A stretch of 64,000 nucleotides of DNA. Source: Massilia frigida. Lineage in GTDB: Bacteria; Pseudomonadota; Gammaproteobacteria; Burkholderiales; Burkholderiaceae_D. Under the pieces are notes generated by a model, which saw only the letters and a list, made by a program, of their open reading frames with translations, made no database searches and was not told the origin of the DNA. Positions 1 through 64,000 of the stretch are shown in pieces. The stretch spans positions 1-64,000 of the forward strand of contig NZ_WHJG01000025.1 of the NCBI RefSeq assembly GCF_011682175.1. Direction: 5' to 3'. Each line of letters starts with the position of its first letter. Positions within the stretch are counted from its first letter, which is position 1. A program made the translations under genes and the position numbers.

Positions 1-2
1 TG

Positions 3-98
3 CGCAGCTTGCCGCTGGCGACGACGGTGGACGAGGTGGAGGCGCTGTTGCCGTGGAATTTGCATAGCCATGATTTAGCCAGCGAAACGGTTCCCTGA
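3..98 (+). CDS. C-terminal end of a probable IS66-type transposase (5' end outside window)
   Basis: Only the last 31 codons are present, open from the window edge to a TGA. The stretch LPLATTVDEVEALLPWNL resembles the C-terminal element of IS66-family transposases, which often ends near an (I/V)DELLPWNW-like motif. The match rests on a short segment recognised from memory, so the family call is tentative. The next sequence in the same frame reads as the inside of an unrelated propeller-like gene, which fits an insertion that destroyed that gene's 5' part. I could not find a terminal inverted repeat or target duplication, because the rest of the element lies outside the window. Confidence 0.45.
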   Translation, partial: RSLPLATTVDEVEALLPWNLHSHDLASETVP

Positions 99-140
99 AC
101 AGCCTGGGGTTCATGGGGCACTTACGATCCAGACGCGATC

Positions 141-617
141 ATGCTCAACAGCATCGACGGCAACCATGAAAACGACCTCTATGTTGCCGGCGACGACGGA
201 AAAATCTTTCATTACAACGGCGCGGCCTGGTCCTCGATAGAGACAGGTATTGATGTACATCTCAACTGGATTCGTGTGTATGGCGATGCGGTGTGGGCCT
301 GTGGCTATAACGGTGCCCTACTGACGGGAAACGCACGCTCGGGTTTTCGCGATGTAAGCAATGTGGACGATAACCTGACATTTCATTCGCTGGCACGGTT
401 TCAAGACAACATATTTTTAGCGACCTTCAACGACGGGATCTTCGTTTACGATGGTCAGAGCATTCGCGCAGTCAATTCCGGACTTAACCCACCAGTGCAA
501 TCGCATCGTCTGGACTGCCGCAACCAAGTTCTCTGGTCGTTCGGCGTCAAGGATATCAGCTGGTTCGATGGGAAGCGCTGGGTAAGGGTTGACCATCCTG
601 ACAACCCCGCGCTGTAA
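141..617 (+). CDS. 5'-truncated propeller-like hypothetical protein
   Basis: The product is a 158-aa protein with repeated short beta-blade signatures such as NDLYVAGDDGKIFHYNG, AVWACGYNGALLTG and NIFLATFNDGIFVYDG, each about 40-45 residues apart, as in WD40/Ycf48-like propellers. It has no signal peptide and no catalytic motif. Plausible coding sequence (TAWGSWGTYDPDAI) continues in frame upstream of the ATG, right up to the TGA that ends the preceding transposase-like fragment. The gene therefore looks like the 3' remnant of a longer propeller gene, and the annotated ATG is just the first available start. No function is recognised. Whether the remnant is expressed cannot be told. Confidence 0.55.
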   Translation: MLNSIDGNHENDLYVAGDDGKIFHYNGAAWSSIETGIDVHLNWIRVYGDAVWACGYNGALLTGNARSGFRDVSNVDDNLTFHSLARFQDNIFLATFNDGIFVYDGQSIRAVNSGLNPPVQSHRLDCRNQVLWSFGVKDISWFDGKRWVRVDHPDNPAL

Positions 618-665
618 ATGTATCGTCGTTGCGGACAGCCAGGATGGTCGGTCGATGTCTTGAAT

Positions 666-708
666 CGGCACCAGTGTGGAATGTGCGCCGTCACCTTCCA
701 CACTGCCG
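666..708. repeat. Imperfect inverted repeat (hairpin) between convergent genes
   Basis: AGTGTGGAA (673-681) pairs perfectly with TTCCACACT (696-704). Outside a 3-nt bulge, CGGC pairs with GCCG. The loop is 14 nt. It lies between the propeller remnant and the convergent protease gene, where a bidirectional terminator would be expected, but no T-run follows on either strand. It may be a factor-dependent terminator or a remnant of a mobile element. Confidence 0.4.
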
Positions 709-821
709 ATCTATCTCGCAGGAAAAGTCTTCAAGGTAGCGCGCACAACAATCCTGGCACTTCCGCCCTGACTGCGCTGACCCGAATCCATCCGCATCCC
801 TGCGGCTTGCCTCACCTGCGC

Positions 822-2609
822 TTAGCGGCTGGCATAGCAGGCAAGCTCAGCGCTGGTGTAAGTGCGGCTGCCGCCATCGTCGGTGCGGACATTGACCGAG
901 AACTGCGATCCCCATGGGAACTGCGTGCCGGTAAACGACCACAGCACCTGGCCGTTGGCGTCGGTCTTGCGGGCGTAGCTGCCCATCAAGCCGCCTTGTG
1001 CATTGGTGATCGTCAACGCAGTGCCCATCTGTGCCAGCGGGGTGCGCAGCGAGCCATCGCTATAGGCCGTCGTGCGGATCCACAAACCCACCCTGTTGGT
1101 CAGGCTGGCGCCGCATTGCGCCTGAAAGCTGGTGGCTTTTCCCCAGGCCCAGTGCGACACGTCCAGCCTGCGCGAGCCGGCCACCTTGCCGTTCAACAAA
1201 GGCTCCACCGCCGCGCTGGACAGCAAGGCATTACGCGTTTCCTGTACCGTGGCCGTCGGGTGCAGCACGCGATACAGTCCGAGCGCGCCGGCCACGTGAG
1301 GAGACGCCATCGAGGTACCGTTCTTCCAGCTGTAAGCGCTGTCCGAATTGATCACGGTGGAATAAATGCCCGTTCCCGGCGCAGCGATGTCCACCGACGT
1401 GACGCCGAAATTGGACGTCGATGACAAGGTACCGTCTTGCTTCAGATTGCCCACCGCGATGACGTTCTCCACGTCCAGGTTAGCCGGCCACATGAATTTC
1501 GCGTCCGTGTTGGCGCCACTATTGCCGGCCGCGGCGGCCACCATGATATTGGCGTCGCGCGCAGCCTGGAAGTATTCGATGCCATTATTGTTGACGGAAT
1601 CGGACATGCCTCCCAGCGACAGGTTCACTGCCACCACGTTCATGCCGCGCTTGGTCTTCAGGTCCACCAGATAGCTGAGCGCTTCCAGCACCGCGCTGGA
1701 GGGGCAGCTGCCGCCAGAGCTGCATACTTTGACGGGAAGGATCTTGACCCCGCCATCGCCGCAGATGCCCGCCACGCCCAGGCTGTTGTTGTGGCGCGCG
1801 GCGATGGTGCCGGCCACGTGGGTGCCGTGCGAGTGGTCATCCTCCGTGTTATTGCTGTGGCTATAGAAATTCCAGCCCCGCACGTCGTCAATGAATCCGT
1901 TGCCATCGTTATCGATCCCATCGCCGGCTTTTTCGCCGCCATTGGTAAACATATTGTCCTTCAAGTCTTCGTGCGTGCTGCGTACACCGGTATCGAGCAC
2001 CGCCACGTACACCGGCTGGGTCGTCTTGCATGCATAGCCTTGCTGCCAGAGCGCGGCCGCGCCGGTGCCAAACGGATTGGCGGGGGTGGTGGTGGCGCCG
2101 TGCACGCCCCACAGGTTGTTGAATGCCGCATCGTTGGACGGTGCGGTGTCCTGCAACTCCAGCATCCAGTCCGGCTGGACATCTTCCACCAGGGGGTTGC
2201 GGCGCAGCTGCGCGATCGCCGATGGCACGCTCCACAAACGGTTCAGATTGACCAGTTGGTAGCGATCCATGCCGCGCGTCCGGGCGCGATCCGTGGCGCC
2301 AGCCACGCTGTCATTCGTGACGCTGGCGAGGCCGCGGTCGTGACGCCCGCCGCGCAAGCGTTGATGGCTGGTCGGCATGATGGCGCGCATTGCCTGCTCC
2401 TTGTCGGCTTCGGTAGCGTCGCTGCGGAACTTGACGATCAGACGCGTGCGGTCAAAGCGCTGCAATCCTTCCATGGTGCGCAGCTCGTCAATGGATAAGG
2501 CGTGGGCGGCGGGCGCGGCCGGGGCAGCCTGCGCGGCCGACGCCAGAGCGGCGGCCACGGCGATAACGGATGCGGTACAGGCAAGGTAAAAACGGGGATG
2601 GCGATGCAT
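822..2609 (-). CDS. Secreted S8 (subtilisin-like) serine peptidase
   Basis: The product is a 595-aa preproprotein. A signal peptide (about residues 1-30, ending ASAAQAA) is followed by an inhibitor-like prodomain (about 50-150) and the peptidase domain. The catalytic triad is visible: Asp206 in AVLDTGV, His261 in HSHGTHVAGT and Ser433 in NGTSMASPHVAG, with oxyanion Asn363 in AAAGNSG. A C-terminal domain of about 100 residues with paired cysteines follows, probably a beta-sandwich. The ATG at 2609 is chosen over an in-frame GTG six codons upstream because CAGGAGA sits 7 nt before it and the signal peptide begins there. It would be an extracellular endoprotease. The gene is monocistronic and converges on the propeller remnant. 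Confidence 0.93.
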   Translation of the reverse strand: MHRHPRFYLACTASVIAVAAALASAAQAAPAAPAAHALSIDELRTMEGLQRFDRTRLIVKFRSDATEADKEQAMRAIMPTSHQRLRGGRHDRGLASVTNDSVAGATDRARTRGMDRYQLVNLNRLWSVPSAIAQLRRNPLVEDVQPDWMLELQDTAPSNDAAFNNLWGVHGATTTPANPFGTGAAALWQQGYACKTTQPVYVAVLDTGVRSTHEDLKDNMFTNGGEKAGDGIDNDGNGFIDDVRGWNFYSHSNNTEDDHSHGTHVAGTIAARHNNSLGVAGICGDGGVKILPVKVCSSGGSCPSSAVLEALSYLVDLKTKRGMNVVAVNLSLGGMSDSVNNNGIEYFQAARDANIMVAAAAGNSGANTDAKFMWPANLDVENVIAVGNLKQDGTLSSTSNFGVTSVDIAAPGTGIYSTVINSDSAYSWKNGTSMASPHVAGALGLYRVLHPTATVQETRNALLSSAAVEPLLNGKVAGSRRLDVSHWAWGKATSFQAQCGASLTNRVGLWIRTTAYSDGSLRTPLAQMGTALTITNAQGGLMGSYARKTDANGQVLWSFTGTQFPWGSQFSVNVRTDDGGSRTYTSAELACYASR

Positions 2610-3189
2610 ATCAGTCTCCTGCGCCACATGGGCACGTTGTTCAATCGATTTTTTCGATCATTTTTTTGATGGGTAATGGCAAAGCGGCGCATCAAGATCG
2701 TTGACGCGTGGATCTGGGTGAAATGCGGCAGTGTTCTCCGAGCCTCATTTCATGAGCAACTGGCCGCGCGAGTGGCGGCCGCCCGCAGCATGTTCATGAC
2801 GCGCTGGGTTCCCAGATGCCAAAGTATGAAAGGAAAATGTGGATGAATTGTGGATTCTTCGTTAACGTTTTCCAAGGATGCACGTTAGCAAGGCGACATC
2901 ACAACAACAGCACACATACGCGCTCCAAGGCTTGCGCCGGGCGTCCACGCCGACGGCGGCAAGCCAGTGACCAGGCTTCGGTTCCTGCCCTTGCGCAATC
3001 TCGAAAAATGCCGCACCGTAACTGGAAGCGAGGGTACAATCCCTGCACAATCGTGTTCGATGAGGGCTAACGGACGCGATGCATGACTGCCTGGCCAGGC
3101 GTCCCGGCGCACGGCATTCCCGACTCTTCCCACAAGAAGCGCAATCGACCGTCCTGGCATTGCTTCAACGGTTCAACCTTTAGCGTTCT
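2610..3189. other. Intergenic region with A/T-tract dyads
   Basis: This 580-base gap separates the divergent protease and sensor-kinase genes. Close to the protease start it holds two tandem small dyads with T-tract loops: ATCGA-TTTTT-TCGAT at 2644-2658 and ATCA-TTTTTT-TGAT at 2657-2670, which overlap by two bases. They may be an operator or 5'-leader structure for the protease. An 84-codon frame further on has no ribosome-binding site and an arginine-rich, unlikely composition. I see no RNA gene. Confidence 0.4.
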
Positions 3190-5337
3190 ATGTTGTTCTC
3201 CCTCCACGTCACACGCCACCTTGTTGTTTTCGCCACATTCATGTTGATGTGCTTTCCGGCCGGGGCCACGAGCAGCGTTGATTTGGCCAGCCTGAAGCAG
3301 TCCGGCGATCTGTCTGGTGAAATACTCGGTCTCCGGTTTCTGCTGGACCCACGACAGACCCTGACGGTTGACGAACTGAGAAAACTGCCGGATCAGCAGT
3401 TTTCGGTGTTGCGCAAGCGCGATGTCAATCAGCGCTTCCAGCGTGGCGACTACTGGCTCAAGACATCGGTCCATAACGCTTCCAACGCGAGCATCACGTG
3501 GGTGCTACGCCATCCCATGCCGATCACCGACTACGTCGACTACTGGGTTTTTACCAATGGCGCGCTGATAACCCACGCTACAGGGGGCGACCGGACCCTG
3601 GTGCCGGATCGGCAGATTCCACATCGCATCGCGAGCGTTCGCCACACGTCGGAAGCGGGACAAGTATCGGAGCTCTACATCCGTTTGCGGAACAAACAGC
3701 TGTCACCGATGCATTTGGTCTTTGCGCTATCGGATGAAGTAACGTTTTTACGAAAAATGGCAAACGATCAGCTATTGATGGGAGTCCTTTACGGAATTCC
3801 CTGCGCCCTGGTCGTGTATGCGCTCTGTGCATGGCTCATCAACGGCAGCCGTGGCAGCGTGATCTACGCCGGCTATGTGCTCGCGATTATGGGTTCGTGG
3901 ATGGGAATAAATGGACAATTGGCCGAATACGTCTTTGTCGGCCGGCCGGACATCGCGAACTTCATGCTGGTCGTATTTTTCTTACTGGCGACAATTGCCA
4001 ACTGTATGTTCGTGCGGGAGTTCCTCCAGACCAGGCAGTTCATGCCGCGTTTTGACAAGTATTTTGTCGGCGTCATTCTTCTTGCCATCGCAGGCATCGT
4101 CTTGCGAACACTCGGCCTTCAGGTGGCCGTGATCCAGGTGACGATCGCCTTGTTATTTACGCATGCGATTGCCCCCGTGGTGGCGATCCTCGCCCTCAGA
4201 GGCCGGGCGGTTTTTGCGCGCTGGTATCTGGTAGCGCAGCTGGTGTATAACGCGGCCCTGATCATCGGCATTGCCGGGATTCGGTTGGCGGAACTGAGTT
4301 ATGAAAATTATTTCTTCTACTGCCAGCTGGCGTTTATCGCGGAACTGGTGCTCCTCGGCGTGGCGCAGCAGGACCGGGTGCGCATTCTGCAACGCAAAAA
4401 ATCGGCGTTTGAGCAAAAGTACAACACAGCGCTGGAGCTCAATAACGCCGAGTTAGCCAAACAACTTGAACAACGAACTTGCCAACTACGGGAAGCGCAA
4501 CAGCGCACTGAATTTCTGGCTGCCGTGAAAACGACAACCGGCCGCATTGCGAATGGCGAATTCAGTGTCCGCCTGTCGCCGGGGGAGTCGCCAGAGCTGG
4601 CTGAGCTTGCCAGTAATGTCAACCTGATGGCCGAGTCGCTGTCCAGCCTGGAAGGAGCCCGCAAACGATGGATTGCCGATATCAGCCACGAATTGCGCAT
4701 CCCCCTCTTTTCCTTGCTATGCGAAACCGAGGCTTTGCTGGATGGAGTAAGAACGATCAACAAGCGCGCCATCGCTTCCATCCATGAAGAAGTGATGCGA
4801 TTATCCCGGCTGGTGTCGGACTTGCACGAAGTGGCCTTGAGCTATCTGCGTCCCCTGCCATGTACGTTCACCAGCTGGCAGCTTGACGCGCTCTTGACGA
4901 AAAAAACCCGCGAGTACGTGCGCTACGCACAGGAAAAAGGTCTGCGTTTTAGCCTGGACATGCCTCCCGCTGTCTTGTCCGTAAAATGGGATAAGGGACG
5001 CTTCGAGCAGCTATTGGATAACCTGGTTCAAAACAGCATCAGCTATACGGATGCGCCGGGAGAGGTGGCGTTGTCGGTCAAGGCAGGGCTGCAGCGGGTG
5101 TACATCACCCTCCAGGACACCCTGCCCGGAATCGCGCCGGCCGATGCCAGGCACCTGTTCGAGCCACTGTACAGGGCCGATATCGCACGCAGCCGCCGCG
5201 CCGGTGGAAGCGGACTCGGACTGTCGATCTGCCAGGCCATCGTCCATGCCCATCGTGGGAACATTACTGCCGAGCCGTCGCCGATGGGCGGCCTGGCAAT
5301 CCGCATTGACCTGCCTCCTTCAAGCGACAAGACATGA
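3190..5337 (+). CDS. 7TMR-DISM sensor histidine kinase
   Basis: The 715-aa membrane kinase has a signal peptide (about 1-27), an extracytoplasmic 7TMR-DISMED2-like beta-domain (about 40-180), seven membrane helices (about 195-400), a coiled coil, a HAMP-like linker, a HisKA domain with phospho-acceptor His500 in ISHELR, and an HATPase domain with N-box NLVQNSISYT and G2 box GSGLGLS. The cytoplasmic half resembles BaeS-type envelope-stress kinases, but the 7TM sensor is unlike BaeS, so an unknown ligand (often a carbohydrate or small molecule for this family) is likely. The stop codon overlaps the start of the next gene by 4 nt (ATGA), so the pair is co-translated. Confidence 0.92.
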   Translation: MLFSLHVTRHLVVFATFMLMCFPAGATSSVDLASLKQSGDLSGEILGLRFLLDPRQTLTVDELRKLPDQQFSVLRKRDVNQRFQRGDYWLKTSVHNASNASITWVLRHPMPITDYVDYWVFTNGALITHATGGDRTLVPDRQIPHRIASVRHTSEAGQVSELYIRLRNKQLSPMHLVFALSDEVTFLRKMANDQLLMGVLYGIPCALVVYALCAWLINGSRGSVIYAGYVLAIMGSWMGINGQLAEYVFVGRPDIANFMLVVFFLLATIANCMFVREFLQTRQFMPRFDKYFVGVILLAIAGIVLRTLGLQVAVIQVTIALLFTHAIAPVVAILALRGRAVFARWYLVAQLVYNAALIIGIAGIRLAELSYENYFFYCQLAFIAELVLLGVAQQDRVRILQRKKSAFEQKYNTALELNNAELAKQLEQRTCQLREAQQRTEFLAAVKTTTGRIANGEFSVRLSPGESPELAELASNVNLMAESLSSLEGARKRWIADISHELRIPLFSLLCETEALLDGVRTINKRAIASIHEEVMRLSRLVSDLHEVALSYLRPLPCTFTSWQLDALLTKKTREYVRYAQEKGLRFSLDMPPAVLSVKWDKGRFEQLLDNLVQNSISYTDAPGEVALSVKAGLQRVYITLQDTLPGIAPADARHLFEPLYRADIARSRRAGGSGLGLSICQAIVHAHRGNITAEPSPMGGLAIRIDLPPSSDKT

Positions 5338-6020
5338 ATCCCGCAGCGCACGAAATAGTCATTGTTGACGATGAGGTAAAGCCGGCGCAGGTATTGGCCG
5401 AGTATCTGCAACGGGAGGGCTTTCGTACTGCGCATATCCTGGACGGGAATAGCGCGGTGGCGTACATCAGGCAATCCGCACCAAGCGTCGTGATTTTAGA
5501 TGTCATGCTGCCCGGGCTCGACGGGATCGAGGTGTGCCGGGCCGTGAGAATGTTTTCGATGGTGCCGATTATCATGCTGACCGCGCGCGTCGACGAAGCC
5601 GACCGGATCCAAGGGCTCGATATCGGTGCCGATGACTACCTGTGCAAGCCGGTCAGTCCACGCGAGGTAGTCGCTCGCGTGCGTGCCCAGGTGCGCCGGG
5701 CCGCCGCGCCGATGGGCAGGGACCAGCACACCTTCGGGTTTGTGGTGGAGGAAGCGGCGCAACGCATCTGGTGGCAGCGCAAGGCGTTACCGCTTTCCCA
5801 AGTCGAGTACCGCATATTCAAGACCCTGCTGGCCCAACCCGGGAGGATTTTTGAACGCGAAGCCCTGCTCAATGCAAAGGATGACCTTGGGCGCGCGGTC
5901 AATGACCGCTCCGTCGACAGTCATATAAAAAACATCCGCAAGAAAATCAAACCCTACACCGGCGACACCGACTACATTTTCTCCGTCTACGGCGTGGGTT
6001 ATCGTTTCGGGGATTTCTGA
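5334..6020 (+). CDS. OmpR/BaeR-type response regulator
   Basis: The 228-aa cytoplasmic DNA-binding regulator has a receiver domain (about 8-120) with acidic pocket VDDE, phospho-acceptor Asp56 in VVILDVMLPG and Lys in DDYLCKPVS. The winged-helix DNA-binding domain (about 130-226) includes the family signature RSVDSHIKNIRKKI and ends VYGVGYRF. It overlaps the upstream kinase by ATGA and is its evident partner. The closest well-known relative by feel is BaeR, but target genes cannot be inferred here. Confidence 0.93.
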   Translation: MNPAAHEIVIVDDEVKPAQVLAEYLQREGFRTAHILDGNSAVAYIRQSAPSVVILDVMLPGLDGIEVCRAVRMFSMVPIIMLTARVDEADRIQGLDIGADDYLCKPVSPREVVARVRAQVRRAAAPMGRDQHTFGFVVEEAAQRIWWQRKALPLSQVEYRIFKTLLAQPGRIFEREALLNAKDDLGRAVNDRSVDSHIKNIRKKIKPYTGDTDYIFSVYGVGYRFGDF

Positions 6021-6113
6021 ACGCTGTCCGAGCAGCAGCTTGGCCAGTTGCCCTGGCACGGATGCGGCGCCTGGCATCGGGCGCGCATTGCGGCAGCGTG
6101 TCCTGGCACCGCC

Positions 6114-7268
6114 TTACACCGTCACAGTCCGGTTGCGCCCGGCGTCCTTGGCCGCGTAGAGCGCACGGTCGGCCCGTTCGATCATGTCGTCGATCGGCTC
6201 ACCGTCGATGTAGCGTGTCAGGCCGGTCGAGAAAGCAATCCGCAGATCCGGGACATGGTCGCTGGCCGATGCCATCGCCAGCGCCGCGCGCAGCCGCTCA
6301 ACGGCCCTGTTCGGCTCACCCGGCGGGTTGGTTTCCGGTAGCAATATCAGGAATTCCTCGCCGCCCCAGCGTGCAACCAGGTCGGCGCTGCGCAGCTGGA
6401 CGCGCGCCAGGTGCGCGAATGTCATCAGGGCTTCGTCACCGACCCGGTGGCCATGGGTATCGTTCACATTTTTGAAATGGTCGATATCGGCCAGCGCCAC
6501 CGCAAAGCCAGGTCCGCCGCGTGAGCGCCGGGTGATGTGCTCCCCCAGCAGGGCGATCATGTGGCGCCGGTTGGCCAGCCCGGTGAGTTCATCGTGGGTG
6601 GCCGCGATCTGGATGCGCGCCAGCGCCTGGGCCAGCTCGTCTTTCTGGCTGCGCAGACGTTTGCGCATCTTCGATACCAGCATCGACAGCAGGGAGATGG
6701 CGGTGAGGGACGTTGCCATCATGGCGAAATACATGATCTCCAGCGGGCCTTGGTAGACCTGCGGGTCGGTGTGCACTTTCCACGCCATGACAAGCGCCAT
6801 CACGGCAAGGGTATACAGTAAAACCAGGCGAACCCGGCGCATGCTCATGTCGAACATGCCATACACGGTGACCACGGCCATGAAAATGATGGTGGCGGAA
6901 TGAACCGGGCCGCACACCGTATAGGCGAGCGCGATCATGGATTGCGCCACCAGCGCCTGCGGGAAAGCCAGCTTGGGCTCGCTGAAACGCAGATTGAGGC
7001 CGCTGCGGATGATGGCGTAAAAGACCGGGCCGGCCAGTGCCAGCAGCAATGCCAGCACACCGATGCGCTCGATGGGAAACACGCCATAGAGTACGCCAAA
7101 GGCCAGTAAAGCAAGGCAGACCGAATACAGGGCCGTGGTGGTCAACACCATCGTGATCGCCCGCCGCTGGTCGCGGTCGTCGGTCAGCACAAGGCTGGCA
7201 AAGCGTTGCATCCGGCTTGGAACTGCGCTAGCGTCACGTTCGTTTTTGGCAGCCATTGCACTCTTCAT
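6114..7268 (-). CDS. Membrane-bound diguanylate cyclase (GGDEF domain)
   Basis: The 384-aa protein has about six membrane helices in the first 200 residues, then a GGDEF domain. The active-site motif is GGEEF (about residue 302), an accepted catalytic variant. An allosteric c-di-GMP inhibitory site is present: RSAD lies exactly five residues before GGEEF. It should make c-di-GMP from two GTP at the inner membrane. No sensor domain other than the membrane part is visible. There are in-frame ATGs at codons 1 and 5 and neither has a clear Shine-Dalgarno, so the start is uncertain by four codons. It converges on the response-regulator gene and is otherwise alone. Confidence 0.93.
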   Translation of the reverse strand: MKSAMAAKNERDASAVPSRMQRFASLVLTDDRDQRRAITMVLTTTALYSVCLALLAFGVLYGVFPIERIGVLALLLALAGPVFYAIIRSGLNLRFSEPKLAFPQALVAQSMIALAYTVCGPVHSATIIFMAVVTVYGMFDMSMRRVRLVLLYTLAVMALVMAWKVHTDPQVYQGPLEIMYFAMMATSLTAISLLSMLVSKMRKRLRSQKDELAQALARIQIAATHDELTGLANRRHMIALLGEHITRRSRGGPGFAVALADIDHFKNVNDTHGHRVGDEALMTFAHLARVQLRSADLVARWGGEEFLILLPETNPPGEPNRAVERLRAALAMASASDHVPDLRIAFSTGLTRYIDGEPIDDMIERADRALYAAKDAGRNRTVTV

Positions 7269-7588
7269 CGGATCTGTGTAGTTTCGTGACGATCATTACC
7301 CAGATCAATTATCCACGAACTGTCGCAGGCGAGCCGTTCGGTTAGGGCAGCCATCACAGCGGTCCCGTGCGCGCCATCGTATTGCCTGTTTGAAATATCC
7401 TTGCTCGTTGGACAGACCTGATCCGATTCCCGACTTTGTCTGTCAATCCCAACAATTCCTACCGATCTGCCACACAGCTCATCAAAATCACCCCTTCACG
7501 GCAATTTTTAGCATGAAATTGTTGACTTCGATGTATCGTATTGACACTGACTCATGTCAACAATGCATGTCATCCGAGATCGAAAAAA
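7269..7588. other. Intergenic region between diguanylate cyclase and SGNH hydrolase
   Basis: This 320-base divergent promoter region has lower GC than its surroundings. The only structure I see is a perfect 9-bp inverted repeat near its right end, listed separately. No small ORF with a convincing start and no RNA gene was recognised. Confidence 0.5.
7518..7564 (+). promoter_or_regulatory. Long-spaced 9-bp inverted repeat before SGNH hydrolase gene
   Basis: ATTGTTGAC (7518-7526) and GTCAACAAT (7556-7564) are perfect inverted copies separated by 29 bases. A nested TTGACA/TGTCAA pair lies at 7541-7560. The element ends 24 nt before the chosen start codon, where a leader hairpin or an operator overlapping the promoter could act. 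Confidence 0.35.
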
Positions 7589-9412
7589 ATGAAAAATACA
7601 GGTGCGCTGGTGTTGTCGTTATTCGCTTGCCTTGACTGCGCCGGTCTGGCTCAGGCTGCGGAGATCAGTTGGAAGGTCGAGAATCGATTTCCGGTGTTTA
7701 GCGACGTGAAGGACTTCCAGGTGCTGGAACAGGCGTTCGCAACGGGTTCCGCCGCCGAATTTCTGTCCAGAAATTACTCGGCGGCGGATTTACGCAAGTT
7801 GCTGCCTATCGAGCGGACGGCATGGGATGCAAAGTCGGGCAAGTACCAGGCGGATATCCTGTTCAAGCAGGAGCACGCGGTGCGCTTTTCCCTCGTCGGC
7901 AATCATGTTCAAGGCGAATGCAGCTGGCAGGTCGACGCCAAAACCTACTTGGCCCCTTGTAGCGGAACCACCTCGACCATCACCGAAAACAAGCCGTTCT
8001 CGGTACAGGTTCTGCAAAACGGTGTCCGCCTCGCGGCCCTCGAAGAACGGTCAGGCATTCAATCGAAACTCATCATCGCTATCGGCGATTCGTTCGCCTC
8101 CGGGGAAGGCAATCCAGATCACCCTACCGTATTGCGGAATCCGGAAAATCTCCATGACGACTGGTTCGATAAGAAAGCTGATTCCGTCGTCAGCCAAAAC
8201 GCCGCGTGGTGGGACAAAACGTGCCACCGCTCCTTGCTGTCGTGGCAGGCGCTGTATGCCATGCGGCAGGCATTTTCGGAATCGCATAGGGTGGTTCGCT
8301 TTGCCTCCTTCGCCTGCAGCGGCGCCGAAGTCTACGATGGATTCCTCAAACCCCAAATCGATCCGCCCGGCATGGTCGAGGGCCAGCAGGCAGGCCAGTC
8401 CCAGCAGCGGGCCATCATGGAGCTCTTATGCCGGGATGGCAGCATCACCGAACAGACGACGGCGGGAAGTCCACCCATCAGCGGGCCCAGGAAAAAGCAG
8501 TGGCTGTTCGGCGCGTATGGCCTCGCAAGCTGCGCCTCCGCGCCCTTGCAGGCCGACGAGATACTGGTGTCATTCGGCGGTAACGATTTGGGATTTTCCG
8601 GCGTTGTAAAGTGGGGCTTGGGCGTACCGAACGTTCACAATCACCGGGGTGGACTGCTCTCCCCGTTTCGTACATGGGGCTTGCGGCTGGTGAACAAATT
8701 TATCAATCCCATTGCTCCCGACAAGGCGGCGGCTTCATTGATGCACATGCCCCGGCTTTACAAGGACCTGGAAAACGCCCTGGTTCCGGTGAAAAGCCCT
8801 TCCAGCCGCACGATCGCCTTGATTTACCCCGATCCCCTGCCAGTCAGGGATTATGGTGGATGTCGAAAAAGGACCCGCGACGGCAACCATCCACTCGCCC
8901 TGAAAATCAATACCTTCGGGTCCGATTTCAAGTTCGGACTTCCCGAGGCTGCGGCCACGAAAATTCGCACCGATTTTATCGATCCCTTGCGCACCGTGCA
9001 AATCGCGCTTGTTCCGACCGTCGGCAACGGCTGGTCCGCCATTGACGCCAACGATGGATTCTTAATCTCCGGGAACAGTCCTCGCACAATTTGCGGAAAT
9101 CCTCCAAGCTGTACAAAAGGGAGTTGTGATTCGGCAAACAGATTAACGTGGGCAAGCACAACCAGGAATTTTTCAGACTTGCCGCGGCTTGATTCCTTGG
9201 TCGATTTCAAGCCCTACGATCCGGCGCGCATACGCGGACTCAGGTCGGCCAGCGATGCGCTGCTTACACAGTCAGTCCACACCAAACACCATGGGGTGGA
9301 GGACGACTGGATGTCCGGTATAGCGCATCCCACGGCGGCCGTACATGCAAGCATTGCCGACCGCCTGTTTGAACGCACCCCGGTTGCGCCAGCGAACGTT
9401 GCCGGGCGCTAA
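7589..9412 (+). CDS. Secreted SGNH/GDSL-family hydrolase
   Basis: The product is a 607-aa protein with a signal peptide (MKNTGALVLSLFACL..AQA), a beta-rich N-terminal domain of about 140 residues, and an SGNH hydrolase domain. Block I is IAIGDSFASGEG (nucleophile Ser), block III is VSFGGNDLGFSG and block V is AHPTAAVH (catalytic His). Members are esterases or lipases acting outside the cytoplasm. Its size and the long stretch between blocks I and V, with several cysteines, differ from the usual 200-350 aa enzymes. The ATG at 7589 is preferred to an upstream TTG because it begins the signal peptide. The substrate is unknown, and the neighbours give no hint. Confidence 0.82.
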   Translation: MKNTGALVLSLFACLDCAGLAQAAEISWKVENRFPVFSDVKDFQVLEQAFATGSAAEFLSRNYSAADLRKLLPIERTAWDAKSGKYQADILFKQEHAVRFSLVGNHVQGECSWQVDAKTYLAPCSGTTSTITENKPFSVQVLQNGVRLAALEERSGIQSKLIIAIGDSFASGEGNPDHPTVLRNPENLHDDWFDKKADSVVSQNAAWWDKTCHRSLLSWQALYAMRQAFSESHRVVRFASFACSGAEVYDGFLKPQIDPPGMVEGQQAGQSQQRAIMELLCRDGSITEQTTAGSPPISGPRKKQWLFGAYGLASCASAPLQADEILVSFGGNDLGFSGVVKWGLGVPNVHNHRGGLLSPFRTWGLRLVNKFINPIAPDKAAASLMHMPRLYKDLENALVPVKSPSSRTIALIYPDPLPVRDYGGCRKRTRDGNHPLALKINTFGSDFKFGLPEAAATKIRTDFIDPLRTVQIALVPTVGNGWSAIDANDGFLISGNSPRTICGNPPSCTKGSCDSANRLTWASTTRNFSDLPRLDSLVDFKPYDPARIRGLRSASDALLTQSVHTKHHGVEDDWMSGIAHPTAAVHASIADRLFERTPVAPANVAGR

Positions 9413-9455
9413 ACAGCGCACGGTGACAGTCACCCGACGCGGCGCCGCGACCGGG

Positions 9456-9995
9456 CTACGACCGCGAGCGGCGCCGCGCACTGAGAGCGAGCACGCCCAA
9501 GCCCAGCGCCAGCATGCCATACGTGGCCGGTTCGGGGACCGGGCTCATGCTCAGGATGGTGTCTTCGGTCCAGCGCAAGGTATACGATGCCGAGCCGCCT
9601 GGCCAGTACGAGTGCTCCTTCACTTCAACGCCGCTGATCGCACTGCCGCCCGCGACACCCTCGCCCCACGGATCGGTGCTCCAGGACGTATGAAAATTGA
9701 GGGCGCCGCCAGGGGTATAGGAGAAGTCGAACAGCCCGCACATGAACACTTCGGCGCCGCACCAGCCGACATATTGCTGGCTGTTGAGGACAAAGGACGT
9801 GACCTCGCTGCGCTCAATAAGCCCGTTACCGTTGAGATCGTCGCTGTCGAAATAGCCGTAGATGCTGGCGTTGGGAAGGAACTGCCCTGCTTCTGCGTGG
9901 TAGAAACCGGTATAGGTGAAGTCACGGGACGTCGACGCCGCGTGAGCGCTGCTCGCCAACACGGCAGCGGCAATAAGTAGCAAGGGTTTGAGCAT
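9456..9995 (-). CDS. PEP-CTERM sorting-domain protein
   Basis: The 179-aa exported protein has an N-terminal signal peptide (MLKPLLLIAAAVLASSAHA). At the C-terminus it carries a PEP-CTERM tripartite signal: VPEPATYGML, a hydrophobic helix and the basic tail RRRSRS. Exosortase systems recognise this tail and send the protein to the cell surface or extracellular matrix. The body is beta-rich with a few cysteines and no enzymatic motif. A strong AGGAGG lies 6 nt before the ATG. No exosortase gene is in the window, so the machinery must be elsewhere. Confidence 0.88.
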   Translation of the reverse strand: MLKPLLLIAAAVLASSAHAASTSRDFTYTGFYHAEAGQFLPNASIYGYFDSDDLNGNGLIERSEVTSFVLNSQQYVGWCGAEVFMCGLFDFSYTPGGALNFHTSWSTDPWGEGVAGGSAISGVEVKEHSYWPGGSASYTLRWTEDTILSMSPVPEPATYGMLALGLGVLALSARRRSRS

Positions 9996-10162
9996 GGTAG
10001 CCTCCTGAGAAAAAGTGACAGCTTAGCAAAGTGGCGTTTCCAAACTGTCGTGCGGATGCAGCATTGAGAACGTTAATGATCCACGGCGCGATATCAGAGC
10101 ACTGCTATCGTATGCACGCGCAAGCCGGCAAGCCTGCCCGCCGGGTTGCGCGTGCGACATCG

Positions 10163-11860
10163 TTATTTATTCAATTCATCAGGAGTAATGGGAGGCCTCG
10201 CTGCGCGGAGAATGGCAATCAATTCGGCAAAGTGTGCTTTTACATAAGCGCCGCTCTCGGCTTTCAGCTCGGCCGAGGGAGAGACCGGAGTGAGCAGCTC
10301 AAGCGTCTCGTCGCTGACCGGCAGTCCGGCCAAGCTGACGACCGAGGCGGCCGAGTGCGCCCAATTGGTGCCCTCGGCGAAACCGCGGCCGATTTCCTTC
10401 CCGGCCAGATCATGGATCACTGCGCCGCCTTCGGTATATTGAAGTCCGGTCCCGAAAAATCCTGTCTGTCCTGACGCGATCAAGGGCTTGAGCGTGAACT
10501 CGATCAGATGCGCCGGCAGCGGCAATGCCGGCTGCTCGAACTTGAAACGATAGCCGGCGGGATACCACGTGTTCGTCGGCGGGTAGATGTCAGGGTTAGG
10601 CGATGTCGTGTTATTCACCCAGTCTGTCACGGTCATCGTGCCGGTGATATCGGTGGTGACACTGCGCGGGTCGATGTACTTGCCGGTCACTATCGCGGAC
10701 ATCGCCTCAGGCGGGGTGGGCCCAGTCTGCCAGTAATATGCCTTGTTGCTCCAGTCGTGCAGCGCAGCGAACGTCATCTGCACCTCTTCCGGCATGTTAT
10801 GTTCCAGATTGGCGTTGAACTGCAACTCGAACCAGTCCCAACCACCCGGCTTTGGCGTGGCGAGATTGCTTTCAGCACGCACAACCGCATCCAGCGCAGC
10901 GCCGTCCGGCATGAATCCGGCTGTCCACTGGTGGTCGTACCACATGCTGCCCCCCTTGAGCACGATGCGCTTGCCGGCGATCGTGATCACATTCTCGACC
11001 CCGTCTTGCAAGGTGAGCAGCGGGGCCGAATAATACAGTGTGCCGAGTCCGTCGACGCTGGGCGAGCAGCCGCCATCGCCCTGAAAAAAATAATCCTTCC
11101 GTTTATCGAGCGTGAGATCGATCTCGAACTCGACTTGCGGTAGTTTACCCCTGTCCCAGCCACGGGCTTGCAGATGCACGGGAAACAGATCGCCGCTGGC
11201 GCTGAGTCCCTCGATGACATTGCGCCCGAGTCGGTATGCGTACGGGGCCGCCTGCACGTCAATCAGCCCTGTGGTACCGGCGACGACGACGGTGTCGGCA
11301 CGATATTGCTGGCCCGTCTGCGGGTCGCAGATCGCGAGATGCATTTCAAGCGACTGGTTTTCAATGTCGCTCAAGCCAAGTTCTGCAGCCAGCGGCGGCG
11401 GCAGCAGCGCATACTGCCAGAACATCAGCTCGACACTATAGTGTTTGCCGGATTCATCGGTAAAATTGCCAACGAAAAAATGCCATCCAAGCTGGTTCCT
11501 CAATTGAGGCAAGTCGATACCAGGGAAATCGAAGCACGGATTCGATGGGATGGTCTCGTAGCCCGTGTTCGATTCCGGGCCAAGAAACAGGCAACTTGTA
11601 TAAAACTCGCGTGGGCTCATCGCCTTGGCGTGCTCCCAGTGCTTGCGCAGGAGCGCATACCGTTGCGCGCGTTCAGGCACAAACGACAACTGGTTTTCCT
11701 CAAGTTGGCGCAGCCGATGCAGGAAGCGCGCAGCATAGGCACTTTCGCTGTTTTTTTCGCTGTTGATGCGTTCGAGAATCCCGGGAGGAATTTTCGCGGC
11801 ATCATATTCTTTCATCCAAAGGGCTTGGGCAATACCCTGCAGGGTCAGTGGATTCATCAT
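10163..11860 (-). CDS. CrtC/AttH-like (lipocalin-type) protein
   Basis: The product is a 565-aa protein with no clear signal peptide. Its middle and C-terminal parts fit the two-lobed lipocalin-like fold of the AttH/CrtC (hydroxyneurosporene synthase, carotenoid 1,2-hydratase-like) superfamily, with conserved-type segments GGSMWYDHQW, GWDWFELQF and, near the end, ARGWDRGK-like aromatic patches. The first 150 residues are a helical extension unusual for the family. No carotenoid genes are nearby, so hydratase activity is not implied. A role in lipid or secondary-metabolite chemistry is only a guess. The start ATG is tandem (two ATGs) with weak ribosome-binding sequence. Confidence 0.6.
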   Translation of the reverse strand: MMNPLTLQGIAQALWMKEYDAAKIPPGILERINSEKNSESAYAARFLHRLRQLEENQLSFVPERAQRYALLRKHWEHAKAMSPREFYTSCLFLGPESNTGYETIPSNPCFDFPGIDLPQLRNQLGWHFFVGNFTDESGKHYSVELMFWQYALLPPPLAAELGLSDIENQSLEMHLAICDPQTGQQYRADTVVVAGTTGLIDVQAAPYAYRLGRNVIEGLSASGDLFPVHLQARGWDRGKLPQVEFEIDLTLDKRKDYFFQGDGGCSPSVDGLGTLYYSAPLLTLQDGVENVITIAGKRIVLKGGSMWYDHQWTAGFMPDGAALDAVVRAESNLATPKPGGWDWFELQFNANLEHNMPEEVQMTFAALHDWSNKAYYWQTGPTPPEAMSAIVTGKYIDPRSVTTDITGTMTVTDWVNNTTSPNPDIYPPTNTWYPAGYRFKFEQPALPLPAHLIEFTLKPLIASGQTGFFGTGLQYTEGGAVIHDLAGKEIGRGFAEGTNWAHSAASVVSLAGLPVSDETLELLTPVSPSAELKAESGAYVKAHFAELIAILRAARPPITPDELNK

Positions 11861-12217
11861 TGTCTTTCGCTTAAGATGGAACCTATCAACAGAGGAACGA
11901 CGAACGACCGTGACAAACCAGCATTGCAGGTCCTACCTTTGGCTATCGCTAAGACGTTCGGACGCGGGTTAAACAGTGGCAATGGTGTTTTTAACCATAG
12001 TTTCATATTGACAGTGTTTCCACAACAGATATCGCTCTCTCCTCCTCACTCTTCGTCCCGTCCCCACGTGCCATGCGGCCGCGATGCCAAGGCTGCTCGC
12101 TTCAGCGAACGGCGTGATGCCGACCACGATCGAGGGGTCATACGCAAGCGTGCGGTCATCGCCTGGACACCGCTTACAATATTGTATTAACCACCACGGC
12201 GCGCGCGCCCCGATCCC
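11861..12217. other. Intergenic region upstream of NERD-helicase gene
   Basis: This 357-base divergent gap is less GC-rich than the flanking genes. I see a perfect 12-bp palindrome near its right end (listed separately) and no ORF or RNA gene I would support. Confidence 0.45.
12175..12186 (+). promoter_or_regulatory. 12-bp palindrome at the NERD-helicase promoter
   Basis: TACAATATTGTA is a perfect palindrome ending 31 nt before the start codon. Its left half TACAAT also resembles a -10 box, so a repressor bound here would block the promoter. It is the only such A/T-rich palindrome in the gap. Confidence 0.4.
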
Positions 12218-13852
12218 ATGGCCCACATTCATCCAACCGGCTGGCAAGAGATGTCCGTCACCGGCACCGCCGTGCGCGAGATCGAGACGCTGGGCTATCT
12301 TGAGACGCGGCTGGCCGATGCGCCCTACCGCATCTATCATGGCGTGCACTGGACCAACGTCGAGAATGGCTTTTCGGTGTTTGGCGAGATCGATTTCATC
12401 CTCGTCGCGCCCAGCGGACGCGTGCTGCTGATCGAGCAGAAATCGGGCTTGCTGAACGAAACGGCCGATGGCCTGGTCAAGCATTACGAGGGCAAGCCGC
12501 GCAAGGTCGCCAACCACATCATGCGTTCCATCAAGGGCCTCACGGAACGCTTCGGCAGCGAGCTGTCCATCGATTACCTGCTGTACTGCCCCGACTACAT
12601 CGTGCGCAACCCGCACTTGGCGGGCATCGACCCGCGCCACATCATCGACGCCACCAATAAAGACCGCCTGGCCCGGGTGATCCTCGACATCCTGCCCATC
12701 ACGGACCCCAAGCCCGGCGAGCAGTTCGAGAAGGTGACGCGCTTTCTCGGCAACATGCTCAGCTTGCGGCCCGATCCCAGCGCCATGATCGGCAATGCCG
12801 CCGCCATGGTCACGCGCCTGTCCGGCGGCCTGGCCACCTGGGCGCGGCGGCTGGAATTCACCCCGTTCCGCCTGCGCGTGATCGGCACCGCCGGCAGCGG
12901 CAAGACCCAGCTGGCCCTGGCCGAATACGCCGCCGCCATCGAGGCCGGCCTGTCGCCCCTGTACGTGTGCTACAACCGGCCCCTTGCCGACCACATCGAA
13001 CACCTGGTTCCCGCGGGCGGGCGGGTCGCGACCTTCCACATGCTCAGCGACGCCTTCCTGCGCGCCCAGGGCCACATCCCCGACTACGCCGCGCCCGGCG
13101 TGTGGGACGAGATCGAAGCGCGCATGGCCGGCGCCGCGCTGCCGGACACCTGGAAATACGACGTGCTGGTCGTCGACGAAGGCCAGGACTTTTCCATCGC
13201 CTGGCGCGACATCCTGCTGCGCATGCTCAAGGACGATGGCCGCGCCATCTGGCTGGAAGACCCCAACCAGAACCTGTACGGCCGCCCCACGGTGCCGCTG
13301 CCGGGCTGGGTCAAGCTGCATTCCGCTACCAACTTCCGCAGCCCGCGCCAGATCGTCGACATGCTGGCCTCGCTCGGCGCGCTGCACCCGCAGGTCGAGG
13401 CGGGCAGCCCGTTCAAGGGCGCCGACATCGAGGAACTGATGTATCCCGAGGGCGACACCGAGGCCATGCTGGCCCAGACCCGGCGCGCGGTCACGCTGTG
13501 CCTGGGCGCCGGCTTCGCCCGGCACGATATCGCCATCGCATCGTTTCGCGGACGCGAAAAGTCGGCCATCCTCCGGCTCGACAAGCTCAGCGAGGCCCAC
13601 ACGCTCAAGTCGTTCACCGGCGAATACGACCTGTTCGGCAACCCCGTGTACCGGGACGGCGGCTTGCTGGCCGAATCGGTGTACCGCTTCAAGGGCCAGT
13701 CGGCGCCCGCGGTGATTTTTACCGAGATCGATTTCGCCCAGATCGACGAACTGGTGCTGCGCAAGCTCTTCGTCGGCATGACCAGGGCCAGGCTCAAGCT
13801 GGTGCTGGTGCTCAGCGAGCGCGCCGGACAGCAGTTGCTGGACCGGATCTGA
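12218..13852 (+). CDS. NERD-domain/UvrD-type DNA helicase-nuclease
   Basis: The 544-aa protein has an N-terminal NERD domain (about 10-130), a PD-(D/E)XK-like nuclease fold in which the acidic/lysine motif is visible: EIDFILV followed by LLIEQKSG. A superfamily-1 helicase core follows, with Walker A GTAGSGKT (about 229-236) and Walker B VLVVDEGQDFS (about 318). The C-terminal motif VI-like segment is FVGMTRARLKLVLVLSE. It would bind and unwind DNA using ATP and perhaps cut it. Roles in repair or in phage defence are both known for NERD-helicases. It stands alone with its own promoter. An alternative start lies at codon 12. Confidence 0.82.
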   Translation: MAHIHPTGWQEMSVTGTAVREIETLGYLETRLADAPYRIYHGVHWTNVENGFSVFGEIDFILVAPSGRVLLIEQKSGLLNETADGLVKHYEGKPRKVANHIMRSIKGLTERFGSELSIDYLLYCPDYIVRNPHLAGIDPRHIIDATNKDRLARVILDILPITDPKPGEQFEKVTRFLGNMLSLRPDPSAMIGNAAAMVTRLSGGLATWARRLEFTPFRLRVIGTAGSGKTQLALAEYAAAIEAGLSPLYVCYNRPLADHIEHLVPAGGRVATFHMLSDAFLRAQGHIPDYAAPGVWDEIEARMAGAALPDTWKYDVLVVDEGQDFSIAWRDILLRMLKDDGRAIWLEDPNQNLYGRPTVPLPGWVKLHSATNFRSPRQIVDMLASLGALHPQVEAGSPFKGADIEELMYPEGDTEAMLAQTRRAVTLCLGAGFARHDIAIASFRGREKSAILRLDKLSEAHTLKSFTGEYDLFGNPVYRDGGLLAESVYRFKGQSAPAVIFTEIDFAQIDELVLRKLFVGMTRARLKLVLVLSERAGQQLLDRI

Positions 13853-13889
13853 TGCCTGACAGCCACCGTATGACTGGATGAGAACCGAG

Positions 13890-14159
13890 ATGGAAACATA
13901 CTGGTACAAGGCGTGCCCCCGTTGCGACGGCCAGGGACGCCTGGTGATCCGCAAGCGCACCGATGGCGCAGGCCTGTTTTTTCATAACATTGCACCTGCT
14001 TACCCGTGGAAACTTCCGGCAGAGACCGACGCGCAGCGCCTTGTGCGCCGTAGCGATCGCGGCCATGCTGGTATCGACCAGCGGATGTTTCACGGCCTTT
14101 ACGCCCAAGCGCGATTTTTGCACGCGCGACCCGAAGGACACGTCCGTGCCCTTATGTAA
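13890..14159 (+). CDS. Doubtful small protein beginning with a zinc-ribbon half
   Basis: The first 30 or so codons (METYWYKACPRCDGQGRL and the next dozen) look like a real small zinc-ribbon protein with a CxxC knuckle. A second CxxC knuckle would be expected after ..LFFH, but the frame then continues into arginine/histidine-rich sequence typical of out-of-frame reading. The second half overlaps a better candidate, a lipoprotein, in another frame. I read this as a truncated gene whose 3' part was lost, not as an intact 89-aa protein. Confidence 0.3.
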   Translation: METYWYKACPRCDGQGRLVIRKRTDGAGLFFHNIAPAYPWKLPAETDAQRLVRRSDRGHAGIDQRMFHGLYAQARFLHARPEGHVRALM

Positions 14160-14178
14160 ACCAACAGCGCCGCAATAA
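13963..14178 (+). CDS. Possible small lipoprotein
   Basis: The 71-aa product contains a hydrophobic segment ALCAVAIAAMLVSTSGC ending in a lipobox-like SGC. A short mature part follows (FTAFTPKRDFCTRDPKDTSVPLC) with two more cysteines that could form a disulfide. The N-terminal extension before the hydrophobic stretch is long for a signal peptide, so the true start may be an in-frame TTG at 13990 instead. It overlaps the zinc-ribbon fragment in a different frame. The family is not recognised and its function is unknown. Confidence 0.42.
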   Translation: MAQACFFITLHLLTRGNFRQRPTRSALCAVAIAAMLVSTSGCFTAFTPKRDFCTRDPKDTSVPLCKPTAPQ

Positions 14179-14190
14179 CACCGCGCCGCC

Positions 14191-14934
14191 CTACATCGGC
14201 TTGAACAGATGCACGAAAGCACGGCTGACCGGCAGCTCGCGCGCGTGACCCCGCACGCGTAAGAACAGGCGCCCGCTCTCGTCGCGCCGGGTGCCGTCCA
14301 AAAACGCCAGGTTGACCAGGGTGGAGCGGTGCACCTGCCAGAACCGCTCCGGATCGAGCTGCGCCGCCAGCTCGGTGAGCGAGGTGCGGATCAGGTGTTC
14401 GCCCGCCCTGGTCGCCACCACCGTGTATTTGTCGTCGGCGTGGAAGAACAGCACATCCTCCACCGCGACCTGGTACGTCAGCTCCCCTTGCGCGGCGCGG
14501 ATATAACGCAGGCGCGGCTGCGGCGGTGCGGCCAGCAGGCGGGCCAGCGCGCGCGACAGGCGGGCATCGTCCTGCGCTGGCGCGCAGGCGGCCCTGATGC
14601 GCTCCAGCGTGCGCGCCAGGCGTTCCGTTTTCACGGGTTTCAGGATGTAATCGAGCGCCGCATGCTCGAACGCCTCCACCGCATGGCTGTCGTATGCGGT
14701 CACGAAGACGACCTTGGTCGCCCCTTCGATGCCCTGCGCCACCTCCAGCCCGGTCAATCCCGGCATCTGGATGTCCAGAAAGGCCAGCTCCGGCTGCAGC
14801 GTGGCAATGCCCTGCGCCGCCTCGACGCCGTTATTGGCAAGTTGCACGATCTCCAGTTCCGGCCACAGCATGGCCAGCTGCTGTTGCAGGTAGAGCGCCA
14901 GGTGCGGCTCGTCGTCGGCGATCAGGGCGCGCAT
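14191..14934 (-). CDS. LytTR-family response regulator
   Basis: The 247-aa regulator has a receiver domain (1-120) with IADDE acidic pocket, phospho-acceptor Asp54 in LAFLDIQMPG and Lys in DYILKPVK. A C-terminal LytTR DNA-binding domain (about 145-247) carries VLFFHADDKYTVV and FWQVHRSTLVNL. The ATG at 14934 is used because the receiver begins there. Upstream in-frame sequence is arginine-rich and lacks protein character. The matching kinase (LytS/YehU-like) lies about 1.3 kb away on the opposite strand, beyond one intervening gene. Typical targets of this class are envelope, adhesion or metabolism genes. Confidence 0.93.
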   Translation of the reverse strand: MRALIADDEPHLALYLQQQLAMLWPELEIVQLANNGVEAAQGIATLQPELAFLDIQMPGLTGLEVAQGIEGATKVVFVTAYDSHAVEAFEHAALDYILKPVKTERLARTLERIRAACAPAQDDARLSRALARLLAAPPQPRLRYIRAAQGELTYQVAVEDVLFFHADDKYTVVATRAGEHLIRTSLTELAAQLDPERFWQVHRSTLVNLAFLDGTRRDESGRLFLRVRGHARELPVSRAFVHLFKPM

Positions 14935-15157
14935 GGGGAACGGGAAATGGAAGAGGAAGTCATCGCGCCATTGTAGTGGCGTCTGGCGCGCCACCGCCAG
15001 TGCAGTGCGACGAATCGACGCCGGCTGCGACGGGCAGCCGCCCATTCGTCGCCGCGCTTGTCGATTCGTCGTCCCGCTTGTCGATCCGTCACACGGGGGA
15101 GGCAAGGGCCGGCGCGCCCTGCCATCCTGCGGCCATCTCAACCAACACAGGCATTCC

Positions 15158-16168
15158 ATGTTCATTCAACGCACGCTGGCCGCTTCCCTCTGCCTGTTCC
15201 CGATCGTGGCTGCCGCAGCGCCCGCCCTGGCGCCGATCGAGCCGCAGATGGTCACCATCAAGGCCGGCCAATTCATGATGGGCAGCGTGCGCGCGCCCAA
15301 TACGCAGCCGGTGCACAGCGTGACGCTCAAGGCATTCAGGATCGGCAAATACGAAGTCACCGCAGCCGAATTCCAGCGCTTTGCCGAGGCGACCAAGTAC
15401 AAGGCGCCGCGCATGTGTACGCAAATGGCATCGAAGCGCTGGTTCGCCAGCGTTCCCAACGAGTTCGTCGACGCCGCCACCCTGCAGTCGCTCAGCAAGT
15501 TCGAACCGGCCACCTGCATCGGCTGGAACGGCGCCGACGCCTACGTGAAGTGGCTGGCCAGGGAAACCGGCAAAAAATACCGCCTGCCGAGCGAAGCGGA
15601 ATGGGAATACGCCAGCCAGGCCGGTGGCAGCGGGCGCTACTTTTTCGGCAACGATGAAACCCAGGCTTGCCGCTACGCCAACGTGGCCGACCGCTCCGCC
15701 GAGGCGGTGGTGCGGCGCGACTTCGATGGCCTGGAAGCGCGCGAGCACACCGGCGTCATGCCCTGCGACGACAAGGCGGGCTACGCCAGCATCGTCGGCA
15801 TGTACGAGCCGAACGCCTTCGGCCTGCACGACACGCTCGGCAATATCGCCGAATTCGTCCAGGACTGCGAACACGAGACCTACGCCGGCGCCCCCGCCGA
15901 CGGCAGCGCCTGGGTCGAGGCCCAGTGCGAGGCGCGCACCATGCGCGGCGGCAGCTGGCACCGGCGCGCCTATCACGCAAGCCACCGTGGCGCCATGCCG
16001 GTCGATTTCATCGGCGCGCTGGAAGGCTTCCGGGTGGCGGAAGATAGCGTGGCGCCAGCGGCCGCCGAGACCAAACCGGGCGCCTTCGACCTGGAACTGG
16101 CGCAGGCGCAGCAGGCCGAACGCGCGCGCCGCGCCGCGCTGGCCGAGATCCCGCGTCCAAAAAGATAA
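15158..16168 (+). CDS. Exported formylglycine-generating-enzyme-like (SUMF1-fold) protein
   Basis: The 336-aa protein has a signal peptide (MFIQRTLAASLCLFPIVAAAA) and a single SUMF1/FGE-sulfatase domain: MVTIKAGQFMMGS near the start, RLPSEAEWEYASQAG in the middle and MRGGSWHRRAYHASHRGA..GFRVAED at the end. The RGGSW segment lacks the paired catalytic cysteines of true formylglycine-generating enzymes, so it is probably a non-oxidase member, perhaps ligand-binding. It sits between the LytTR regulator and the LytS-like kinase, 28 nt before the latter, and is probably co-transcribed with the kinase. It could be an accessory or sensor input for that system. Confidence 0.83.
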   Translation: MFIQRTLAASLCLFPIVAAAAPALAPIEPQMVTIKAGQFMMGSVRAPNTQPVHSVTLKAFRIGKYEVTAAEFQRFAEATKYKAPRMCTQMASKRWFASVPNEFVDAATLQSLSKFEPATCIGWNGADAYVKWLARETGKKYRLPSEAEWEYASQAGGSGRYFFGNDETQACRYANVADRSAEAVVRRDFDGLEAREHTGVMPCDDKAGYASIVGMYEPNAFGLHDTLGNIAEFVQDCEHETYAGAPADGSAWVEAQCEARTMRGGSWHRRAYHASHRGAMPVDFIGALEGFRVAEDSVAPAAAETKPGAFDLELAQAQQAERARRAALAEIPRPKR

Positions 16169-16196
16169 GCCAGCGAAACTGCTACACTATTTCCCC

Positions 16197-17357
16197 ATGG
16201 ACATTAGCCCCACATTGAAGCAAGCCTTGCGCAGTTTTTTGATCTTGAAAAAGCGGCGCGAGGAACCCTTGTGGGCGCGCCTGCTGGCCGGCACCGTGCT
16301 GGCGCTGGCGGTGGCGCTGGTGCTGATGCTCGCCTCGGTCTTCCTGATGGCGACGGCAGAGTGGCGCTGGTGGACCAGTTCGCTCACCAACAACCTCCTG
16401 CTCGGCATCTGCGCCGCCGCCGCCATGCTGCTGCTGCTGCGCGCGTGCGAATGGCTGCTGCCCGATGCGTGGCTGGACGCCCTGTCCGCCGCGCACGACT
16501 GGCGCCCGGTCGCCTTGACCAGCGCGATCCTGTTCGCCGGCACCGCCCTTGGCGTGCGCGCCGGCTACGCGCTGCTGGGGCAGCTGTACGCCTTCGACAT
16601 GTGGAAAAAACTGTCGGGCGCGCCCATGGTGCAGCTCAAGTTCGCCATTTTCGCGCTCGTGATCCTGGCGGCCAACTGGGTCTGGTGCTTGTTCCGGGCC
16701 AAGGAAAAAGCCCTGGCGCAGCAAGCCGCCGAATCGCAGTTGCGCATGCTGCAGGCGCAGATCGAGCCGCACTTCCTGTTCAACACCCTCGCCAACGTCC
16801 AGAGCCTGATCGCCACCGACGCCCCGCGTGCCCAGCTGATGCTCGAATCGTTCACCGATTACCTGCGCGCCAGTCTCGGACAGATGCGCGCCAGCGACAG
16901 CACCCTGGGGGCGGAACTGGACACCGCCCATAACTATCTGCTGCTGATGCAGATCCGCATGGGCAGCCGCCTGAGCTTTTCCATAGAGGCGGACCAGACC
17001 GTGCGGCAAGCCCTGCTGCCGCCCCTGCTCTTGCAGCCGCTGGTCGAAAATGCCGTGCACCACGGCATCGGCCCCAAGCTGGAAGGCGGCCATGTCCGCC
17101 TCGGCGCCATGGTGCGCGATGGTGTGCTGGCCATCGTGGTCGACGACGATGGCGTCGGCATCGACCACGCGCGCCGCAGCACCCGCGCCGGTAACGGCGT
17201 AGCGCTGATCAATATCCGCACGCGCCTGGAAACCCGCTTCGGCGCGCGCGCCACGCTGCTCACCGAGCCATTGGCGCAGGGAACGCGGGCAGCGATGACC
17301 TTGCCGTTCCTGCCGGCGGCCCAGGAAACCCCGAAGGGCGCGCGTCCGCGTTCCTGA
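16197..17357 (+). CDS. LytS/YehU-type sensor histidine kinase
   Basis: The 386-aa membrane kinase has four predicted transmembrane helices (about 25-165), a short coiled coil, then a His_kinase domain (PF06580 type) with phospho-acceptor His192 in QIEPHFLFNTLANVQSLI. An HATPase module follows with LLQPLVENAVHHGIG (N-box) and DDDGVGI. It lacks an extracellular sensor domain, so it may sense through the membrane part or a partner. The start ATG follows the preceding gene by 28 nt. Its cognate regulator is the LytTR gene upstream on the other strand. Confidence 0.92.
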   Translation: MDISPTLKQALRSFLILKKRREEPLWARLLAGTVLALAVALVLMLASVFLMATAEWRWWTSSLTNNLLLGICAAAAMLLLLRACEWLLPDAWLDALSAAHDWRPVALTSAILFAGTALGVRAGYALLGQLYAFDMWKKLSGAPMVQLKFAIFALVILAANWVWCLFRAKEKALAQQAAESQLRMLQAQIEPHFLFNTLANVQSLIATDAPRAQLMLESFTDYLRASLGQMRASDSTLGAELDTAHNYLLLMQIRMGSRLSFSIEADQTVRQALLPPLLLQPLVENAVHHGIGPKLEGGHVRLGAMVRDGVLAIVVDDDGVGIDHARRSTRAGNGVALINIRTRLETRFGARATLLTEPLAQGTRAAMTLPFLPAAQETPKGARPRS

Positions 17358-17566
17358 GCAGCACCATCGCCGCCCACGACCGACAGCGCCCCCGGCACCT
17401 CCTTTTGTGTCGAATTGTTTCCAGCCCCCCTTTGGACACCTTGACCGTGATTTCAGGCGGATTCTCTACATCGTCCGGAAACAGGGACGCGGTGTAATGC
17501 GTCCTCGCCGTCGCGGCTCGCCATCCTGGCGTGCCACGGCGACGGCACCCTCACTGGAGAGCATCA

Positions 17567-17998
17567 ATGAACGCAATGGGCATTCACAGCGCTAAATCGC
17601 TGGCATACGCTGCGGCAGGCATCGTGTTGATGGCGGGAGCGGGCTTGCTGTCGTCGCCGGCAAGCGCACAAAAATTCGGTCCCAACGGCATCGCCCGCAC
17701 GGAAACCGTACGCCACGCGTTTGACAGCGACAGGGAAGCGATCCAGGTGCGCGTCGATTTCGCGCCGGGCGCCGCGTTCCCGAAACACACCCACCCCGGC
17801 GTTGAAATCGCCTACGTCCTCAGCGGAACGGTCGAGTATGAAATGCATGGCGAGACCATCCGGCTCCAGGCCGGCGAGTCCCTGTACATTCCAGCCGGTG
17901 CCGCGCATTCGGCAAAGAATGTCGCAGACGGCGTCAGCGCGGAACTGGCAAGCTATCTGGTGGACAAGAACAAACCCATCGTCATGCTCGACAAGTGA
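17567..17998 (+). CDS. Exported cupin-domain protein
   Basis: The 143-aa product has a signal peptide (about 1-31, ..LLSSPASAQ) and one small cupin barrel. The metal-ligand motifs are KHTHPGVEIAYVLSGTVEYEM and the later GAAHSAKN, giving three histidines and one glutamate in the usual order, so it probably binds a divalent metal. GGAGA-like GGAGAGC lies just before the ATG, which begins the signal peptide. It is followed 20 nt later by the broken thioredoxin-like gene, so the two were probably an operon. Its substrate is unknown. Confidence 0.82.
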   Translation: MNAMGIHSAKSLAYAAAGIVLMAGAGLLSSPASAQKFGPNGIARTETVRHAFDSDREAIQVRVDFAPGAAFPKHTHPGVEIAYVLSGTVEYEMHGETIRLQAGESLYIPAGAAHSAKNVADGVSAELASYLVDKNKPIVMLDK

Positions 17999-18018
17999 CA
18001 TTCTTCCAAGGAACCGAC

Positions 18019-19095
18019 ATGAACCGATATTCCCTGGCCGCGCTCGCCATTGCCGCCACGCTCGGCGTGGCGACGCTATCGATGCCAGCCGGCAGCCGTG
18101 CTGCCACCTCCGGCCCCTACGCCAGCAACTTGCCAGTCCAGGCCGCCATGCCGGGTTTCGATGGCGCGACCACCTGGCTCAACAGTGCACCGCTGACGCC
18201 GGCGCAACTGCGCGGCAAGGTGGTGCTGGTCGATTTCTGGACCTATTCCTGCATCAATTGCATCCGCACCGTGCCGTACGTGCGCGCCTGGGCCGGCAAG
18301 TACCGTGACATGGGCCTGGCCGTGGTCGGGGTGCATACCCCCGAGTTCAAGTTCGAAGAAGACCTGGCCAACGTGAGCGCCGCCGTCGCCCGTTTCCGGA
18401 TCGATTTCCCGGTTGCGGTCGACAGCGGCCAGCGGATCTAGCAAGCCTGGGGCAACCGCGCCTGGCCCGCCTGGTATCTGGTCGATGCGAATGGCAAGAT
18501 CCGCTACCGCCAGTTGGGGGAAGGCGGATACGACAAGCTGGAGCGGGCGATCCAGTCGCTGCTGGCCGAGGCGCGCGGTGGCCCGGTCGATACCGCGCTG
18601 GTCGCTCCCCCCATGCAGGCCGAGCAGCTCGCGCCCGACCTGCGCCAGCTCGATTCGAGCGAAACCTATGTCGGATACAGCCGGGCCACCAACTTCCGCT
18701 CGCCTGAACGGGTCCGCTCCGGCGCGCCGCAGGAGTACTCGGTGGGGGCACTCGCCCTGAACCAGTGGGGACTGTCCGGACGCTGGACCGTGAATGCGGA
18801 ATCGGCCGTGGCCGGACAAGCGGGAAGCGGCATCGCCCACCGCTTCAGCGCACGCGACCTGCACCTGGTGATGGGAGCCGGCCAGGCCGGGCGCCAGGTA
18901 CGCATCCAGGTCAGCGTCGATGGCCACGCGCCGGGCGCGGACCACGGGGCCGACATCGATGCCGATGGCAATGGCCTGGTCACGGCCACCCGCCTCTACC
19001 AATTGATCCGGCAGTCCGGCACCGTACGAGCGCGGCGCGTCGAGATCCGTTTCCTCGACAGCGGGGCCGACGTGTATGCGTTTACCTTTGGCTGA
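18019..19095 (+). pseudogene. DipZ-like thioredoxin-family gene interrupted by an in-frame TAG
   Basis: The first 140 codons encode a signal peptide and a redoxin domain with the active site WTYSCINCIRT. The frame then hits TAG at 18439-18441, between DSGQRI and QAWGNRAWPAWYLVD, and continues uninterrupted in the same frame to 19095. The rest of the thioredoxin fold and a C-terminal beta-sandwich ending RFLDSGADVYAFTFG follow. This is the layout of DipZ C-terminal proteins. Homologues usually carry a tryptophan-type residue near the break, so TGG-to-TAG is the simplest change. It is a nonsense pseudogene unless the codon is read through or is a sequencing error. The intact protein would reduce disulfides in the periplasm. 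Confidence 0.85.
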
Positions 19096-19122
19096 CGGCG
19101 CCGCGCCAGCGCCCTTCCCCGG

Positions 19123-20457
19123 TCATGGCGCGTCCAGCGCACGCAGCACCAGCCGCGCTTCCAGGCCGCCTCCGGGGCGGTTGTGCAAGGTCAGCGTGCC
19201 CCCGAGCGTGAGCGCCAGCTGGCGCGCGATGGCAAGCCCCAGGCCGGTGCCGCCGGTGTCGCGGTTGCGCGAACTTTCGATCCGGTAAAACGGCGCGAAC
19301 ACCGCCTCCAGCGCCGCTTCCGGAATGCCCGGGCCCCGGTCCAGGACCCGGATCGTGATAACCGCTCCGGCGGAGCGCTCCATCACGATCTCTGTCTGAC
19401 CTGCATACTTGAGGCCATTGTCGACCAGGTTCGTCACGACGCGCCGCAAGGCGCCCGGGCGCGTGACGACCGGCTCGCCGGGCTGGCTGCTGAACCCGAC
19501 GTCGGCACCGCTGTCGCGGTAGTCGAGCGTGATGGCGTCGAGCAGGTCGTCGGGGTCGATCGCACGCGCCGGCTCCAGCAGGCCATGCATGGCGCGCGCA
19601 TAGCCGATTCCTTGCCGCGCCAGGTCTTCGAGCTGCTGCAGATCCTCGATGAGGCGCTGCTGCTGCGGGGATTCATCCATGAGGTCGACGCGCAGGCGCA
19701 TGCGCGTGATCGGCGTCTGCAAATCGTGCGATATCGCCGCCAGGATGCGCAGCCGTTCGTCCACGTAGGCGGCGATGCGCCGCTGCATGGCGTTGAAGGC
19801 ACGCGCGGCGCGCACCACTTCCGACGGTCCTTGTTCAGGCATCCGCACTGCGCGCAGGTCCGGCCCGAGGGCGTCGGCGGCCTCGGCAAGGTTGCGCAAG
19901 GGTTTGATGGCCAGGCGCACCGCCAGCCAGCAGGCGAGCGCCACCAGGGCCAACTGTCCCGCCAGCATGTAGGGTAGCCGGGCCGACAGGGGCAGGCCGC
20001 GCCGCGGCCGGAAATCGATGGTCAGCGGCTGCCCGTCCGACAGCCGCAAATGCACCTGGAATCGTTCGGGTCCGCCGTCGACCGCATGCGCGCTAAAGGC
20101 GTAGCCGGGCGCCAGCGCGCGCGTGACCGATGCCATCAAGCGGGTCGAGTGCGGTGCGCTAACCGGTGGCCCGACGCTGCCGGTAGCGGACGAAAAACGG
20201 TAGCCGCCACGTGCAAGGCGCGGCAGCCAAGCTGCCCGCTCCGCGTGAGGCAAGCGGTCGATCAGGGCAACGGCGGTACGCACGTCGGCCTCGATGTAAT
20301 CGATCATCGCCCCCATGTTGACGTCGTTGCGTTCTTCAATCGTCAGCTGGGCGGCAAGGAACTGGGCCGCGGCCAGTCCCGCCAGCAAAATGAACGACAG
20401 GCGCGCAAACAGGCTGGCCGGCGCCAGCCTGCGCAACAGGGCGATGACGCCGCTCAC
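19123..20457 (-). CDS. EnvZ/QseC-type sensor histidine kinase
   Basis: The 444-aa inner-membrane kinase has an N-terminal helix (about 10-40), a periplasmic loop, a second helix (about 165-190), HAMP, then HisKA with His244 in ISHDLQTPITRMRLR. The HATPase domain carries NLVDNGLKYA, DRGPGIP and GTGLGLAIARQLA. The GTG at 20457 is chosen because it overlaps the stop of the upstream regulator by 4 nt (GTGA). An ATG ten codons earlier is possible. It converges on the thioredoxin-like pseudogene with only 27 nt between, so the pair may respond to redox or envelope stress. That link is inference. Confidence 0.9.
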   Translation of the reverse strand: MSGVIALLRRLAPASLFARLSFILLAGLAAAQFLAAQLTIEERNDVNMGAMIDYIEADVRTAVALIDRLPHAERAAWLPRLARGGYRFSSATGSVGPPVSAPHSTRLMASVTRALAPGYAFSAHAVDGGPERFQVHLRLSDGQPLTIDFRPRRGLPLSARLPYMLAGQLALVALACWLAVRLAIKPLRNLAEAADALGPDLRAVRMPEQGPSEVVRAARAFNAMQRRIAAYVDERLRILAAISHDLQTPITRMRLRVDLMDESPQQQRLIEDLQQLEDLARQGIGYARAMHGLLEPARAIDPDDLLDAITLDYRDSGADVGFSSQPGEPVVTRPGALRRVVTNLVDNGLKYAGQTEIVMERSAGAVITIRVLDRGPGIPEAALEAVFAPFYRIESSRNRDTGGTGLGLAIARQLALTLGGTLTLHNRPGGGLEARLVLRALDAP

Positions 20458-21194
20458 ATCGCGCCCGCCAGCGGCGTGACCGGACATGACAGCACATACC
20501 CTTCGCTGCGCAGCGTCTTGATGTAGCGCGGCTCGCGCGGATCGTCGCGCAGGCGCTGGCGCAGGCGGCTGACCAGGATATCGATGGAGCGGTCGAAGGC
20601 CTGCGCATCGTGGCCATGGGTCAGCTCCAGCAACTGATCGCGTGTCAGCACCCGTTGCGGATGGTCGAGGAAGACCCGCAGCAGCCGGTATTCGGCGCTG
20701 CTCAGGGCGACCTCGACATCGTCATCGGCAAGCAGATGGCGTGCCACGACGTCGAGCCGCCACGCCCCGAAGCCGATCAGGCGCGCCGACTCGGTCACCT
20801 GCATGTTGGGAGGAAGCATGCGCGTGCGGCGCAATACTGCCCTGATGCGCGCCAGCAGCTCGCGCGCCGCGAACGGCTTGGCCATGTAATCGTCGGCGCC
20901 CAGCTCGAGACCGACAACGCGGTCGGTTTCATCGTCGCGCGCGGTGAGCATCAGGATCGGAATGGCGCGGTGCTTTCCCGACCGGACTTCGCGGCACAGG
21001 ACCAGCCCGTCGTCACCGGGAAGCATGATGTCGAGAACGATGAGGTCCGGCGTCGAGCGTTGCAGCGCGGCCCGCATCGCGCGGCCGTCGGCCACCGCCG
21101 TACAGCACAGGCCCTGTTTTTCGAGATACGTACTGAGCAACTCACGAATGTCGCGGTCGTCGTCCACGATCAGGACATGGTCGATCTCTCCCAC
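20454..21194 (-). CDS. OmpR-family response regulator
   Basis: The 246-aa regulator has receiver residues VDDD, phospho-acceptor Asp55 in LIVLDIMLPGDDG and Lys in DYMAKPFAARE. A winged-helix DNA-binding domain follows (about 145-240) with SIDILVSRLRQRLRDDP. It starts with GTG preceded by AAGGAA at a good distance. The kinase gene follows with a 4-nt overlap, so both are made from one message. The DNA target is unknown. Confidence 0.92.
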   Translation of the reverse strand: MGEIDHVLIVDDDRDIRELLSTYLEKQGLCCTAVADGRAMRAALQRSTPDLIVLDIMLPGDDGLVLCREVRSGKHRAIPILMLTARDDETDRVVGLELGADDYMAKPFAARELLARIRAVLRRTRMLPPNMQVTESARLIGFGAWRLDVVARHLLADDDVEVALSSAEYRLLRVFLDHPQRVLTRDQLLELTHGHDAQAFDRSIDILVSRLRQRLRDDPREPRYIKTLRSEGYVLSCPVTPLAGAM

Positions 21195-21245
21195 GGTGTT
21201 CCTTTTTTACAGTGACGGCCGCCGGCCGGGGCCGCCATAGTGCAC

Positions 21246-21929
21246 TCAACGGCCTTTTTTGTACACGCCTTCGGCCAGCGAGGATGCGTCATCGACCACC
21301 ACCAGCCCGCCTTTGTCCGCCTTCAATTCCAGGGAGGAAAACGCGGTCATGGCCGAGATCGGATTGGTCAGGCGAAAACCCGCGATGCGGGCCTGGGCCC
21401 GCTCGGGCGTCACCGCCAGCCATTGCCACGCTTCCTGGCTCTTACTGCGGCGCAGGCCGGTACGGGCCCAGACTTCCCCGGCCGGCATCGTCACCGTCGC
21501 CTCGCCGTTCTTGGGGTTGGTGTCGGCCACGGCGCTTTTGCCCGACTTCGCTTCAAATTTGACTTCGATGTTCTTCAACAAAATATCGGCCGTGCTGGCC
21601 ACCGCCACCCAGCTGCCGGCCGCGGGTTCTTTCTTTGCCTTGAACTCGCTGTCGGTCTCCAGGCGGAACACCATCGGACTCTTGACCGGCGTGAGCACGA
21701 TGTGGTCGTTCTTGATTTCCCAGATACCTTCGGTGCCATCGTCTTGCGAGCCATAGATGAGCATGAACTGGAATTTGCCGTTCTTGCCCAGCCAGAGCTC
21801 CGAACCGACTTCCCTCACCCCTTGCAAAAAGTAATTCCCGGGCAGGTCGTTGATGTCGGGCGGCGCGGCGAACGAGGTCAGGCTGGCCGTGGCCAGGGCG
21901 AGAGCGGGCAGGAGTCGGAGTGTGCGCAT
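21246..21929 (-). CDS. Exported hypothetical protein
   Basis: The 227-aa product has a signal peptide (MRTLRLLPALALATASLTSFA) and a beta-rich mature part beginning PPDINDLPGNYFLQGVREVGSELWLG. It has internal strands (GIWEIKNDHIVLTPV) suggestive of a small lipocalin- or immunoglobulin-like sandwich. No cysteines or catalytic motif stand out, and I do not recognise the family. It is the last gene of the leftward run that begins with kdp. A 68-nt gap from the acetolactate decarboxylase allows co-transcription. Confidence 0.6.
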   Translation of the reverse strand: MRTLRLLPALALATASLTSFAAPPDINDLPGNYFLQGVREVGSELWLGKNGKFQFMLIYGSQDDGTEGIWEIKNDHIVLTPVKSPMVFRLETDSEFKAKKEPAAGSWVAVASTADILLKNIEVKFEAKSGKSAVADTNPKNGEATVTMPAGEVWARTGLRRSKSQEAWQWLAVTPERAQARIAGFRLTNPISAMTAFSSLELKADKGGLVVVDDASSLAEGVYKKGR

Positions 21930-21997
21930 GGCAATGTTTTCATTTCGATTATAAGTAGACTATTTTACGCCAACGCCCCGTAGCCGCGCCCCGGACC

Positions 21998-22795
21998 TCA
22001 GGGCTTGTCGTGCCGGTCGCTCTCGACCTTGCGCAGTTCGGCGGCACGATCCTTTTCCTGGTCCGCTTTGGCGAAGTCCTCGTTGAGCGGCAGTTCCACT
22101 TCCAGGCGGCGCACCTGCGCCAGCCTGAGCACGCCGCGCGCCAGGCCGGTGCCGAGCACATGTCCGCCGAAGCTCAGGTCGTCCGAAATGAAATGCCAGT
22201 GGTAGCCCGGCACGCTGATGCCCTTGCTCAGGGCCGGGCTGCGGATGCCGACCAGGGTGCCCGCCACGGCATCGCGGGTAAACACGCTCTGCGACGTCGA
22301 CACCTCGGCCAGGGGCTGGTACGGCCGGCTCTGGGCGGGAATGGCGCGCGTCGAGATGCCGCTGAACTGGCCCTTGATCTCGATCGCATAAAACATGTTC
22401 TTGTTGCCGAGCTGCTGGTCGGCCAGCGCTTCGATCGCCGCCAGGCTGGTGCTCGGTCCGAGCGCCACAGTGAGGGTCGGCACGAACGGCAGCACGTACG
22501 CGAGCGGGGTGCGGTCCGATGGCGCCGCCACGCGCACCGAGCCATCGGCGCGCACGTGATAAAACTTGCCATCGTGGACCACCATTTCGCCATCGAGGCG
22601 ATTATAGGTGCCGATCCCGAAGTTCCCCTTGGCGCCCAGCTGCGCGACGGTCAGCTCGCCCTCGTACACGCCGGCCAGCAGCGCATCGATGGTCGAATAC
22701 ACGTACAGGGCCGGTTCCTGCGCGGCGCTGCCCAGGCTGGCCAGGCCCAGCACGAGGCCGGCCAGGCAGCGGCGATACGAACGTCCAAGTTGCAT
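21998..22795 (-). CDS. budA: Acetolactate decarboxylase with a signal peptide
   Basis: The 265-aa protein converts alpha-acetolactate to acetoin and CO2. The family pattern is clear: LYVYSTIDALLAGVYEGELT near the start, GNFGIGTYNRLDGEMVV, and the zinc-binding HWHFIS..GGHVLG near the end. Classical BudA is cytoplasmic; this one begins with MQLGRSYRRCLAGLVLGLASLGSAAQ, a good signal peptide, so it is probably periplasmic. AAGGAGATC precedes the chosen ATG, whereas an upstream in-frame ATG lacks one. No acetolactate synthase or butanediol dehydrogenase gene is adjacent. It follows the kdp-linked regulator by 89 nt. Confidence 0.88.
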   Translation of the reverse strand: MQLGRSYRRCLAGLVLGLASLGSAAQEPALYVYSTIDALLAGVYEGELTVAQLGAKGNFGIGTYNRLDGEMVVHDGKFYHVRADGSVRVAAPSDRTPLAYVLPFVPTLTVALGPSTSLAAIEALADQQLGNKNMFYAIEIKGQFSGISTRAIPAQSRPYQPLAEVSTSQSVFTRDAVAGTLVGIRSPALSKGISVPGYHWHFISDDLSFGGHVLGTGLARGVLRLAQVRRLEVELPLNEDFAKADQEKDRAAELRKVESDRHDKP

Positions 22796-22884
22796 GGCGA
22801 TCTCCTTTTTCAGAGTCACAGGAAGCCCGAGCGGCGCTCCGTGCCCGTATTATGCCTGCCCGTGCATGGACGCAAGCAGCGGCA

Positions 22885-24327
22885 TCAGCCGCCATGCCGG
22901 CGCAGGTAGCGCCGCAACGCTTCGCTCGGTGTCCTGAGCGCGGCGGCGCAGCGGCCGGCATCGCCGCCGTGCGCCGCCAGCGCCGCCGCGATCTCGGCCG
23001 GCGCGATCTGGCCAATCTGGCGGATGGCGGGATGCTCCTCGATCAGCTTGTACATTGATGGCCGCGACACCCCCAGCGCCAGTGCCGCGTTGCGGATCAG
23101 CCAGCCGTTGGATTCCAGCGCGTCCAGCACCGCTTGTCCACTCAGCTTGCCCAGCCTGACGCGCGCCGGCCGCCCCGCCACGCCCGGCACCAGCGCCTCG
23201 AAGGCCAGCGGCTGGCCCGCCTGCGCGGCGCTGAGGGCGCGCTGCACCACGCTGCCGAGCTGGCGCACATTGCCGGGCCAGTCGTAGTTGCACAGCTGGC
23301 TGATGAACGCCAGCGGCAATGCGGGCGCGCTGCCGGTGCGCCCGCTCCAGGCTTGCATGAAGTGCAGCACCAGCACGCCGATATCGCAGCGCCGCTCGCG
23401 CAGGGGCGGCAGGCGCACCACCAGCGCTTCGAGGCGGCGCAGCAAGGACTGGTTGAAGCTGCCATCGTGCAGATCGTGGTCGCTGGCGACGACCAGGCGG
23501 ACCCGGGCCGGCTCGTTGGCGCGCATACCGGCGGGCCGGTACTGGCCAGTCTTGAGCACGCGCAGCAGCAGCGCCTGTACCGCCTGCGGCGCCGTGCCTA
23601 TCTTGTCGAGAAACAGGGTGCCGTCATCGACCCGGGCCAAGGCGCCCGTGCCGGCGCCGAACAGCTCGGGCGCCGCCTGCGCTTCGGCCACGGTTGCCAT
23701 GTTGACCGTCACCATCGGGCTGCGGCAGCGCGCGCTGGCGTGATGGATCGCTTGCGCGGCGAGCTCCTTGCCGCTGCCGGCTTCGCCCAGCAGCAGCACC
23801 GGCAGGTCGGTCGCGGCCACCTGCCGGATCAGCTCACGCAGGCGGATCGCGGCGCTGCCGACCCCGTGCACGCCGGCAATCGCGCTGTCCTGGGGCAGGC
23901 GGTCCATCCAGTGCACGCACAGCAGCACCACGCCACCCAGGCCGATGACCAGGCCCGCATCGACCTGTTCGGCGGTGCAGCGGGTACCCGCGCCGGCCAG
24001 CATGGCGCCGTTCAGTTCCACCCGCATGCGGCTTTTCGGCAGCAGCAGGCTCACGCCATGGTCGCGATGGCGCCGCAGCCGCAGTGCATCGCGCGCAATG
24101 CGGCGCTGCCCGAGCGGCTGCGCACCGCCCGCGAGGCCGCCGAACAGCGGCGCGAAGCGATTGAGCTCGATGTCGCCGCTGCCCGGCGCGGCGATGCACT
24201 GCTCGCCGATCCGCTGCGGCTGCGGGTGCCACAGGATGGTCAGCGCCAGCCGCTGCGCGGCGCGGCCCGCCAGCGCGCAGACCGGCGAGGCCAGGGTGTT
24301 TTCAGCGTCGATCAGGGAAAGGCTCAC
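22885..24327 (-). CDS. Degenerate sigma-54-type activator (FHA-AAA-Fis) linked to kdp
   Basis: The 480-aa protein has an N-terminal FHA-like domain (about 28-142), an AAA+ domain with Walker A GEAGSGKE (181-188), and C-terminal Fis-type helix-turn-helix segments around ALALGVSRPSMYKLIEE. Two features of working sigma-54 activators are missing. After ELFG (221-224) the whole GAFTGA loop is absent, reading ELFGAGTGALARVDDGTLFL. Walker B is LFLDK instead of LFLDE. It therefore probably cannot remodel sigma-54 polymerase and may act as a sigma-70 regulator or repressor. The GTG start lies 5 nt after kdpE, so it is part of that operon. Confidence 0.8.
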   Translation of the reverse strand: MSLSLIDAENTLASPVCALAGRAAQRLALTILWHPQPQRIGEQCIAAPGSGDIELNRFAPLFGGLAGGAQPLGQRRIARDALRLRRHRDHGVSLLLPKSRMRVELNGAMLAGAGTRCTAEQVDAGLVIGLGGVVLLCVHWMDRLPQDSAIAGVHGVGSAAIRLRELIRQVAATDLPVLLLGEAGSGKELAAQAIHHASARCRSPMVTVNMATVAEAQAAPELFGAGTGALARVDDGTLFLDKIGTAPQAVQALLLRVLKTGQYRPAGMRANEPARVRLVVASDHDLHDGSFNQSLLRRLEALVVRLPPLRERRCDIGVLVLHFMQAWSGRTGSAPALPLAFISQLCNYDWPGNVRQLGSVVQRALSAAQAGQPLAFEALVPGVAGRPARVRLGKLSGQAVLDALESNGWLIRNAALALGVSRPSMYKLIEEHPAIRQIGQIAPAEIAAALAAHGGDAGRCAAALRTPSEALRRYLRRHGG

Positions 24328-24332
24328 GGGCG

Positions 24333-25031
<699 letters not shown>

Positions 25032-25048
25032 CGGGCGGGGCAAAGGTT

Positions 25049-27733
25049 TCAGGTTTCGGGTTCAGGGCCGGGCGGCGGCGTCCCGAGCGGCAGGTTGACG
25101 ACCAGCGAGGCGCCGCCGGCGGACGACACGCCAGCCTCGATTTTACCGCCATGCGCCTCGATGATCGCGCGGCAGATGGCCAGCCCCAGGCCCACGCCCG
25201 GTTGCGCCGATTCGCGCTCGCCGCGCGCGAACTTCTCGAACAGGGTCTCGGCCCGTCCGGCGGGGAAGCCCGGGCCGTCGTCGTCGACGCGCAATTGCAG
25301 CCATATGCCATGGACTGCGCCGGACACCACGATGGTCGAACCGGGCGGCGTGTACTTGGCGGCGTTCTCCAGCAGGTTGTACAACACCCGCTCGATCAGT
25401 ACCGCGTCGAAGCGCACCAGCGGCAGGCCGGGCGCGAGCGCGGTGCGCACCACATGTGCGCGCAGCGGCGTGGCGCAGGCGCGCAGGGCGCTGCCGACCA
25501 CTTCTTCGAGCGGGTGCCACTGCATGTTGAAGGTGATCTGCCCGCTCTGGATGCGCGCCATTTCCAGCAGGTTCGCCACCAGGGCGCTCATGCGCAGCGC
25601 TTCGTCATGCAGGATGGCGGCCATGTCGCGCTGCGGCGCGGCCAGTGCCGGACTGGAAGCGGCCAGCGATTCCGACAGTCCCACCAGCAAGGTCAAGGGC
25701 GTGCGCAGGTCGTGCGACAGGGCCGCCAGCAGCGAATTGCGCAGGCGTTCGGACTCCATGTTCACCAGCGCATCCTGCGCCACCTCGATGTAGTGCACCC
25801 GTTCGAGCGCGATGGCGGCCAGCGCTGCGAAGGTGTCGAGCTGGGTGCGTTGTTCGGGAATGAGCATCCAGCGCTGTTGTTCCGGTTCGATGGCCAGCAC
25901 GCCGCGCGTGCGCATCGGGGCCACCAGCGGCAGGTAGAACAAGGCACTGGCCGGCAGGGTGCCGCTGCCCAGGCCCGCGCTTTGCGCATGGTCGAAGGCC
26001 CATTGGGCGATGCCGATGTCGGCCTTGGCGCCGGGCGGCGCTTGCAGGCGGCCTTCGGCATCCGGCACCAGCAGGGTGGCACCGGCGCGGAAGGTGCGGG
26101 CGATGGCATCGCGCGTGGCGTCCACGATCTGCCCGGTCTGGAGCGCGCCGGACAGCTCGCGCGCGAATTCGTACAGCGCGCGCGAACGGTGCTCGCGGTG
26201 CGCCGCCACGCGCGCCTGGAACCGCAAGCCGGCCGTCAGGTGGCCGGTGATCAGGCCGACCGCCAGCATGACGCCGAAGGTAATCAGGTATTCCAGGTCG
26301 GAGACGGCAAAGTCGAAGCGCGGGGTGACGAAGAAAAAATCGAAGCAGGCCACGCAGAGGCAGGTGCACAGCACCGACGGCCCGCGCCCGAAGCGCACCG
26401 CCACCAGCACCACCACCAGCAGGAGCAGCATGGCGATGTTGGCCAGGTCGACGTAGCCGACCAGCGGCGAAAGCAGCAGCGCGGCGGCCAGGCTGGCCGC
26501 GCCCGACCAGGCATACGCGGCGGCGCGCCGTTTGCCGCTGTCGAACGCCAGGATGACGGTGTTCGTTTCCGGCGCCGCCTCGGCCGCACGCGGCTTGCCG
26601 CCGCCGACTTCGATCAGGTCGATATCGGGCGCGAGGCTGGCGATGCGGTCGCGGTGCGCGTGCCGCCAGGGCCAGGACCGGTGCGCGCGCGCCAGCAGCA
26701 GCTTGGACATATTGTGTTCGCGCGCGTAGCCGACGATGGCCTCGGCGATGTCGCGTCCCGCCAGCACCGCCGTGTGCGCGCCCAGTTCCTGCGCCAGGCG
26801 CAGTGTTTTCAGGGTCAGTTCGCGCCGGGGCGCCGGATTGCGCTGCAGGGCCGGCGTTTCCACGTACACGGCATGCCAGTCGGCGCCCAGCTGGCCGGCC
26901 AGGCGCGCAGTGCTGCGCACCACGTGCTCGGCATCGGCACGCGGCCCCACGCAGGCCAGCAGCGCGCCGCCGGTCTTCCAGACCGTACCGATCGATTGTT
27001 CGATGCGGTAGGCACGCACGTCGTCTTCGACCCGGTCGGCGGTACGGCGCAGGGCCAGCTCGCGCAGGGCGATCAGGTTCCCTTTGCGGAAAAAATTTTT
27101 CGAAGCGCGTTCGGCCTGTTCCGGCCGATATACCTTGCCGCTGCGCAGGCGCGCCAGCAATTCGTCGGCCGGCAGGTCGACCAGGACCACTTCGTCGGCG
27201 CCGTCGAACACGGTGTCGGGCACCGTTTCGGCCACGCGCACGCCGGTAATCCCGCCCACCACGTCGTTCAGGCTGTCCAGGTGCTGGACATTGACGGTGG
27301 TGAACACGTCGATGCCGGCCGCCAGCAGCTCTTCCACATCCTGCCAGCGCTTGGGGTGGCGCGAGCCGGGCGCGTTGGCGTGGGCCAGCTCGTCGACCAG
27401 GATCAGGGACGGCGCGGCGGCCAGCGCGGCATCGAGGTCGAATTCGCGCAGCGCCTTGCCGCGGTGGGCGAGCGTGGCCGGGCCGAGCTGGTCCAGGCCA
27501 TCGAGCAGGGCGGCGGTGTCGGCGCGGCCGTGGGTTTCGAGCACGCCGACCAGCACCGCCACGCCGTCGGCGCGCAGCTTGCGGGCGGCGACCAGCATGG
27601 CGCAGGTTTTACCGACGCCGGCCGAGGCGCCGAAATAGATGCGCAGCTTGCCGCGCGCGGCCTTGCGCTCCCCGCTCTGGACCTGGGCCAGCAGGGCGTC
27701 GGGGTCGGCGCGTTGGGTTTCAGTGGGGGACAT
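25049..27733 (-). CDS. kdpD: KdpD potassium-sensing histidine kinase
   Basis: The 894-aa protein matches the length of E. coli KdpD. The N-terminal KdpD domain (about 20-230) carries Walker A GASAGVGKT. A universal-stress-like domain follows (about 250-370), then four membrane helices (about 400-500), a GAF-like domain, HisKA with His674 in LSHDLRTPLTLL, and HATPase with NLLENAAKYTPPGS and VGLGLAI. It senses potassium availability or turgor and phosphorylates KdpE. It lies in the operon between kdpC (11-nt gap) and kdpE. Confidence 0.97.
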   Translation of the reverse strand: MSPTETQRADPDALLAQVQSGERKAARGKLRIYFGASAGVGKTCAMLVAARKLRADGVAVLVGVLETHGRADTAALLDGLDQLGPATLAHRGKALREFDLDAALAAAPSLILVDELAHANAPGSRHPKRWQDVEELLAAGIDVFTTVNVQHLDSLNDVVGGITGVRVAETVPDTVFDGADEVVLVDLPADELLARLRSGKVYRPEQAERASKNFFRKGNLIALRELALRRTADRVEDDVRAYRIEQSIGTVWKTGGALLACVGPRADAEHVVRSTARLAGQLGADWHAVYVETPALQRNPAPRRELTLKTLRLAQELGAHTAVLAGRDIAEAIVGYAREHNMSKLLLARAHRSWPWRHAHRDRIASLAPDIDLIEVGGGKPRAAEAAPETNTVILAFDSGKRRAAAYAWSGAASLAAALLLSPLVGYVDLANIAMLLLLVVVLVAVRFGRGPSVLCTCLCVACFDFFFVTPRFDFAVSDLEYLITFGVMLAVGLITGHLTAGLRFQARVAAHREHRSRALYEFARELSGALQTGQIVDATRDAIARTFRAGATLLVPDAEGRLQAPPGAKADIGIAQWAFDHAQSAGLGSGTLPASALFYLPLVAPMRTRGVLAIEPEQQRWMLIPEQRTQLDTFAALAAIALERVHYIEVAQDALVNMESERLRNSLLAALSHDLRTPLTLLVGLSESLAASSPALAAPQRDMAAILHDEALRMSALVANLLEMARIQSGQITFNMQWHPLEEVVGSALRACATPLRAHVVRTALAPGLPLVRFDAVLIERVLYNLLENAAKYTPPGSTIVVSGAVHGIWLQLRVDDDGPGFPAGRAETLFEKFARGERESAQPGVGLGLAICRAIIEAHGGKIEAGVSSAGGASLVVNLPLGTPPPGPEPET

Positions 27734-27744
27734 GGCGGCCTTTG

Positions 27745-28332
27745 TTACTCATGGCCCCGAGTATACGCCCTGTCCAGCGCGAGATTGAGCGCCAGCACAT
27801 TGACCCGCGCTTCGCCGAACACGCCCAGCACCGGCATGATGGCCAGTTCCCCGATCAGGGCCTCGACCCGCTCGCGCGGCAGCGTGCGTGCGCGCGCCAC
27901 CCTGCCCGCCTGGTAGCGCGCCGCCGCCAGGCTGATTTCCGGATCGAGCCCGCTGGCCGATGCGCTGACCAGGTCCACCGGTACCGGCGCCGTATTGCCC
28001 GGATCGGCCGTGCGCAGCGCCGCCACCCTGCCCTGCACCGCCGCCATCAGCGCCGGGTTGAGCGGCCCCAGGTTCGACCCGGCACTGGCGATCGCATGGT
28101 TGGCCATCGGTGCGGTCGCCGATGGACGTCCCCAGAAGTAGCCGGGCGAGGCGAACGATTGCCCGATCAGGCGCGAGCCGACCGTCCGTCCGCCCTGCGT
28201 CACCAGGCTGCCGCGCACCTGGTCGGGAAAGGCGGCGTAGCCGATGCCGGTCACCGCCAGCGGATACAGCCCGCCCACGACCAGGGTCAGCGCGCCGAAC
28301 AGCATGATGGCGGGGCGAAAAGTGGTTTTCAT
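27745..28332 (-). CDS. kdpC: KdpC subunit of the potassium-transporting ATPase
   Basis: The 195-aa subunit has one N-terminal membrane helix (LFGALTLVVGGLYPLAVTGI) and a periplasmic domain with family motifs LIGQSFASPGYFWGRPSAT, NHAIASAGSNLGPLNPAL and PVDLVSASASGLDPEIS. KdpC stabilises the KdpFABC complex and raises its potassium affinity. It is separated by 13 nt from kdpB and 11 nt from kdpD. Confidence 0.96.
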   Translation of the reverse strand: MKTTFRPAIMLFGALTLVVGGLYPLAVTGIGYAAFPDQVRGSLVTQGGRTVGSRLIGQSFASPGYFWGRPSATAPMANHAIASAGSNLGPLNPALMAAVQGRVAALRTADPGNTAPVPVDLVSASASGLDPEISLAAARYQAGRVARARTLPRERVEALIGELAIMPVLGVFGEARVNVLALNLALDRAYTRGHE

Positions 28333-28345
28333 GAAGATGTCCTTT

Positions 28346-30451
28346 CTAGACCAGGTGAAGCGCCGACAGCAGCATGTCGATCAGCTTGATGCCGATGAAC
28401 GGCAGCACGATGCCGCCCCCACCGTACAGGAGGATATTGCGGCGCAGCAGGGCCGCCGCGCCGATGGCCCGGTAGCGCACGCCCTTGAGCGCGAGCGGAA
28501 TCAGGACCACGATGATGAGGGCATTGAAAATCACGGCCGACAGGATGGCCGAATCGGGGCTGGCCAGGTGCATCACGTCCAGGCTTTTCAGCTGCGGATA
28601 CGTGCCCACGAAGGCCGCCGGAATGATCGCAAAATACTTGGCGATGTCGTTCGCGATCGAGAACGTGGTGAGCGAACCGCGCGTCATCAGCATCTGTTTG
28701 CCGATTTGGACGATGTCGAGCAGCTTGGTCGGATTCGAATCCAGGTCGACCATGTTGCCGGCCTCCTTGGCGGCCTGGGTGCCCGAGTTCATGGCCACCG
28801 CCACGTCGGCCTGGGCCAGCGCCGGCGCGTCGTTGGTGCCGTCGCCGGTCATCGCCACCAGCCGGCCTTCGGCCTGGTAGCTGCGAATCAGATTGAGCTT
28901 GTCCTCCGGCGTGGCCTCGGCCAGGAAATCGTCCACGCCCGCTTCGGCGGCAATGGCGGCGGCGGTCAGCTTGTTGTCGCCGGTGATCATCACGGTCTTG
29001 ATGCCCATGCGGCGCAGCTCGGCGAAGCGCTCGCGGATGCCGCCCTTGACGATATCCTTCAACTCCACCACGCCCATCACGCGGCCATCGTCGGCCACCA
29101 CCACCAGCGGCGTGCTGCCACGGCGCGCCACCTCGTCGGCCATGCGCGCCATCTCGGGCGGATACACCAGGCCGAGCGCCTCCACATGCTTTTTCACCGA
29201 CTCGGCCGCGCCCTTGCGCAGCTGGCGCGCGCCGGCATCGATGCCGCTCATGCGCGTGTTGGCGCTAAATGGAATGAACCTGGCCTGCAGGCTGGCCATG
29301 TCGCGTTCGCGGATATTGAAGCGCTGCTTGGCCAGCACCACGATCGAGCGCCCTTCCGGGGTTTCGTCGGCCAGCGAGGCCAGTTGCGCCACGTCCGCCA
29401 GTTCCTGCTCGCTCACGCCCGGCGCGGGAAAGAAGGCCGCAGCCTGGCGGTTGCCCAGCGTGATGGTGCCGGTTTTATCGAGCAGCAGCACGTCGACGTC
29501 GCCGGCCGCTTCCACCGCGCGGCCCGAGGTGGCGATCACGTTGGCGCCCATCATGCGGCTCATGCCGGCCACGCCGACCGACGACAGCAGCGCACCGATG
29601 GTGGTCGGGATCAGGCACACCAGCAGCGCGACCAGCACCGTGACGCTGACCGGTTTGCCGGCGCCGGCGGCGGCCACGCCGAACAGCGAAAACGGCAGCA
29701 GGGTCACGGTGACGACCAAAAACACGATACTCAAGGCCACCAGCAGGATGGTGAGGGCGATTTCGTTGGGCGTCTTCTGGCGCCTGGCGCCTTCGACCAT
29801 CGAGATCATGCGGTCGAGGAAAGTCTCGCCCGGGTTGGCCGTCACCCGCACCACCAGCCAGTCCGACAGCACGCGGGTGCCGCCGGTGACGGCCGAAAAG
29901 TCGCCGCCCGACTCGCGGATGACCGGCGCCGATTCCCCCGTGATGGCGCTTTCGTCGACCGAGGCCACGCCTTCGATGACCTCACCGTCGATCGGGATCA
30001 CGTCGCCCGCTTCGACCAGGATGGTATTGCCCTTGCGCAGATCGGCGCCGGCCACCGGCAGCCAGGTGGTGCCGTATCTGGGCGTGGCCAGCTGCTTGGC
30101 GCTGACGGATTTCTTCAGACCGCGCAACGACGCGGCCTGCGCCTTGCTGCGCCGTTCGGCCAGCGCTTCGGCGAAGTTCGCGAACAGCACGGTGAACCAC
30201 AGCCAGATGGCAATCGCCAGGATGAAACCGCTGCCGGTATCGCCCTTGCCGGCGACGGCCTGGAAGTACATCAAGGTGGTGAGGATGCTGCCGACGTAGA
30301 CGACGAACATGACGGGACTGCGCAATTGCGTGCGCGGTCCCAGCTTCAGCACGGCGTCGACGATGGCGGGACCGATCAGCGCCATATCGAACAGCGTGAG
30401 CGTAGTGCGGGTGGTGGCTGCCGGTGGCAGCGGGAGTGCTTGCGACATCAT
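28346..30451 (-). CDS. kdpB: KdpB catalytic ATPase subunit
   Basis: The 701-aa P-type (P1A) ATPase drives high-affinity K+ uptake together with KdpA. Visible motifs are actuator TGES (171-174), phosphorylated Asp325 in [12 protein letters not shown], and the hinge [17 protein letters not shown], with membrane helices on either side. Its length is normal for the family. It is embedded in the kdp operon 15 nt after kdpA. Confidence 0.98.
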
Positions 30452-30466
30452 AGGCTCCGCATGAAG

Positions 30467-32248
30467 TTAGTTGGTATAGAGCTGCAAATGCTCGGCAACG
30501 GGGCCGAGCGCCAGCGCCGGGACGTAATTGAGCACGCCGACCAGCATGACCACGCCCACCAGCAGGCCGACGAAGACCGGGCCGTGCGTGGGCATGGTGC
30601 CGGCATTGGCTTGCAGGCGCGGCTTGGCGGCCAGCGCGCCGGCCATCGCCAGCACCGGCACGATCACGGCAAAGCGCCCGAACCACATGGCGATGGCCAG
30701 CATGGTGTTATAGAACGGCGTATTGGCCGACAAGCCCGCGAAGGCGCTGCCGTTGTTGTTGGCCGCCGAACTGAAGGCGTACAGGATCTCCGAGAAGCCG
30801 TGCGCGCCGGGATTGGCGATGCCGGCCCGGCCCGCGTCCAGCATCACCGCCAGCGCGGTCCCGCCCAGCACCAGCAGCGGCGTGACCAGGATGGCGATCG
30901 CGCTCATTTTCATTTCATGGGCCTGGATTTTCTTGCCCAGGTATTCCGGCGTGCGGCCGATCATCAGGCCGGCGATGAACACCGCCATGATGGCGAAGAC
31001 CAGCATCCCGTACAGGCCCGAGCCGACCCCGCCGAACACCACTTCGCCCAGTTGCATGAGCAGCATCGGCACCATGCCGCCAATGGGCGTGAACGAATCG
31101 TGCATGGCGTTGACGGCGCCGCAGGAGGCGGCCGTGGTCACGGCGGCGAACATGGACGAGGCGGCGATGCCGAAGCGCACTTCCTTGCCTTCCATATTGC
31201 CACCGGCCTGCAAGCTGCCCGCGCCCTGGTCGACGCCCAGCGCCGCCAGTTGCGGGTGCACGGCCTGTTCCGCGCTCATAAGCAGCACGGTGGCCGCCAC
31301 GAAGATCAGGCTCATGGCGGCCAGCACGGCCCAGCCCTGGCGCGGGTCGCCGACCATGCGCCCGAAGGTAAAGCACAGCGCGGCCGGAATGAGGAAAATC
31401 GCCAGCATCTGGGCAAAGTTCGACAGGGCGGTCGGGTTCTCGTACGGATGGGCGGAATTGGCGTTGAAGAAGCCGCCGCCGTTGGTGCCGATCAGCTTGA
31501 TCGCTTCCTGCGAGGCGACCGGACCCATGGCGATGCTCTGGGTGGTAGCCACGCTTGCTTGCGTTTCCGGCTGGCCGTCCGGGCCGGCGCCGGCGACCGT
31601 GTAGGCGACCGGCTCGATCAGCTGCACTTGCTGGTAGCTGTTGAAGTTCTGGACCACGCCCTGCCCCATCAGGAACACGGCCAACAGCAGCGATAGCGGC
31701 AGCAGCACGTACAGCGTCGAGCGGGTGAGGTCGGCCCAGAAGTTGCCGATCGATGCCGCCGAGCGCGAAGCGAAGCCGCGCATCAGGGCGAACGCGACGG
31801 CCATGCCGGTGGCGGCGGAAAAGAAGTTCTGGCCCGCCAGCGCCACCATCTGGGTCAGGTAGCTCATGGTCTGTTCGCCGCCGTAGCCTTGCCAGTTGGT
31901 GTTGGCGACAAAGCTGACGGCGGTATTGAACGAGGAATCGGGGCTGACATTGGCCAGCGCCTGCGGATTGAGCGGCAGGAAGGCCTGCAGGCGCTGCACG
32001 CCATACACGAACAGGGCGCCCAGGCCGTTAAACACCAGCAGCGCGCTCGCATACGATTGCCAGCCCATGCCGGCGCCGGGCGACACGCCGGCGGCGCGGT
32101 ACAGCAGCCGCTCGAGCGGCGCCAGCCAGCCGAAGCCGGGTACGGCGCCGCCCGCGGCGACCCTGGCCAGCAGGCGTCCCAGCGGCCAGGCCAGCGCCAG
32201 CAGCACGGCCAGAAAGGCGCCCAGCAGCGCCATCGATTGCGTGGTCAT
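30467..32248 (-). CDS. kdpA: KdpA potassium-binding channel subunit
   Basis: The 593-aa integral membrane protein of about ten helices belongs to the superfamily of K+ transporters. Selectivity-filter-like segments include [28 protein letters not shown] and [11 protein letters not shown]. It binds and conducts K+ in the KdpFABC complex. The ATG at 32248 has GGAGG 7 nt upstream and overlaps the kdpF stop by one base (TGATG). An immediately upstream GTG is less likely. Confidence 0.97.
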
Positions 32249-32334
32249 CACAGGTCCTCCGCATTGAGCAACGCGTGCAGCAGGTAGAGCAGCAGGCCGG
32301 CGGCGACCAGCCCGCCTATATAAACAATGTCCAT
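32248..32334 (-). CDS. kdpF: KdpF small membrane subunit
   Basis: The 28-aa protein is essentially a single membrane helix ([20 protein letters not shown]..) ending in LLNAEDL, the expected KdpF layout and length. KdpF stabilises the KdpABC complex in the inner membrane. Its start overlaps the stop of the preceding 30-codon gene (TAATG) and its stop overlaps the kdpA start (TGATG), so the three are translationally coupled. Confidence 0.92.
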
Positions 32335-32426
32335 TACTTCTTGTCCCCCAATGTGGCGCAGCCGGCCGCGAAAGCGCAGCTCAAGCCGAAAAAGAGCAGG
32401 AGCGCTCCGATGAAAATCAGGTCCAT
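32334..32426 (-). CDS. 30-aa membrane protein leading the kdp operon
   Basis: The tiny protein begins [20 protein letters not shown] and ends [10 protein letters not shown]. It is a single hydrophobic helix with two cysteines and a basic end. A GAGG lies 5 nt before its ATG and its stop overlaps kdpF by one base (TAATG), strong evidence that it is translated. Similar short ORFs occur before kdpF in related betaproteobacteria as far as I recall, but I know no assigned function. It resembles KdpF in size, start (MD..I..IG) and topology, so a duplicated KdpF-like subunit or regulatory peptide is plausible. The second cysteine could be a lipobox-like site. Confidence 0.75.
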
Positions 32427-32485
32427 ATCAGCCTCGAACGACGTGGTTTTGTGATTGATGAGCGTATCGGCAAGCGTCTAAAAAT

Positions 32486-32525
32486 GGTGTAAAGAGTTGC
32501 CGCGCAGGTGTAAACAAAGCGTAAA
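32486..32525 (-). promoter_or_regulatory. Candidate KdpE operator before kdp operon
   Basis: On the minus strand three TTTAC half-sites lie in direct orientation: TTTACGC, then TTTACACC 11 bp on, then TTTACACC 21 bp further. The first pair, TTTACGCTTTGTTTACACC, closely follows the E. coli KdpE box as I remember it (TTTATAC-N4-TTTACACC). The site ends about 60 nt before the first gene of the operon. The same three-part arrangement precedes the TorF-like gene. Confidence 0.72.
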
Positions 32526-32533
32526 AGCGGGTA

Positions 32534-33262
32534 TTAAAAGGTCTTGCTGACGGTCAGCAGCAGCGCACGCTTGCCGAGGAATTTGCCGTTCGCCGGCGAG
32601 GCGTAGGCGGCTTTGCCGGCATCGGTGCCGATCGCGGCCAGCGCCACGTTCGCCACGCCGAACTCCCTGGTGATGCCGATCTTGTAGTCGGTGTAGCTGG
32701 CGGCGCTATGGTGAGCCACGCGCTGGCGCCCGGCGTGCAGGTTGAGCACGAAGCCCTTGCCCAGACCGGGATTGGCGGCCAGCTCGAGGTAGCCGCTGCG
32801 CTTGCTGTCCAGGTAGCCGAACAGGTTGCCGAGCGCGTGCGAATACTTGATCAGCGCGGCGCCGTACGCGAGCTGGCCGTGGGCCTCGGTGGTGTTGGCG
32901 TTGGCGAAGCCGGCTACGTGGCCGAGTTTGTTGGATGGATAGACGTAGGTGAGCATGCCGGCGTCGTAAGCGATGCCGGGCGCCAGTTCGCCGCGCTTGC
33001 CGCCGTAGATGTCGAGTTCGACCTTGCCGTCGCCGCCGGCGTCGCGGATCCAGGTGATGGTCGAGGCCCAGGCGCCGGCGTACCAGCCGGATGGCGTAGG
33101 CGCCAGGTCGGCACCGCCTTGCAGCGCGGGCTGGAGGCGGGTTTGCGACATGCCGCGATAGCGATAGTCGCTGGCGAGGGCCGTGTTCAGACTGAACCCG
33201 GTGGCGGCGGATGCTGTCTGCGCAGAGACAGACAGCAGGGCTGCGAGAATGGCGATCTTCAT
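32534..33262 (-). CDS. TorF-like outer-membrane beta-barrel protein (TIGR02001 type)
   Basis: The 242-aa product has a signal peptide (MKIAILAALLSVSAQTASA) and an amphipathic beta-barrel. It opens with GFSLNTALASDYRYRGMSQT, the signature of the TIGR02001/TorF putative porin family, and ends in an outer-membrane C-terminal phenylalanine (VSKTF). Members are thought to be small channels; substrates are unknown. It lies just upstream of the kdp operon on the same strand, and its promoter carries the same triple repeat as kdp, suggesting potassium-linked control and possibly K+ entry through the outer membrane. An upstream in-frame start lacks the signal peptide pattern. Confidence 0.85.
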   Translation of the reverse strand: MKIAILAALLSVSAQTASAATGFSLNTALASDYRYRGMSQTRLQPALQGGADLAPTPSGWYAGAWASTITWIRDAGGDGKVELDIYGGKRGELAPGIAYDAGMLTYVYPSNKLGHVAGFANANTTEAHGQLAYGAALIKYSHALGNLFGYLDSKRSGYLELAANPGLGKGFVLNLHAGRQRVAHHSAASYTDYKIGITREFGVANVALAAIGTDAGKAAYASPANGKFLGKRALLLTVSKTF

Positions 33263-33331
33263 GGTGCTTCTTTCTTTGCTGTGTGGGAAATGGAGACAGG
33301 GCACATCGTATCGGCGCGGGCATAAAAAATT

Positions 33332-33369
33332 TCTAAAGAGTTAGCGCGCTGCCGTAAAGGAAATGTAAA
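33332..33369 (-). promoter_or_regulatory. Candidate KdpE operator before the TorF-like gene
   Basis: On the minus strand the half-sites TTTACA, TTTACG and TTTAGA lie 11 and 21 bp apart, exactly as before kdp. The last spacer is conserved in sequence too: GCGCGCTAACTC here against GCGCGGCAACTC at kdp. It lies about 70 nt before the start of the TorF-like gene and also in the divergent leader of the acetyltransferase gene. Confidence 0.68.
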
Positions 33370-33401
33370 AATGCATGCATCGAAGAAGCCAAGGAGTAGC
33401 G

Positions 33402-33920
33402 GTGGGAAAGCATGAGACGGCGATGATTCGTAGCGCGTCGATGGAGGATCTGGATACGCGGGCAGCGATCGAAGAAGCGAGCTTTGCCGGCGACCGGGTC
33501 AGCCGGCGCAGTTTCCGGCATCTTCTGTCGCAAGGAAATTCGGTGACGCTGGTCGACGCGGCGGCGGGCGAGATACGCGGCTACCTGACCTTGCTTTTTC
33601 GCGCGAATACGGCGCGGGCGCGGGTGTACACGATTGCCACGGCGGCGGCGTGGAAGGGTTGCGGCGTGGCGGCGGCACTGGTGCGGGCAGCGGAACAGGC
33701 GGCGCTGGGGCGCGGGTGCACGGCGCTCTATCTGGAGGTGCGCAAGGATAACGTGGCGTCGATCGGGCTGTTTACCACGCGCGGATATCGGGTGTTCGGG
33801 CAATACGAGGAGTATTACGAGGATGGGATGGCGGCGTGGCGGTTGGAGAAGATATTAACGGGAAGCGCTCCGGCGCCGGATCGTCGCCTGGCGACTTTCC
33901 CAGCTAAAAACATATCCTAA
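33402..33920 (+). CDS. GNAT-family N-acetyltransferase (RimI-like)
   Basis: The 172-aa enzyme probably transfers an acetyl group from acetyl-CoA to a protein N-terminus or small molecule. Family features are IRSASMEDLDTRAAIEEASF, a central strand, the acetyl-CoA loop region AAAWKGCGVAAALVRAAEQ, and YLEVRKDNVASIGLFTTRGYRVFGQYEEYY near the end. The GTG at 33402 is chosen because AAGGAG lies 5 nt before it. An upstream ATG and a downstream ATG (33423) are alternatives. It is divergent from the TorF-like gene. The A-loop is not the canonical Q/R-x-x-G-x-G/A, so cofactor binding may be modified. Confidence 0.83.
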   Translation: MGKHETAMIRSASMEDLDTRAAIEEASFAGDRVSRRSFRHLLSQGNSVTLVDAAAGEIRGYLTLLFRANTARARVYTIATAAAWKGCGVAAALVRAAEQAALGRGCTALYLEVRKDNVASIGLFTTRGYRVFGQYEEYYEDGMAAWRLEKILTGSAPAPDRRLATFPAKNIS

Positions 33921-33977
33921 AGCAACATCCTCAAGTATGCTGCCGGCACGGGAACCCGTTCATTTTTTGAGGATGTC

Positions 33978-35792
33978 ATGGCGGCACAGTTGGACACATT
34001 GATCTGCAAGGGATGCGGCGCAAGCCTGACTTACGCGGCGGGGCTGCAAGCCTTGCAATGCGAGTACTGCGACGCCGTCACGGAAATCGCGCGCGTTGCG
34101 CCGGTGGCCGCCACGACGGCGCAATTGCTCATTCCGATGACGATCGAAGACAACGCGCTCGCCTACGCGGTGCTGCATCACCTGGCGGCGAACGATGAGA
34201 TACCCGACGACATGGTCGAGCGCGCCGAGCTGTCCGTAAACCGCTTCTACCTGCCCTGCTTTGCCTTCGATGGCTCGTACAATGCCACGTGGACCGCCTC
34301 GTTCGGCTACAACCGGACCGATACCTATACCGACCATGTGAAGCGCACCGTGGATGGCAAATCGGAGCGGGTTCCGGTCACCAAGACACGCGCCGTGGTC
34401 GACTGGCGGCCGGTCAGCGGCCAGGACGCCGGCAACTTCGTCCTGCTCGGCTATGGCGGCAGCGGCGTGGCGCCGAACGCCTTGCTGTTGCTTGAGCGCT
34501 TGCGCAACCTGCAAACGGCGACGCCTTTCGACGTCGGCTTTATCAGTGGCGTGGATACCCATCCGTACACGCTGGCCGCAAAAGAAGCATATGCGCTGCA
34601 CACCGAGGCGCGGGTCGGCAAGCTGGTCGAGACGAGCGTCAAGCACCACGCGCAGGGCAACGTGCAGCGCGACTGGCACTGGAACGCCAGCACCCGCTGG
34701 GACGCATCGCCAATGTATGTGCCGATGGGCCATGTCGTGATCGCCTACGGCGGCAAACAATACAATGTCTGGGCCGACGGTACCAACGCGGCCAATCTGG
34801 TGAGCGACGCGCTGCCAGCCAATCGGGCAAAAGGGAAGTACATATCGCGCGGCATGTGGCTGCCCATTGTTGCACTGCTGGCGCTGATGTTCACCGGCTT
34901 GGCATCGGCCAGCTTTTTTTATGAAATGAAGCTGGAGCGCCTGGCGGCGGTCGGCGCCGTATGGATTCTGTCGGCCTGGCGCGACGCTCGCTACCTCAGG
35001 CGGTCGCAGCAGGTGCGCCAGTCGGCATTGGCAAAGCGCGCGCAGCGCTATGCCCAGCCGGCGGCCACGCCCGCCCCGCCTCTCCCAAGTAGCGGCCCGG
35101 ACTTGTTATCACTGGCGATGTCCCTGCTGTCGGCGATCATCGTTTGCGTGTTGCTGTACAAGCTAGTGACGGACCCCGCGGCGCCGCCGGCGGCGCTCGC
35201 GGCTGGCGCAGCACCGGCCGCAGCCGCGATCGCCCCTGTCAGCGCGCCCGTGAAGCCAGTACGCTTGCTGTCCCCGATCATGGTCGCGGCCAATGCCCAG
35301 GACTGGGCGACGGTGCGCACCCTGACGGCAAAAACCACATCGCCGGCACCGGTCTCGAAGGCCGACAAGGCCGCATCGGCAGCAGCCCTTGCGCGTGGCG
35401 CCAAAGCCTTGCTCAACAAGGATAATGGCGCCGCCATCACGGCGTTCGAGGCTGCGCTCGAGGCCAATAGCGCCAACATGGATGCGCGCAGCAAGCTCGG
35501 CGCCGCCTTGATCGGCGCGGGCGACCATGAGCGTGCGCGCAGGGTGCTCGGCGAACTGGTGGCCGCTGCGCCCGGCCACGCCGATGGCTGGAGAAACCTG
35601 GCCGAAGCCGCCGCGCTGAGCGGGATGCGTGGCGAGGCCGACGCCAGCCTGCGTATGCTGCTGCACTTGAGCAAAGACCGCAAGCGCACCACGGAGGCGC
35701 TGAAAAAGCGCGCCGCCTCGGGCGAGCCGGACCAGTTCAGCGAGGCAGTGGCAAGGGTCGTCAAGCCCGGCGCCAAAAAATCCCGCGGGTAA
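33978..35792 (+). CDS. Zinc-ribbon/TPR membrane protein of unknown function
   Basis: The 604-aa protein starts with a zinc ribbon (CKGCGASLTYAAGLQALQCEYC, two CxxC knuckles; residues about 10-32). A beta-rich region (about 45-280), two membrane helices (about 295-330), a basic linker, another helix (about 380-395), an alanine/proline-rich spacer and a C-terminal TPR-like repeat region (about 470-580) follow. The N-terminal two thirds resemble hypothetical proteins in which a zinc ribbon precedes a membrane anchor. GAGG lies 6 nt before the ATG. It looks like a scaffold or sensor, with no catalytic motif. It stands between an acetyltransferase and cueR without clear operon links. Confidence 0.65.
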   Translation: MAAQLDTLICKGCGASLTYAAGLQALQCEYCDAVTEIARVAPVAATTAQLLIPMTIEDNALAYAVLHHLAANDEIPDDMVERAELSVNRFYLPCFAFDGSYNATWTASFGYNRTDTYTDHVKRTVDGKSERVPVTKTRAVVDWRPVSGQDAGNFVLLGYGGSGVAPNALLLLERLRNLQTATPFDVGFISGVDTHPYTLAAKEAYALHTEARVGKLVETSVKHHAQGNVQRDWHWNASTRWDASPMYVPMGHVVIAYGGKQYNVWADGTNAANLVSDALPANRAKGKYISRGMWLPIVALLALMFTGLASASFFYEMKLERLAAVGAVWILSAWRDARYLRRSQQVRQSALAKRAQRYAQPAATPAPPLPSSGPDLLSLAMSLLSAIIVCVLLYKLVTDPAAPPAALAAGAAPAAAAIAPVSAPVKPVRLLSPIMVAANAQDWATVRTLTAKTTSPAPVSKADKAASAAALARGAKALLNKDNGAAITAFEAALEANSANMDARSKLGAALIGAGDHERARRVLGELVAAAPGHADGWRNLAEAAALSGMRGEADASLRMLLHLSKDRKRTTEALKKRAASGEPDQFSEAVARVVKPGAKKSRG

Positions 35793-35894
35793 TCCGCCGG
35801 CACGGCACCCAGCCGCGGCCGGCGCGCAGGCCGGTTCGGCTGAACCTGCCGCACCCGGCGCCGGTGCCAAGGGTCAGGCGCTCAAGCGGCAGCG

Positions 35895-36293
35895 TCAGCC
35901 CAGCGACAAATCATCGAGAATCGGGCAATCCGGCCGCTCGTCCCCGTGGCACGCTGTCGCCAGCTTTTCCAGGGTCCGCTTCATGGCCTGCATATCCCCG
36001 ATCTTGCGGTCGAGCTCGGCGATATGCTGTTTCGCCATCGCGCGCACATCCTTGCTGGCGCGGTGCTTGTCTTGCCACAAGGCCAGCAGGGTCTTGATCT
36101 GCTCCAGCGAAAAACCCAGCTCGCGGCTGCGGTGGATGAACTGCAGCACCTGTACATCCTGCGGCCCGTACACCCGGTAGCCGGCATCGGTACGCTGCGC
36201 CTCGCCGATCAGCCCGATCGATTCGTAATGCCGGATCATCTTCGCCGACACCCCCGACGCCTTGGACGTCTCGCCGATATTCATCATCGTCAT
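35895..36293 (-). CDS. cueR: CueR copper-responsive MerR-family regulator
   Basis: The 132-aa activator has an N-terminal winged helix ([26 protein letters not shown]), a dimerisation helix, and a metal loop with two cysteines spaced as in CueR ([10 protein letters not shown]-x7-C), indicating a Cu(I), Ag(I) or Au(I) sensor. It overlaps the copA stop by 4 nt (ATGA) with GGAGG upstream, so it is translated together with copA. It probably acts at the divergent promoter pair between copA and copZ. Confidence 0.94.
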
Positions 36294-38497
36294 CCTTTTC
36301 CTCCCGCCACCCAGCGCTTGAGCAGCAGCGCATTGCTCACCACCGACACGCTGGAAAACGCCATCGCCGCGCCCGCGATCATGGGATTGAGCAGGCCGAA
36401 GGCCGCCAGCGGCACCCCGATCACATTGAATACAAACGCCCAGAACAGATTCTGGCGGATCTTGCCGTACGTGCGGCGCGAGATATCGATGGCGTCGACC
36501 AGCAAGCGCGGATCGCCCCGCATCAAGGTCACGCCGGCCGTATGCATCGCCACGTCGGTGCCGCCGCCCATGGCCACGCCGATATCGGCCGCCGCCAGGG
36601 CCGGCGCATCGTTGATGCCGTCGCCCACCATCGCCACCCGCTCACCCTTGGCGCGCAGGGCCGCGATGATCGCTGCCTTGCCCTCGGGCAGCACCTGCGC
36701 GTGCACTTCGTCGATGCCGAGCTGGCCCGCGATGTGGTGCGCGCTGCCCGGGTTGTCGCCGCTGAGCATCACCGTGCGGATGCCGGCCGCGTGCAGGCGA
36801 TCGATCGCTTCCCGGCTTTCCGGCTTGAGCGCGTCGCCAAAGGCGAGCATGCCGAGCAGGCGCGGGCTGGTCCCGGCTTCGGCCAGCCACGACACGGTGT
36901 CGCCGGCATCTTCGCACGCCTGCCCTTGCGCGGCCAGCGCGGCGATGTCGATCCCGTGCTGGCGCATCAATGCCGCATTGCCCAGCAACAGCTCGCGGCC
37001 ATCGACCGTGGCGCGCACGCCCAGCCCGGCCAGGGCGCGCGTACCGGTGGCTGGCGCCGGCGTGATGCCTGCCGCCCGCGCCGCATCCCCGACCGCGCGC
37101 GCCAGCGGATGCTCGCTGCCGCGCTGCACGGCGGCCGCCAGCGCCAGCAAGGCTTGCTCATCACCCTGCGCCGCCACGGTCGCGGTCAGGCGCGGCTTGC
37201 CGGCGGTCAGGGTGCCGGTCTTGTCGAAGGCCACCACGGTGACGCCATGCAAGAGTTCCAGCGCCTCGGCATCCTTGATCAGAATGCCGTATTTGGCGGC
37301 AACCCCGGTCCCGGCCATGATCGCCGTCGGCGTGGCCAGGCCCAGCGCGCAGGGGCAGGCAATGACCAGCACCGCCACCGCGTTGAGCAGCGCGGCGCTC
37401 CAGTCGCCGTTGGCCAGCCACCAGCCCAAAAACGTGACCAGTGCGATGACCACGATGGCCGGCACGAACACGGCGCTGACCTTGTCCACCAGGCGCTGGA
37501 TCGGTGCCTTGGCCGCCTGCGCGTCCTCGACCGCACGGATGATGCGCGCCAGTACGGTTTCGGTGCCGATGGCAGTGGCGCGAGCCACCAGCACGCCTTC
37601 ACCATTGACCGCGCCGCCGATGATGCGCGTCCCCACGCCCTTGCTGACGGGCAGGCTTTCGCCGGTCAGCATCGATTCGTCGGCGTGGCTGGCGCCTTCG
37701 ATGACGTCGCCATCCATCGGAATGCGCTCGCCGGGGCGGATCACCACCTCGTCGCCAACCTTGAGCCGGGCGATCGGCATGTCGCTCTCCACGCCGTTGC
37801 GGCGCACGCGCGCCGTTTCCGGGCGCAGGGACTGCAAGGCGCGGATCGCTTCGGTGGTCTGGCGCTTGGCCCGCGTTTCCAGCCATTTGCCGAGGCGCAC
37901 CAACGTGATCACCACGGCGGCGGCCTCGAAATACAGGTGCGCCCCATGGTGCTGCGGCTGGCCGAGCCACTGGTACAGGCTCAGGCCGTACGCGGCCGAG
38001 GTGCCGAGCGCGACCAGCAAATCCATGTTCCCGCTTCTGGCCAGCAATGCTTTCCAGGCGGAACGGTAAAAGCGCGCGCCGATCCAGAACTGCACCGGGG
38101 TGGCCAGCAGCCATTGCACCCAGGCCGGCAGCATCGAGTCGATGCCGGCCGTCGCCAGCAGCATGGGCGCGACCAAGGGGATGGCCAGGGCGGCGGCAAT
38201 CGCGATTTCCACCGGCTCGGACAAGGCGCGTGACGGCGCTGGCGCCGCCACGGCAGGCATGCTGGCCGTGTAGCCGGCGCGCTCGACCGCCGCAATCAGC
38301 TGGGCGGCATCGAGCGGCTGCGCAGTCCCCGTGACCAGCACTTTCTCGGTGGCCAGGTTGACGGTGGCGCCCTGCACCCCCGGTACCGCGCGCAGCGCTG
38401 TTTCGACCCGTCCGGCACACGAGGCGCACGTCATGCCGCCCACTTCCAGCGACGTTTCAACCGCGCCCTGCTGGTCCCGCATTGTCGTGGTAGTCAT
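36290..38497 (-). CDS. copA: Copper-exporting P1B-type ATPase
   Basis: The 735-aa inner-membrane pump uses ATP to export Cu(I) from the cytoplasm. Domains in order: one heavy-metal-associated domain with GMTCASC (about 21-27), eight membrane helices, the actuator motif TGES, the metal-transport CPC in ACPCALG (about 380), phosphorylated Asp in FDKTGT (about 425), the HP motif, and [18 protein letters not shown]. One HMA domain, against two in E. coli CopA, is common in this group. It is transcribed divergently from copZ, with cueR downstream. Confidence 0.96.
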
Positions 38498-38526
38498 TTC
38501 TTGCTCCTTTGCAACTGCATGCCACC

Positions 38527-38601
38527 ATGTTAGGGCTTCCCATTATAGTAAGGTCAAGCGAAAATACCGCTTGACCTTACCACGGTGGGAACGTCGACAA
38601 T
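38527..38601. promoter_or_regulatory. Divergent pair of CueR-type promoters
   Basis: A perfect 13-bp inverted repeat, GTAAGGTCAAGCG (38548-38560) and CGCTTGACCTTAC (38568-38580), holds two outward-facing -35 boxes TTGACC. Rightward, TTGACC (38571-38576) is followed by a 19-bp spacer and GACAAT (38596-38601). Leftward, TTGACC (complement of 38552-38557) is followed by 19 bp and TAACAT (complement of 38527-38532). The overlong 19-bp spacer containing a dyad (ACCTTACCAC/GTGGGAACGT on the right) is the hallmark of MerR-family promoters. It would let copper-loaded CueR fire both copA-cueR and copZ onwards. Confidence 0.8.
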
Positions 38602-38635
38602 GGCATCTGTTACATCCACCAACAGGAGTTTCGCC

Positions 38636-38836
38636 ATGATCAAGCTGAGTATCCCCGACATGAGCTGCGGCCATTGCGCAGGCGTCATTACCAAGACCGT
38701 CAACGAGCTCGACCAGGATGCCGTGATCGCGTTCGACATGCCGGCGCGCACCATCCTGCTGAACACGACAGCGGCGCAGGAGCGCATCGTCGCCAGCCTG
38801 GCCAACGCCGGCTACCCGGCGACCGTGGCAGCTTAA
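38636..38836 (+). CDS. copZ: CopZ-like copper chaperone
   Basis: The 66-aa single heavy-metal-associated domain has the metal motif DMSCGHC (MxCxxC) near the N-terminus and the beta-alpha-beta pattern through the end. It carries Cu(I) in the cytoplasm, typically to CopA or CueR. AGGAG lies 8 nt before the ATG; earlier in-frame starts lie inside the promoter region. It is the first gene of the rightward copper operon. Confidence 0.92.
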   Translation: MIKLSIPDMSCGHCAGVITKTVNELDQDAVIAFDMPARTILLNTTAAQERIVASLANAGYPATVAA

Positions 38837-38878
38837 GCACCGGTGCGGCCCCGATTTTCCATGTGCTAGACTTTACCC

Positions 38879-39217
38879 ATGACGTCCTTCCGAACATTGC
38901 TGGTCTGGCTGTTGCTGCTCGCGCTACCCTTGCAGGGCTTCGCTGCGGCATCGTCGGCGCTGTGTGAGGCGGCCAGGACAGCGGTCGCCAGCCAAGTCGC
39001 CGCCAGCATGGACGAAGGCCATTGCCACCAGCCGGACAGCCCCGCCAAATGCAGTAACTGTGCATTCTGCTGCGTGGGCATGGCCATCGCCCCGGCCTTT
39101 GCCGCGCTGGCCGATGCGAGAGCGCCCGCATCCGAAGCGATTGCCTACGCCGCCATGCACGTGACGGCGCATATCCCGGGCGGCCTGGAACGTCCTCCTC
39201 ATTCCCCGATCGCCTGA
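38879..39217 (+). CDS. Small Cys/His-rich exported protein of the copper island
   Basis: The 112-aa protein has a signal peptide (MTSFRTLLVWLLLLALPLQGFA). Its central metal-binding-looking cluster is GHCHQPDSPAKCSNCAFCC, four cysteines and two histidines within about 20 residues. It resembles CopL/DUF2946-type small proteins found in copper operons. Function is unproven; periplasmic copper buffering is likely. It lies 42 nt after copZ and before a terminator-like hairpin. Confidence 0.68.
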   Translation: MTSFRTLLVWLLLLALPLQGFAAASSALCEAARTAVASQVAASMDEGHCHQPDSPAKCSNCAFCCVGMAIAPAFAALADARAPASEAIAYAAMHVTAHIPGGLERPPHSPIA

Positions 39218-39224
39218 ATGCCCT

Positions 39225-39252
39225 TGGTCCGTCCGCGGACCAGCGTCTTTTA
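39225..39252 (+). terminator. Intrinsic terminator or attenuator inside the copper operon
   Basis: TGGTCCG (39225-39231), a 4-nt loop TCCG, and CGGACCA (39236-39242) form a perfect 7-bp stem. A T-rich run (GCGTCTTTT) follows. It lies between the Cys/His-rich gene and the next copper gene, so it would partly end transcription and lower expression of the downstream oxidase genes. Confidence 0.55.
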
Positions 39253-39273
39253 ACCAACACGATTGAGGTTGTC

Positions 39274-39597
39274 ATGAATTCCCTTCGCCCGATATGGCCG
39301 CTGCTGCTTGCCGCCGCCGCGCCGGCGCTGGCGCAAGCGCCCGCCGCACCACCCGCCTACGACTCGGCCTTTGCCGGGTACCGCGCCTACCAGGAACCGC
39401 AAGCGGCATCCTGGAAGCACACGAACGACCAGCTGCGCAAGGCGCCCGGCCACATGGGCCGCGACATGAGCGCCATGAAGAAGCCGGACCTGGCAACGGA
39501 CGACGATCCGCATGCGGGCCACGATATGAGCGCCATGAAAAAGAACGTGCCGCCCGCCGAGGCCAAGCCGGACCACGGCCACCAGCACAAGGAATGA
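39274..39597 (+). CDS. Small His/Met-rich periplasmic copper-island protein
   Basis: The 107-aa product has a signal peptide (..LLLAAAAPALAQ) and a conserved-type motif YDSAFAGYRAYQEPQAASWKH, typical of small proteins in betaproteobacterial copper clusters. Repeated HxGHDMSAMKK-like segments follow (GHMGRDMSAMKK, HAGHDMSAMKK), and the tail is histidine-rich (DHGHQHKE). The His/Met repeats suggest Cu(I)/Cu(II) binding in the periplasm. The stop overlaps or adjoins the next start (ATGA at 39594), so it is coupled to the TolC-like gene. No enzymatic role is evident. Confidence 0.72.
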   Translation: MNSLRPIWPLLLAAAAPALAQAPAAPPAYDSAFAGYRAYQEPQAASWKHTNDQLRKAPGHMGRDMSAMKKPDLATDDDPHAGHDMSAMKKNVPPAEAKPDHGHQHKE

Positions 39598-39599
39598 CG

Positions 39600-41006
39600 A
39601 TGCGACGACTATCCACCCCACTGCGCCGCATCGCCCTGGCGGCCATCTGCGCCGGCGCCGCCGGCTGCGCATCGTTCTCACCCGACGGCGGCTACGCCGG
39701 CGTACGCCAGCTCGCGCAGCAGCGCAGCGGCGCCGCCATTCCCGCCAGCGCGCCGGGCGCCGGCAGCGTCGAACACCAGCTCGCCGCGCTGCTGGCCAAG
39801 CCTTTGTCGGCCGACGATGCGGTGACCGTCGCCCTGCTCAATAACCGCAGCCTGCAGGCCGGCTACGCGGAACTGGGCATCGCCGAAGCGGACCTGGTGC
39901 AGGCCGGCCGCATCGCCAACCCGGTACTCAGCTTCGGCCGCTTGACAAGCCACGACGGCGTCGAGATCGAGCGCAAGCTGATGCTGCCCGTGATCGGGCT
40001 GTTGACGATGCCGGTCACCACGCGCCTCGAACGGCGCCGCTACGAACAGGCGCAATTGCGCGCGGCCGGCGACGTGCTGCGCACTGCGGACGCCACCCGG
40101 CGCGCCTGGTACGGCGCGGTCGCGGCCCAGCAAAGCGCCGAGTACATGGAGCAGGTGAAAAACGCGGCCGAAGCGAGCGCCGAACTGGCGCGCCGCATGG
40201 CGCTGGCCGGCAACTGGAGCAAACTGCAGCACGCGCGCGAACAGGCGTTCTACGCCGATTCGGTGGCCCAGCTGGCCCGCGCGCGCCAGACGCGTACGCT
40301 CGAACGGGAAAAGCTCACGCGCCTGCTTGGCCTGTCGAGCGCGGGCGCCTTCACCCTGCCCCAATGCCTGCCCGACCTGCCGGCGGCACCGCGCGAGGTG
40401 GTCGATGCCGAAACGCAGGCCATGAACAACCGGCTCGACCTGCTGATGGCGCAAAAGGAACTGGCCGGACTGGCCTCGTCGCTTCACCTCACGCGCGCCA
40501 CCCGCTTCGTCAACCTGCTCGACCTGAGTTACCTGCGCAACACCGGCGAGACCGGCGAGCGTGCCACCGGCTACGAAATCGAACTGCAGATTCCCCTGTT
40601 CGACTGGGGCGGCACCAAAGTGGCCAAGGCCGAAACGATGTACATGCAGGCCGTGCACCGCGCCGCCGGCCTGGCTGTCGACGCCCGCGCGCAGGTGCGC
40701 GAAAGCTATGGCGCCTACCGCACCGCCTACGACCTGGCGCGCCACTACCGCGACGAAGTGGTGCCGCTCAAAAAGCGCATCACCGACGAACAGCTGCTGC
40801 GCTACAACGGGATGCTGATCAGCGTCTTCGAACTGCTGGCCGACGCGCGCGAGCAGGTTGTCAGCGTCAACGCCGCCATCGAAGCGCAGCGCGACTACTG
40901 GCTCGCCGACGCCGCCCTGCAAGCCGCGCTGACCGGCGCCGGCGACAGCGCCGCAGCCGCAACCCCGGCGCCACGCACCGGCAGCGCCGCGCCAGCCCAA
41001 CACTGA
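39600..41006 (+). CDS. TolC-family outer-membrane efflux lipoprotein
   Basis: The 468-aa protein starts with a lipoprotein signal peptide (LALAAICAGAAGCASF). It carries two outer-membrane-efflux (OEP) repeats: long alpha-helices with coiled-coil heptads and segments NNRSLQAGYAELGIAEADLVQAG and EIELQIPLFDWGG. TolC/CusC-type channels span the outer membrane and pair with efflux pumps, but no inner-membrane RND or adaptor gene is nearby. Export of periplasmic copper is the likely role. ATG at 39600 is preferred, with AAGGA 6 nt upstream; another ATG at 39594 overlaps the previous stop. Confidence 0.86.
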   Translation: MRRLSTPLRRIALAAICAGAAGCASFSPDGGYAGVRQLAQQRSGAAIPASAPGAGSVEHQLAALLAKPLSADDAVTVALLNNRSLQAGYAELGIAEADLVQAGRIANPVLSFGRLTSHDGVEIERKLMLPVIGLLTMPVTTRLERRRYEQAQLRAAGDVLRTADATRRAWYGAVAAQQSAEYMEQVKNAAEASAELARRMALAGNWSKLQHAREQAFYADSVAQLARARQTRTLEREKLTRLLGLSSAGAFTLPQCLPDLPAAPREVVDAETQAMNNRLDLLMAQKELAGLASSLHLTRATRFVNLLDLSYLRNTGETGERATGYEIELQIPLFDWGGTKVAKAETMYMQAVHRAAGLAVDARAQVRESYGAYRTAYDLARHYRDEVVPLKKRITDEQLLRYNGMLISVFELLADAREQVVSVNAAIEAQRDYWLADAALQAALTGAGDSAAAATPAPRTGSAAPAQH

Positions 41007-41019
41007 AAGGACACGCAAC

Positions 41020-42414
41020 ATGGTCTCACGTAGAAATTTCTTCACTGGCGCGGGCGCGGTTGCCGTCAGCACGGCGCTGGTCTCGCGCGCCGGCGCCGCC
41101 TCGCTGCCGGAAGCGGTCATCATGGACAAGGCCGCGACCCAGCCGCCCTTGAACCCGCCCAACGGCCGCCCGTACAACCCGGTGGTCACCCTCAACGGCT
41201 GGACTTTGCCATGGCGGATGAAGGACGGCGTCAAGGAATTCCACCTGGTGGCCGAACCGGTGGTGCGCGAAATCGCCCCTGGCATGAAAGCCAACCTGTG
41301 GGGTTACAACGGCCAATCGCCCGGACCGACCATCGAAGTGGTGGAAGGCGACCGGGTACGCATCTTCGTCACAAATAGACTGCCCGAGCACACCAGCGTG
41401 CACTGGCACGGCCAGCGCCTGCCCAACGGCATGGATGGCGTGACCGGCCTGACCCAGCCCGGCATCAACCCGGGCAAGACCTTCGTCTACGAATTCGTGG
41501 CCAAGCGGCCGGGCACCTTCATGTACCACCCGCACGCCGACGAAATGACGCAGATGGCGATGGGGATGATGGGTTTCTGGATCACCCACCCCAAGGACCA
41601 CAACGTCATGCGGGTCGACCGCGACTTCTGCTTTTTGCTCAACGCGTACGACATCGACCCGGGCAGCTACACGCCCAAGGTCAACACGATGCTCGACTTT
41701 AACCTGTGGACCTTCAACAGCCGCGCGTTTCCAGGCATCGACCCGATGGTAATCGCGCACAACGACAAGGTGCGCATCCGGGTCGGCAACCTGACCATGA
41801 CCAACCACCCGATCCACATGCACGGCCACGAATTCGTGGTCACCGGCACCGATGGCGGCTGGACCCCGCCGGCGGCGCGCTGGCCGGAAGTGACCACCGA
41901 TATCGCGGTCGGCCAGATGCGCGCGATCGAATTCGTCGCGACCGAACCGGGCGACTGGGCCTTCCACTGCCACAAATCGCACCACACCATGAACGCCATG
42001 GGCCACGACGTGCCGACCCTGATCGGGGTCGACCAGCGCGAGGTGCTCGGCAAGATCAACAAGCTGGTACCGGGCTACATGGTCATGGGCGACAAGGGCA
42101 TGGCCGACATGGGCGAAATGGAAATGCCGCTGCCGGACAACACGCTGCCGATGATGACCGGGAGCGGCCCGTTCGGCGGCATCGGCATGGGCGGCATGTT
42201 CACCACGATGAAGGTGCGCAAAGGGTTGGCGAAGGGCGACTACAAGGACCCGGGCTGGTACAAGCATCCGCCCGGCACGCTGGCCTACGAATGGAAGGAA
42301 GGCGGCCTTGCCAGGCCGGAGCCGGTGCGCGCGCCGAACGCCGACAGGATGGCGGCAAAACCGGGCGAGAAAGTGCTGCAAGTGACCAAACCAGGCAAAA
42401 ATCATGCACACTGA
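41020..42414 (+). CDS. Two-domain-type multicopper oxidase (Tat-exported) with Met-rich tail
   Basis: The 464-aa enzyme begins with a twin-arginine signal (SRRNFFTGAGAVAVSTAL). The four copper-ligand motifs are all present: HWHG (about 128), HPHAD (about 170), HPIHMHGH (about 263-270) and HCHKSHHTMNAM (about 316), with axial Met. Only about 93 residues separate motifs two and three, so the core is two cupredoxin domains, as in small laccases, not three as in CueO. A methionine-rich C-terminal extension (about 345-400) may bind extra copper. It should oxidise Cu(I) or phenols in the periplasm using O2. It lies 13 nt after the TolC-like gene. Confidence 0.9.
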   Translation: MVSRRNFFTGAGAVAVSTALVSRAGAASLPEAVIMDKAATQPPLNPPNGRPYNPVVTLNGWTLPWRMKDGVKEFHLVAEPVVREIAPGMKANLWGYNGQSPGPTIEVVEGDRVRIFVTNRLPEHTSVHWHGQRLPNGMDGVTGLTQPGINPGKTFVYEFVAKRPGTFMYHPHADEMTQMAMGMMGFWITHPKDHNVMRVDRDFCFLLNAYDIDPGSYTPKVNTMLDFNLWTFNSRAFPGIDPMVIAHNDKVRIRVGNLTMTNHPIHMHGHEFVVTGTDGGWTPPAARWPEVTTDIAVGQMRAIEFVATEPGDWAFHCHKSHHTMNAMGHDVPTLIGVDQREVLGKINKLVPGYMVMGDKGMADMGEMEMPLPDNTLPMMTGSGPFGGIGMGGMFTTMKVRKGLAKGDYKDPGWYKHPPGTLAYEWKEGGLARPEPVRAPNADRMAAKPGEKVLQVTKPGKNHAH

Positions 42415-42442
42415 CGCTTTTTTCAACGACTGAGAGAAGCCG

Positions 42443-42871
42443 ATGCGCCAATTCGTTCTGCTTGCCGTCCTCGGACTGGCATCGCTGCATGCCCGGGCGG
42501 CGACGCCCAGCGAGACGCTGGCGGCCTTCCACGCCGCCCTGCACGCGGGCGACCAGGCGCGCGCGATGGCGCTCCTGAGCCCCGACGCGGTGATTTACGA
42601 AGCCGGCCACGTGGAGCGCTCGCGCAGCGAATATGCGGACCATCACCTGGCGGACGACATTGCGTTCGCCAGGGCCACCACGCGCAGGGTGCTGCGGCAC
42701 AAGGAGCGTATCGAAGGCAACATCGCCATCATCCTGGACGAGACCGAGAGCCGCGGCACCTTCAAGAACAAGACTATCAATGCCTTGGGCACCGAGACGG
42801 CGCTGCTGGAGAAAAAGGGCGACGGCTGGCTGGTACTGCATTTCCACTGGTCGTCGCGCAAGGCCAAATAG
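42443..42871 (+). CDS. Exported SnoaL/DUF4440-like protein
   Basis: The 142-aa protein has a signal peptide (MRQFVLLAVLGLASLHARA) and a cone-shaped NTF2-like fold (SETLAAFHAALHAGDQARAMALLSPDAVIYEAG). The end GWLVLHFHWSSR is typical of SnoaL/DUF4440 proteins, which bind small ligands or catalyse simple chemistry. It closes the copper operon, 28 nt after the oxidase, so a copper-related role is possible. Its stop lies one base from the convergent lactonase gene, leaving no room for a separate terminator. Confidence 0.78.
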   Translation: MRQFVLLAVLGLASLHARAATPSETLAAFHAALHAGDQARAMALLSPDAVIYEAGHVERSRSEYADHHLADDIAFARATTRRVLRHKERIEGNIAIILDETESRGTFKNKTINALGTETALLEKKGDGWLVLHFHWSSRKAK

Positions 42872-42872
42872 G

Positions 42873-43766
42873 TCAGTCGCGAAAGCGCGTTTCGGGCATG
42901 CCCTGCACGCCCGGGCGCACCAGCACCAGCGTGCCGGCCGTTTGGTCATCCGGCGCCTTGCCGGCCGCAATCGACGTGACCAGCAAGGTATCCATCGCGG
43001 CGCCTCCAAAAGCGCACATCGACGGTTTGAGCATCGGCAGCTCGATGGTGCGGTCGAGCGTGCCCTCGGGCGTGAAGCGCAGCAGGCAGCCGCCATCGTT
43101 CCCGCAAATCCAGTAGCAGCCATCCACGTCGACCGCCGCGCCGTCCGGACGCCCGCGATGGGCGTTCATGTCGACGAACACGCGCTGGCTGTGCGGCGTG
43201 CCGCTGTCGGTGTCGTAGTCGAAGGCCCAGATTCTCTGGCGCGAGCCGTGCGAATCGGACAGGTACATGGTGCGCCCGTCCGGCGAAAAACCGAGGCCGT
43301 TCTGCACGATCAGGTTCGATACCACCGGCGCCGAGATGCCCTCTGCGCGGGTGTAGCGGTACAGATGGCCCTCGGAGCGCGCTTCGGCCATGTCGAGGCA
43401 CATGATGCCGCTCCAGAAGCGCCCCTGGCGGTCGCAGCGCCCGTCGTTGAAGCGCATGCCCGGCGCCAGTTCGGGCGGCGCGGCCAGGAAGGCCGCCTTG
43501 GCCAGGTAGCCCTCGCCCAGCGTGACGGCGAACACGCCGCTTTCCATGCCGGCGATGAGAACACCGCTTTCGGCCAGCGCGAGGCAGGCCACCATCTCGG
43601 CCGACTCCCAGCTGCGCACCGCGCCGGACGCCGCGTCCAGGCGCCAGATGCGCCGGGCGGGAATGTCGACCCAGTACCAGGCGCCCTCGCGCGCGTTCCA
43701 CAGCGGACTTTCGCCCACCGCGCAGATGACGTCCGTGATCCTTTCGACGCTGGCTTGCTTGCTCAT
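42873..43766 (-). CDS. SMP-30/gluconolactonase family lactonase
   Basis: The 297-aa cytoplasmic six-bladed propeller is of the SMP-30/LRE type, with CAVGESPLWNAREGAWYWVDI near the start, KPSMCAFGGAAMDTLLVTS at the end, and metal-site residues such as FNDGRCDRQGRFWSG and SDSHGSRQRIWAF. It hydrolyses sugar lactones and here would open the aldaro- or aldonolactone made by a sugar dehydrogenase. It lies 7 nt after the MFS gene in the aldarate operon. No uronate or aldose dehydrogenase is present in the window. Confidence 0.9.
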   Translation of the reverse strand: MSKQASVERITDVICAVGESPLWNAREGAWYWVDIPARRIWRLDAASGAVRSWESAEMVACLALAESGVLIAGMESGVFAVTLGEGYLAKAAFLAAPPELAPGMRFNDGRCDRQGRFWSGIMCLDMAEARSEGHLYRYTRAEGISAPVVSNLIVQNGLGFSPDGRTMYLSDSHGSRQRIWAFDYDTDSGTPHSQRVFVDMNAHRGRPDGAAVDVDGCYWICGNDGGCLLRFTPEGTLDRTIELPMLKPSMCAFGGAAMDTLLVTSIAAGKAPDDQTAGTLVLVRPGVQGMPETRFRD

Positions 43767-43773
43767 GTTGCCC

Positions 43774-45141
43774 TTACAGATCGGTGATTTCGCGGTAGCG
43801 CGGCACCAGTGATTTCATCATCATCCATGCGGCCAGGTAGGCCAGCGCGCAGATCGAGAACATGATCATGTAGCCGGTGCTGATCTGGCCCAAGCCGCCA
43901 TAATAATCGAACAGCCAGCCACCGAGCTTGGTGAGCAGCACGCCGCCCATGCCGCCGGCCATGCCGCCGATACCCACTACCGAACCGACGCTATGTTTCG
44001 GGAACATGTCGGAAACGGTGGTGAAGATGTTCGCCGACCAGGCCTGGTGGGCCGAGGCGCCGATGCCGATCAGGACCACCGGTACCCAGAAGCTGATGTA
44101 GCCGAACGGTTGCGCCAGCAGCACCACCAGCGGAATGAAGGCGATGCACAGCATGGCTTTCATGCGTCCATCGTAGGGATTGTCGCCGCGGTTGATGAAG
44201 TAGGTAGGGAACCAGCCGCCGCCGATACTGCCGACCATGGTCATGCTGTACAGGACCGCCAGCGGCACGATGATGTCGGTACCTTTCAAGCCATAGGTCG
44301 CGGACAGGTACTTCGGCAGCCAGAAAAGGAAGAACCACCACACGCCGTCGGTCATGAATTTACCGAGCGCGAAGGCCCAGGTCTGGCGGTAGCCGAGCAG
44401 CTTGAACCAGGATGTCTTCGGCCGGGCGGCGCCGGCCGCCGGCTCGGGCACTACCGCGCAATCGCTGTTGATGTAGTCCAGTTCCGCCTTGCCCATGCGC
44501 GCCTGGTTGGCCGGGGTATCGTAGAACACCATCCACAAGGCCATCCAGAAAAAACCAATGGCGCCGATGATGATGAACGCCATCTGCCAGCCCCACGCGG
44601 CGGCGATCAGCGGCACGGTGATGGGCGCCAGGATGGCGCCGACGTTGGCGCCGGAGTTGAAGATGCCGGTGGCGAAAGACCGCTCCTTCTTGGGGAAGTA
44701 TTCGGCGGTCGCCTTGATGGCGGCGGGGAAGTTGCCCGCTTCGCCCAGCGCCAGCACCGCGCGCGACATCATGAAGCCGGCGATCGACACCGGCACCACC
44801 GTCATGCCAAGGCTGGCCAGGATGCCGTTGAGGCCTTCGCCCACGCCAATCGCAAACGCGTGCATGATCGCGCCGAGCGACCAGATGGTAATGGCCAGCA
44901 CAAAGGCGCGCTTGGTCCCGAGCTTGTCGATCACGCGGCCGGCGAACAGCATCGAGAACGCGTACACAAACTGGAAGGCCGCCGTGATGTTGGCGTAATC
45001 GGTATTGGACCAGCCGAATTCCTTCGACAGGTCGGTGGCGAGCAGACTGAGGACCTGGCGGTCCAGATAATTGATGGTGGTGGCGAAAAACAGGAGGGCG
45101 CAAATCGTCCACCGGTACTTGCCTATGACTTGCTGGTTCAT
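43774..45141 (-). CDS. MFS transporter of the ACS (hexuronate/aldarate) family
   Basis: The 455-aa protein has twelve helices. The N-terminal motif NYLDRQVLSLLATDLSKEFGWS and VLALGEAGNFPAAIKATAEYFPKKERSFATGIFNSGANVGAI are typical of the anion:cation symporter family, which includes ExuT and aldarate (GudP/GarP) carriers. It should import hexuronate or glucarate/galactarate with protons. The ATG at 45141 lies at the first residues of the transporter; upstream codons are extra. It is preceded by the semialdehyde dehydrogenase gene with 84 nt between. Confidence 0.9.
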   Translation of the reverse strand: MNQQVIGKYRWTICALLFFATTINYLDRQVLSLLATDLSKEFGWSNTDYANITAAFQFVYAFSMLFAGRVIDKLGTKRAFVLAITIWSLGAIMHAFAIGVGEGLNGILASLGMTVVPVSIAGFMMSRAVLALGEAGNFPAAIKATAEYFPKKERSFATGIFNSGANVGAILAPITVPLIAAAWGWQMAFIIIGAIGFFWMALWMVFYDTPANQARMGKAELDYINSDCAVVPEPAAGAARPKTSWFKLLGYRQTWAFALGKFMTDGVWWFFLFWLPKYLSATYGLKGTDIIVPLAVLYSMTMVGSIGGGWFPTYFINRGDNPYDGRMKAMLCIAFIPLVVLLAQPFGYISFWVPVVLIGIGASAHQAWSANIFTTVSDMFPKHSVGSVVGIGGMAGGMGGVLLTKLGGWLFDYYGGLGQISTGYMIMFSICALAYLAAWMMMKSLVPRYREITDL

Positions 45142-45225
45142 CGGTCGCTTCTTTATGGTTGTTTTTAGAGACAGCGCCGCCGGAAGGTGTCTCCACACCC
45201 GTTTCCCCGGCGGCGCGACCAGCTG

Positions 45226-46806
45226 TTACTGCGGGAGCTGCATGCCTCCGTCGACAAGGCGGGCCAGGCCCAGGGGATTATGGTCGGCGAGTGCGTCCGG
45301 AAGCAAGTCCGCCGGCACATTCTGGTAGCACACCGGACGCAGGAAGCGGTCGATGGCGGACGCGCCAACCGAAGTGCTGCGGCTGTCGGAGGTGGCCGGG
45401 AACGGGCCGCCGTGGACCATCGCATGCGCCACTTCGACGCCGGTCGGGTAGCCGTTGAACAGGATGCGGCCCGCTTTGCGTTCCAGCACCGGCAGCAGCG
45501 CGGCGGCGTGCGCGCGGTCGGCTGCCAGGGCGTGCACGGTGGCGGTCAACTGGCCTTCGAGGTGTTCGGCGACCTGCTGCATCTGCTGCGCATCGCGGCA
45601 GCGTACCAGCAAGGCGCACGGTCCGAAGATCTCGGATTCCAGCGCAGGCGTGGACAGATAGGTGGCCGCGTCGCACACGTACAGCGAGGCTTGCGCCGCG
45701 CAGCCGGCGCCGTCCGGCTTGCCCTTGGCGACCAGGGTCACGCCGCCGATGCCGGAGAGCTGTTCCACGCCGCCCAGGTAAGCCTGGTGGATGCCGGGGG
45801 TGAGCATGGTGCCGGCGCCCTTGGCTTGCAGCGCGCTTGCAGCCGCTTCGACGAACTGGTCGAAATGCTCGCCCTGCAGGCCCATGACCAGGCCCGGGTT
45901 GGTGCAGAACTGGCCCACGCCCAGGGTCAGCGAATCGACGAAGCCTTGCGCCACGGCGGCGCGCTCGTTCGATAAGGCGGCCGGCAGCAGGAACACCGGA
46001 TTGATGCTGCTCATTTCGGCGTACACGGGAATCGGTTCGGCACGCAGGGCGGCGGTGCGCATCAGCGCCAGGCCGCCCTGGCGCGAGCCGGTGAAGCCAA
46101 CCGCCTTGATGGCCGGATGGTCCACCAGGCGCTGGCCGATCTGGCGGCCTTCGCCGAACAGCATCGAGAACACGCCTTCGGGAAGCTGGCAGCCGGCCAC
46201 CGCCTGTTGAATGACCTTGCCGACCAGTTCCGAGGTGCCGGGGTGGGCGCCGTGCGCCTTGACCACGACCGGGCAGCCGGCGGCCAGCGCCGACGCGGTG
46301 TCGCCGCCGCCGACCGAGAACGCCAGCGGGAAGTTACTGGCGCCGAACACGGCGACTGGTCCCAAAGGGATCTTGCGCAGGCGCAGATCGGGACGTGGCG
46401 GCACGCGCTGCGGCAGGGCCGAATCGATGGTGGCGTCGATGAAGTAACCGTCGCGCGCGACCTTGGCGAACAGGCGCAGTTGATTGACCGTGCGGCCACG
46501 TTCCCCTTCCAGGCGCGCTGCCGGCAGGCCGGTTTCGAGCGCGGCGCGTTCGATCAGCGTGGCGCCGAGTTTGAGGATGCCTTCGGCGATGGTCTCCAGG
46601 AAGACCGCGCGCTGTTCCGGGGTGGTGTTGCGGTAGGCGTCGAAGGCGCTTTGCGCCAGGGCGCAGGCGGCGTCGACGTCGGCGTCGGTGGCCAGGCCGA
46701 AGTCCGGCCCCATCGAGTCGTTGCGGGACGGATCGATCGCGCGCACCACGCCGGCCGTGCCGCGCACGGTGCGTTGGCCGATGACCATTTCTCCATTGAT
46801 TTGCAT
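45226..46806 (-). CDS. 2,5-dioxovalerate (alpha-ketoglutaric semialdehyde) dehydrogenase
   Basis: The 526-aa NAD(P)+-dependent aldehyde dehydrogenase has active-site Cys in GVGQFCTNPGLV (about residue 300) and Glu in VYAEMSSINPVF. Cofactor-binding segments are FGASNFPLAFSVGGGD and FTGSRQGG. The EMSSINPVF form is typical of the ketoglutaric-semialdehyde subfamily. It oxidises 2,5-dioxopentanoate to 2-oxoglutarate, the last step of the oxidative aldarate/uronate pathway. It directly follows kdgD (20 nt), whose product is its substrate. Confidence 0.93.
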   Translation of the reverse strand: MQINGEMVIGQRTVRGTAGVVRAIDPSRNDSMGPDFGLATDADVDAACALAQSAFDAYRNTTPEQRAVFLETIAEGILKLGATLIERAALETGLPAARLEGERGRTVNQLRLFAKVARDGYFIDATIDSALPQRVPPRPDLRLRKIPLGPVAVFGASNFPLAFSVGGGDTASALAAGCPVVVKAHGAHPGTSELVGKVIQQAVAGCQLPEGVFSMLFGEGRQIGQRLVDHPAIKAVGFTGSRQGGLALMRTAALRAEPIPVYAEMSSINPVFLLPAALSNERAAVAQGFVDSLTLGVGQFCTNPGLVMGLQGEHFDQFVEAAASALQAKGAGTMLTPGIHQAYLGGVEQLSGIGGVTLVAKGKPDGAGCAAQASLYVCDAATYLSTPALESEIFGPCALLVRCRDAQQMQQVAEHLEGQLTATVHALAADRAHAAALLPVLERKAGRILFNGYPTGVEVAHAMVHGGPFPATSDSRSTSVGASAIDRFLRPVCYQNVPADLLPDALADHNPLGLARLVDGGMQLPQ

Positions 46807-46826
46807 TTGCTGTTCCTGATTCGGGA

Positions 46827-47738
46827 TTATTGGGCGCCCTGGGCGGTGATCAGCTTCTCCAGCATCGCGTCTTCTTCAGCCGTCATGTCGGTCAGCGGAG
46901 CGCGTACGGGACCAGCCGAATGGCCGACCAGGCGCGCGCCGGCCTTGACGATGCTCACTGCGTAGCCGGCCTTGCGGTTGCGGATTTCGAGGTAAGGCAG
47001 GAAGAACTGGTCCAACAGGCGGCTGGTGGTCGCGTGGTCGTCGGCGGCAATCGCGTGGTAGAAGTCCATCGCCATTTTCGGCATGAAGTTAAATACCGCC
47101 GACGAGTACACCGGGGTACCCAGTGCCTTGTAGGCGGCGGCGTAAACTTCCGCAGTCGGCAGGCCGCCCAGGTAGCTGAAGCGGTCGCCCATGCGGCGCC
47201 AGATTTGCACCATCAGTTCGATGTCGCCGATGCCGTCCTTGAAGCCGATCAGGTTAGGGCAGCGTGCGGCCAGCTTTTCGAGCGAGTCGGCGGTCAGGCG
47301 GCACTGGCCGCGGTTGTAGACGACGACGCCGAATTTGACCGATGCGCACACCGCTTCGACGTGGGCGATCAGGCCATCCTGGCTCGCTTCGGTCAGGTAG
47401 TGCGGCAGCAGCAGGATGCCGTGGGCACCCAAGCGCTCGGCTTCCTGGGCCAGGGTGATCGCGGTACGGGTCGGGCCGCCGGCGCCGGCCAGGATCGGCA
47501 CTTTGCCACGGCAGGTATCGACCGCGGTGCGGATCACGTCCGAGTATTCGCTTGGGGTCAGGGAAAAGAACTCACCGGTGCCGCCGGCCGCGAACAGGGC
47601 GCTGGCGCCGTACGGAGCGAGCCATTCGAGGCGCTCGGTGTAGGTGCGTGCGTTGAAATTGCCCTGGTCGTCGAAGTCGGTCAGTGGAAACGACAGCAGG
47701 CCGGACGACAGGATGTGTTTGAGTTCTTGCGGATTCAT
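46827..47738 (-). CDS. kdgD: 5-dehydro-4-deoxyglucarate dehydratase
   Basis: The 303-aa TIM-barrel lyase of the DHDPS/NAL superfamily has Schiff-base Lys in [11 protein letters not shown] (about 165), catalytic Tyr in [11 protein letters not shown], and [14 protein letters not shown] near the start. It dehydrates and decarboxylates 5-keto-4-deoxyglucarate to 2,5-dioxopentanoate. GGAG precedes the ATG at 47738; an upstream in-frame start lies within the operator region. It is the first structural gene of the aldarate operon and carries a candidate operator shared with the regulator gene. Confidence 0.93.
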
Positions 47739-47780
47739 GAGGGCTCCAGGGATAGGCGGGTTGCTTGGCGTTAGTGATAC

Positions 47781-47795
47781 GTCATCGTACAACTA
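47781..47795 (-). promoter_or_regulatory. Candidate GntR-regulator operator before kdgD
   Basis: On the minus strand TAGTTGTACGATGAC lies 43 nt before the kdgD start. Its first 11 bases are identical to an element just before the GntR/FCD regulator gene. The core TTGTACGA fits the T-x-G-T-x-x-A-C-x-A-like sites of FadR-subfamily regulators. Confidence 0.6.
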
Positions 47796-47914
47796 GTCTT
47801 TGACATAAGCAAGCACAACGTTCAGGCGGTTTGGGCGCGGGTCACGGCGCTGTGGGTGGAGTTCGGGAAGGTGCGAAACAGGGAAGGCGAAACGGGAGGG
47901 AAACGAGAACAGCG

Positions 47915-47939
47915 CGAGCGCCGGGAAGCGCGGCGCTCG
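47915..47939. repeat. Perfect 8-bp hairpin downstream of the GntR-family gene
   Basis: CGAGCGCC (47915-47922) and GGCGCTCG (47932-47939) form a perfect stem with a 9-nt loop, 32 nt beyond the regulator's stop codon. No T-run follows, so it may be a Rho-dependent boundary or an RNA-stabilising structure. Confidence 0.4.
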
Positions 47940-47970
47940 GGTATGCGTGGCCGGTCGATGGGGCGGGCCG

Positions 47971-48726
47971 TCAGGCGCCGTTCGACTCCAGTTGCTGCTG
48001 CGCCTGGCGCAGGCGTTCGCGGCTGTTGCTCAGGTGGGTACGCATGGCGGCGCGCGCCGCTTCCGGGTCCTTGCGCAGGATCGCGTTGAAGATATCTTCG
48101 TGCTCGCGGTTGACCCGTTCCAGGTAGGCGACTGGATCGTCATGCCCCAGTTGCGGCGTGTTGACGCGCGCGCGCGGGATGATGGTGGTGCCCAGCTGGC
48201 TGAGAATGTCGACGAAATAACGGTTGCCGGTGGCTTGCGCGATCAGCAGGTGGAATTGCACATCGGCGTCAACGGCGGGGCTGCCGCGCGCTACGCTGCG
48301 CTGCATGGCACCGAGCACCTTGGCCAGTTCGGCCACCTGCGCTTCGCTGCGGCGTGCCGCTGCCAGCCAGGCCGCTTCGGCCTCCATGCTGATGCGCAGC
48401 TCCAGCATCGCCAGTACATCCAGGACCGTGACGATGCTCTCGGCATTGATCGCCAGGCCGGCGTTGCTGCGCTCGATGACGAAGGTGCCGATGCCGTGCC
48501 GGGTCTGCGCCCAGCCGGCCGCCTGCAAGTGTGAAATGGCTTCGCGCACCACGGTGCGGCTCACGCCATGCTGTTCCATGATGGCCGATTCGGTCGGCAG
48601 CTTGTCGCCGGGCTTGAGCACGCCCTGCTGGATGCTGCCCGTGATGTGCTCGACCACGCCCTGGGCGAGGGTGCGGTGTTTCTTGCGGGGTGGTGGGAGC
48701 GCTTGGGCAGAGAAGGTCGATGTCAT
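47971..48726 (-). CDS. GntR-family (FadR/FCD) transcriptional regulator
   Basis: The 251-aa repressor has an N-terminal winged helix (GVLKPGDKLPTESAIMEQHGVSRTVVREAISHLQAAGWAQTRHGIGTFVI) and a C-terminal FCD ligand-binding domain (about 105-235). Conserved metal-ligand-type histidines are visible in VQFHLLIAQATGNRYF and AMRTHLSNSRERL. Sugar-acid-derived ligands are usual for this class. It is transcribed in the same direction as, and upstream of, kdgD and the aldarate genes, so it is their likely regulator. The ATG at 48726 has only a weak ribosome-binding site; seven more codons upstream are possible. Confidence 0.91.
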   Translation of the reverse strand: MTSTFSAQALPPPRKKHRTLAQGVVEHITGSIQQGVLKPGDKLPTESAIMEQHGVSRTVVREAISHLQAAGWAQTRHGIGTFVIERSNAGLAINAESIVTVLDVLAMLELRISMEAEAAWLAAARRSEAQVAELAKVLGAMQRSVARGSPAVDADVQFHLLIAQATGNRYFVDILSQLGTTIIPRARVNTPQLGHDDPVAYLERVNREHEDIFNAILRKDPEAARAAMRTHLSNSRERLRQAQQQLESNGA

Positions 48727-48747
48727 GGATATATTATACAACCCCAT

Positions 48748-48762
48748 TAGTTGTACGACATC
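48748..48762 (+). promoter_or_regulatory. Candidate auto-operator of the GntR-family regulator
   Basis: TAGTTGTACGACATC, 22 nt before the regulator start, shares the 11-mer TAGTTGTACGA with the site before kdgD. Next to it, TACAAC (48737-48742) and GTTGTA (48750-48755) are inverted, which would place a repressor dimer over the promoter. It also lies 62 nt before the divergent YkgJ-like gene. Confidence 0.58.
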
Positions 48763-48823
48763 TTATGATTTAACGGGGTGTATACTTAGGTGACATATGA
48801 CTTACCCACAGAAATGAGATGGT

Positions 48824-49081
48824 ATGAATTGCCGTGACAATTGCGGCGCCTGCTGCACTGCCCCATCGATCACCAGTCCGATCCCCGGCATGCCGGAAGG
48901 GAAACCCGCAGGTGTGCGATGCGTGCAGCTGGGCGACGACAATCGATGTTGCCTCTTTGGCAAACCGGAACGGCCCGCGTTCTGCGGCGGCTTGCAGCCA
49001 TCCGAGGAAATGTGCGGTCCCAGCCGCGAATATGCCATCCACTGGCTCAATGCGCTCGAGCGCGCCACTGCACCTGTGTAG
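48824..49081 (+). CDS. YkgJ-family cysteine-cluster protein
   Basis: The 85-aa protein matches the small YkgJ/zinc- or iron-binding cysteine-cluster family: the N-terminal [11 protein letters not shown] is followed by [30 protein letters not shown]. Eight or more cysteines in the usual pattern suggest a metal or Fe-S site. The biochemical role of the family is unknown. A weak GAGAT lies before the ATG. It is divergent from the GntR regulator. Confidence 0.85.
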
Positions 49082-49241
49082 GCCACCCGATGTCGGCAGA
49101 CATCGTCAACAACAGGCATCTGCCCTGGCGAAAACGCCATGCCAGCCACGTCAAGGTGGGCCAACAGAATCATCTGTGCAGCGTTCGCCACCCCTTACAA
49201 AGAAGAGTTAGCTTTTAAGCATTGTTGCGCTTATGCTGCAA

Positions 49242-49259
49242 GGGCGGCGCTCGCCGCCC
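49242..49259 (+). repeat. GC hairpin in the 5' leader of a PEP-CTERM gene
   Basis: GGGCGGC (49242-49248), loop GCTC, GCCGCCC (49253-49259) form a perfect 7-bp GC stem about 28 nt before the start codon. The following sequence is pyrimidine-rich (CTCTCCCTTTA) without a clean T-run, so it may terminate upstream transcripts weakly or stabilise the leader. Confidence 0.4.
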
Positions 49260-49286
49260 CTCTCCCTTTATTGAAAGGATGTCTCC

Positions 49287-50054
49287 ATGTCTGTCCGATC
49301 CATGTCACGCCTGCCTGCGCTCGCACTGTTCGTCGCTTGCGCCACCTCGCCACTGGCCGCACAAGCCCAACTGACGCATGCCAGTGCAACGGTAACGATA
49401 TCGCAATGGCAGTTCGAGCTAGTCGACCTCGATCTGTCCGACAACATCGCGCCGGCGATCAATTTCACCGAAAAGGTCGAAGGGACCAGCAAATACGCAC
49501 TCAACCATCGCCTGCAAACAGTCGACACGCTGTCGGGCCCCGGCTATACGCATGCAAGCGGCATCGTCGGCCTCGCCACCACCCTGGCCACGTTCGACCA
49601 TTTGAGCGCGACGACGCATGGACGCGGCGGCGCCGATAACCATCACTATTTCAGCAGCCACGCCATGTATGAAATGAATTTCGATCTCACGCCCATGACC
49701 GGCATCCGTTTCTCCGCCGTGACGACTTACGACCTTACCCCAGGAGAAGATCCGGACTTCTTCAAGCTCACCCGAGGCGTAATGGAAGGCCACATGGATG
49801 ACGAACCTGGCGGTAATTACGAACACATCTTCACCGATGATGCGTATGTCGAGGAGGGCAGCCACATCGGCACCTTGTCCGGCTACATGACAACTGGCGC
49901 CACGTCACTGCAGGGCCGGCTCAACCTGCACGCCATCAGCTACGTCCTGCTCGATACCTCTCCCGTCCCGGAACCGGGGACGTATGCCATGCTGCTGGCC
50001 GGTGTCGGCGTGCTCGGTGCGGCGCGCCGGCGCGCCCGCCAGCGGCTTGGGTGA
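49287..50054 (+). CDS. PEP-CTERM sorting-domain protein
   Basis: The 255-aa exported protein has a signal peptide (about 1-27, ..SPLAAQAQ), a beta-rich body without catalytic motifs, and a C-terminal VPEPGTYAMLLAGVGVLGAARRRARQ, the PEP-CTERM motif, helix and basic tail that exosortase recognises. It is likely a surface or extracellular-matrix protein. AAGGATG precedes the start. It is the second such protein in the window and is unrelated in sequence to the first apart from the tail. Confidence 0.88.
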   Translation: MSVRSMSRLPALALFVACATSPLAAQAQLTHASATVTISQWQFELVDLDLSDNIAPAINFTEKVEGTSKYALNHRLQTVDTLSGPGYTHASGIVGLATTLATFDHLSATTHGRGGADNHHYFSSHAMYEMNFDLTPMTGIRFSAVTTYDLTPGEDPDFFKLTRGVMEGHMDDEPGGNYEHIFTDDAYVEEGSHIGTLSGYMTTGATSLQGRLNLHAISYVLLDTSPVPEPGTYAMLLAGVGVLGAARRRARQRLG

Positions 50055-50102
50055 CGGCACGCTTGCACCGGCCGGATCGCCATGCCGGCGCGACGCGGCA
50101 CG

Positions 50103-50153
50103 TGTCTAGTAAAGCCTATGAAACTATAGCGTGATTCAGGGAATCGTTTGACC
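50103..50153 (+). promoter_or_regulatory. Bipartite regulatory site before the TonB receptor gene
   Basis: TGTCTAGTAAAGCC..TGAAAC (50103-50124) is followed, after exactly 17 nt, by AATCGTTTGACC (50142-50153). The same two parts with the same 17-nt gap occur before the LacI-type gene, and a close version precedes the GH3 gene, all pointing towards their genes. TTGACC could double as a -35 box, with AATACT 18 nt downstream as a possible -10. Confidence 0.65.
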
Positions 50154-50313
50154 CTCCGATTTTTCGAATGCAATACTCAATTCAATCGATTCGCCCATCC
50201 CTGCAAGGCTGCATCGCTTGCCACAGCTGGCGGGTCACCACTGTGTTGCATATAAGCGCAAGCGGGCTCGCCAAGCCGCGCGCACATAATCCAAATGGAA
50301 ATCAGGAGACAAG

Positions 50314-51146
50314 ATGCTATTCCCAACGACACGGACTCTGATGAGTCTGGCGGTCGCCAGCGCGTTCGGCTGTGCGCTCCTGCCCGGCCAAGCGCAAACT
50401 GCCGGCAGCGCCGCCGACAATACCGCCCCCGCCAATAACGACCCGGATCAAATCCAGGAAGTCAAAGTCACCGCCACCCGCCACTCCACCTCGCTGCTGC
50501 GCACCCCGCTGGCGGTCACGGCCCTGAGCCAGGACCCGCTCACGCGCAAGGGCGCCCAGAGCCTCAGGGACCTGGCCGGCGACATCCCCAACGTCGTCAT
50601 CGAAAACACCGGCCTCGATTCGGCCGTGCAGATCACCATCCGTGGTATCACCTCGACCAACTTCACCGAAACGGGCGACCCGGCCGTCGGCTTTCACGTC
50701 GACGGCCTGTACTCGCCGCGTCCACAAGGCGCGCAGGCGCCAATGTTCGACATCGGCCAGCGGAAGTGCTGCGCGGCCCGCAAGGCACGCTGTTCGGCCG
50801 CAATTCGACCGGCGGCGACGTCAACCTCATCTCGGCCAAGCCTGACTTCAGCGGCAACTACGGCAAGGCCAACATCGAGCTTGGCAACTACAACAGGAAG
50901 CAGGCCAGCATCGTCCAGAATGTCGCCGTCAACGACATGCTGGCCCTGCGCGCCACATACATGTTAGTGCGGCGCGACGGCGACGCCAACCGGATGCGCG
51001 ACCTGAGCGAAGCGAACGCGCCCGCTTACGGCTGGATCCCGGATGGCATCCACCACGTCGACCAGCGCTTCAACAACAAGGTCGGCAAGAAGGACTACTA
51101 CACCAACCAGGACCAGTGGGCCGTGCGCGTGGGCGTGAATTACTGA
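50314..51146 (+). pseudogene. Frameshifted, truncated TonB-dependent receptor
   Basis: Codons from 50314 encode a signal peptide and the plug domain (TRHSTSLLRTPLAVTALS, GDIPNVVIENTGLDSAVQI, GFHVDGLY). Around 50760 the frame breaks: FDIGQR should lead to VEVLRGPQGTLFGRNS, but four bases (GTCG) appear missing before AAGTGCTG. The receptor continues in another frame (VLRGPQGTLFGRNSTGGDVNLIS..) to TGA at 51146. Even joined, it is only about 277 residues against 700-1000 for the family, so most of the 22-strand barrel is also gone. It would have imported mannan oligosaccharides across the outer membrane. A terminator lies 23 nt after the stop. Confidence 0.87.
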
Positions 51147-51169
51147 TCCGTTTTACCGGGGTTGCTTGG

Positions 51170-51214
51170 GCCGGTGTACCGTGGACAATCCTGCGGTGTA
51201 CCGGCTCTTTTTTT
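51170..51214 (+). terminator. Intrinsic terminator after the TonB receptor remnant
   Basis: GCCGGTGTACCG (51170-51181) pairs with CGGTGTACCGGC (51194-51205) over 12 bp including two G-U pairs, with a 12-nt loop. TCTTTTTTT (51206-51214) follows. It stops rightward transcription before the convergent esterase gene. Confidence 0.85.
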
Positions 51215-51243
51215 GTCGCCGGTGGCTGGCGGACCACGCGCGA

Positions 51244-52290
51244 TTACCAGCCGGTCAAGTCACGTAGCTGGGGAAGCAGTTCGCGCGCCATCGCGCCGTG
51301 CTGCGCTTTGGTGGGATGGGCATCGGTCGCGTCGCCCGGATAGTGGGCGGATGCCACGGCGTGCACGCGTGCGCTGCCGACGCGCCGGATGGTGTCGGCG
51401 ATATAGCTGGTCAGGGCGGCCTTGCGCTCGCCATTGAGAATCGCACCTTCGGTCAGCACCACCAGCGCATGCGGATGATTACGCAGCAGCGTGCGCAGCA
51501 AGCCAACGTAGGCATTGACATAGGCATCGCGCTCCGGAATGCCGGTGCTGAAATCGTTGGTGCCAATCGCGACGACAATCAGGCCGGGCCAGTAAGCGGC
51601 ATGGTTCCAGCGCACCCGTTGCTCTTCGTTGGCGATGGCCAGCTCGTAGAAATCGGGAAGATTGTCCTCATCGGTGCGGCCGTTCCAGCTGCGCAGCAAC
51701 CCGCGCCCGCCATGGCAGACCAGCTGAACCTGCGCACCGAGCGCCTGCGCGGCCAGCATGCCGTACGACGCGCGCGGGTTCCACCACGACGGCTTCTTCA
51801 CCTCGCCGGCAACCCGGTCGATGGCTTCGCCGCAGGAGACCGAGTCGCCGAGAACGAGCATTTTGCGCTGCGGGAGCACCGGTGCGGTGCGCAGCGTGCC
51901 GTCGGCCACGAACCGGGCCAGCGTGACGACGCCGTGCCAGCTTTCGGTACGGTGCATGATGTCGACGCGGTGCAGGCCCGCCTGGCGCTCGTCCACCAGC
52001 TTGATGGTTCGCGCCGTCGCCGACAACTTGATGATGCGTGGCGCGCCACCGTCGACGATAACTTCGAGAATGCTGCGCTCACCACTGGCCAAGGCATCGA
52101 CCGACAAGGCTTTGCCCTCGAACGACAGCGACAGCTGCACGCCGGGATAGGAGAAGCGCAGGCTGCCATCGGCCAGGGCAACGGTCCTGCCCATGCGCGC
52201 GATGCGCGGGTCGTCCGCGCGCACCACTGGTTCGGCCCGGACGCCAGCATGGGCCAGCAGCAGCGCCAGCGCCAGTGCGGTGCGATTCAT
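51244..52290 (-). CDS. SGNH-type carbohydrate esterase (CE2-like)
   Basis: The 348-aa exported protein has a signal peptide (MNRTALALALLLAHAGVRA), an N-terminal jelly-roll domain (about 25-140) and an SGNH esterase domain with MLVLGDSVSCGE (nucleophile), VVAIGTNDFS and a final DAHPTKAQH (catalytic Asp/His). This beta-sandwich plus SGNH layout is typical of CE2 acetyl-xylan/mannan esterases. It probably removes O-acetyl groups from mannan. It is the last gene of the leftward glycoside-hydrolase operon. Confidence 0.88.
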   Translation of the reverse strand: MNRTALALALLLAHAGVRAEPVVRADDPRIARMGRTVALADGSLRFSYPGVQLSLSFEGKALSVDALASGERSILEVIVDGGAPRIIKLSATARTIKLVDERQAGLHRVDIMHRTESWHGVVTLARFVADGTLRTAPVLPQRKMLVLGDSVSCGEAIDRVAGEVKKPSWWNPRASYGMLAAQALGAQVQLVCHGGRGLLRSWNGRTDEDNLPDFYELAIANEEQRVRWNHAAYWPGLIVVAIGTNDFSTGIPERDAYVNAYVGLLRTLLRNHPHALVVLTEGAILNGERKAALTSYIADTIRRVGSARVHAVASAHYPGDATDAHPTKAQHGAMARELLPQLRDLTGW

Positions 52291-52296
52291 GGCGCC

Positions 52297-53043
52297 CTAC
52301 TTCATCAATGTTTGCACGTCGGGCAGCATGACGTCGGCCCAGATGACGTAGCCCTTTTGCGTGAGGTGAAGATGATCGCCCATGATGTCGGTGCCAATGC
52401 TGCCATCAGGGCGCACGAACGACGCCCCATAATCACGGAAAACCACGTGGCGGCCATCGCCCAAGGTCGCGACCATCTTGTTGAGCGTGACGACATTCTG
52501 GCGCCGCTCGCTCGCCGCCAGTTCGCCGGTCGGCAGCACGGCATTGAGCAGGATGCGCGCGTCCGGGTACTGCTTGCGCAAGGCCGCGACCACCGCCTGG
52601 ATGCCGGAAAAAATCTGCTCCGGCTTCTCGCCGCACAGACCCAGATTGTTCACGCCGATGAGCAGCACAATCGCCTTGGGCCGGAGTTTCGCCATGCGCT
52701 TGTCCTGCAAGCGCCACAACACGTTGCCGGTATTGTCGCCGCCGATGCCGAAATTGCCCGCCTTGTAGCCGCCGAAATTCGCTTCCCGGATCGCGCGCGG
52801 CCAGCCTTCGGTAATCGAATCGCCGATGAACATCAGGTCCACATCGCCTTTGTCGGCCAGGGCCAGCTGGTCTTCATGCATGCGCTGCCAGCGCCCGATC
52901 GACATCCACGGGTATTGCTGGGTACGCGGCTTGATATTGAGGGCGCAGGTTTGCACGCCGGCCGCCATATCGAGTGGCTCGGCATGCGCGACGTGGGCAG
53001 CCAGCGTACCGGCCAGCAGGATGGATAGAATACGCAGGTTCAT
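52297..53043 (-). CDS. SGNH/GDSL esterase (PAF-acetylhydrolase-like)
   Basis: The 248-aa exported enzyme has a signal peptide (MNLRILSILLAGTLAAHVAHA) and an SGNH fold with DLMFIGDSITEGW, NFGIGGDNTGNVLWRL, VLLIGVNNLG and GDHLHLTQKGY (Asp/His pair). Family members of this kind hydrolyse acetyl groups from sugars or lipids. It sits between the alpha-galactosidase and the CE2-like gene with 6-nt gaps, so it is probably a second deacetylase for acetylated galactoglucomannan. Confidence 0.87.
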   Translation of the reverse strand: MNLRILSILLAGTLAAHVAHAEPLDMAAGVQTCALNIKPRTQQYPWMSIGRWQRMHEDQLALADKGDVDLMFIGDSITEGWPRAIREANFGGYKAGNFGIGGDNTGNVLWRLQDKRMAKLRPKAIVLLIGVNNLGLCGEKPEQIFSGIQAVVAALRKQYPDARILLNAVLPTGELAASERRQNVVTLNKMVATLGDGRHVVFRDYGASFVRPDGSIGTDIMGDHLHLTQKGYVIWADVMLPDVQTLMK

Positions 53044-53049
53044 GTTCGG

Positions 53050-54258
53050 TCACTTTGCTTTCAGGTGCAGCATCGCCACGCTGTGCGACGCGATGTTAAG
53101 GTCGAGGGATTGGCCGGTGTCGCCCGTCTTGCCGCTCCAGGCATCGGTCCAGCGGTAGGCCGTCTTGCCGGTATCGAGTTCGCGCTTGCTCAGGTCATCC
53201 CCGATCTTGTGCTTTTTCCAGTCCAACTTGTAGTTGACGGCGCCGGCGCCGCGATTGAGGATCATCAGTGCCCGGCCGTTATCGGCCAGCGGCTTGGCCC
53301 ACAGCTCCAGCGTCCCTTCGGACATGAACTTCCATGCCTGCACGCCCAGCTTGTCCTGGTTGATCGCGATAACATCCTTGTTGGTGAGGATCTTGCGGGT
53401 CGATTCCGGCATCGAACGCAGGTCGTTGCCCGAGATGAGGGGCGACGCCATCATGGCCCAGATCGAGAAGTGGGCGCGGTCTTCGTCCTCGGTCATGCCC
53501 ATGCCGACTTCCATCATGTCCATGTCGTTCCAGTGCCCGGGACCGGCGTGCTTGCGCAGGCCGGCCTGCTTGTCGAGGATGCGCAGCACGCCGAAGGCGG
53601 ACCACGAGCCGTGATTGATCTCGCAATCCCAGCACGGATAAATGTCGCCGGTGGTGCGCCACGAATGGCCGATGTCGGCGCCCCACTCCCACGGCTTGTT
53701 GTCGCCCCACTCGCACATGCTGAGCAACATGGGCCGGCCGGCGCTGCGGATCGCGTCGCGCATGGTGGTGTAGGCGGCGGCCGCGTTCAGGCCCTTGGTA
53801 TCGCACCAGTCGTACTTGACGTAATCGATGCCCCAGGCGGCGTAGGTGATCGCATCCTGGTATTCGTGACCGCGGCTGCCCGGGCGCCCGCCGCAGGTGG
53901 TGGCGCCGGCGTCCGAATAGATGCCCAGCTTGAGGCCTTTCGCATGCACGTAGTCAGCCAGCGCCTTCATCCCGGACGGAAAGCGCTCGGGATCGGGCTG
54001 GACGTTCCCGTTCTTGTCACGCTTGCCGTGCCAGCAGTCGTCGATGTTGACGTATTCGTAGCCGGCGTCCTGCATGCCGATCCTGAGCATGGCGTCGGCC
54101 GTTTCGCGGATCAGCTTTTCATCGATATTGCAGGCGAATTTGTTCCAGCTGTTCCAGCCCATTTGCGGCGTGGCCGCGAGGTTTTCGAACTTCTGTGCGG
54201 AGGCGTTCGCGCCCAGCAGCAGGGCCGCCGGGATCAGCAGCGTCGTCACGATTTTCAT
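53050..54258 (-). CDS. Alpha-galactosidase, GH27
   Basis: The 402-aa exported enzyme removes alpha-1,6-galactose side chains from galactomannan. A signal peptide (MKIVTTLLIPAALLLGANASA) precedes the TIM barrel with TPQMGWNSWNKFACNI, nucleophile Asp in YVKYDWCD (about 148), acid/base Asp in WRTTGDI (about 203), and GHWNDMDMMEVGMG. A C-terminal beta-domain follows. AGGAAG lies before the chosen ATG; an upstream in-frame start lacks a signal peptide at its beginning. The gap to the GH5 gene is 20 nt. Confidence 0.94.
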   Translation of the reverse strand: MKIVTTLLIPAALLLGANASAQKFENLAATPQMGWNSWNKFACNIDEKLIRETADAMLRIGMQDAGYEYVNIDDCWHGKRDKNGNVQPDPERFPSGMKALADYVHAKGLKLGIYSDAGATTCGGRPGSRGHEYQDAITYAAWGIDYVKYDWCDTKGLNAAAAYTTMRDAIRSAGRPMLLSMCEWGDNKPWEWGADIGHSWRTTGDIYPCWDCEINHGSWSAFGVLRILDKQAGLRKHAGPGHWNDMDMMEVGMGMTEDEDRAHFSIWAMMASPLISGNDLRSMPESTRKILTNKDVIAINQDKLGVQAWKFMSEGTLELWAKPLADNGRALMILNRGAGAVNYKLDWKKHKIGDDLSKRELDTGKTAYRWTDAWSGKTGDTGQSLDLNIASHSVAMLHLKAK

Positions 54259-54278
54259 GGATCTTCCTGTCGAAGAGT

Positions 54279-55616
54279 TCACCTCTGGAGCGAGCGCAGT
54301 TTTCCCGCATGGTCCTTGATCAGCGCCAGCGAACTGGCATCGGAGTCGAACACCGAGTACAGGCCCTGCTCTTCCTGCGGCGGATCGCCCATGAAGTCAT
54401 TGCCCTGCTTCCACCAGTAGTCGGCGTTGGCGGCACGCCCGGCGCCGCCCCAGGCCCAGAAGTTCCAGCCCGCGATCGGATCGCCACTGGCGGCGCGGCG
54501 CTGGATCAGGTTGAAAATCTCGCCATAGAAGCGGTCGCGGATTTTGGTGCCGGCCTTGATGTCGAACGAGGCGCCGTCACGATCCAGCCCGAACTCTTCC
54601 AGCACGATTGGCTTGCCGATCGTTTTTGCCATGTCGATGTGCACATTCAGGTAATCGCGGCTCTTGGCAATTGCCCCGTCCCAGCTCTCGACTGGCTTCT
54701 TGGAGTCGAACCAGCCCCAGTTTTTCGGCCACAGGTGATAAGTAAGGTAATCGATGTGTTTCGACGAATGCGAGGCCATGAACAATTTGGCATCCTGCGC
54801 CGACCCGGCCAGGCCTTCGCTGCCACTGCTCACCAGGTGGTTCCTGTCCAGTTCATGGATGTACTGCGCGGTCTCGGCGATCCATTTGGTGTAGATCGCT
54901 TTCTCCTTGTCGCTTGCCTTGCCGTTGCCCGGGCGTGGTTCGTTCGCCAGTTGCCACGACATGATCGCCGGATCGTCGCGGTACGCCTTGCCGTTGATGC
55001 TGTTGACCCGCCCGACGATCTTCCTGATGGTGCCGCGATACTCCTTCTGCGCGTCCTTGTTGGCGTAGAAGCGCGCCGTCTTGGCCATGTAGTCGTCGTA
55101 GTCCTTGGTCACGTTCGGGTCGATCGCCGGAGTACCTTCAAACCAGTTCAGGTACTGCGTCATCCCGCCCGACCACTGCCAGAAGTTGTTCAGGTAAAGC
55201 ACGACCGTCATGTCGCGCTTGCCCAGTTCATCGACCAGGAAGTCGAGGCCCGCCAGCAGGTCCTCGTCGTACTTGCCCGGACCATTGGTAGTGGCGGGCC
55301 GCACCGCGCTGGTCATCGCGGTTTTTTCGGAGACCGCCAGTACACGCACATTGTTGATCCCAAGCGCCTTCATGGTATCGAGTTCCTTGAGCAGGCGCGC
55401 ACGCTCGCCCACGCCCGACGGCGAGCCCAGATAGCCGCCGTACCAGAAATTGGCGCCGGCGATGTAATACGATTTGCCCTTGCGCGCGAAATGCGTATTT
55501 TTCACCGTCACGAATTCGCTCTTGCCCGCCGCGCTCACCGGTGCCGCCGCCGACGCCGCGCCGCTCACCAGACCCGCCATTGCCAATGCCGCACCCAACT
55601 GGTTCATCTTGATCAT
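54279..55616 (-). CDS. Endo-beta-1,4-mannanase, GH5
   Basis: The 445-aa exported glycoside hydrolase has a signal peptide (..LAMAGLVSGAASAAA) and a (beta/alpha)8 barrel with NFWYGGYLGSPSGVGERARL, acid/base Glu in WQLANEPRPG (about 223) and nucleophile Glu in VLEEFGLDRDG (about 339), the pattern of mannan endo-mannosidases (GH5 subfamily 7 by feel). It cuts the main chain of mannan, glucomannan or galactomannan. It follows the GH3 gene by 6 nt. Confidence 0.92.
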   Translation of the reverse strand: MIKMNQLGAALAMAGLVSGAASAAAPVSAAGKSEFVTVKNTHFARKGKSYYIAGANFWYGGYLGSPSGVGERARLLKELDTMKALGINNVRVLAVSEKTAMTSAVRPATTNGPGKYDEDLLAGLDFLVDELGKRDMTVVLYLNNFWQWSGGMTQYLNWFEGTPAIDPNVTKDYDDYMAKTARFYANKDAQKEYRGTIRKIVGRVNSINGKAYRDDPAIMSWQLANEPRPGNGKASDKEKAIYTKWIAETAQYIHELDRNHLVSSGSEGLAGSAQDAKLFMASHSSKHIDYLTYHLWPKNWGWFDSKKPVESWDGAIAKSRDYLNVHIDMAKTIGKPIVLEEFGLDRDGASFDIKAGTKIRDRFYGEIFNLIQRRAASGDPIAGWNFWAWGGAGRAANADYWWKQGNDFMGDPPQEEQGLYSVFDSDASSLALIKDHAGKLRSLQR

Positions 55617-55622
55617 CGCGTT

Positions 55623-57878
55623 TTACCTTTTCCCGGTTGAAGGGACGGCTTTGCCATGCAGGTCCAGCTTGCGCGCCGGGAGGTCGACCGTGATGCTGCT
55701 TTCGCCAGTGCCGCCGGCATCCTGCGCCAGCAACAATGTGTACTTCCCTTTGGCGATGCGCCAGGTCTTGGACGGGCCATGGAGGACAGCCAGCATGCGC
55801 GGCTCCACCGTGAGCGTCACCTCGCGCGTCTCGCCGGGCTGCAGGTCGACCTTGTCCCAGCCGGCCAGGCGCTTGGGCGCTTCCCAGCGCGCGCCAAGCG
55901 GGGAGACGTACAGCTGCGCCACATCCTTGCCGGCCACCTTGCCCGTATTGCTTACCTTGAAGCGCACCTGCAGCTGCCCGTCCTTGTACCCGCCCGCCAG
56001 GGCTGAATATTCAAACCGGGTGTACGACAAGCCATGCCCGAACGGGAACAGCGGCTTGTGTTTTTTGAGGTCGAACCACTTGTATCCCACCGCCGCGCCT
56101 TCGTGATAGTCGACCTTGAACTGCATCTGCGGCTTGGCAGGATCGCCATCGAGCACGGGGCGCGGCAACTGGCTGAGGGACGCCGGGAAAGTGGCCGGCA
56201 AGTGCCCGGATGGATTGACATCGCCAAACAGCACGCGCGCGATCGCTTCTCCTCCGCGCGTGCCCGGGTACCACGCTTGCAGCACGGCCGCCGTCTTGCC
56301 CAGCCACGGCATCAGCACCGGACCGCTGGTCTCCAACACGACCACGGTGCGCGGATTGGCGGCGGCAACGGCCGCAATCAGCTCATCCTGCTTGTCGGGC
56401 AGCGCCAGGTCAAGCGCGTCGTTGGCTTCGCCGATCCAGTGGGTGCCGAACACGATCACCGCGTCGGCGCTCGCGGCCAGCTGCGCTGCCCTTGCAGGAT
56501 CGGCGCCACTGTCGAAAACGACCTTGGCGCCGGGCGCCAGCGCGGCGATTTCCTTCACCGGCGCGGAAGGGTGGTACACCACCGGACCGGGCCAACTGGC
56601 CGGCAGCAAACCCTTGACCGCGCTGCCGCCGATCGGATACACCTGCGACGAACCGCCGCCGGACAGCACGCCCTGGTCGGCATAGCCGCCGATGACTGCA
56701 ATCGTTTTCACGTCCTTGCGCAAAGGGAGCACCTGGCCGTCGTTCTTGAGCAGGACCATGCTCTCTTCGGCATCTGTGCGGCTGATCAGGCCATGCGCGG
56801 CAAAGTCGATGGCGCCGTCCGGCTTGACCGGATGGTCCACCACGCCCTTGTCGAACATCGCGTACAAAATACGGTAGACCATATTATCGAAGCGCGACTG
56901 CGCCACGGATCCGGTCTTGACCGCTTCTTCCAGCGCGCCCGCAAAGTAGGGCGACTTGTCGAATTCGGAGCCGGACTGCTGGTCCAGCCCATTGTTGGCC
57001 GATGCCACGGTGCTGTGCACCGCGCCCCAGTCGGACATCACATAGCCCTTGAAGCCCCAGTCCTGCTTGAGCACTTCGTTGAGCAGCCACGCGTTCTCGC
57101 ATGCATAGGGACCGTTGACGCGGTTGTAGGCGCACATCACAGAACCGGGGTCGCCCTGTTCGATCACCAGCTGCATGGCCAGCAGGTCGCTGGTGCGCGC
57201 CGCCACATCGCCGATGCGCGCGTCAAGTTCGTTGCGGCCGGTTTCCTGGTTGTTCAGCGCATAGTGCTTGACGGTCGAGATCAGGTGGTTGGACTGGATG
57301 CCCTTGACCGCCTGCCCCACCATGATCCCGGACAGCAGCGGGTCTTCGCCGGCATATTCGAAATTGCGGCCGTTGCGCGGATCGCGCATCAGGTTCACGC
57401 CGCCGGCCAGCATCACGTTAAAGCCCGAGGCGCGCGCCTCGGCACCGATCATCGCGCCGCCCTGGTAGGCCAGCTTGGGGTTCCAGGTGGCCGCCGTGGC
57501 AAGGCCAGATGGCAGCGAGGTGCGCTCGCGCGGATTGGCGCTGGCCTGCGAGGCCACGCCAAGGCCGGCGTCAGTCTCGAACAGCTCCGGCAGGCCAAGG
57601 CGTGCCACGCCGGGAATGTAGCCGGCCGACGACGGCAGGGCGGCCGCGATCTTGATGGTTTTCTTGGGTGCGAAGTCCGACCCGAAGTAGCCGTACACCC
57701 ATTGCAGCTTTTCTTCCTGCGTCATCTCCTTGAGCACCAGCGTGGCGCGCTGGCCGGCGGAGAGGGCGCGGTTCATCCAGGGCATGGGCGCCTCGGCCGC
57801 GCCGGCAATGAGCGGCAGGGCGGCCGCGATGGCGACGGCGAGGGTGTGTTTGATCAGGGTGGTCGTGCGGGTGGTCAT
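55623..57878 (-). CDS. GH3 family beta-glycosidase
   Basis: The 751-aa exported enzyme has a signal peptide (..LPLIAGAAEA), an N-terminal TIM barrel with nucleophile Asp in GYVMSDWGAVH (about 281), an (alpha/beta)6 sandwich, and a fibronectin-III-like C-terminal domain. The substrate-handling KHYALNNQETGRNELDARI is conserved. It is a beta-glucosidase or beta-mannosidase that trims oligosaccharides from mannan or glucomannan. It is the first gene of the leftward operon and is divergent from the LacI regulator. ATG at 57878 has no rival. Confidence 0.9.
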   Translation of the reverse strand: MTTRTTTLIKHTLAVAIAAALPLIAGAAEAPMPWMNRALSAGQRATLVLKEMTQEEKLQWVYGYFGSDFAPKKTIKIAAALPSSAGYIPGVARLGLPELFETDAGLGVASQASANPRERTSLPSGLATAATWNPKLAYQGGAMIGAEARASGFNVMLAGGVNLMRDPRNGRNFEYAGEDPLLSGIMVGQAVKGIQSNHLISTVKHYALNNQETGRNELDARIGDVAARTSDLLAMQLVIEQGDPGSVMCAYNRVNGPYACENAWLLNEVLKQDWGFKGYVMSDWGAVHSTVASANNGLDQQSGSEFDKSPYFAGALEEAVKTGSVAQSRFDNMVYRILYAMFDKGVVDHPVKPDGAIDFAAHGLISRTDAEESMVLLKNDGQVLPLRKDVKTIAVIGGYADQGVLSGGGSSQVYPIGGSAVKGLLPASWPGPVVYHPSAPVKEIAALAPGAKVVFDSGADPARAAQLAASADAVIVFGTHWIGEANDALDLALPDKQDELIAAVAAANPRTVVVLETSGPVLMPWLGKTAAVLQAWYPGTRGGEAIARVLFGDVNPSGHLPATFPASLSQLPRPVLDGDPAKPQMQFKVDYHEGAAVGYKWFDLKKHKPLFPFGHGLSYTRFEYSALAGGYKDGQLQVRFKVSNTGKVAGKDVAQLYVSPLGARWEAPKRLAGWDKVDLQPGETREVTLTVEPRMLAVLHGPSKTWRIAKGKYTLLLAQDAGGTGESSITVDLPARKLDLHGKAVPSTGKR

Positions 57879-57975
57879 CGTGCCTGTCTCCTCTTTGTAT
57901 TTACCCGCTCGGCGCCCGGAAAGGTCGCCGGCCGGTTTATATGGATGAGGTGAGTGTGCATGCGGACGGTCGGCC

Positions 57976-58028
57976 GGTCAAACAGAAGGTGGCGCTTTCG
58001 ATCATGTTTAGCCATGATCACTAAACAC
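57976..58028 (-). promoter_or_regulatory. Bipartite regulatory site before the GH3 operon
   Basis: Read on the minus strand, TGTTTAG-N9-CTAAAC (58006-58027) is followed after 18 nt by a 12-mer ending GTTTGACC (57976-57987). It mirrors the sites before the LacI gene and the TonB receptor gene. The same area also has a perfect 7-bp dyad, GATCATG and CATGATC (58000-58006 and 58013-58019). Confidence 0.6.
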
Positions 58029-58100
58029 GCGGGCGGCCGCTGGCAGGGCGCTAGCCCGGGGCGGCGCGCTTGAGCGGCTTCGCAACAGTCTGCGCTGCCC

Positions 58101-58152
58101 TGTTTAGTAAAACCCGGCTAAACTGTTTGCAAACCGGACCAATCGTTTGACC
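58101..58152 (+). promoter_or_regulatory. Bipartite regulatory site before the LacI-type gene
   Basis: TGTTTAGTAAAACCCGGCTAAAC (58101-58123) contains inverted GTTTAG and CTAAAC. After 17 nt AATCGTTTGACC (58141-58152) follows. Between them lies a perfect 10-bp palindrome GTTTGCAAAC (58125-58134). Apart from the palindrome the arrangement equals that before the TonB receptor gene. It is a strong candidate for binding by the adjacent regulator. Confidence 0.66.
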
Positions 58153-58166
58153 ATGGGCTCATCGAT

Positions 58167-59279
58167 ATGCAAGACTCTCAGCATGAAAAGGCATCTGCCA
58201 CTGGAGAAGCTTGTGATCCATCCGACAGCGCGTCCGCGCCCCCCGCTGGTCCCGTTCCGATGAGCGCCGCCAGCCCATCGAACGTCACCATCCGCGACAT
58301 CGCCAAGTTTGCCGGCGTCTCGGCGGGGACGATTTCGCGCGCGCTCAAGAACGAGCCGGGACTGACCGAAACCACGCGCCAGATGGTGCTGTCGGCCGCC
58401 CATGAACTGGGCTACGATTTTGCCAACCTGCGGCGCAAGCGCATGCGGCGCCTGACCTTTTTGCTGCACCGCCAGCACAACACGGCCGCCAGCAGTCCGT
58501 TTTATTCGCCGGTGCTGCACGGGGCCGAGGAAGCCTGCCGCAAGCAGGGCATCGTCCTCTCGTTCATGGCGGTCGGTCCGGCCGATGGCGTGACCGAGCA
58601 GTTGCGCATGCATGCGCCGGACGCGATCGTGTGCGCCGGCTTTTTCGAACCCGAGCTGCTGGGCGCCCTGCGCGCGAGCGGCAAGCCGCTGGTCCTGATC
58701 GACATGAAGCTGCGCGGTTACAGCTCGGTCAACCCCGACAATTTCATGGGCGGCTACCTGGCCACCAAACACCTGATCGGCCTCGGACGCACGCGCATCG
58801 GCATGATCTCGGGTTCCCTCGGCCACTACAGCGTGCGTGAACGAAACAAGGGCTACCGCCAGGCCCTGTTCGAGTCGGGCATGCTGGCCGACCCGCGCCT
58901 GGAAGCGAGCCTGCCGGAAGGCGTCGACCTCGAAACCGGGGCCTGCGAAGCGATGCAGTCGCTGCTGGCCCTGCCCAATCCACCGGACGCGGTGTTCTGC
59001 TACAACGACAGCGCCGCCCTGGTGGCGATGCGCTGCTGCCTGGCGGCCGGCCTGACGGTGCCGCACGACGTATCGATCGTCGGCTTTGACGACATCTCCA
59101 GCGCTGTGCTCGGGCACCGGCCCCTGACCACCCTGCGCATCGACAAAAAAGCGCTCGGCGCGATGGGCGTCGAGCTGCTGCTGCGCGACCAGCAGGAAGA
59201 ACCTGTCGAACAAGTCGCCCCGGTGGAACTGATTGTGCGCGCCAGCACCGTGTGCGACGACTTCGTGCCGCACAAATAG
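58167..59279 (+). CDS. LacI-family regulator of the mannan locus
   Basis: The 370-aa protein has a LacI helix-turn-helix (NVTIRDIAKFAGVSAGTISRALKN) and a periplasmic-binding-protein-like effector domain with TFLLHRQHNTAASSPFYSPV, VLIDMKLRGYSSVNPDN and VGFDDISSAVLGHRPLTTLRI. Before the helix-turn-helix there is a low-complexity stretch of about 31 residues, so the true start may be the ATG at 58260 (MSAASPSN..). It is divergent from the GH3 operon and upstream of the isomerase and kinase genes, so it probably represses all of them until a mannan-derived sugar binds. Confidence 0.9.
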   Translation: MQDSQHEKASATGEACDPSDSASAPPAGPVPMSAASPSNVTIRDIAKFAGVSAGTISRALKNEPGLTETTRQMVLSAAHELGYDFANLRRKRMRRLTFLLHRQHNTAASSPFYSPVLHGAEEACRKQGIVLSFMAVGPADGVTEQLRMHAPDAIVCAGFFEPELLGALRASGKPLVLIDMKLRGYSSVNPDNFMGGYLATKHLIGLGRTRIGMISGSLGHYSVRERNKGYRQALFESGMLADPRLEASLPEGVDLETGACEAMQSLLALPNPPDAVFCYNDSAALVAMRCCLAAGLTVPHDVSIVGFDDISSAVLGHRPLTTLRIDKKALGAMGVELLLRDQQEEPVEQVAPVELIVRASTVCDDFVPHK

Positions 59280-59380
59280 AGCGAGCTTCCTTCACCGACT
59301 GACCAAGCTGTGTGCACGCGTGGTCTCCCGGCCCGCGTCCGTACGCTATTAACACCCTTTTTTGACAACGAGACTTGACG

Positions 59381-60589
59381 ATGGCCCCCGATTTTCATTC
59401 GCGCGACACCCTGCTTGACCACATTCGCCACACCAAACGCTTTTACGATCCGCGCTGCGTCGATCCGAGCGGCGGCTTCTATCACTTCTACAAGGACGAC
59501 GGCACCGTCTACGACGCGCACACGCGCCATCTGGTAAGCAGCACACGCTTCATCTTCAATTACGCGATGGCGTACCGCGAGTTTGGCGATCCGGCCGACG
59601 AGATGCGTCTTTTACACGGGCTGGACTTCCTGCGCGCCGCGCACCGCAATCCGCTCACCGGCGGCTATTGCTGGCAACTGCACTGGGCCGATGGCAAGGC
59701 CGAGGTCACGGATGCGACTAATCATTGCTACGGCCTGGCCTTCGTGTTGCTGGCATATTCGCACGCGCTGATGGCCGGCGTGGAAGAGGCGCGCCTGCAT
59801 ATCGAAGAAACCTTCGCCCTGATGGAGCGCCGCTTCTGGGAGCCGCAGCACGGCCTGTACGCCGACGAAGCGAGCGCCGACTGGTCGCAACTGTCGGCCT
59901 ACCGCGGCCAGAACGCCAATATGCACGCCTGCGAAGCCTTGCTCAGCGCTTTTGAAGCGACCGGCGAGAACGCCTACCTGCGCCGCGCCGAAACGCTGGC
60001 CTACAACGTCACCATGCGCCAGGCCGCGTTGTGCGACAACACCGTGTGGGAGCACTATCACGTCGACTGGTCGGTCGACCATGACTACAACCGTCACGAC
60101 AGCACCAATATCTTCCGCCCCTGGGGCTTCCAGCCCGGCCACCTGACCGAGTGGAGCAAGCTGCTGCTGATCCTGGAGCGCCACAAGGCCCACCTGCTGG
60201 ACGGAGCCCACTGGCTGCTGCCGCGCGCCTCCGCCCTGTTCCTGCAGGCGATGGACAGGGCCTGGGATGCGCAGCACGGCGGCATCTTCTACGGCTTCGC
60301 GCCGGACGGCAGCATTTGCGACGGCCACAAATACTTCTGGGTGCAGGCCGAAAGCCTGGCCGCGGCCGCGCTGCTGGGCGCGCGCACGGGCGAGGCGGTG
60401 TACTGGGACTGGTACCAGCGCATCTGGGAATACAGCTGGACGCACTTCGTCGACCACCAGCATGGCGCCTGGTACCGCATTCTCAGCCCGGCCAACGCCA
60501 AGCTGACCGACCAGAAAAGCCCGGCCGGCAAGGTCGACTATCACACCATGGGCGCCTGCTACGAAGTGCTCAATGTACTGAAGGACTGA
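59381..60589 (+). CDS. AGE-family epimerase/isomerase (mannose isomerase type)
   Basis: The 402-aa cytoplasmic (alpha/alpha)6-barrel enzyme belongs to the N-acylglucosamine 2-epimerase superfamily (RRFYDPRCVDPSGGFYH-like start, RHLVSSTRFIFNYAMAY, NANMHACEALLSAFEAT, WGFQPGHLTEW, HKYFWVQAESLAAA). Members isomerise mannose to fructose or epimerise beta-1,4-linked disaccharides. In this locus mannose-to-fructose or mannobiose epimerisation is most likely. The conserved histidines in QNANMHACEA, FQPGHLTEW and VDYHTMGACYE could be the catalytic pair. ATG at 59381 is preferred over an upstream TTG. The kinase gene follows after 1 nt. Confidence 0.88.
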   Translation: MAPDFHSRDTLLDHIRHTKRFYDPRCVDPSGGFYHFYKDDGTVYDAHTRHLVSSTRFIFNYAMAYREFGDPADEMRLLHGLDFLRAAHRNPLTGGYCWQLHWADGKAEVTDATNHCYGLAFVLLAYSHALMAGVEEARLHIEETFALMERRFWEPQHGLYADEASADWSQLSAYRGQNANMHACEALLSAFEATGENAYLRRAETLAYNVTMRQAALCDNTVWEHYHVDWSVDHDYNRHDSTNIFRPWGFQPGHLTEWSKLLLILERHKAHLLDGAHWLLPRASALFLQAMDRAWDAQHGGIFYGFAPDGSICDGHKYFWVQAESLAAAALLGARTGEAVYWDWYQRIWEYSWTHFVDHQHGAWYRILSPANAKLTDQKSPAGKVDYHTMGACYEVLNVLKD

Positions 60590-60590
60590 C

Positions 60591-61505
60591 ATGAACGCTC
60601 CGATCTTTCCCGCGTTCGTGGCCGCCGGCGAAGCGCTGACCGACATGATCGCCGATCCCGGCCAGCAGCGCTGGAGCAGCCAGGTGGGCGGCTCGACCTG
60701 GAACGTGGCGCGCGCCATGGCGCGCCTGGGCGTGCCGAGCGCCTTCGCCGGCGCTGTCAGCTGCGACGTGTTCGGCGACCAGTTGTGGGACGCCAGCGTG
60801 GCGGCCGGGCTGGATGTGCGCTTCGTGCAGCGCGAGGCGCGCTCGCCGCTGCTGGCGATCGTCTACCGGACCGACCCGCCCAGCTATTTTTTCGTGGGCG
60901 ACGACAGCGCCGACCTGCACTTCGACGCGGCGCGCCTGCCGGACGGCTGGCGCGCGCACTGCAAGTGGGCGCACTTCGGCGGCATCAGCCTGGCGCGCGA
61001 GCCGCTCGCCGGCAAGCTGGTGGCGCTGGCAGCGTCCCTCAAGGCCGATGGCGCCAAGATCAGCTACGACCCTAACTTCCGCGCGCTGATGGACCAGCGC
61101 TACGACGCCACCTTGCAGCGCATGACGGCGCTGGCCGATGTGATCAAGGTGTCCGATGAGGACCTGGCCGGGCTGTTTCGCAGCACCGACCTGGAGAATG
61201 CGTTTGCCACCCTGCGCGGCTGGAACCCGGGCGCCACTTACCTGTACACGCGCGGCGCGCAAGGCGCTTCGCTGCACATCGGCGACGAAGCATGGGATGC
61301 TGCCCCACCGCGTATTACCGTCGTCGACAGCGTCGGCGCGGGCGACGCCAGCATTGCGGCGCTGGCCTGGAGCTTCATGCACGAACCGCAGCGCGCGCCG
61401 CTCGATCACCTGCGTTTCGCGGTGGCCGCCGGCGCGGCAGCCTGCCTGTCGGCGGGCGCGGCGCCGCCAGCACTGCAAACGGTCGAAGGTTTGTTGCAGC
61501 ACTAA
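60591..61505 (+). CDS. PfkB-family carbohydrate kinase (fructokinase-like)
   Basis: The 304-aa ribokinase-fold enzyme has GGSTWNVARAMARLGVPSAFAG near the N-terminus and the C-terminal anion-hole/catalytic motif VDSVGAGDASIAAL with catalytic Asp (about 251). It transfers phosphate from ATP to a sugar, by context fructose from mannose isomerase. It starts 1 nt after the isomerase stop, so the two are translated together. Exact sugar specificity cannot be read from the motif. Confidence 0.9.
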   Translation: MNAPIFPAFVAAGEALTDMIADPGQQRWSSQVGGSTWNVARAMARLGVPSAFAGAVSCDVFGDQLWDASVAAGLDVRFVQREARSPLLAIVYRTDPPSYFFVGDDSADLHFDAARLPDGWRAHCKWAHFGGISLAREPLAGKLVALAASLKADGAKISYDPNFRALMDQRYDATLQRMTALADVIKVSDEDLAGLFRSTDLENAFATLRGWNPGATYLYTRGAQGASLHIGDEAWDAAPPRITVVDSVGAGDASIAALAWSFMHEPQRAPLDHLRFAVAAGAAACLSAGAAPPALQTVEGLLQH

Positions 61506-61563
61506 AGAGCGCCGCCGCCGGCCGCGTTACAATGCATGACCGGTTCCCGAGAAAGCACCGCCC

Positions 61564-62325
61564 ATGCCCGTCAACTACGCCAAGAGGCTCACCGCGCCAA
61601 GCCGCTCCAGCGACGCCAATGCGCACCTGGGCTACATGCTGGCGTTCGTGGCCGGCTCCATCAATGCCGGCGGCTTCCTGGCGGTGCACCGCTACACATC
61701 GCACATGACCGGCGTGGTCTCGGCCATGGCCGACGACCTGGTGCTGGGCGCGCACGCGCTGGTCCTGGGCGGACTGGGAGCGCTGCTCTCGTTCATGGCC
61801 GGCGCGGCCTGCACCGCCATCATGGTCAATTACGGCCGGCGCCGCGCGCTCCACGGCGAATATGCGCTGCCCCTGATGCTCGAAGCGGTCCTGCTGCTTT
61901 GCTTTGGCCTGCTCGGCATGCGCCTGGCCGATATCGACGGCCGGTTCGCATCGGTGACGGTACTGCTGCTCAGTTTTATCATGGGACTGCAAAATGCCCT
62001 CATCACCAAACTGTCGCGCGCCGAAATCCGTACCACGCACATCACCGGCATCGTCACCGACATCGGCATTGAACTGGGCAAGATGATGTACCTGAACCGC
62101 CCGGCGCCCAGCCAGGCCGGACTGGCGCCGGTGGCGGGCGACCGCAAACGCCTGACGGTGCTGTCCATGCTGGCCGCCTGCTTTTTTTTCGGCGGCGTGG
62201 CCGGCGCCTTCGGTTTCAGCCGCCTCGGCTACGTGGCCACGGTGCCGCTGGCGCTGGCGCTGATGACCCTGGCCATGCTGCCGCTGCTGGACGACGTTAA
62301 AAATATTGCAACAAAAAAACAGTAG
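61564..62325 (+). CDS. YoaK/DUF1275-family membrane protein
   Basis: The 253-aa protein has six or seven transmembrane helices and the family signatures LAFVAGSINAGGFLAV, YTSHMTGVVSAMADDL, FIMGLQNALITKLSRAEIRTTHITGIVTDIGIELG and a C-terminal hydrophobic half. The DUF1275 family is widespread and its function is not established; a transporter-like role is assumed. It is 58 nt downstream of the kinase gene, but nothing ties it to mannan use. Confidence 0.88.
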   Translation: MPVNYAKRLTAPSRSSDANAHLGYMLAFVAGSINAGGFLAVHRYTSHMTGVVSAMADDLVLGAHALVLGGLGALLSFMAGAACTAIMVNYGRRRALHGEYALPLMLEAVLLLCFGLLGMRLADIDGRFASVTVLLLSFIMGLQNALITKLSRAEIRTTHITGIVTDIGIELGKMMYLNRPAPSQAGLAPVAGDRKRLTVLSMLAACFFFGGVAGAFGFSRLGYVATVPLALALMTLAMLPLLDDVKNIATKKQ

Positions 62326-62457
62326 TCCATCCCCGTCACGAAAAACAGCCCCGCATGTGCGGCTGATCAGAAGCCGGGGGCGTGCTCGTGGTAAGCTTCG
62401 ACCCCGCACCGTGCCGTCATCCGGTCCGACTTCCCCGTTAACAATACAAACTGCTTC

Positions 62458-63297
62458 ATGGACATAACTTTCGCTCTTGCGCTTAAAGCCATCATCATGG
62501 GTCTGGTGGAAGGCTTCACCGAATTCCTTCCCATTTCCTCGACCGGCCACCTGATCCTCGCGGGTAGCCTGCTCGACTTCACCGACGAGAAAGCGAAAGT
62601 GTTCGAGATCGTCATCCAGGCCGGCGCCATCATGGCGGTGTGCTGGGAATACCGCGCGCGCATCGCATCGGTGATGAGCGGGCTGACATCCGACCCGAAG
62701 GCGCAAAAGTTCATGCTCAACCTGATCGTCGCCTTCCTGCCGCTGGCGCTGCTCGGCCTCGCGCTGGGCAAGATGATCAAATCGGCCCTGTTCAAGCCCG
62801 TGCCGGTGGCGCTGGCCTTCATCATCGGCGGCATCATCATCTTGTGGGTGGAGCGCCGCAACAAGCTCAATCCTCCCGTGGTGCGGGTCGAGACGGTGGA
62901 CGACATGACCGTGCTCGACGCCTTCAAGGTCGGCTGCGCCCAGGCCATGGCGCTCATTCCCGGCACCAGCCGCTCGGGTGCAACCATCATCGGCGCGATG
63001 ATGTTCGGCCTGCCGCGCAAGGCCGCCACCGAATTCTCGTTCTTCCTCGCGATCCCGACCCTGCTGCTGGCCACCGCCTATTCGCTGGTCAAGGAACGCG
63101 CGCTGCTGTCGTCAAGCGACCTGCCGCTGTTCGGCATCGGCTCGATCGCAGCGTTCATCTCGGCCTTCCTGTGCGTGCGCTGGCTGCTGCGCTACATCAG
63201 CAGCCATGACTTCACCGTGTTCGCCTGGTACCGCATCGTGTTCGGCATCGTGGTGCTGGCAAGCTCGCACTACGGATGGGTCGTTTGGGCGGAATAA
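62458..63297 (+). CDS. uppP: Undecaprenyl-diphosphatase (BacA/UppP)
   Basis: The 279-aa integral membrane phosphatase recycles undecaprenyl pyrophosphate to the monophosphate for peptidoglycan and other envelope polymers. The two catalytic motifs are present: [20 protein letters not shown] (about 17-35) and [15 protein letters not shown] (about 174-188). Its length is typical. The stop overlaps the recQ start by one base (TAATG). Resistance to bacitracin is a known side effect of the family. Confidence 0.96.
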
Positions 63298-64000
63298 TGG
63301 ACCCCAGTATGGACCCCGGTCTCTCAGCACGCGCGCTCGACCAGCTGCAAACGGTCTTCGGCTATCCGGCTTTTCGCGGGCAGCAGAAGGAAATCGTCGA
63401 ACACGTCGCCAGCGGCGGCGATGCGCTGGTGCTCATGCCCACCGGCGGCGGCAAGTCGCTGTGCTACCAGATTCCGGCGCTGCTGCGCGACGGCGTCGGC
63501 GTGGTGGTGTCGCCCCTGATCGCGCTGATGCAGGACCAGGTCGACGCGCTGGCCGAAGTCGGCGTGCGCGCCGCGTTCCTCAATTCGACGCAGACGTACG
63601 AAGAATCGATGCGCATCGAACGGCTGGTGCGCACCGGCGAAATCGACCTGGTGTACGTGGCGCCCGAACGCCTGATGACGCAGCGCTGCCTGGACCTGTT
63701 CCAGGCATCGAAGATCGCGCTGTTCGCCATCGACGAGGCGCACTGCGTGTCGCAGTGGGGGCATGACTTCCGCCCCGAGTACATCAAGCTGTCGATCCTG
63801 CACGAGCAATTTCCGGACGTGCCGCGCATTGCGCTGACCGCCACCGCCGACCAGCAGACCCGCGCCGAAATCGCGCTGCGCCTGCAACTGGGCGATGCGC
63901 GCCAGTTCGTGTCCTCGTTCGACCGCCCCAACATCCGCTACCAGATCGTTGAAAAGGCCAATGGGCGCAAGCAGCTGCTCGACTTCATCACCACCGAGCA
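63297..64000 (+). CDS. recQ: RecQ-type ATP-dependent DNA helicase (3' end outside window)
   Basis: The first 234 codons are present. The N-terminal helicase lobe has FGYPAFRGQQKEIVEHVASG (the Q-motif region), Walker A PTGGGKSLCYQIPAL, motif Ia VVSPLIALMQDQVD, Walker B FAIDEAHCVSQWGHDFRPEY and motif III LTATAD. It unwinds DNA 3'-5' in recombination and repair. The start ATG at 63297 overlaps the uppP stop; another in-frame ATG lies four codons later. Confidence 0.93.
   Translation, partial: MDPSMDPGLSARALDQLQTVFGYPAFRGQQKEIVEHVASGGDALVLMPTGGGKSLCYQIPALLRDGVGVVVSPLIALMQDQVDALAEVGVRAAFLNSTQTYEESMRIERLVRTGEIDLVYVAPERLMTQRCLDLFQASKIALFAIDEAHCVSQWGHDFRPEYIKLSILHEQFPDVPRIALTATADQQTRAEIALRLQLGDARQFVSSFDRPNIRYQIVEKANGRKQLLDFITTE

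Follow-up and report, generated by a model that had tools for sequence, protein, structure and literature searches.

Three gene switches in a plant-mannan digestion locus of a Massilia-like bacterium carry a common regulator site at a near-constant distance before an ordinary promoter, and this arrangement suggests that the local LacI-type protein turns genes on, not just off. The motif, the promoter geometry, their conservation, their co-occurrence with a LacI orthologue and the small size of the regulon were established by computation, starting from a stretch of 64,000 nucleotides (the window).

Promoter units and genes of the mannan locus

A sequence-only reading of the window had proposed three oriented copies of a two-part motif, each facing its gene, and all three were located. 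Copy 1 (GTCTAG-N9-TGAAAC, 50104–50124, plus strand) precedes the remnant of a TonB-dependent receptor gene and is followed by a predicted sigma-70-type promoter at 50148–50177, with a -35 box TTGACC (50148–50153), 18 nt and a TG-extended -10 box AATACT (50172–50177). Copy 2 (GTTTAG-N9-CTAAAC, 58006–58026, read on the minus strand from 58026 to 58006) lies before the GH3 operon, whose promoter at 57953–57981 consists of TTGACC (57981–57976), 17 nt and a weak -10 box CACACT (57958–57953). Copy 3 (GTTTAG-N10-CTAAAC, 58102–58123, plus strand) stands before lacI, with a promoter at 58147–58176 made up of TTGACC (58147–58152), 18 nt and a TG-extended, weak -10 box AAGACT (58171–58176). The right half CTAAAC, described for all copies, does not hold for the receptor copy; the gap described as identical matches between the receptor and lacI copies in length (17 nt) but not in sequence. 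Beyond the motif as first noted, the conserved block extends through the -10 element (AATGCAATACT, TATGCAAGACT, CATGCACACTC).

The operator, also when combined with TTGAC, occurred three times in the window and not once in 150 simulated 64-kb sequences (9.6 Mb), which agrees with the earlier view that three copies are hard to explain by chance. Taken alone, GTTTGACC is little proof, because its three occurrences were equalled or exceeded in 11 of 100 shuffles. A model trained on the window copies and those of relatives (R1) found copy 1 in its own genome with E=3.6e-8; copy 1 is one of its 45 training rows, and E-values for such copies are therefore partly by construction. A promoter-prediction tool reported no promoter in 57850–58300 and one before the receptor remnant, and an Rfam search of 49000–62000 gave no matches.

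The first part of the motif is supported as a putative operator. For the second part, a -35 box or an activator site had been offered, and only the former is favoured by the data: GTTTGACC reads as a sigma-70-type -35 box, followed 17–18 nt downstream by a weak -10 box, so that the claimed second site is the predicted promoter itself. A separate activator site at GTTTGACC was rejected because what follows it at a constant distance is a -10 box, and because paralogues keep the geometry with a TTGA[AC] mostly lacking GTTT. The GTTT of GTTTGACC is retained in most orthologous promoters; in paralogous promoters the two bases preceding TTGA[AC] are mostly not GT. Compared with TATAAT, the -10 box matches at only three of six positions in 47 of 51 lacI promoters, at four of six in 38 of 42 promoters on the GH3 side and at five of six in 14 of 21 paralogous promoters of the same geometry. 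Given their good -10 boxes, the paralogous promoters may not need activation.

What had been called a TonB receptor gene (50314–51146, plus strand) is here a frameshifted, plug-only pseudogene, with a frame change near 50760 and no barrel domain found; the reading frame is intact in relatives (890 and 891 amino acids in loci L028 and L029, the latter with plug and barrel). On the minus strand lie genes for a CE2 acetylxylan esterase/glucomannan deacetylase of the AxeC2 type, above the curated cut-off (51244–52290), a GDSL esterase (52297–53043), a GH27-type alpha-galactosidase with a Melibiase_2 domain (53050–54282), a GH5-type mannosidase (54279–55616) and a GH3 glycosidase (55623–57878), the last being the first gene of the operon in this clade. 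The mannosidase is close to the solved structure 1uuq (Man5A; E=7.1e-169), and Pfam alone gave a weak Glyco_hydro_42 match. Downstream of lacI, on the plus strand, are an AGE-family sugar isomerase (59375–60589; nearest curated family D-mannose isomerase, below its cut-off) and a PfkB-family sugar kinase (60591–61505; nearest fructokinase, below its cut-off). An MFS gene is divergent from lacI in 13 of the 20 relatives listed; as a query it had no match in positions 45001–64000 of the window, and a different MFS gene lies at 43774–45198.

Conservation and extent of the regulon

The unit is present before orthologous genes in relatives. With 80 nt downstream of the operator scanned, TTGAC or TTGAA was located 23–24 nt past it at 49 of the 52 sites from orthologous loci, at 21 of the 23 from paralogous LacI loci and at all four from further family loci (two of these four repeat rows of L089 and L104), against a background rate of 0.0017 per base. 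Orthologue rows had to show at most two mismatches and a gap of 18–29 nt, a selection that inflates the conservation figures; moreover, L014 and L089, like L017 and L104, hold an identical site, so that the named-locus and genome sets are not independent. The operator-to-35 distance had a standard deviation of 0.5–0.8 among rows chosen with an 18–29 nt gap. Across 45 dereplicated promoters the half-sites and -35 box are retained and the spacer varies, a contrast that arises partly by selection since rows were picked for those parts; mean spacer identity was 0.36–0.37 between copies from which those at least 70% alike had been removed beforehand. Nine or ten nucleotides separate the half-sites, and the centre columns of the operator are not conserved. 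A lacI-side unit was lacking in five of 55 orthologue loci (L069, L071, L075, L080 and L081); in L013 and L075 the operator before lacI is present and TTGAC is not in place. Units were found in loci labelled Massilia, Duganella, Rugamonas, Pseudoduganella, Undibacterium and Paucibacter, and loosely in Mitsuaria. Conservation of the spacing could partly reflect shared descent. A possible dependence of the operator end letter (C or A) on the type of helix-turn-helix (HTH), judged by eye, was not clean and was dropped.

The regulon is small. The pattern GTTTASTN{7,11}YTAAAC occurs at three places in the whole genome (7.79 Mb), two of them window copies, with one match for the reversed control, and R1 retrieved the window sites and a GH9 gene on another contig (150 of 1514 candidates scored). 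Rather than being common outside glycan loci, the motif thus has one further place in this genome by patterns and model. The proposal of a local regulon stands as regards shared regulation but not as regards confinement to the mannan locus, since the GH9 gene lies outside and is a further member; its operator is kept in genome G111. With a shared site ahead of both the regulator gene and the catabolic operons, and few elsewhere, the locus fits the pattern of an autoregulated local sugar regulon.

Among 145 genomes of the family, the strict unit was present in ten, the same ten that encode a LacI orthologue of at least 79% identity, and absent from the 135 without one; the three genera involved are represented by 22 genomes, of which the remaining 12 lack both. 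Nineteen of its 20 sites are beside lacI and one is before GH9 (reversed control, two). R1 matched nine relatives with both strict unit and LacI of at least 79% identity as well as G108 (LacI 69%), and none of four genomes without a LacI at E 1e-80. The third site of G120 is on a different contig, ahead of a receptor gene. Since the lacI promoter region holds 19 of the 20 strict sites, the co-occurrence with LacI arises partly by construction, and it does not separate reading of the operator by LacI from a locus that travels as one.

The LacI-type regulator and the mode of control

LacI-family regulators are textbook repressors. The protein encoded at 58260–59279 (plus strand) belongs to this family by its domains, PF00356 (LacI HTH, 2.3e-11) and PF13377 (periplasmic-binding-like sensor, 9e-30). 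The first ATG (58167) overlaps the -10 box of its promoter, and the true start is probably 58260. The upstream start ATGCAAGACT was rejected: the regular expressions classified 37 of 51 loci and left 14 unclassified, and in the 37 it was out of frame with the HTH in 26, in frame with an intervening stop in one and in frame in ten. The first ATG of such lacI genes can sit on a -10 box, a caution for annotation. A hinge proline at positions 53–55 was absent in 80 of 80 homologues. The hinge lever leucine corresponds to Arg61 in the ungapped register, which alignment with RbsR keeps and from which a profile alignment differs by one gap; pairwise alignment with PurR places the invariant Leu57 there with a deletion of four residues, and the reading of leucine replaced by arginine was downgraded accordingly.

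As had been suggested, the LacI-type protein is the likely reader of the operator. The whole operator is located upstream of the -35 box at a near-fixed distance, and for this reason LacI would most likely be a class-I-type activator. The explanation that we favour, by a little over even chances, is that of a small regulon activated from an upstream operator read by LacI and switched by a mannan-derived sugar; binding, activation instead of repression, and the effector are all parts that we infer. Each copy would form one promoter unit with the operator at about -70, then TTGACC, 17–18 nt and a weak -10 box. Through GTTTAG-N9/10-CTAAAC the LacI-type protein would control lacI itself, the glycosidase operon that diverges from it, the unit of the receptor remnant and the GH9 gene elsewhere; with a mannan-derived sugar as its switch, it would touch RNA polymerase as a class-I-type activator. 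More tentatively, a Burkholderiales LacI subfamily might consist of dedicated activators of this type for glycan loci, with a split operator (GTTTAS TAAA ... CTAAA), an arginine-rich atypical hinge and polymerase contact near -70. In that subfamily reading, the half-sites are one helical turn wider apart than in a compact palindrome.

The same regulon could have the same reader acting as an ordinary repressor that is released by a mannan-derived sugar and blocks the promoter from about -70 by bridging to the -35 box or by looping between divergent operators, which we consider rather unlikely. Repression is the default of the family and has a precedent in the sux locus (PMC1790865). GTTTGACC also resembles the half-site GTTTAG and begins four helical turns, some 43 nt, downstream of the first GTTTAG, with the GTTT retained as noted; paralogues nevertheless hold the distance with other bases before TTGA[AC], and operator and promoter do not overlap. 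Operators are only 28 bp apart in six of 40 divergent regions, and their helical phase gave a resultant of 0.59 over 40 loci, a value inflated by related species, but only 0.34 over 12 distinct distances. These distances range from 28 to 133 bp (standard deviation 21.5), and looping as a cause of the spacing is not favoured.

It is less probable still that a regulator encoded elsewhere reads the operator, with lacI merely one target. LacI-family sites usually have a central CG and half-sites at constant spacing, both of which are missing from this operator, and the co-occurrence with LacI is in part a matter of adjacency; against this, the strict unit was absent from the 135 sampled genomes without the close LacI, lacI genes of paralogous loci have variant sites arranged with the same geometry, and no other regulator was seen among the locus proteins scanned, the next being a GntR-type gene at 47971–48747. 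Chance or bare shared ancestry without function is very improbable: the window has only three copies and its promoters could derive from one another, but simulated sequence yielded none, half-sites and -35 box persist while the spacer drifts (partly by selection), and the unbounded 80-nt scan still places TTGA[AC] at 23 or 24 nt.

Comparison with known systems

Searches on Massilia, LacI regulators, TonB receptors, mannan use and the operator letters, with subscription papers mostly outside their scope, showed no title on this system among those listed, and within the same scope exact phrases for a LacI-family activator had no match. The near-fixed operator–promoter distance across several genera, with surroundings drifting, makes the predicted activator mode directly testable, and the unit can be used to look for regulons in a soil family that has received little study. 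In class I activation, as by CRP at the lac promoter, the site is centred near -61 or -71 in fixed helical phase, with complete -35 and -10 boxes downstream. The window sites likewise lie upstream of the -35 box at fixed phase; the protein family differs, and activation here is predicted.

Operators in a survey of LacI-family members are mostly even palindromes with a central CG and usually constant spacing, exceptions being listed; the members surveyed include mannose/mannoside regulators (ManR), and autoregulation was recorded in 72% of them all (PMC4052901). The window locus resembles such local sugar regulons in having the regulator gene beside catabolic operons and a site before its own gene, and differs in half-sites 9 or 10 nt apart, a centre without conservation and a near-fixed distance to the -35 box; its operator departs from the common, though not universal, form of a CG-centred even palindrome with constant spacing. 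The best NCBIfam neighbour of the window LacI is the CytR model, at 144.1 bits far below the cut-off of 436, which places it outside that curated family. CytR of gamma-proteobacteria, a LacI-family member that accepts half-site spacings of 10–13 bp in a cited SELEX test, represses jointly with CRP and is not an orthologue of the window protein (PMC3454398). EbgR-like members, marked by an insertion before helix 3, have predicted operators without a central CG, tied to loss of the hinge leucine (PMC2329647); the lack of a central CG is shared, and the hinge register of the window protein is ambiguous.

Predicted hemicellulose regulators were overwhelmingly repressive in one study, according to a review (PMC10766802). 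The nearest experimentally tested system found is the sux CUT locus of Xanthomonas campestris, which unites a TonB receptor, an MFS sugar permease, a LacI-type regulator and an enzyme, and in which SuxR represses and responds to sucrose (PMC1790865). Here, unlike in sux, the genes fit mannan, the geometry suggests activation and the receptor is broken. Local LacI regulons are familiar, and this one is a variant of the type by virtue of its split operator and rigid geometry.

A LacI-linked operator-promoter unit

The three oriented copies of a two-part motif described in the sequence-only reading were present in the window as claimed. An imperfect inverted repeat, GTTTAG-N9/10-CTAAAC, makes up the first part. 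At 17–18 nt past the second part, GTTTGACC, lies a conserved element that reads AATACT in the TonB copy and AAGACT in the lacI copy, both TG-extended, and CACACT in the GH3 copy. A promoter scan called TTGACC-18-AATACT at 50148–50177 (TonB copy) and returned nothing above threshold in 57850–58300. Given this downstream element and the called promoter, the second part was assigned as a -35 box, one of the two functions originally proposed for it; the other, an activator site, was dropped. With inferred transcription starts, the operator centre would lie at approximately -70 in all three copies.

Both the operator and the operator with TTGAC occurred three times in the window and never in 150 simulated 64-kb sequences (first-order Markov, with the dinucleotide make-up of the window). 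The pattern GTTTASTN{7,11}YTAAAC was found at three places in the 7.79-Mb genome, two in the window and one on another contig, C111 (reversed control, one). A sequence model of the unit, trained on the window and relatives' copies so that their E-values arise partly by construction, scored the window copies at E 1.4e-12, 1.7e-11 and 3.6e-8 and the C111 place at E 0.42; of 1514 first-look candidates in this genome 150 were scored, and these held no further match to E 10. The C111 site (306578–306626; loci L107 and L111), a fourth copy of the unit, lies ahead of a gene for a GH9 glycosidase carrying a CelD_N domain. Relatives of this GH9 protein were found at E 1e-60 in two of nine genomes, G111 (87%) and G138 (C-terminal part). 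The G111 unit reads GTTTAG-N9-CTAAAC-N24-TTGACG-N17-GAGAAT, its operator-to-35 gap being N24 as against N23 in the M. frigida genome.

Conservation among relatives

With the LacI protein as query, 80 named loci were gathered. A survey of 55 loci with LacI orthologues (L027–L081) and the window, allowing up to two mismatches, yielded 104 units. Of these, 51 precede lacI, in the window and 50 loci; 42 lie on the GH3 side, in the window and 41 loci; the rest are the window TonB copy and 10 others. At this tolerance the lacI-side unit was missing in five of the 55 loci (L069, L071, L075, L080 and L081). For the GTTTAG-to-TTGAC distance, 44 of the 51 lacI promoters had a value of 45, and all 42 GH3-side rows had 44–46. 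When TTGA[AC] was sought over 80 nt past the operator with no limit on the gap, it lay 23 or 24 nt away in 49 of 52 sites of orthologue loci (site in 48 of 55 loci), in 21 of 23 from paralogous LacI loci (site present in 15 of 25) and in 4/4 from further family loci (present in 4 of 13, two of these sites repeating L089 and L104). Ten paralogue loci had no strict match, and a looser scan showed recognisable sites in two of them, L087 and L102. Among distant homologues, operator and TTGAC were visible in L016 and L026, L013 had the operator with TTGAC missing, a clear unit was not seen in L019–L024 or L165–L168, and none was present in L025 or L163.

LacI matched at E 1e-80 in 22 of 145 genomes, with identity of at least 79% in 10; the same 10 carried the strict unit, a co-occurrence that is partly built in because most sites adjoin lacI (19 of the 20 strict sites, the other preceding GH9; reversed control, two). 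These 10 genomes come from three genera that are represented by 22 genomes in all, and the remaining 12 lack both the unit and a LacI of at least 79% identity. Matches of the sequence model fell in the nine relatives among these 10 and in G108, where LacI identity is 69% and the site stands ahead of an MFS gene; four genomes without a LacI passing E 1e-80 gave none. Among the third sites, those of G111 and G120 stand before receptor genes (in G120 on another contig, the receptor having a plug domain), that of G138 before a decayed receptor, and that of G089 before a receptor recognised by sequence resemblance alone; G106 and G133 also have third sites. The module is a real, conserved, LacI-linked promoter unit, and its original interpretation as a regulon was right.

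The mannan locus and related units

The locus comprises genes for a CE2 deacetylase, GDSL esterase, alpha-galactosidase, GH5-type mannosidase (matching structure 1uuq, E 7.1e-169), GH3, LacI, and mannose-isomerase-like and fructokinase-like proteins, a content that makes this a galactoglucomannan locus, in keeping with the mannan assignment of the sequence-only reading. GH3 is the first gene of the minus-strand operon in the window and in L027–L030, and an MFS permease gene is divergent from lacI in 13 of 20 relatives inspected (L031–L038, L040, L048, L052, L060 and L075). Relatives whose LacI is 94–96% identical are Massilia species.

The window TonB gene is broken (50314–51146), retaining the plug domain only, with a frame change near 50760. 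The promoter ahead of the remnant still looks intact, and a PEP-CTERM protein gene (49287–50054) lies directly upstream. At the receptor position, relatives have ORFs of 890 (L028) and 891 amino acids (L029, with plug and barrel both present); a long receptor ORF is also missing in Massilia rubra (L027).

In five Massilia loci we observed the unit without a receptor gene behind it (L031:2272–2462, L033:457–650, L035:2252–2443, L036:2263–2458 and L037:1018–1205). The stretches behind these units are 79–91% alike; three hairpins are predicted in them, and their end, which has a T run, is terminator-like. None of 36 predicted pairs is changed on both sides. Such a stretch is a candidate small RNA of approximately 110–120 nt, or may be a relic of a deleted receptor unit. 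At L094:2876–16849, a LacI paralogue (~59% identity) accompanies genes for a TonB receptor, a GH2 mannosidase-like protein, GH92, an AGE isomerase and an MFS protein; its lacI promoter has the same geometry as the window units, and the locus is perhaps a sister mannoside system. By eye, an inverted-repeat-like CGCC...GGCG, possibly a second operator, lies between -35 and -10 of paralogous lacI promoters (L094:9821, L098:9798 and L105:9820).

Mode of action and the LacI protein

Repressor sites may sit anywhere over a promoter. Here the operator lies wholly upstream, at a distance from the promoter that varies by only a nucleotide or two, even though divergent operators are 28 to 133 bp apart, 48 to 147 nt separate the -10 region from the DNA-binding domain of lacI, and the spacer has mostly diverged in sequence (pairwise identity averaging 0.36–0.37 after removal of copies at least 70% alike). 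Contact with RNA polymerase would demand such a near-fixed distance amid drifting surroundings, so the pattern fits activation, in which LacI at the operator near -70 would touch the polymerase; the weak -10 boxes of orthologous promoters are also consistent with activation. Against it count repression as the LacI-family default and the good -10 boxes of paralogous promoters. The precedent of the Xanthomonas sux locus, where the LacI-type SuxR represses, likewise speaks against activation (PMC1790865); in a survey of LacI regulons, site position served to predict the mode of PckR (PMC4052901). The whole reading, activation included, has roughly even chances.

The first ATG of lacI (58167), in frame in the window, forms part of the -10 element. 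In a survey of 51 loci, 14 of them unclassified, this ATG was out of frame with the DNA-binding domain in 26 of 37, and a stop intervened in one more. The next methionine (58260), probably the start, gives a 339-amino-acid LacI that aligned full-length in L027–L030. All 80 homologues keep S21, G23, T24 and S26–K30 unchanged in the recognition region, with variation at position 22; the hinge, rich in arginine and lysine, lacks proline at 53–55 in all 80, and its lever leucine is either lost or displaced. On one reading, the 9–10 nt spacing may correspond to the compact palindrome GTTTA-S-TAAAC with one helical turn added between its halves. Among known systems, EbgR-like members provide a precedent for an operator without a central CG (PMC2329647) and CytR one for variable half-site spacing (PMC3454398).
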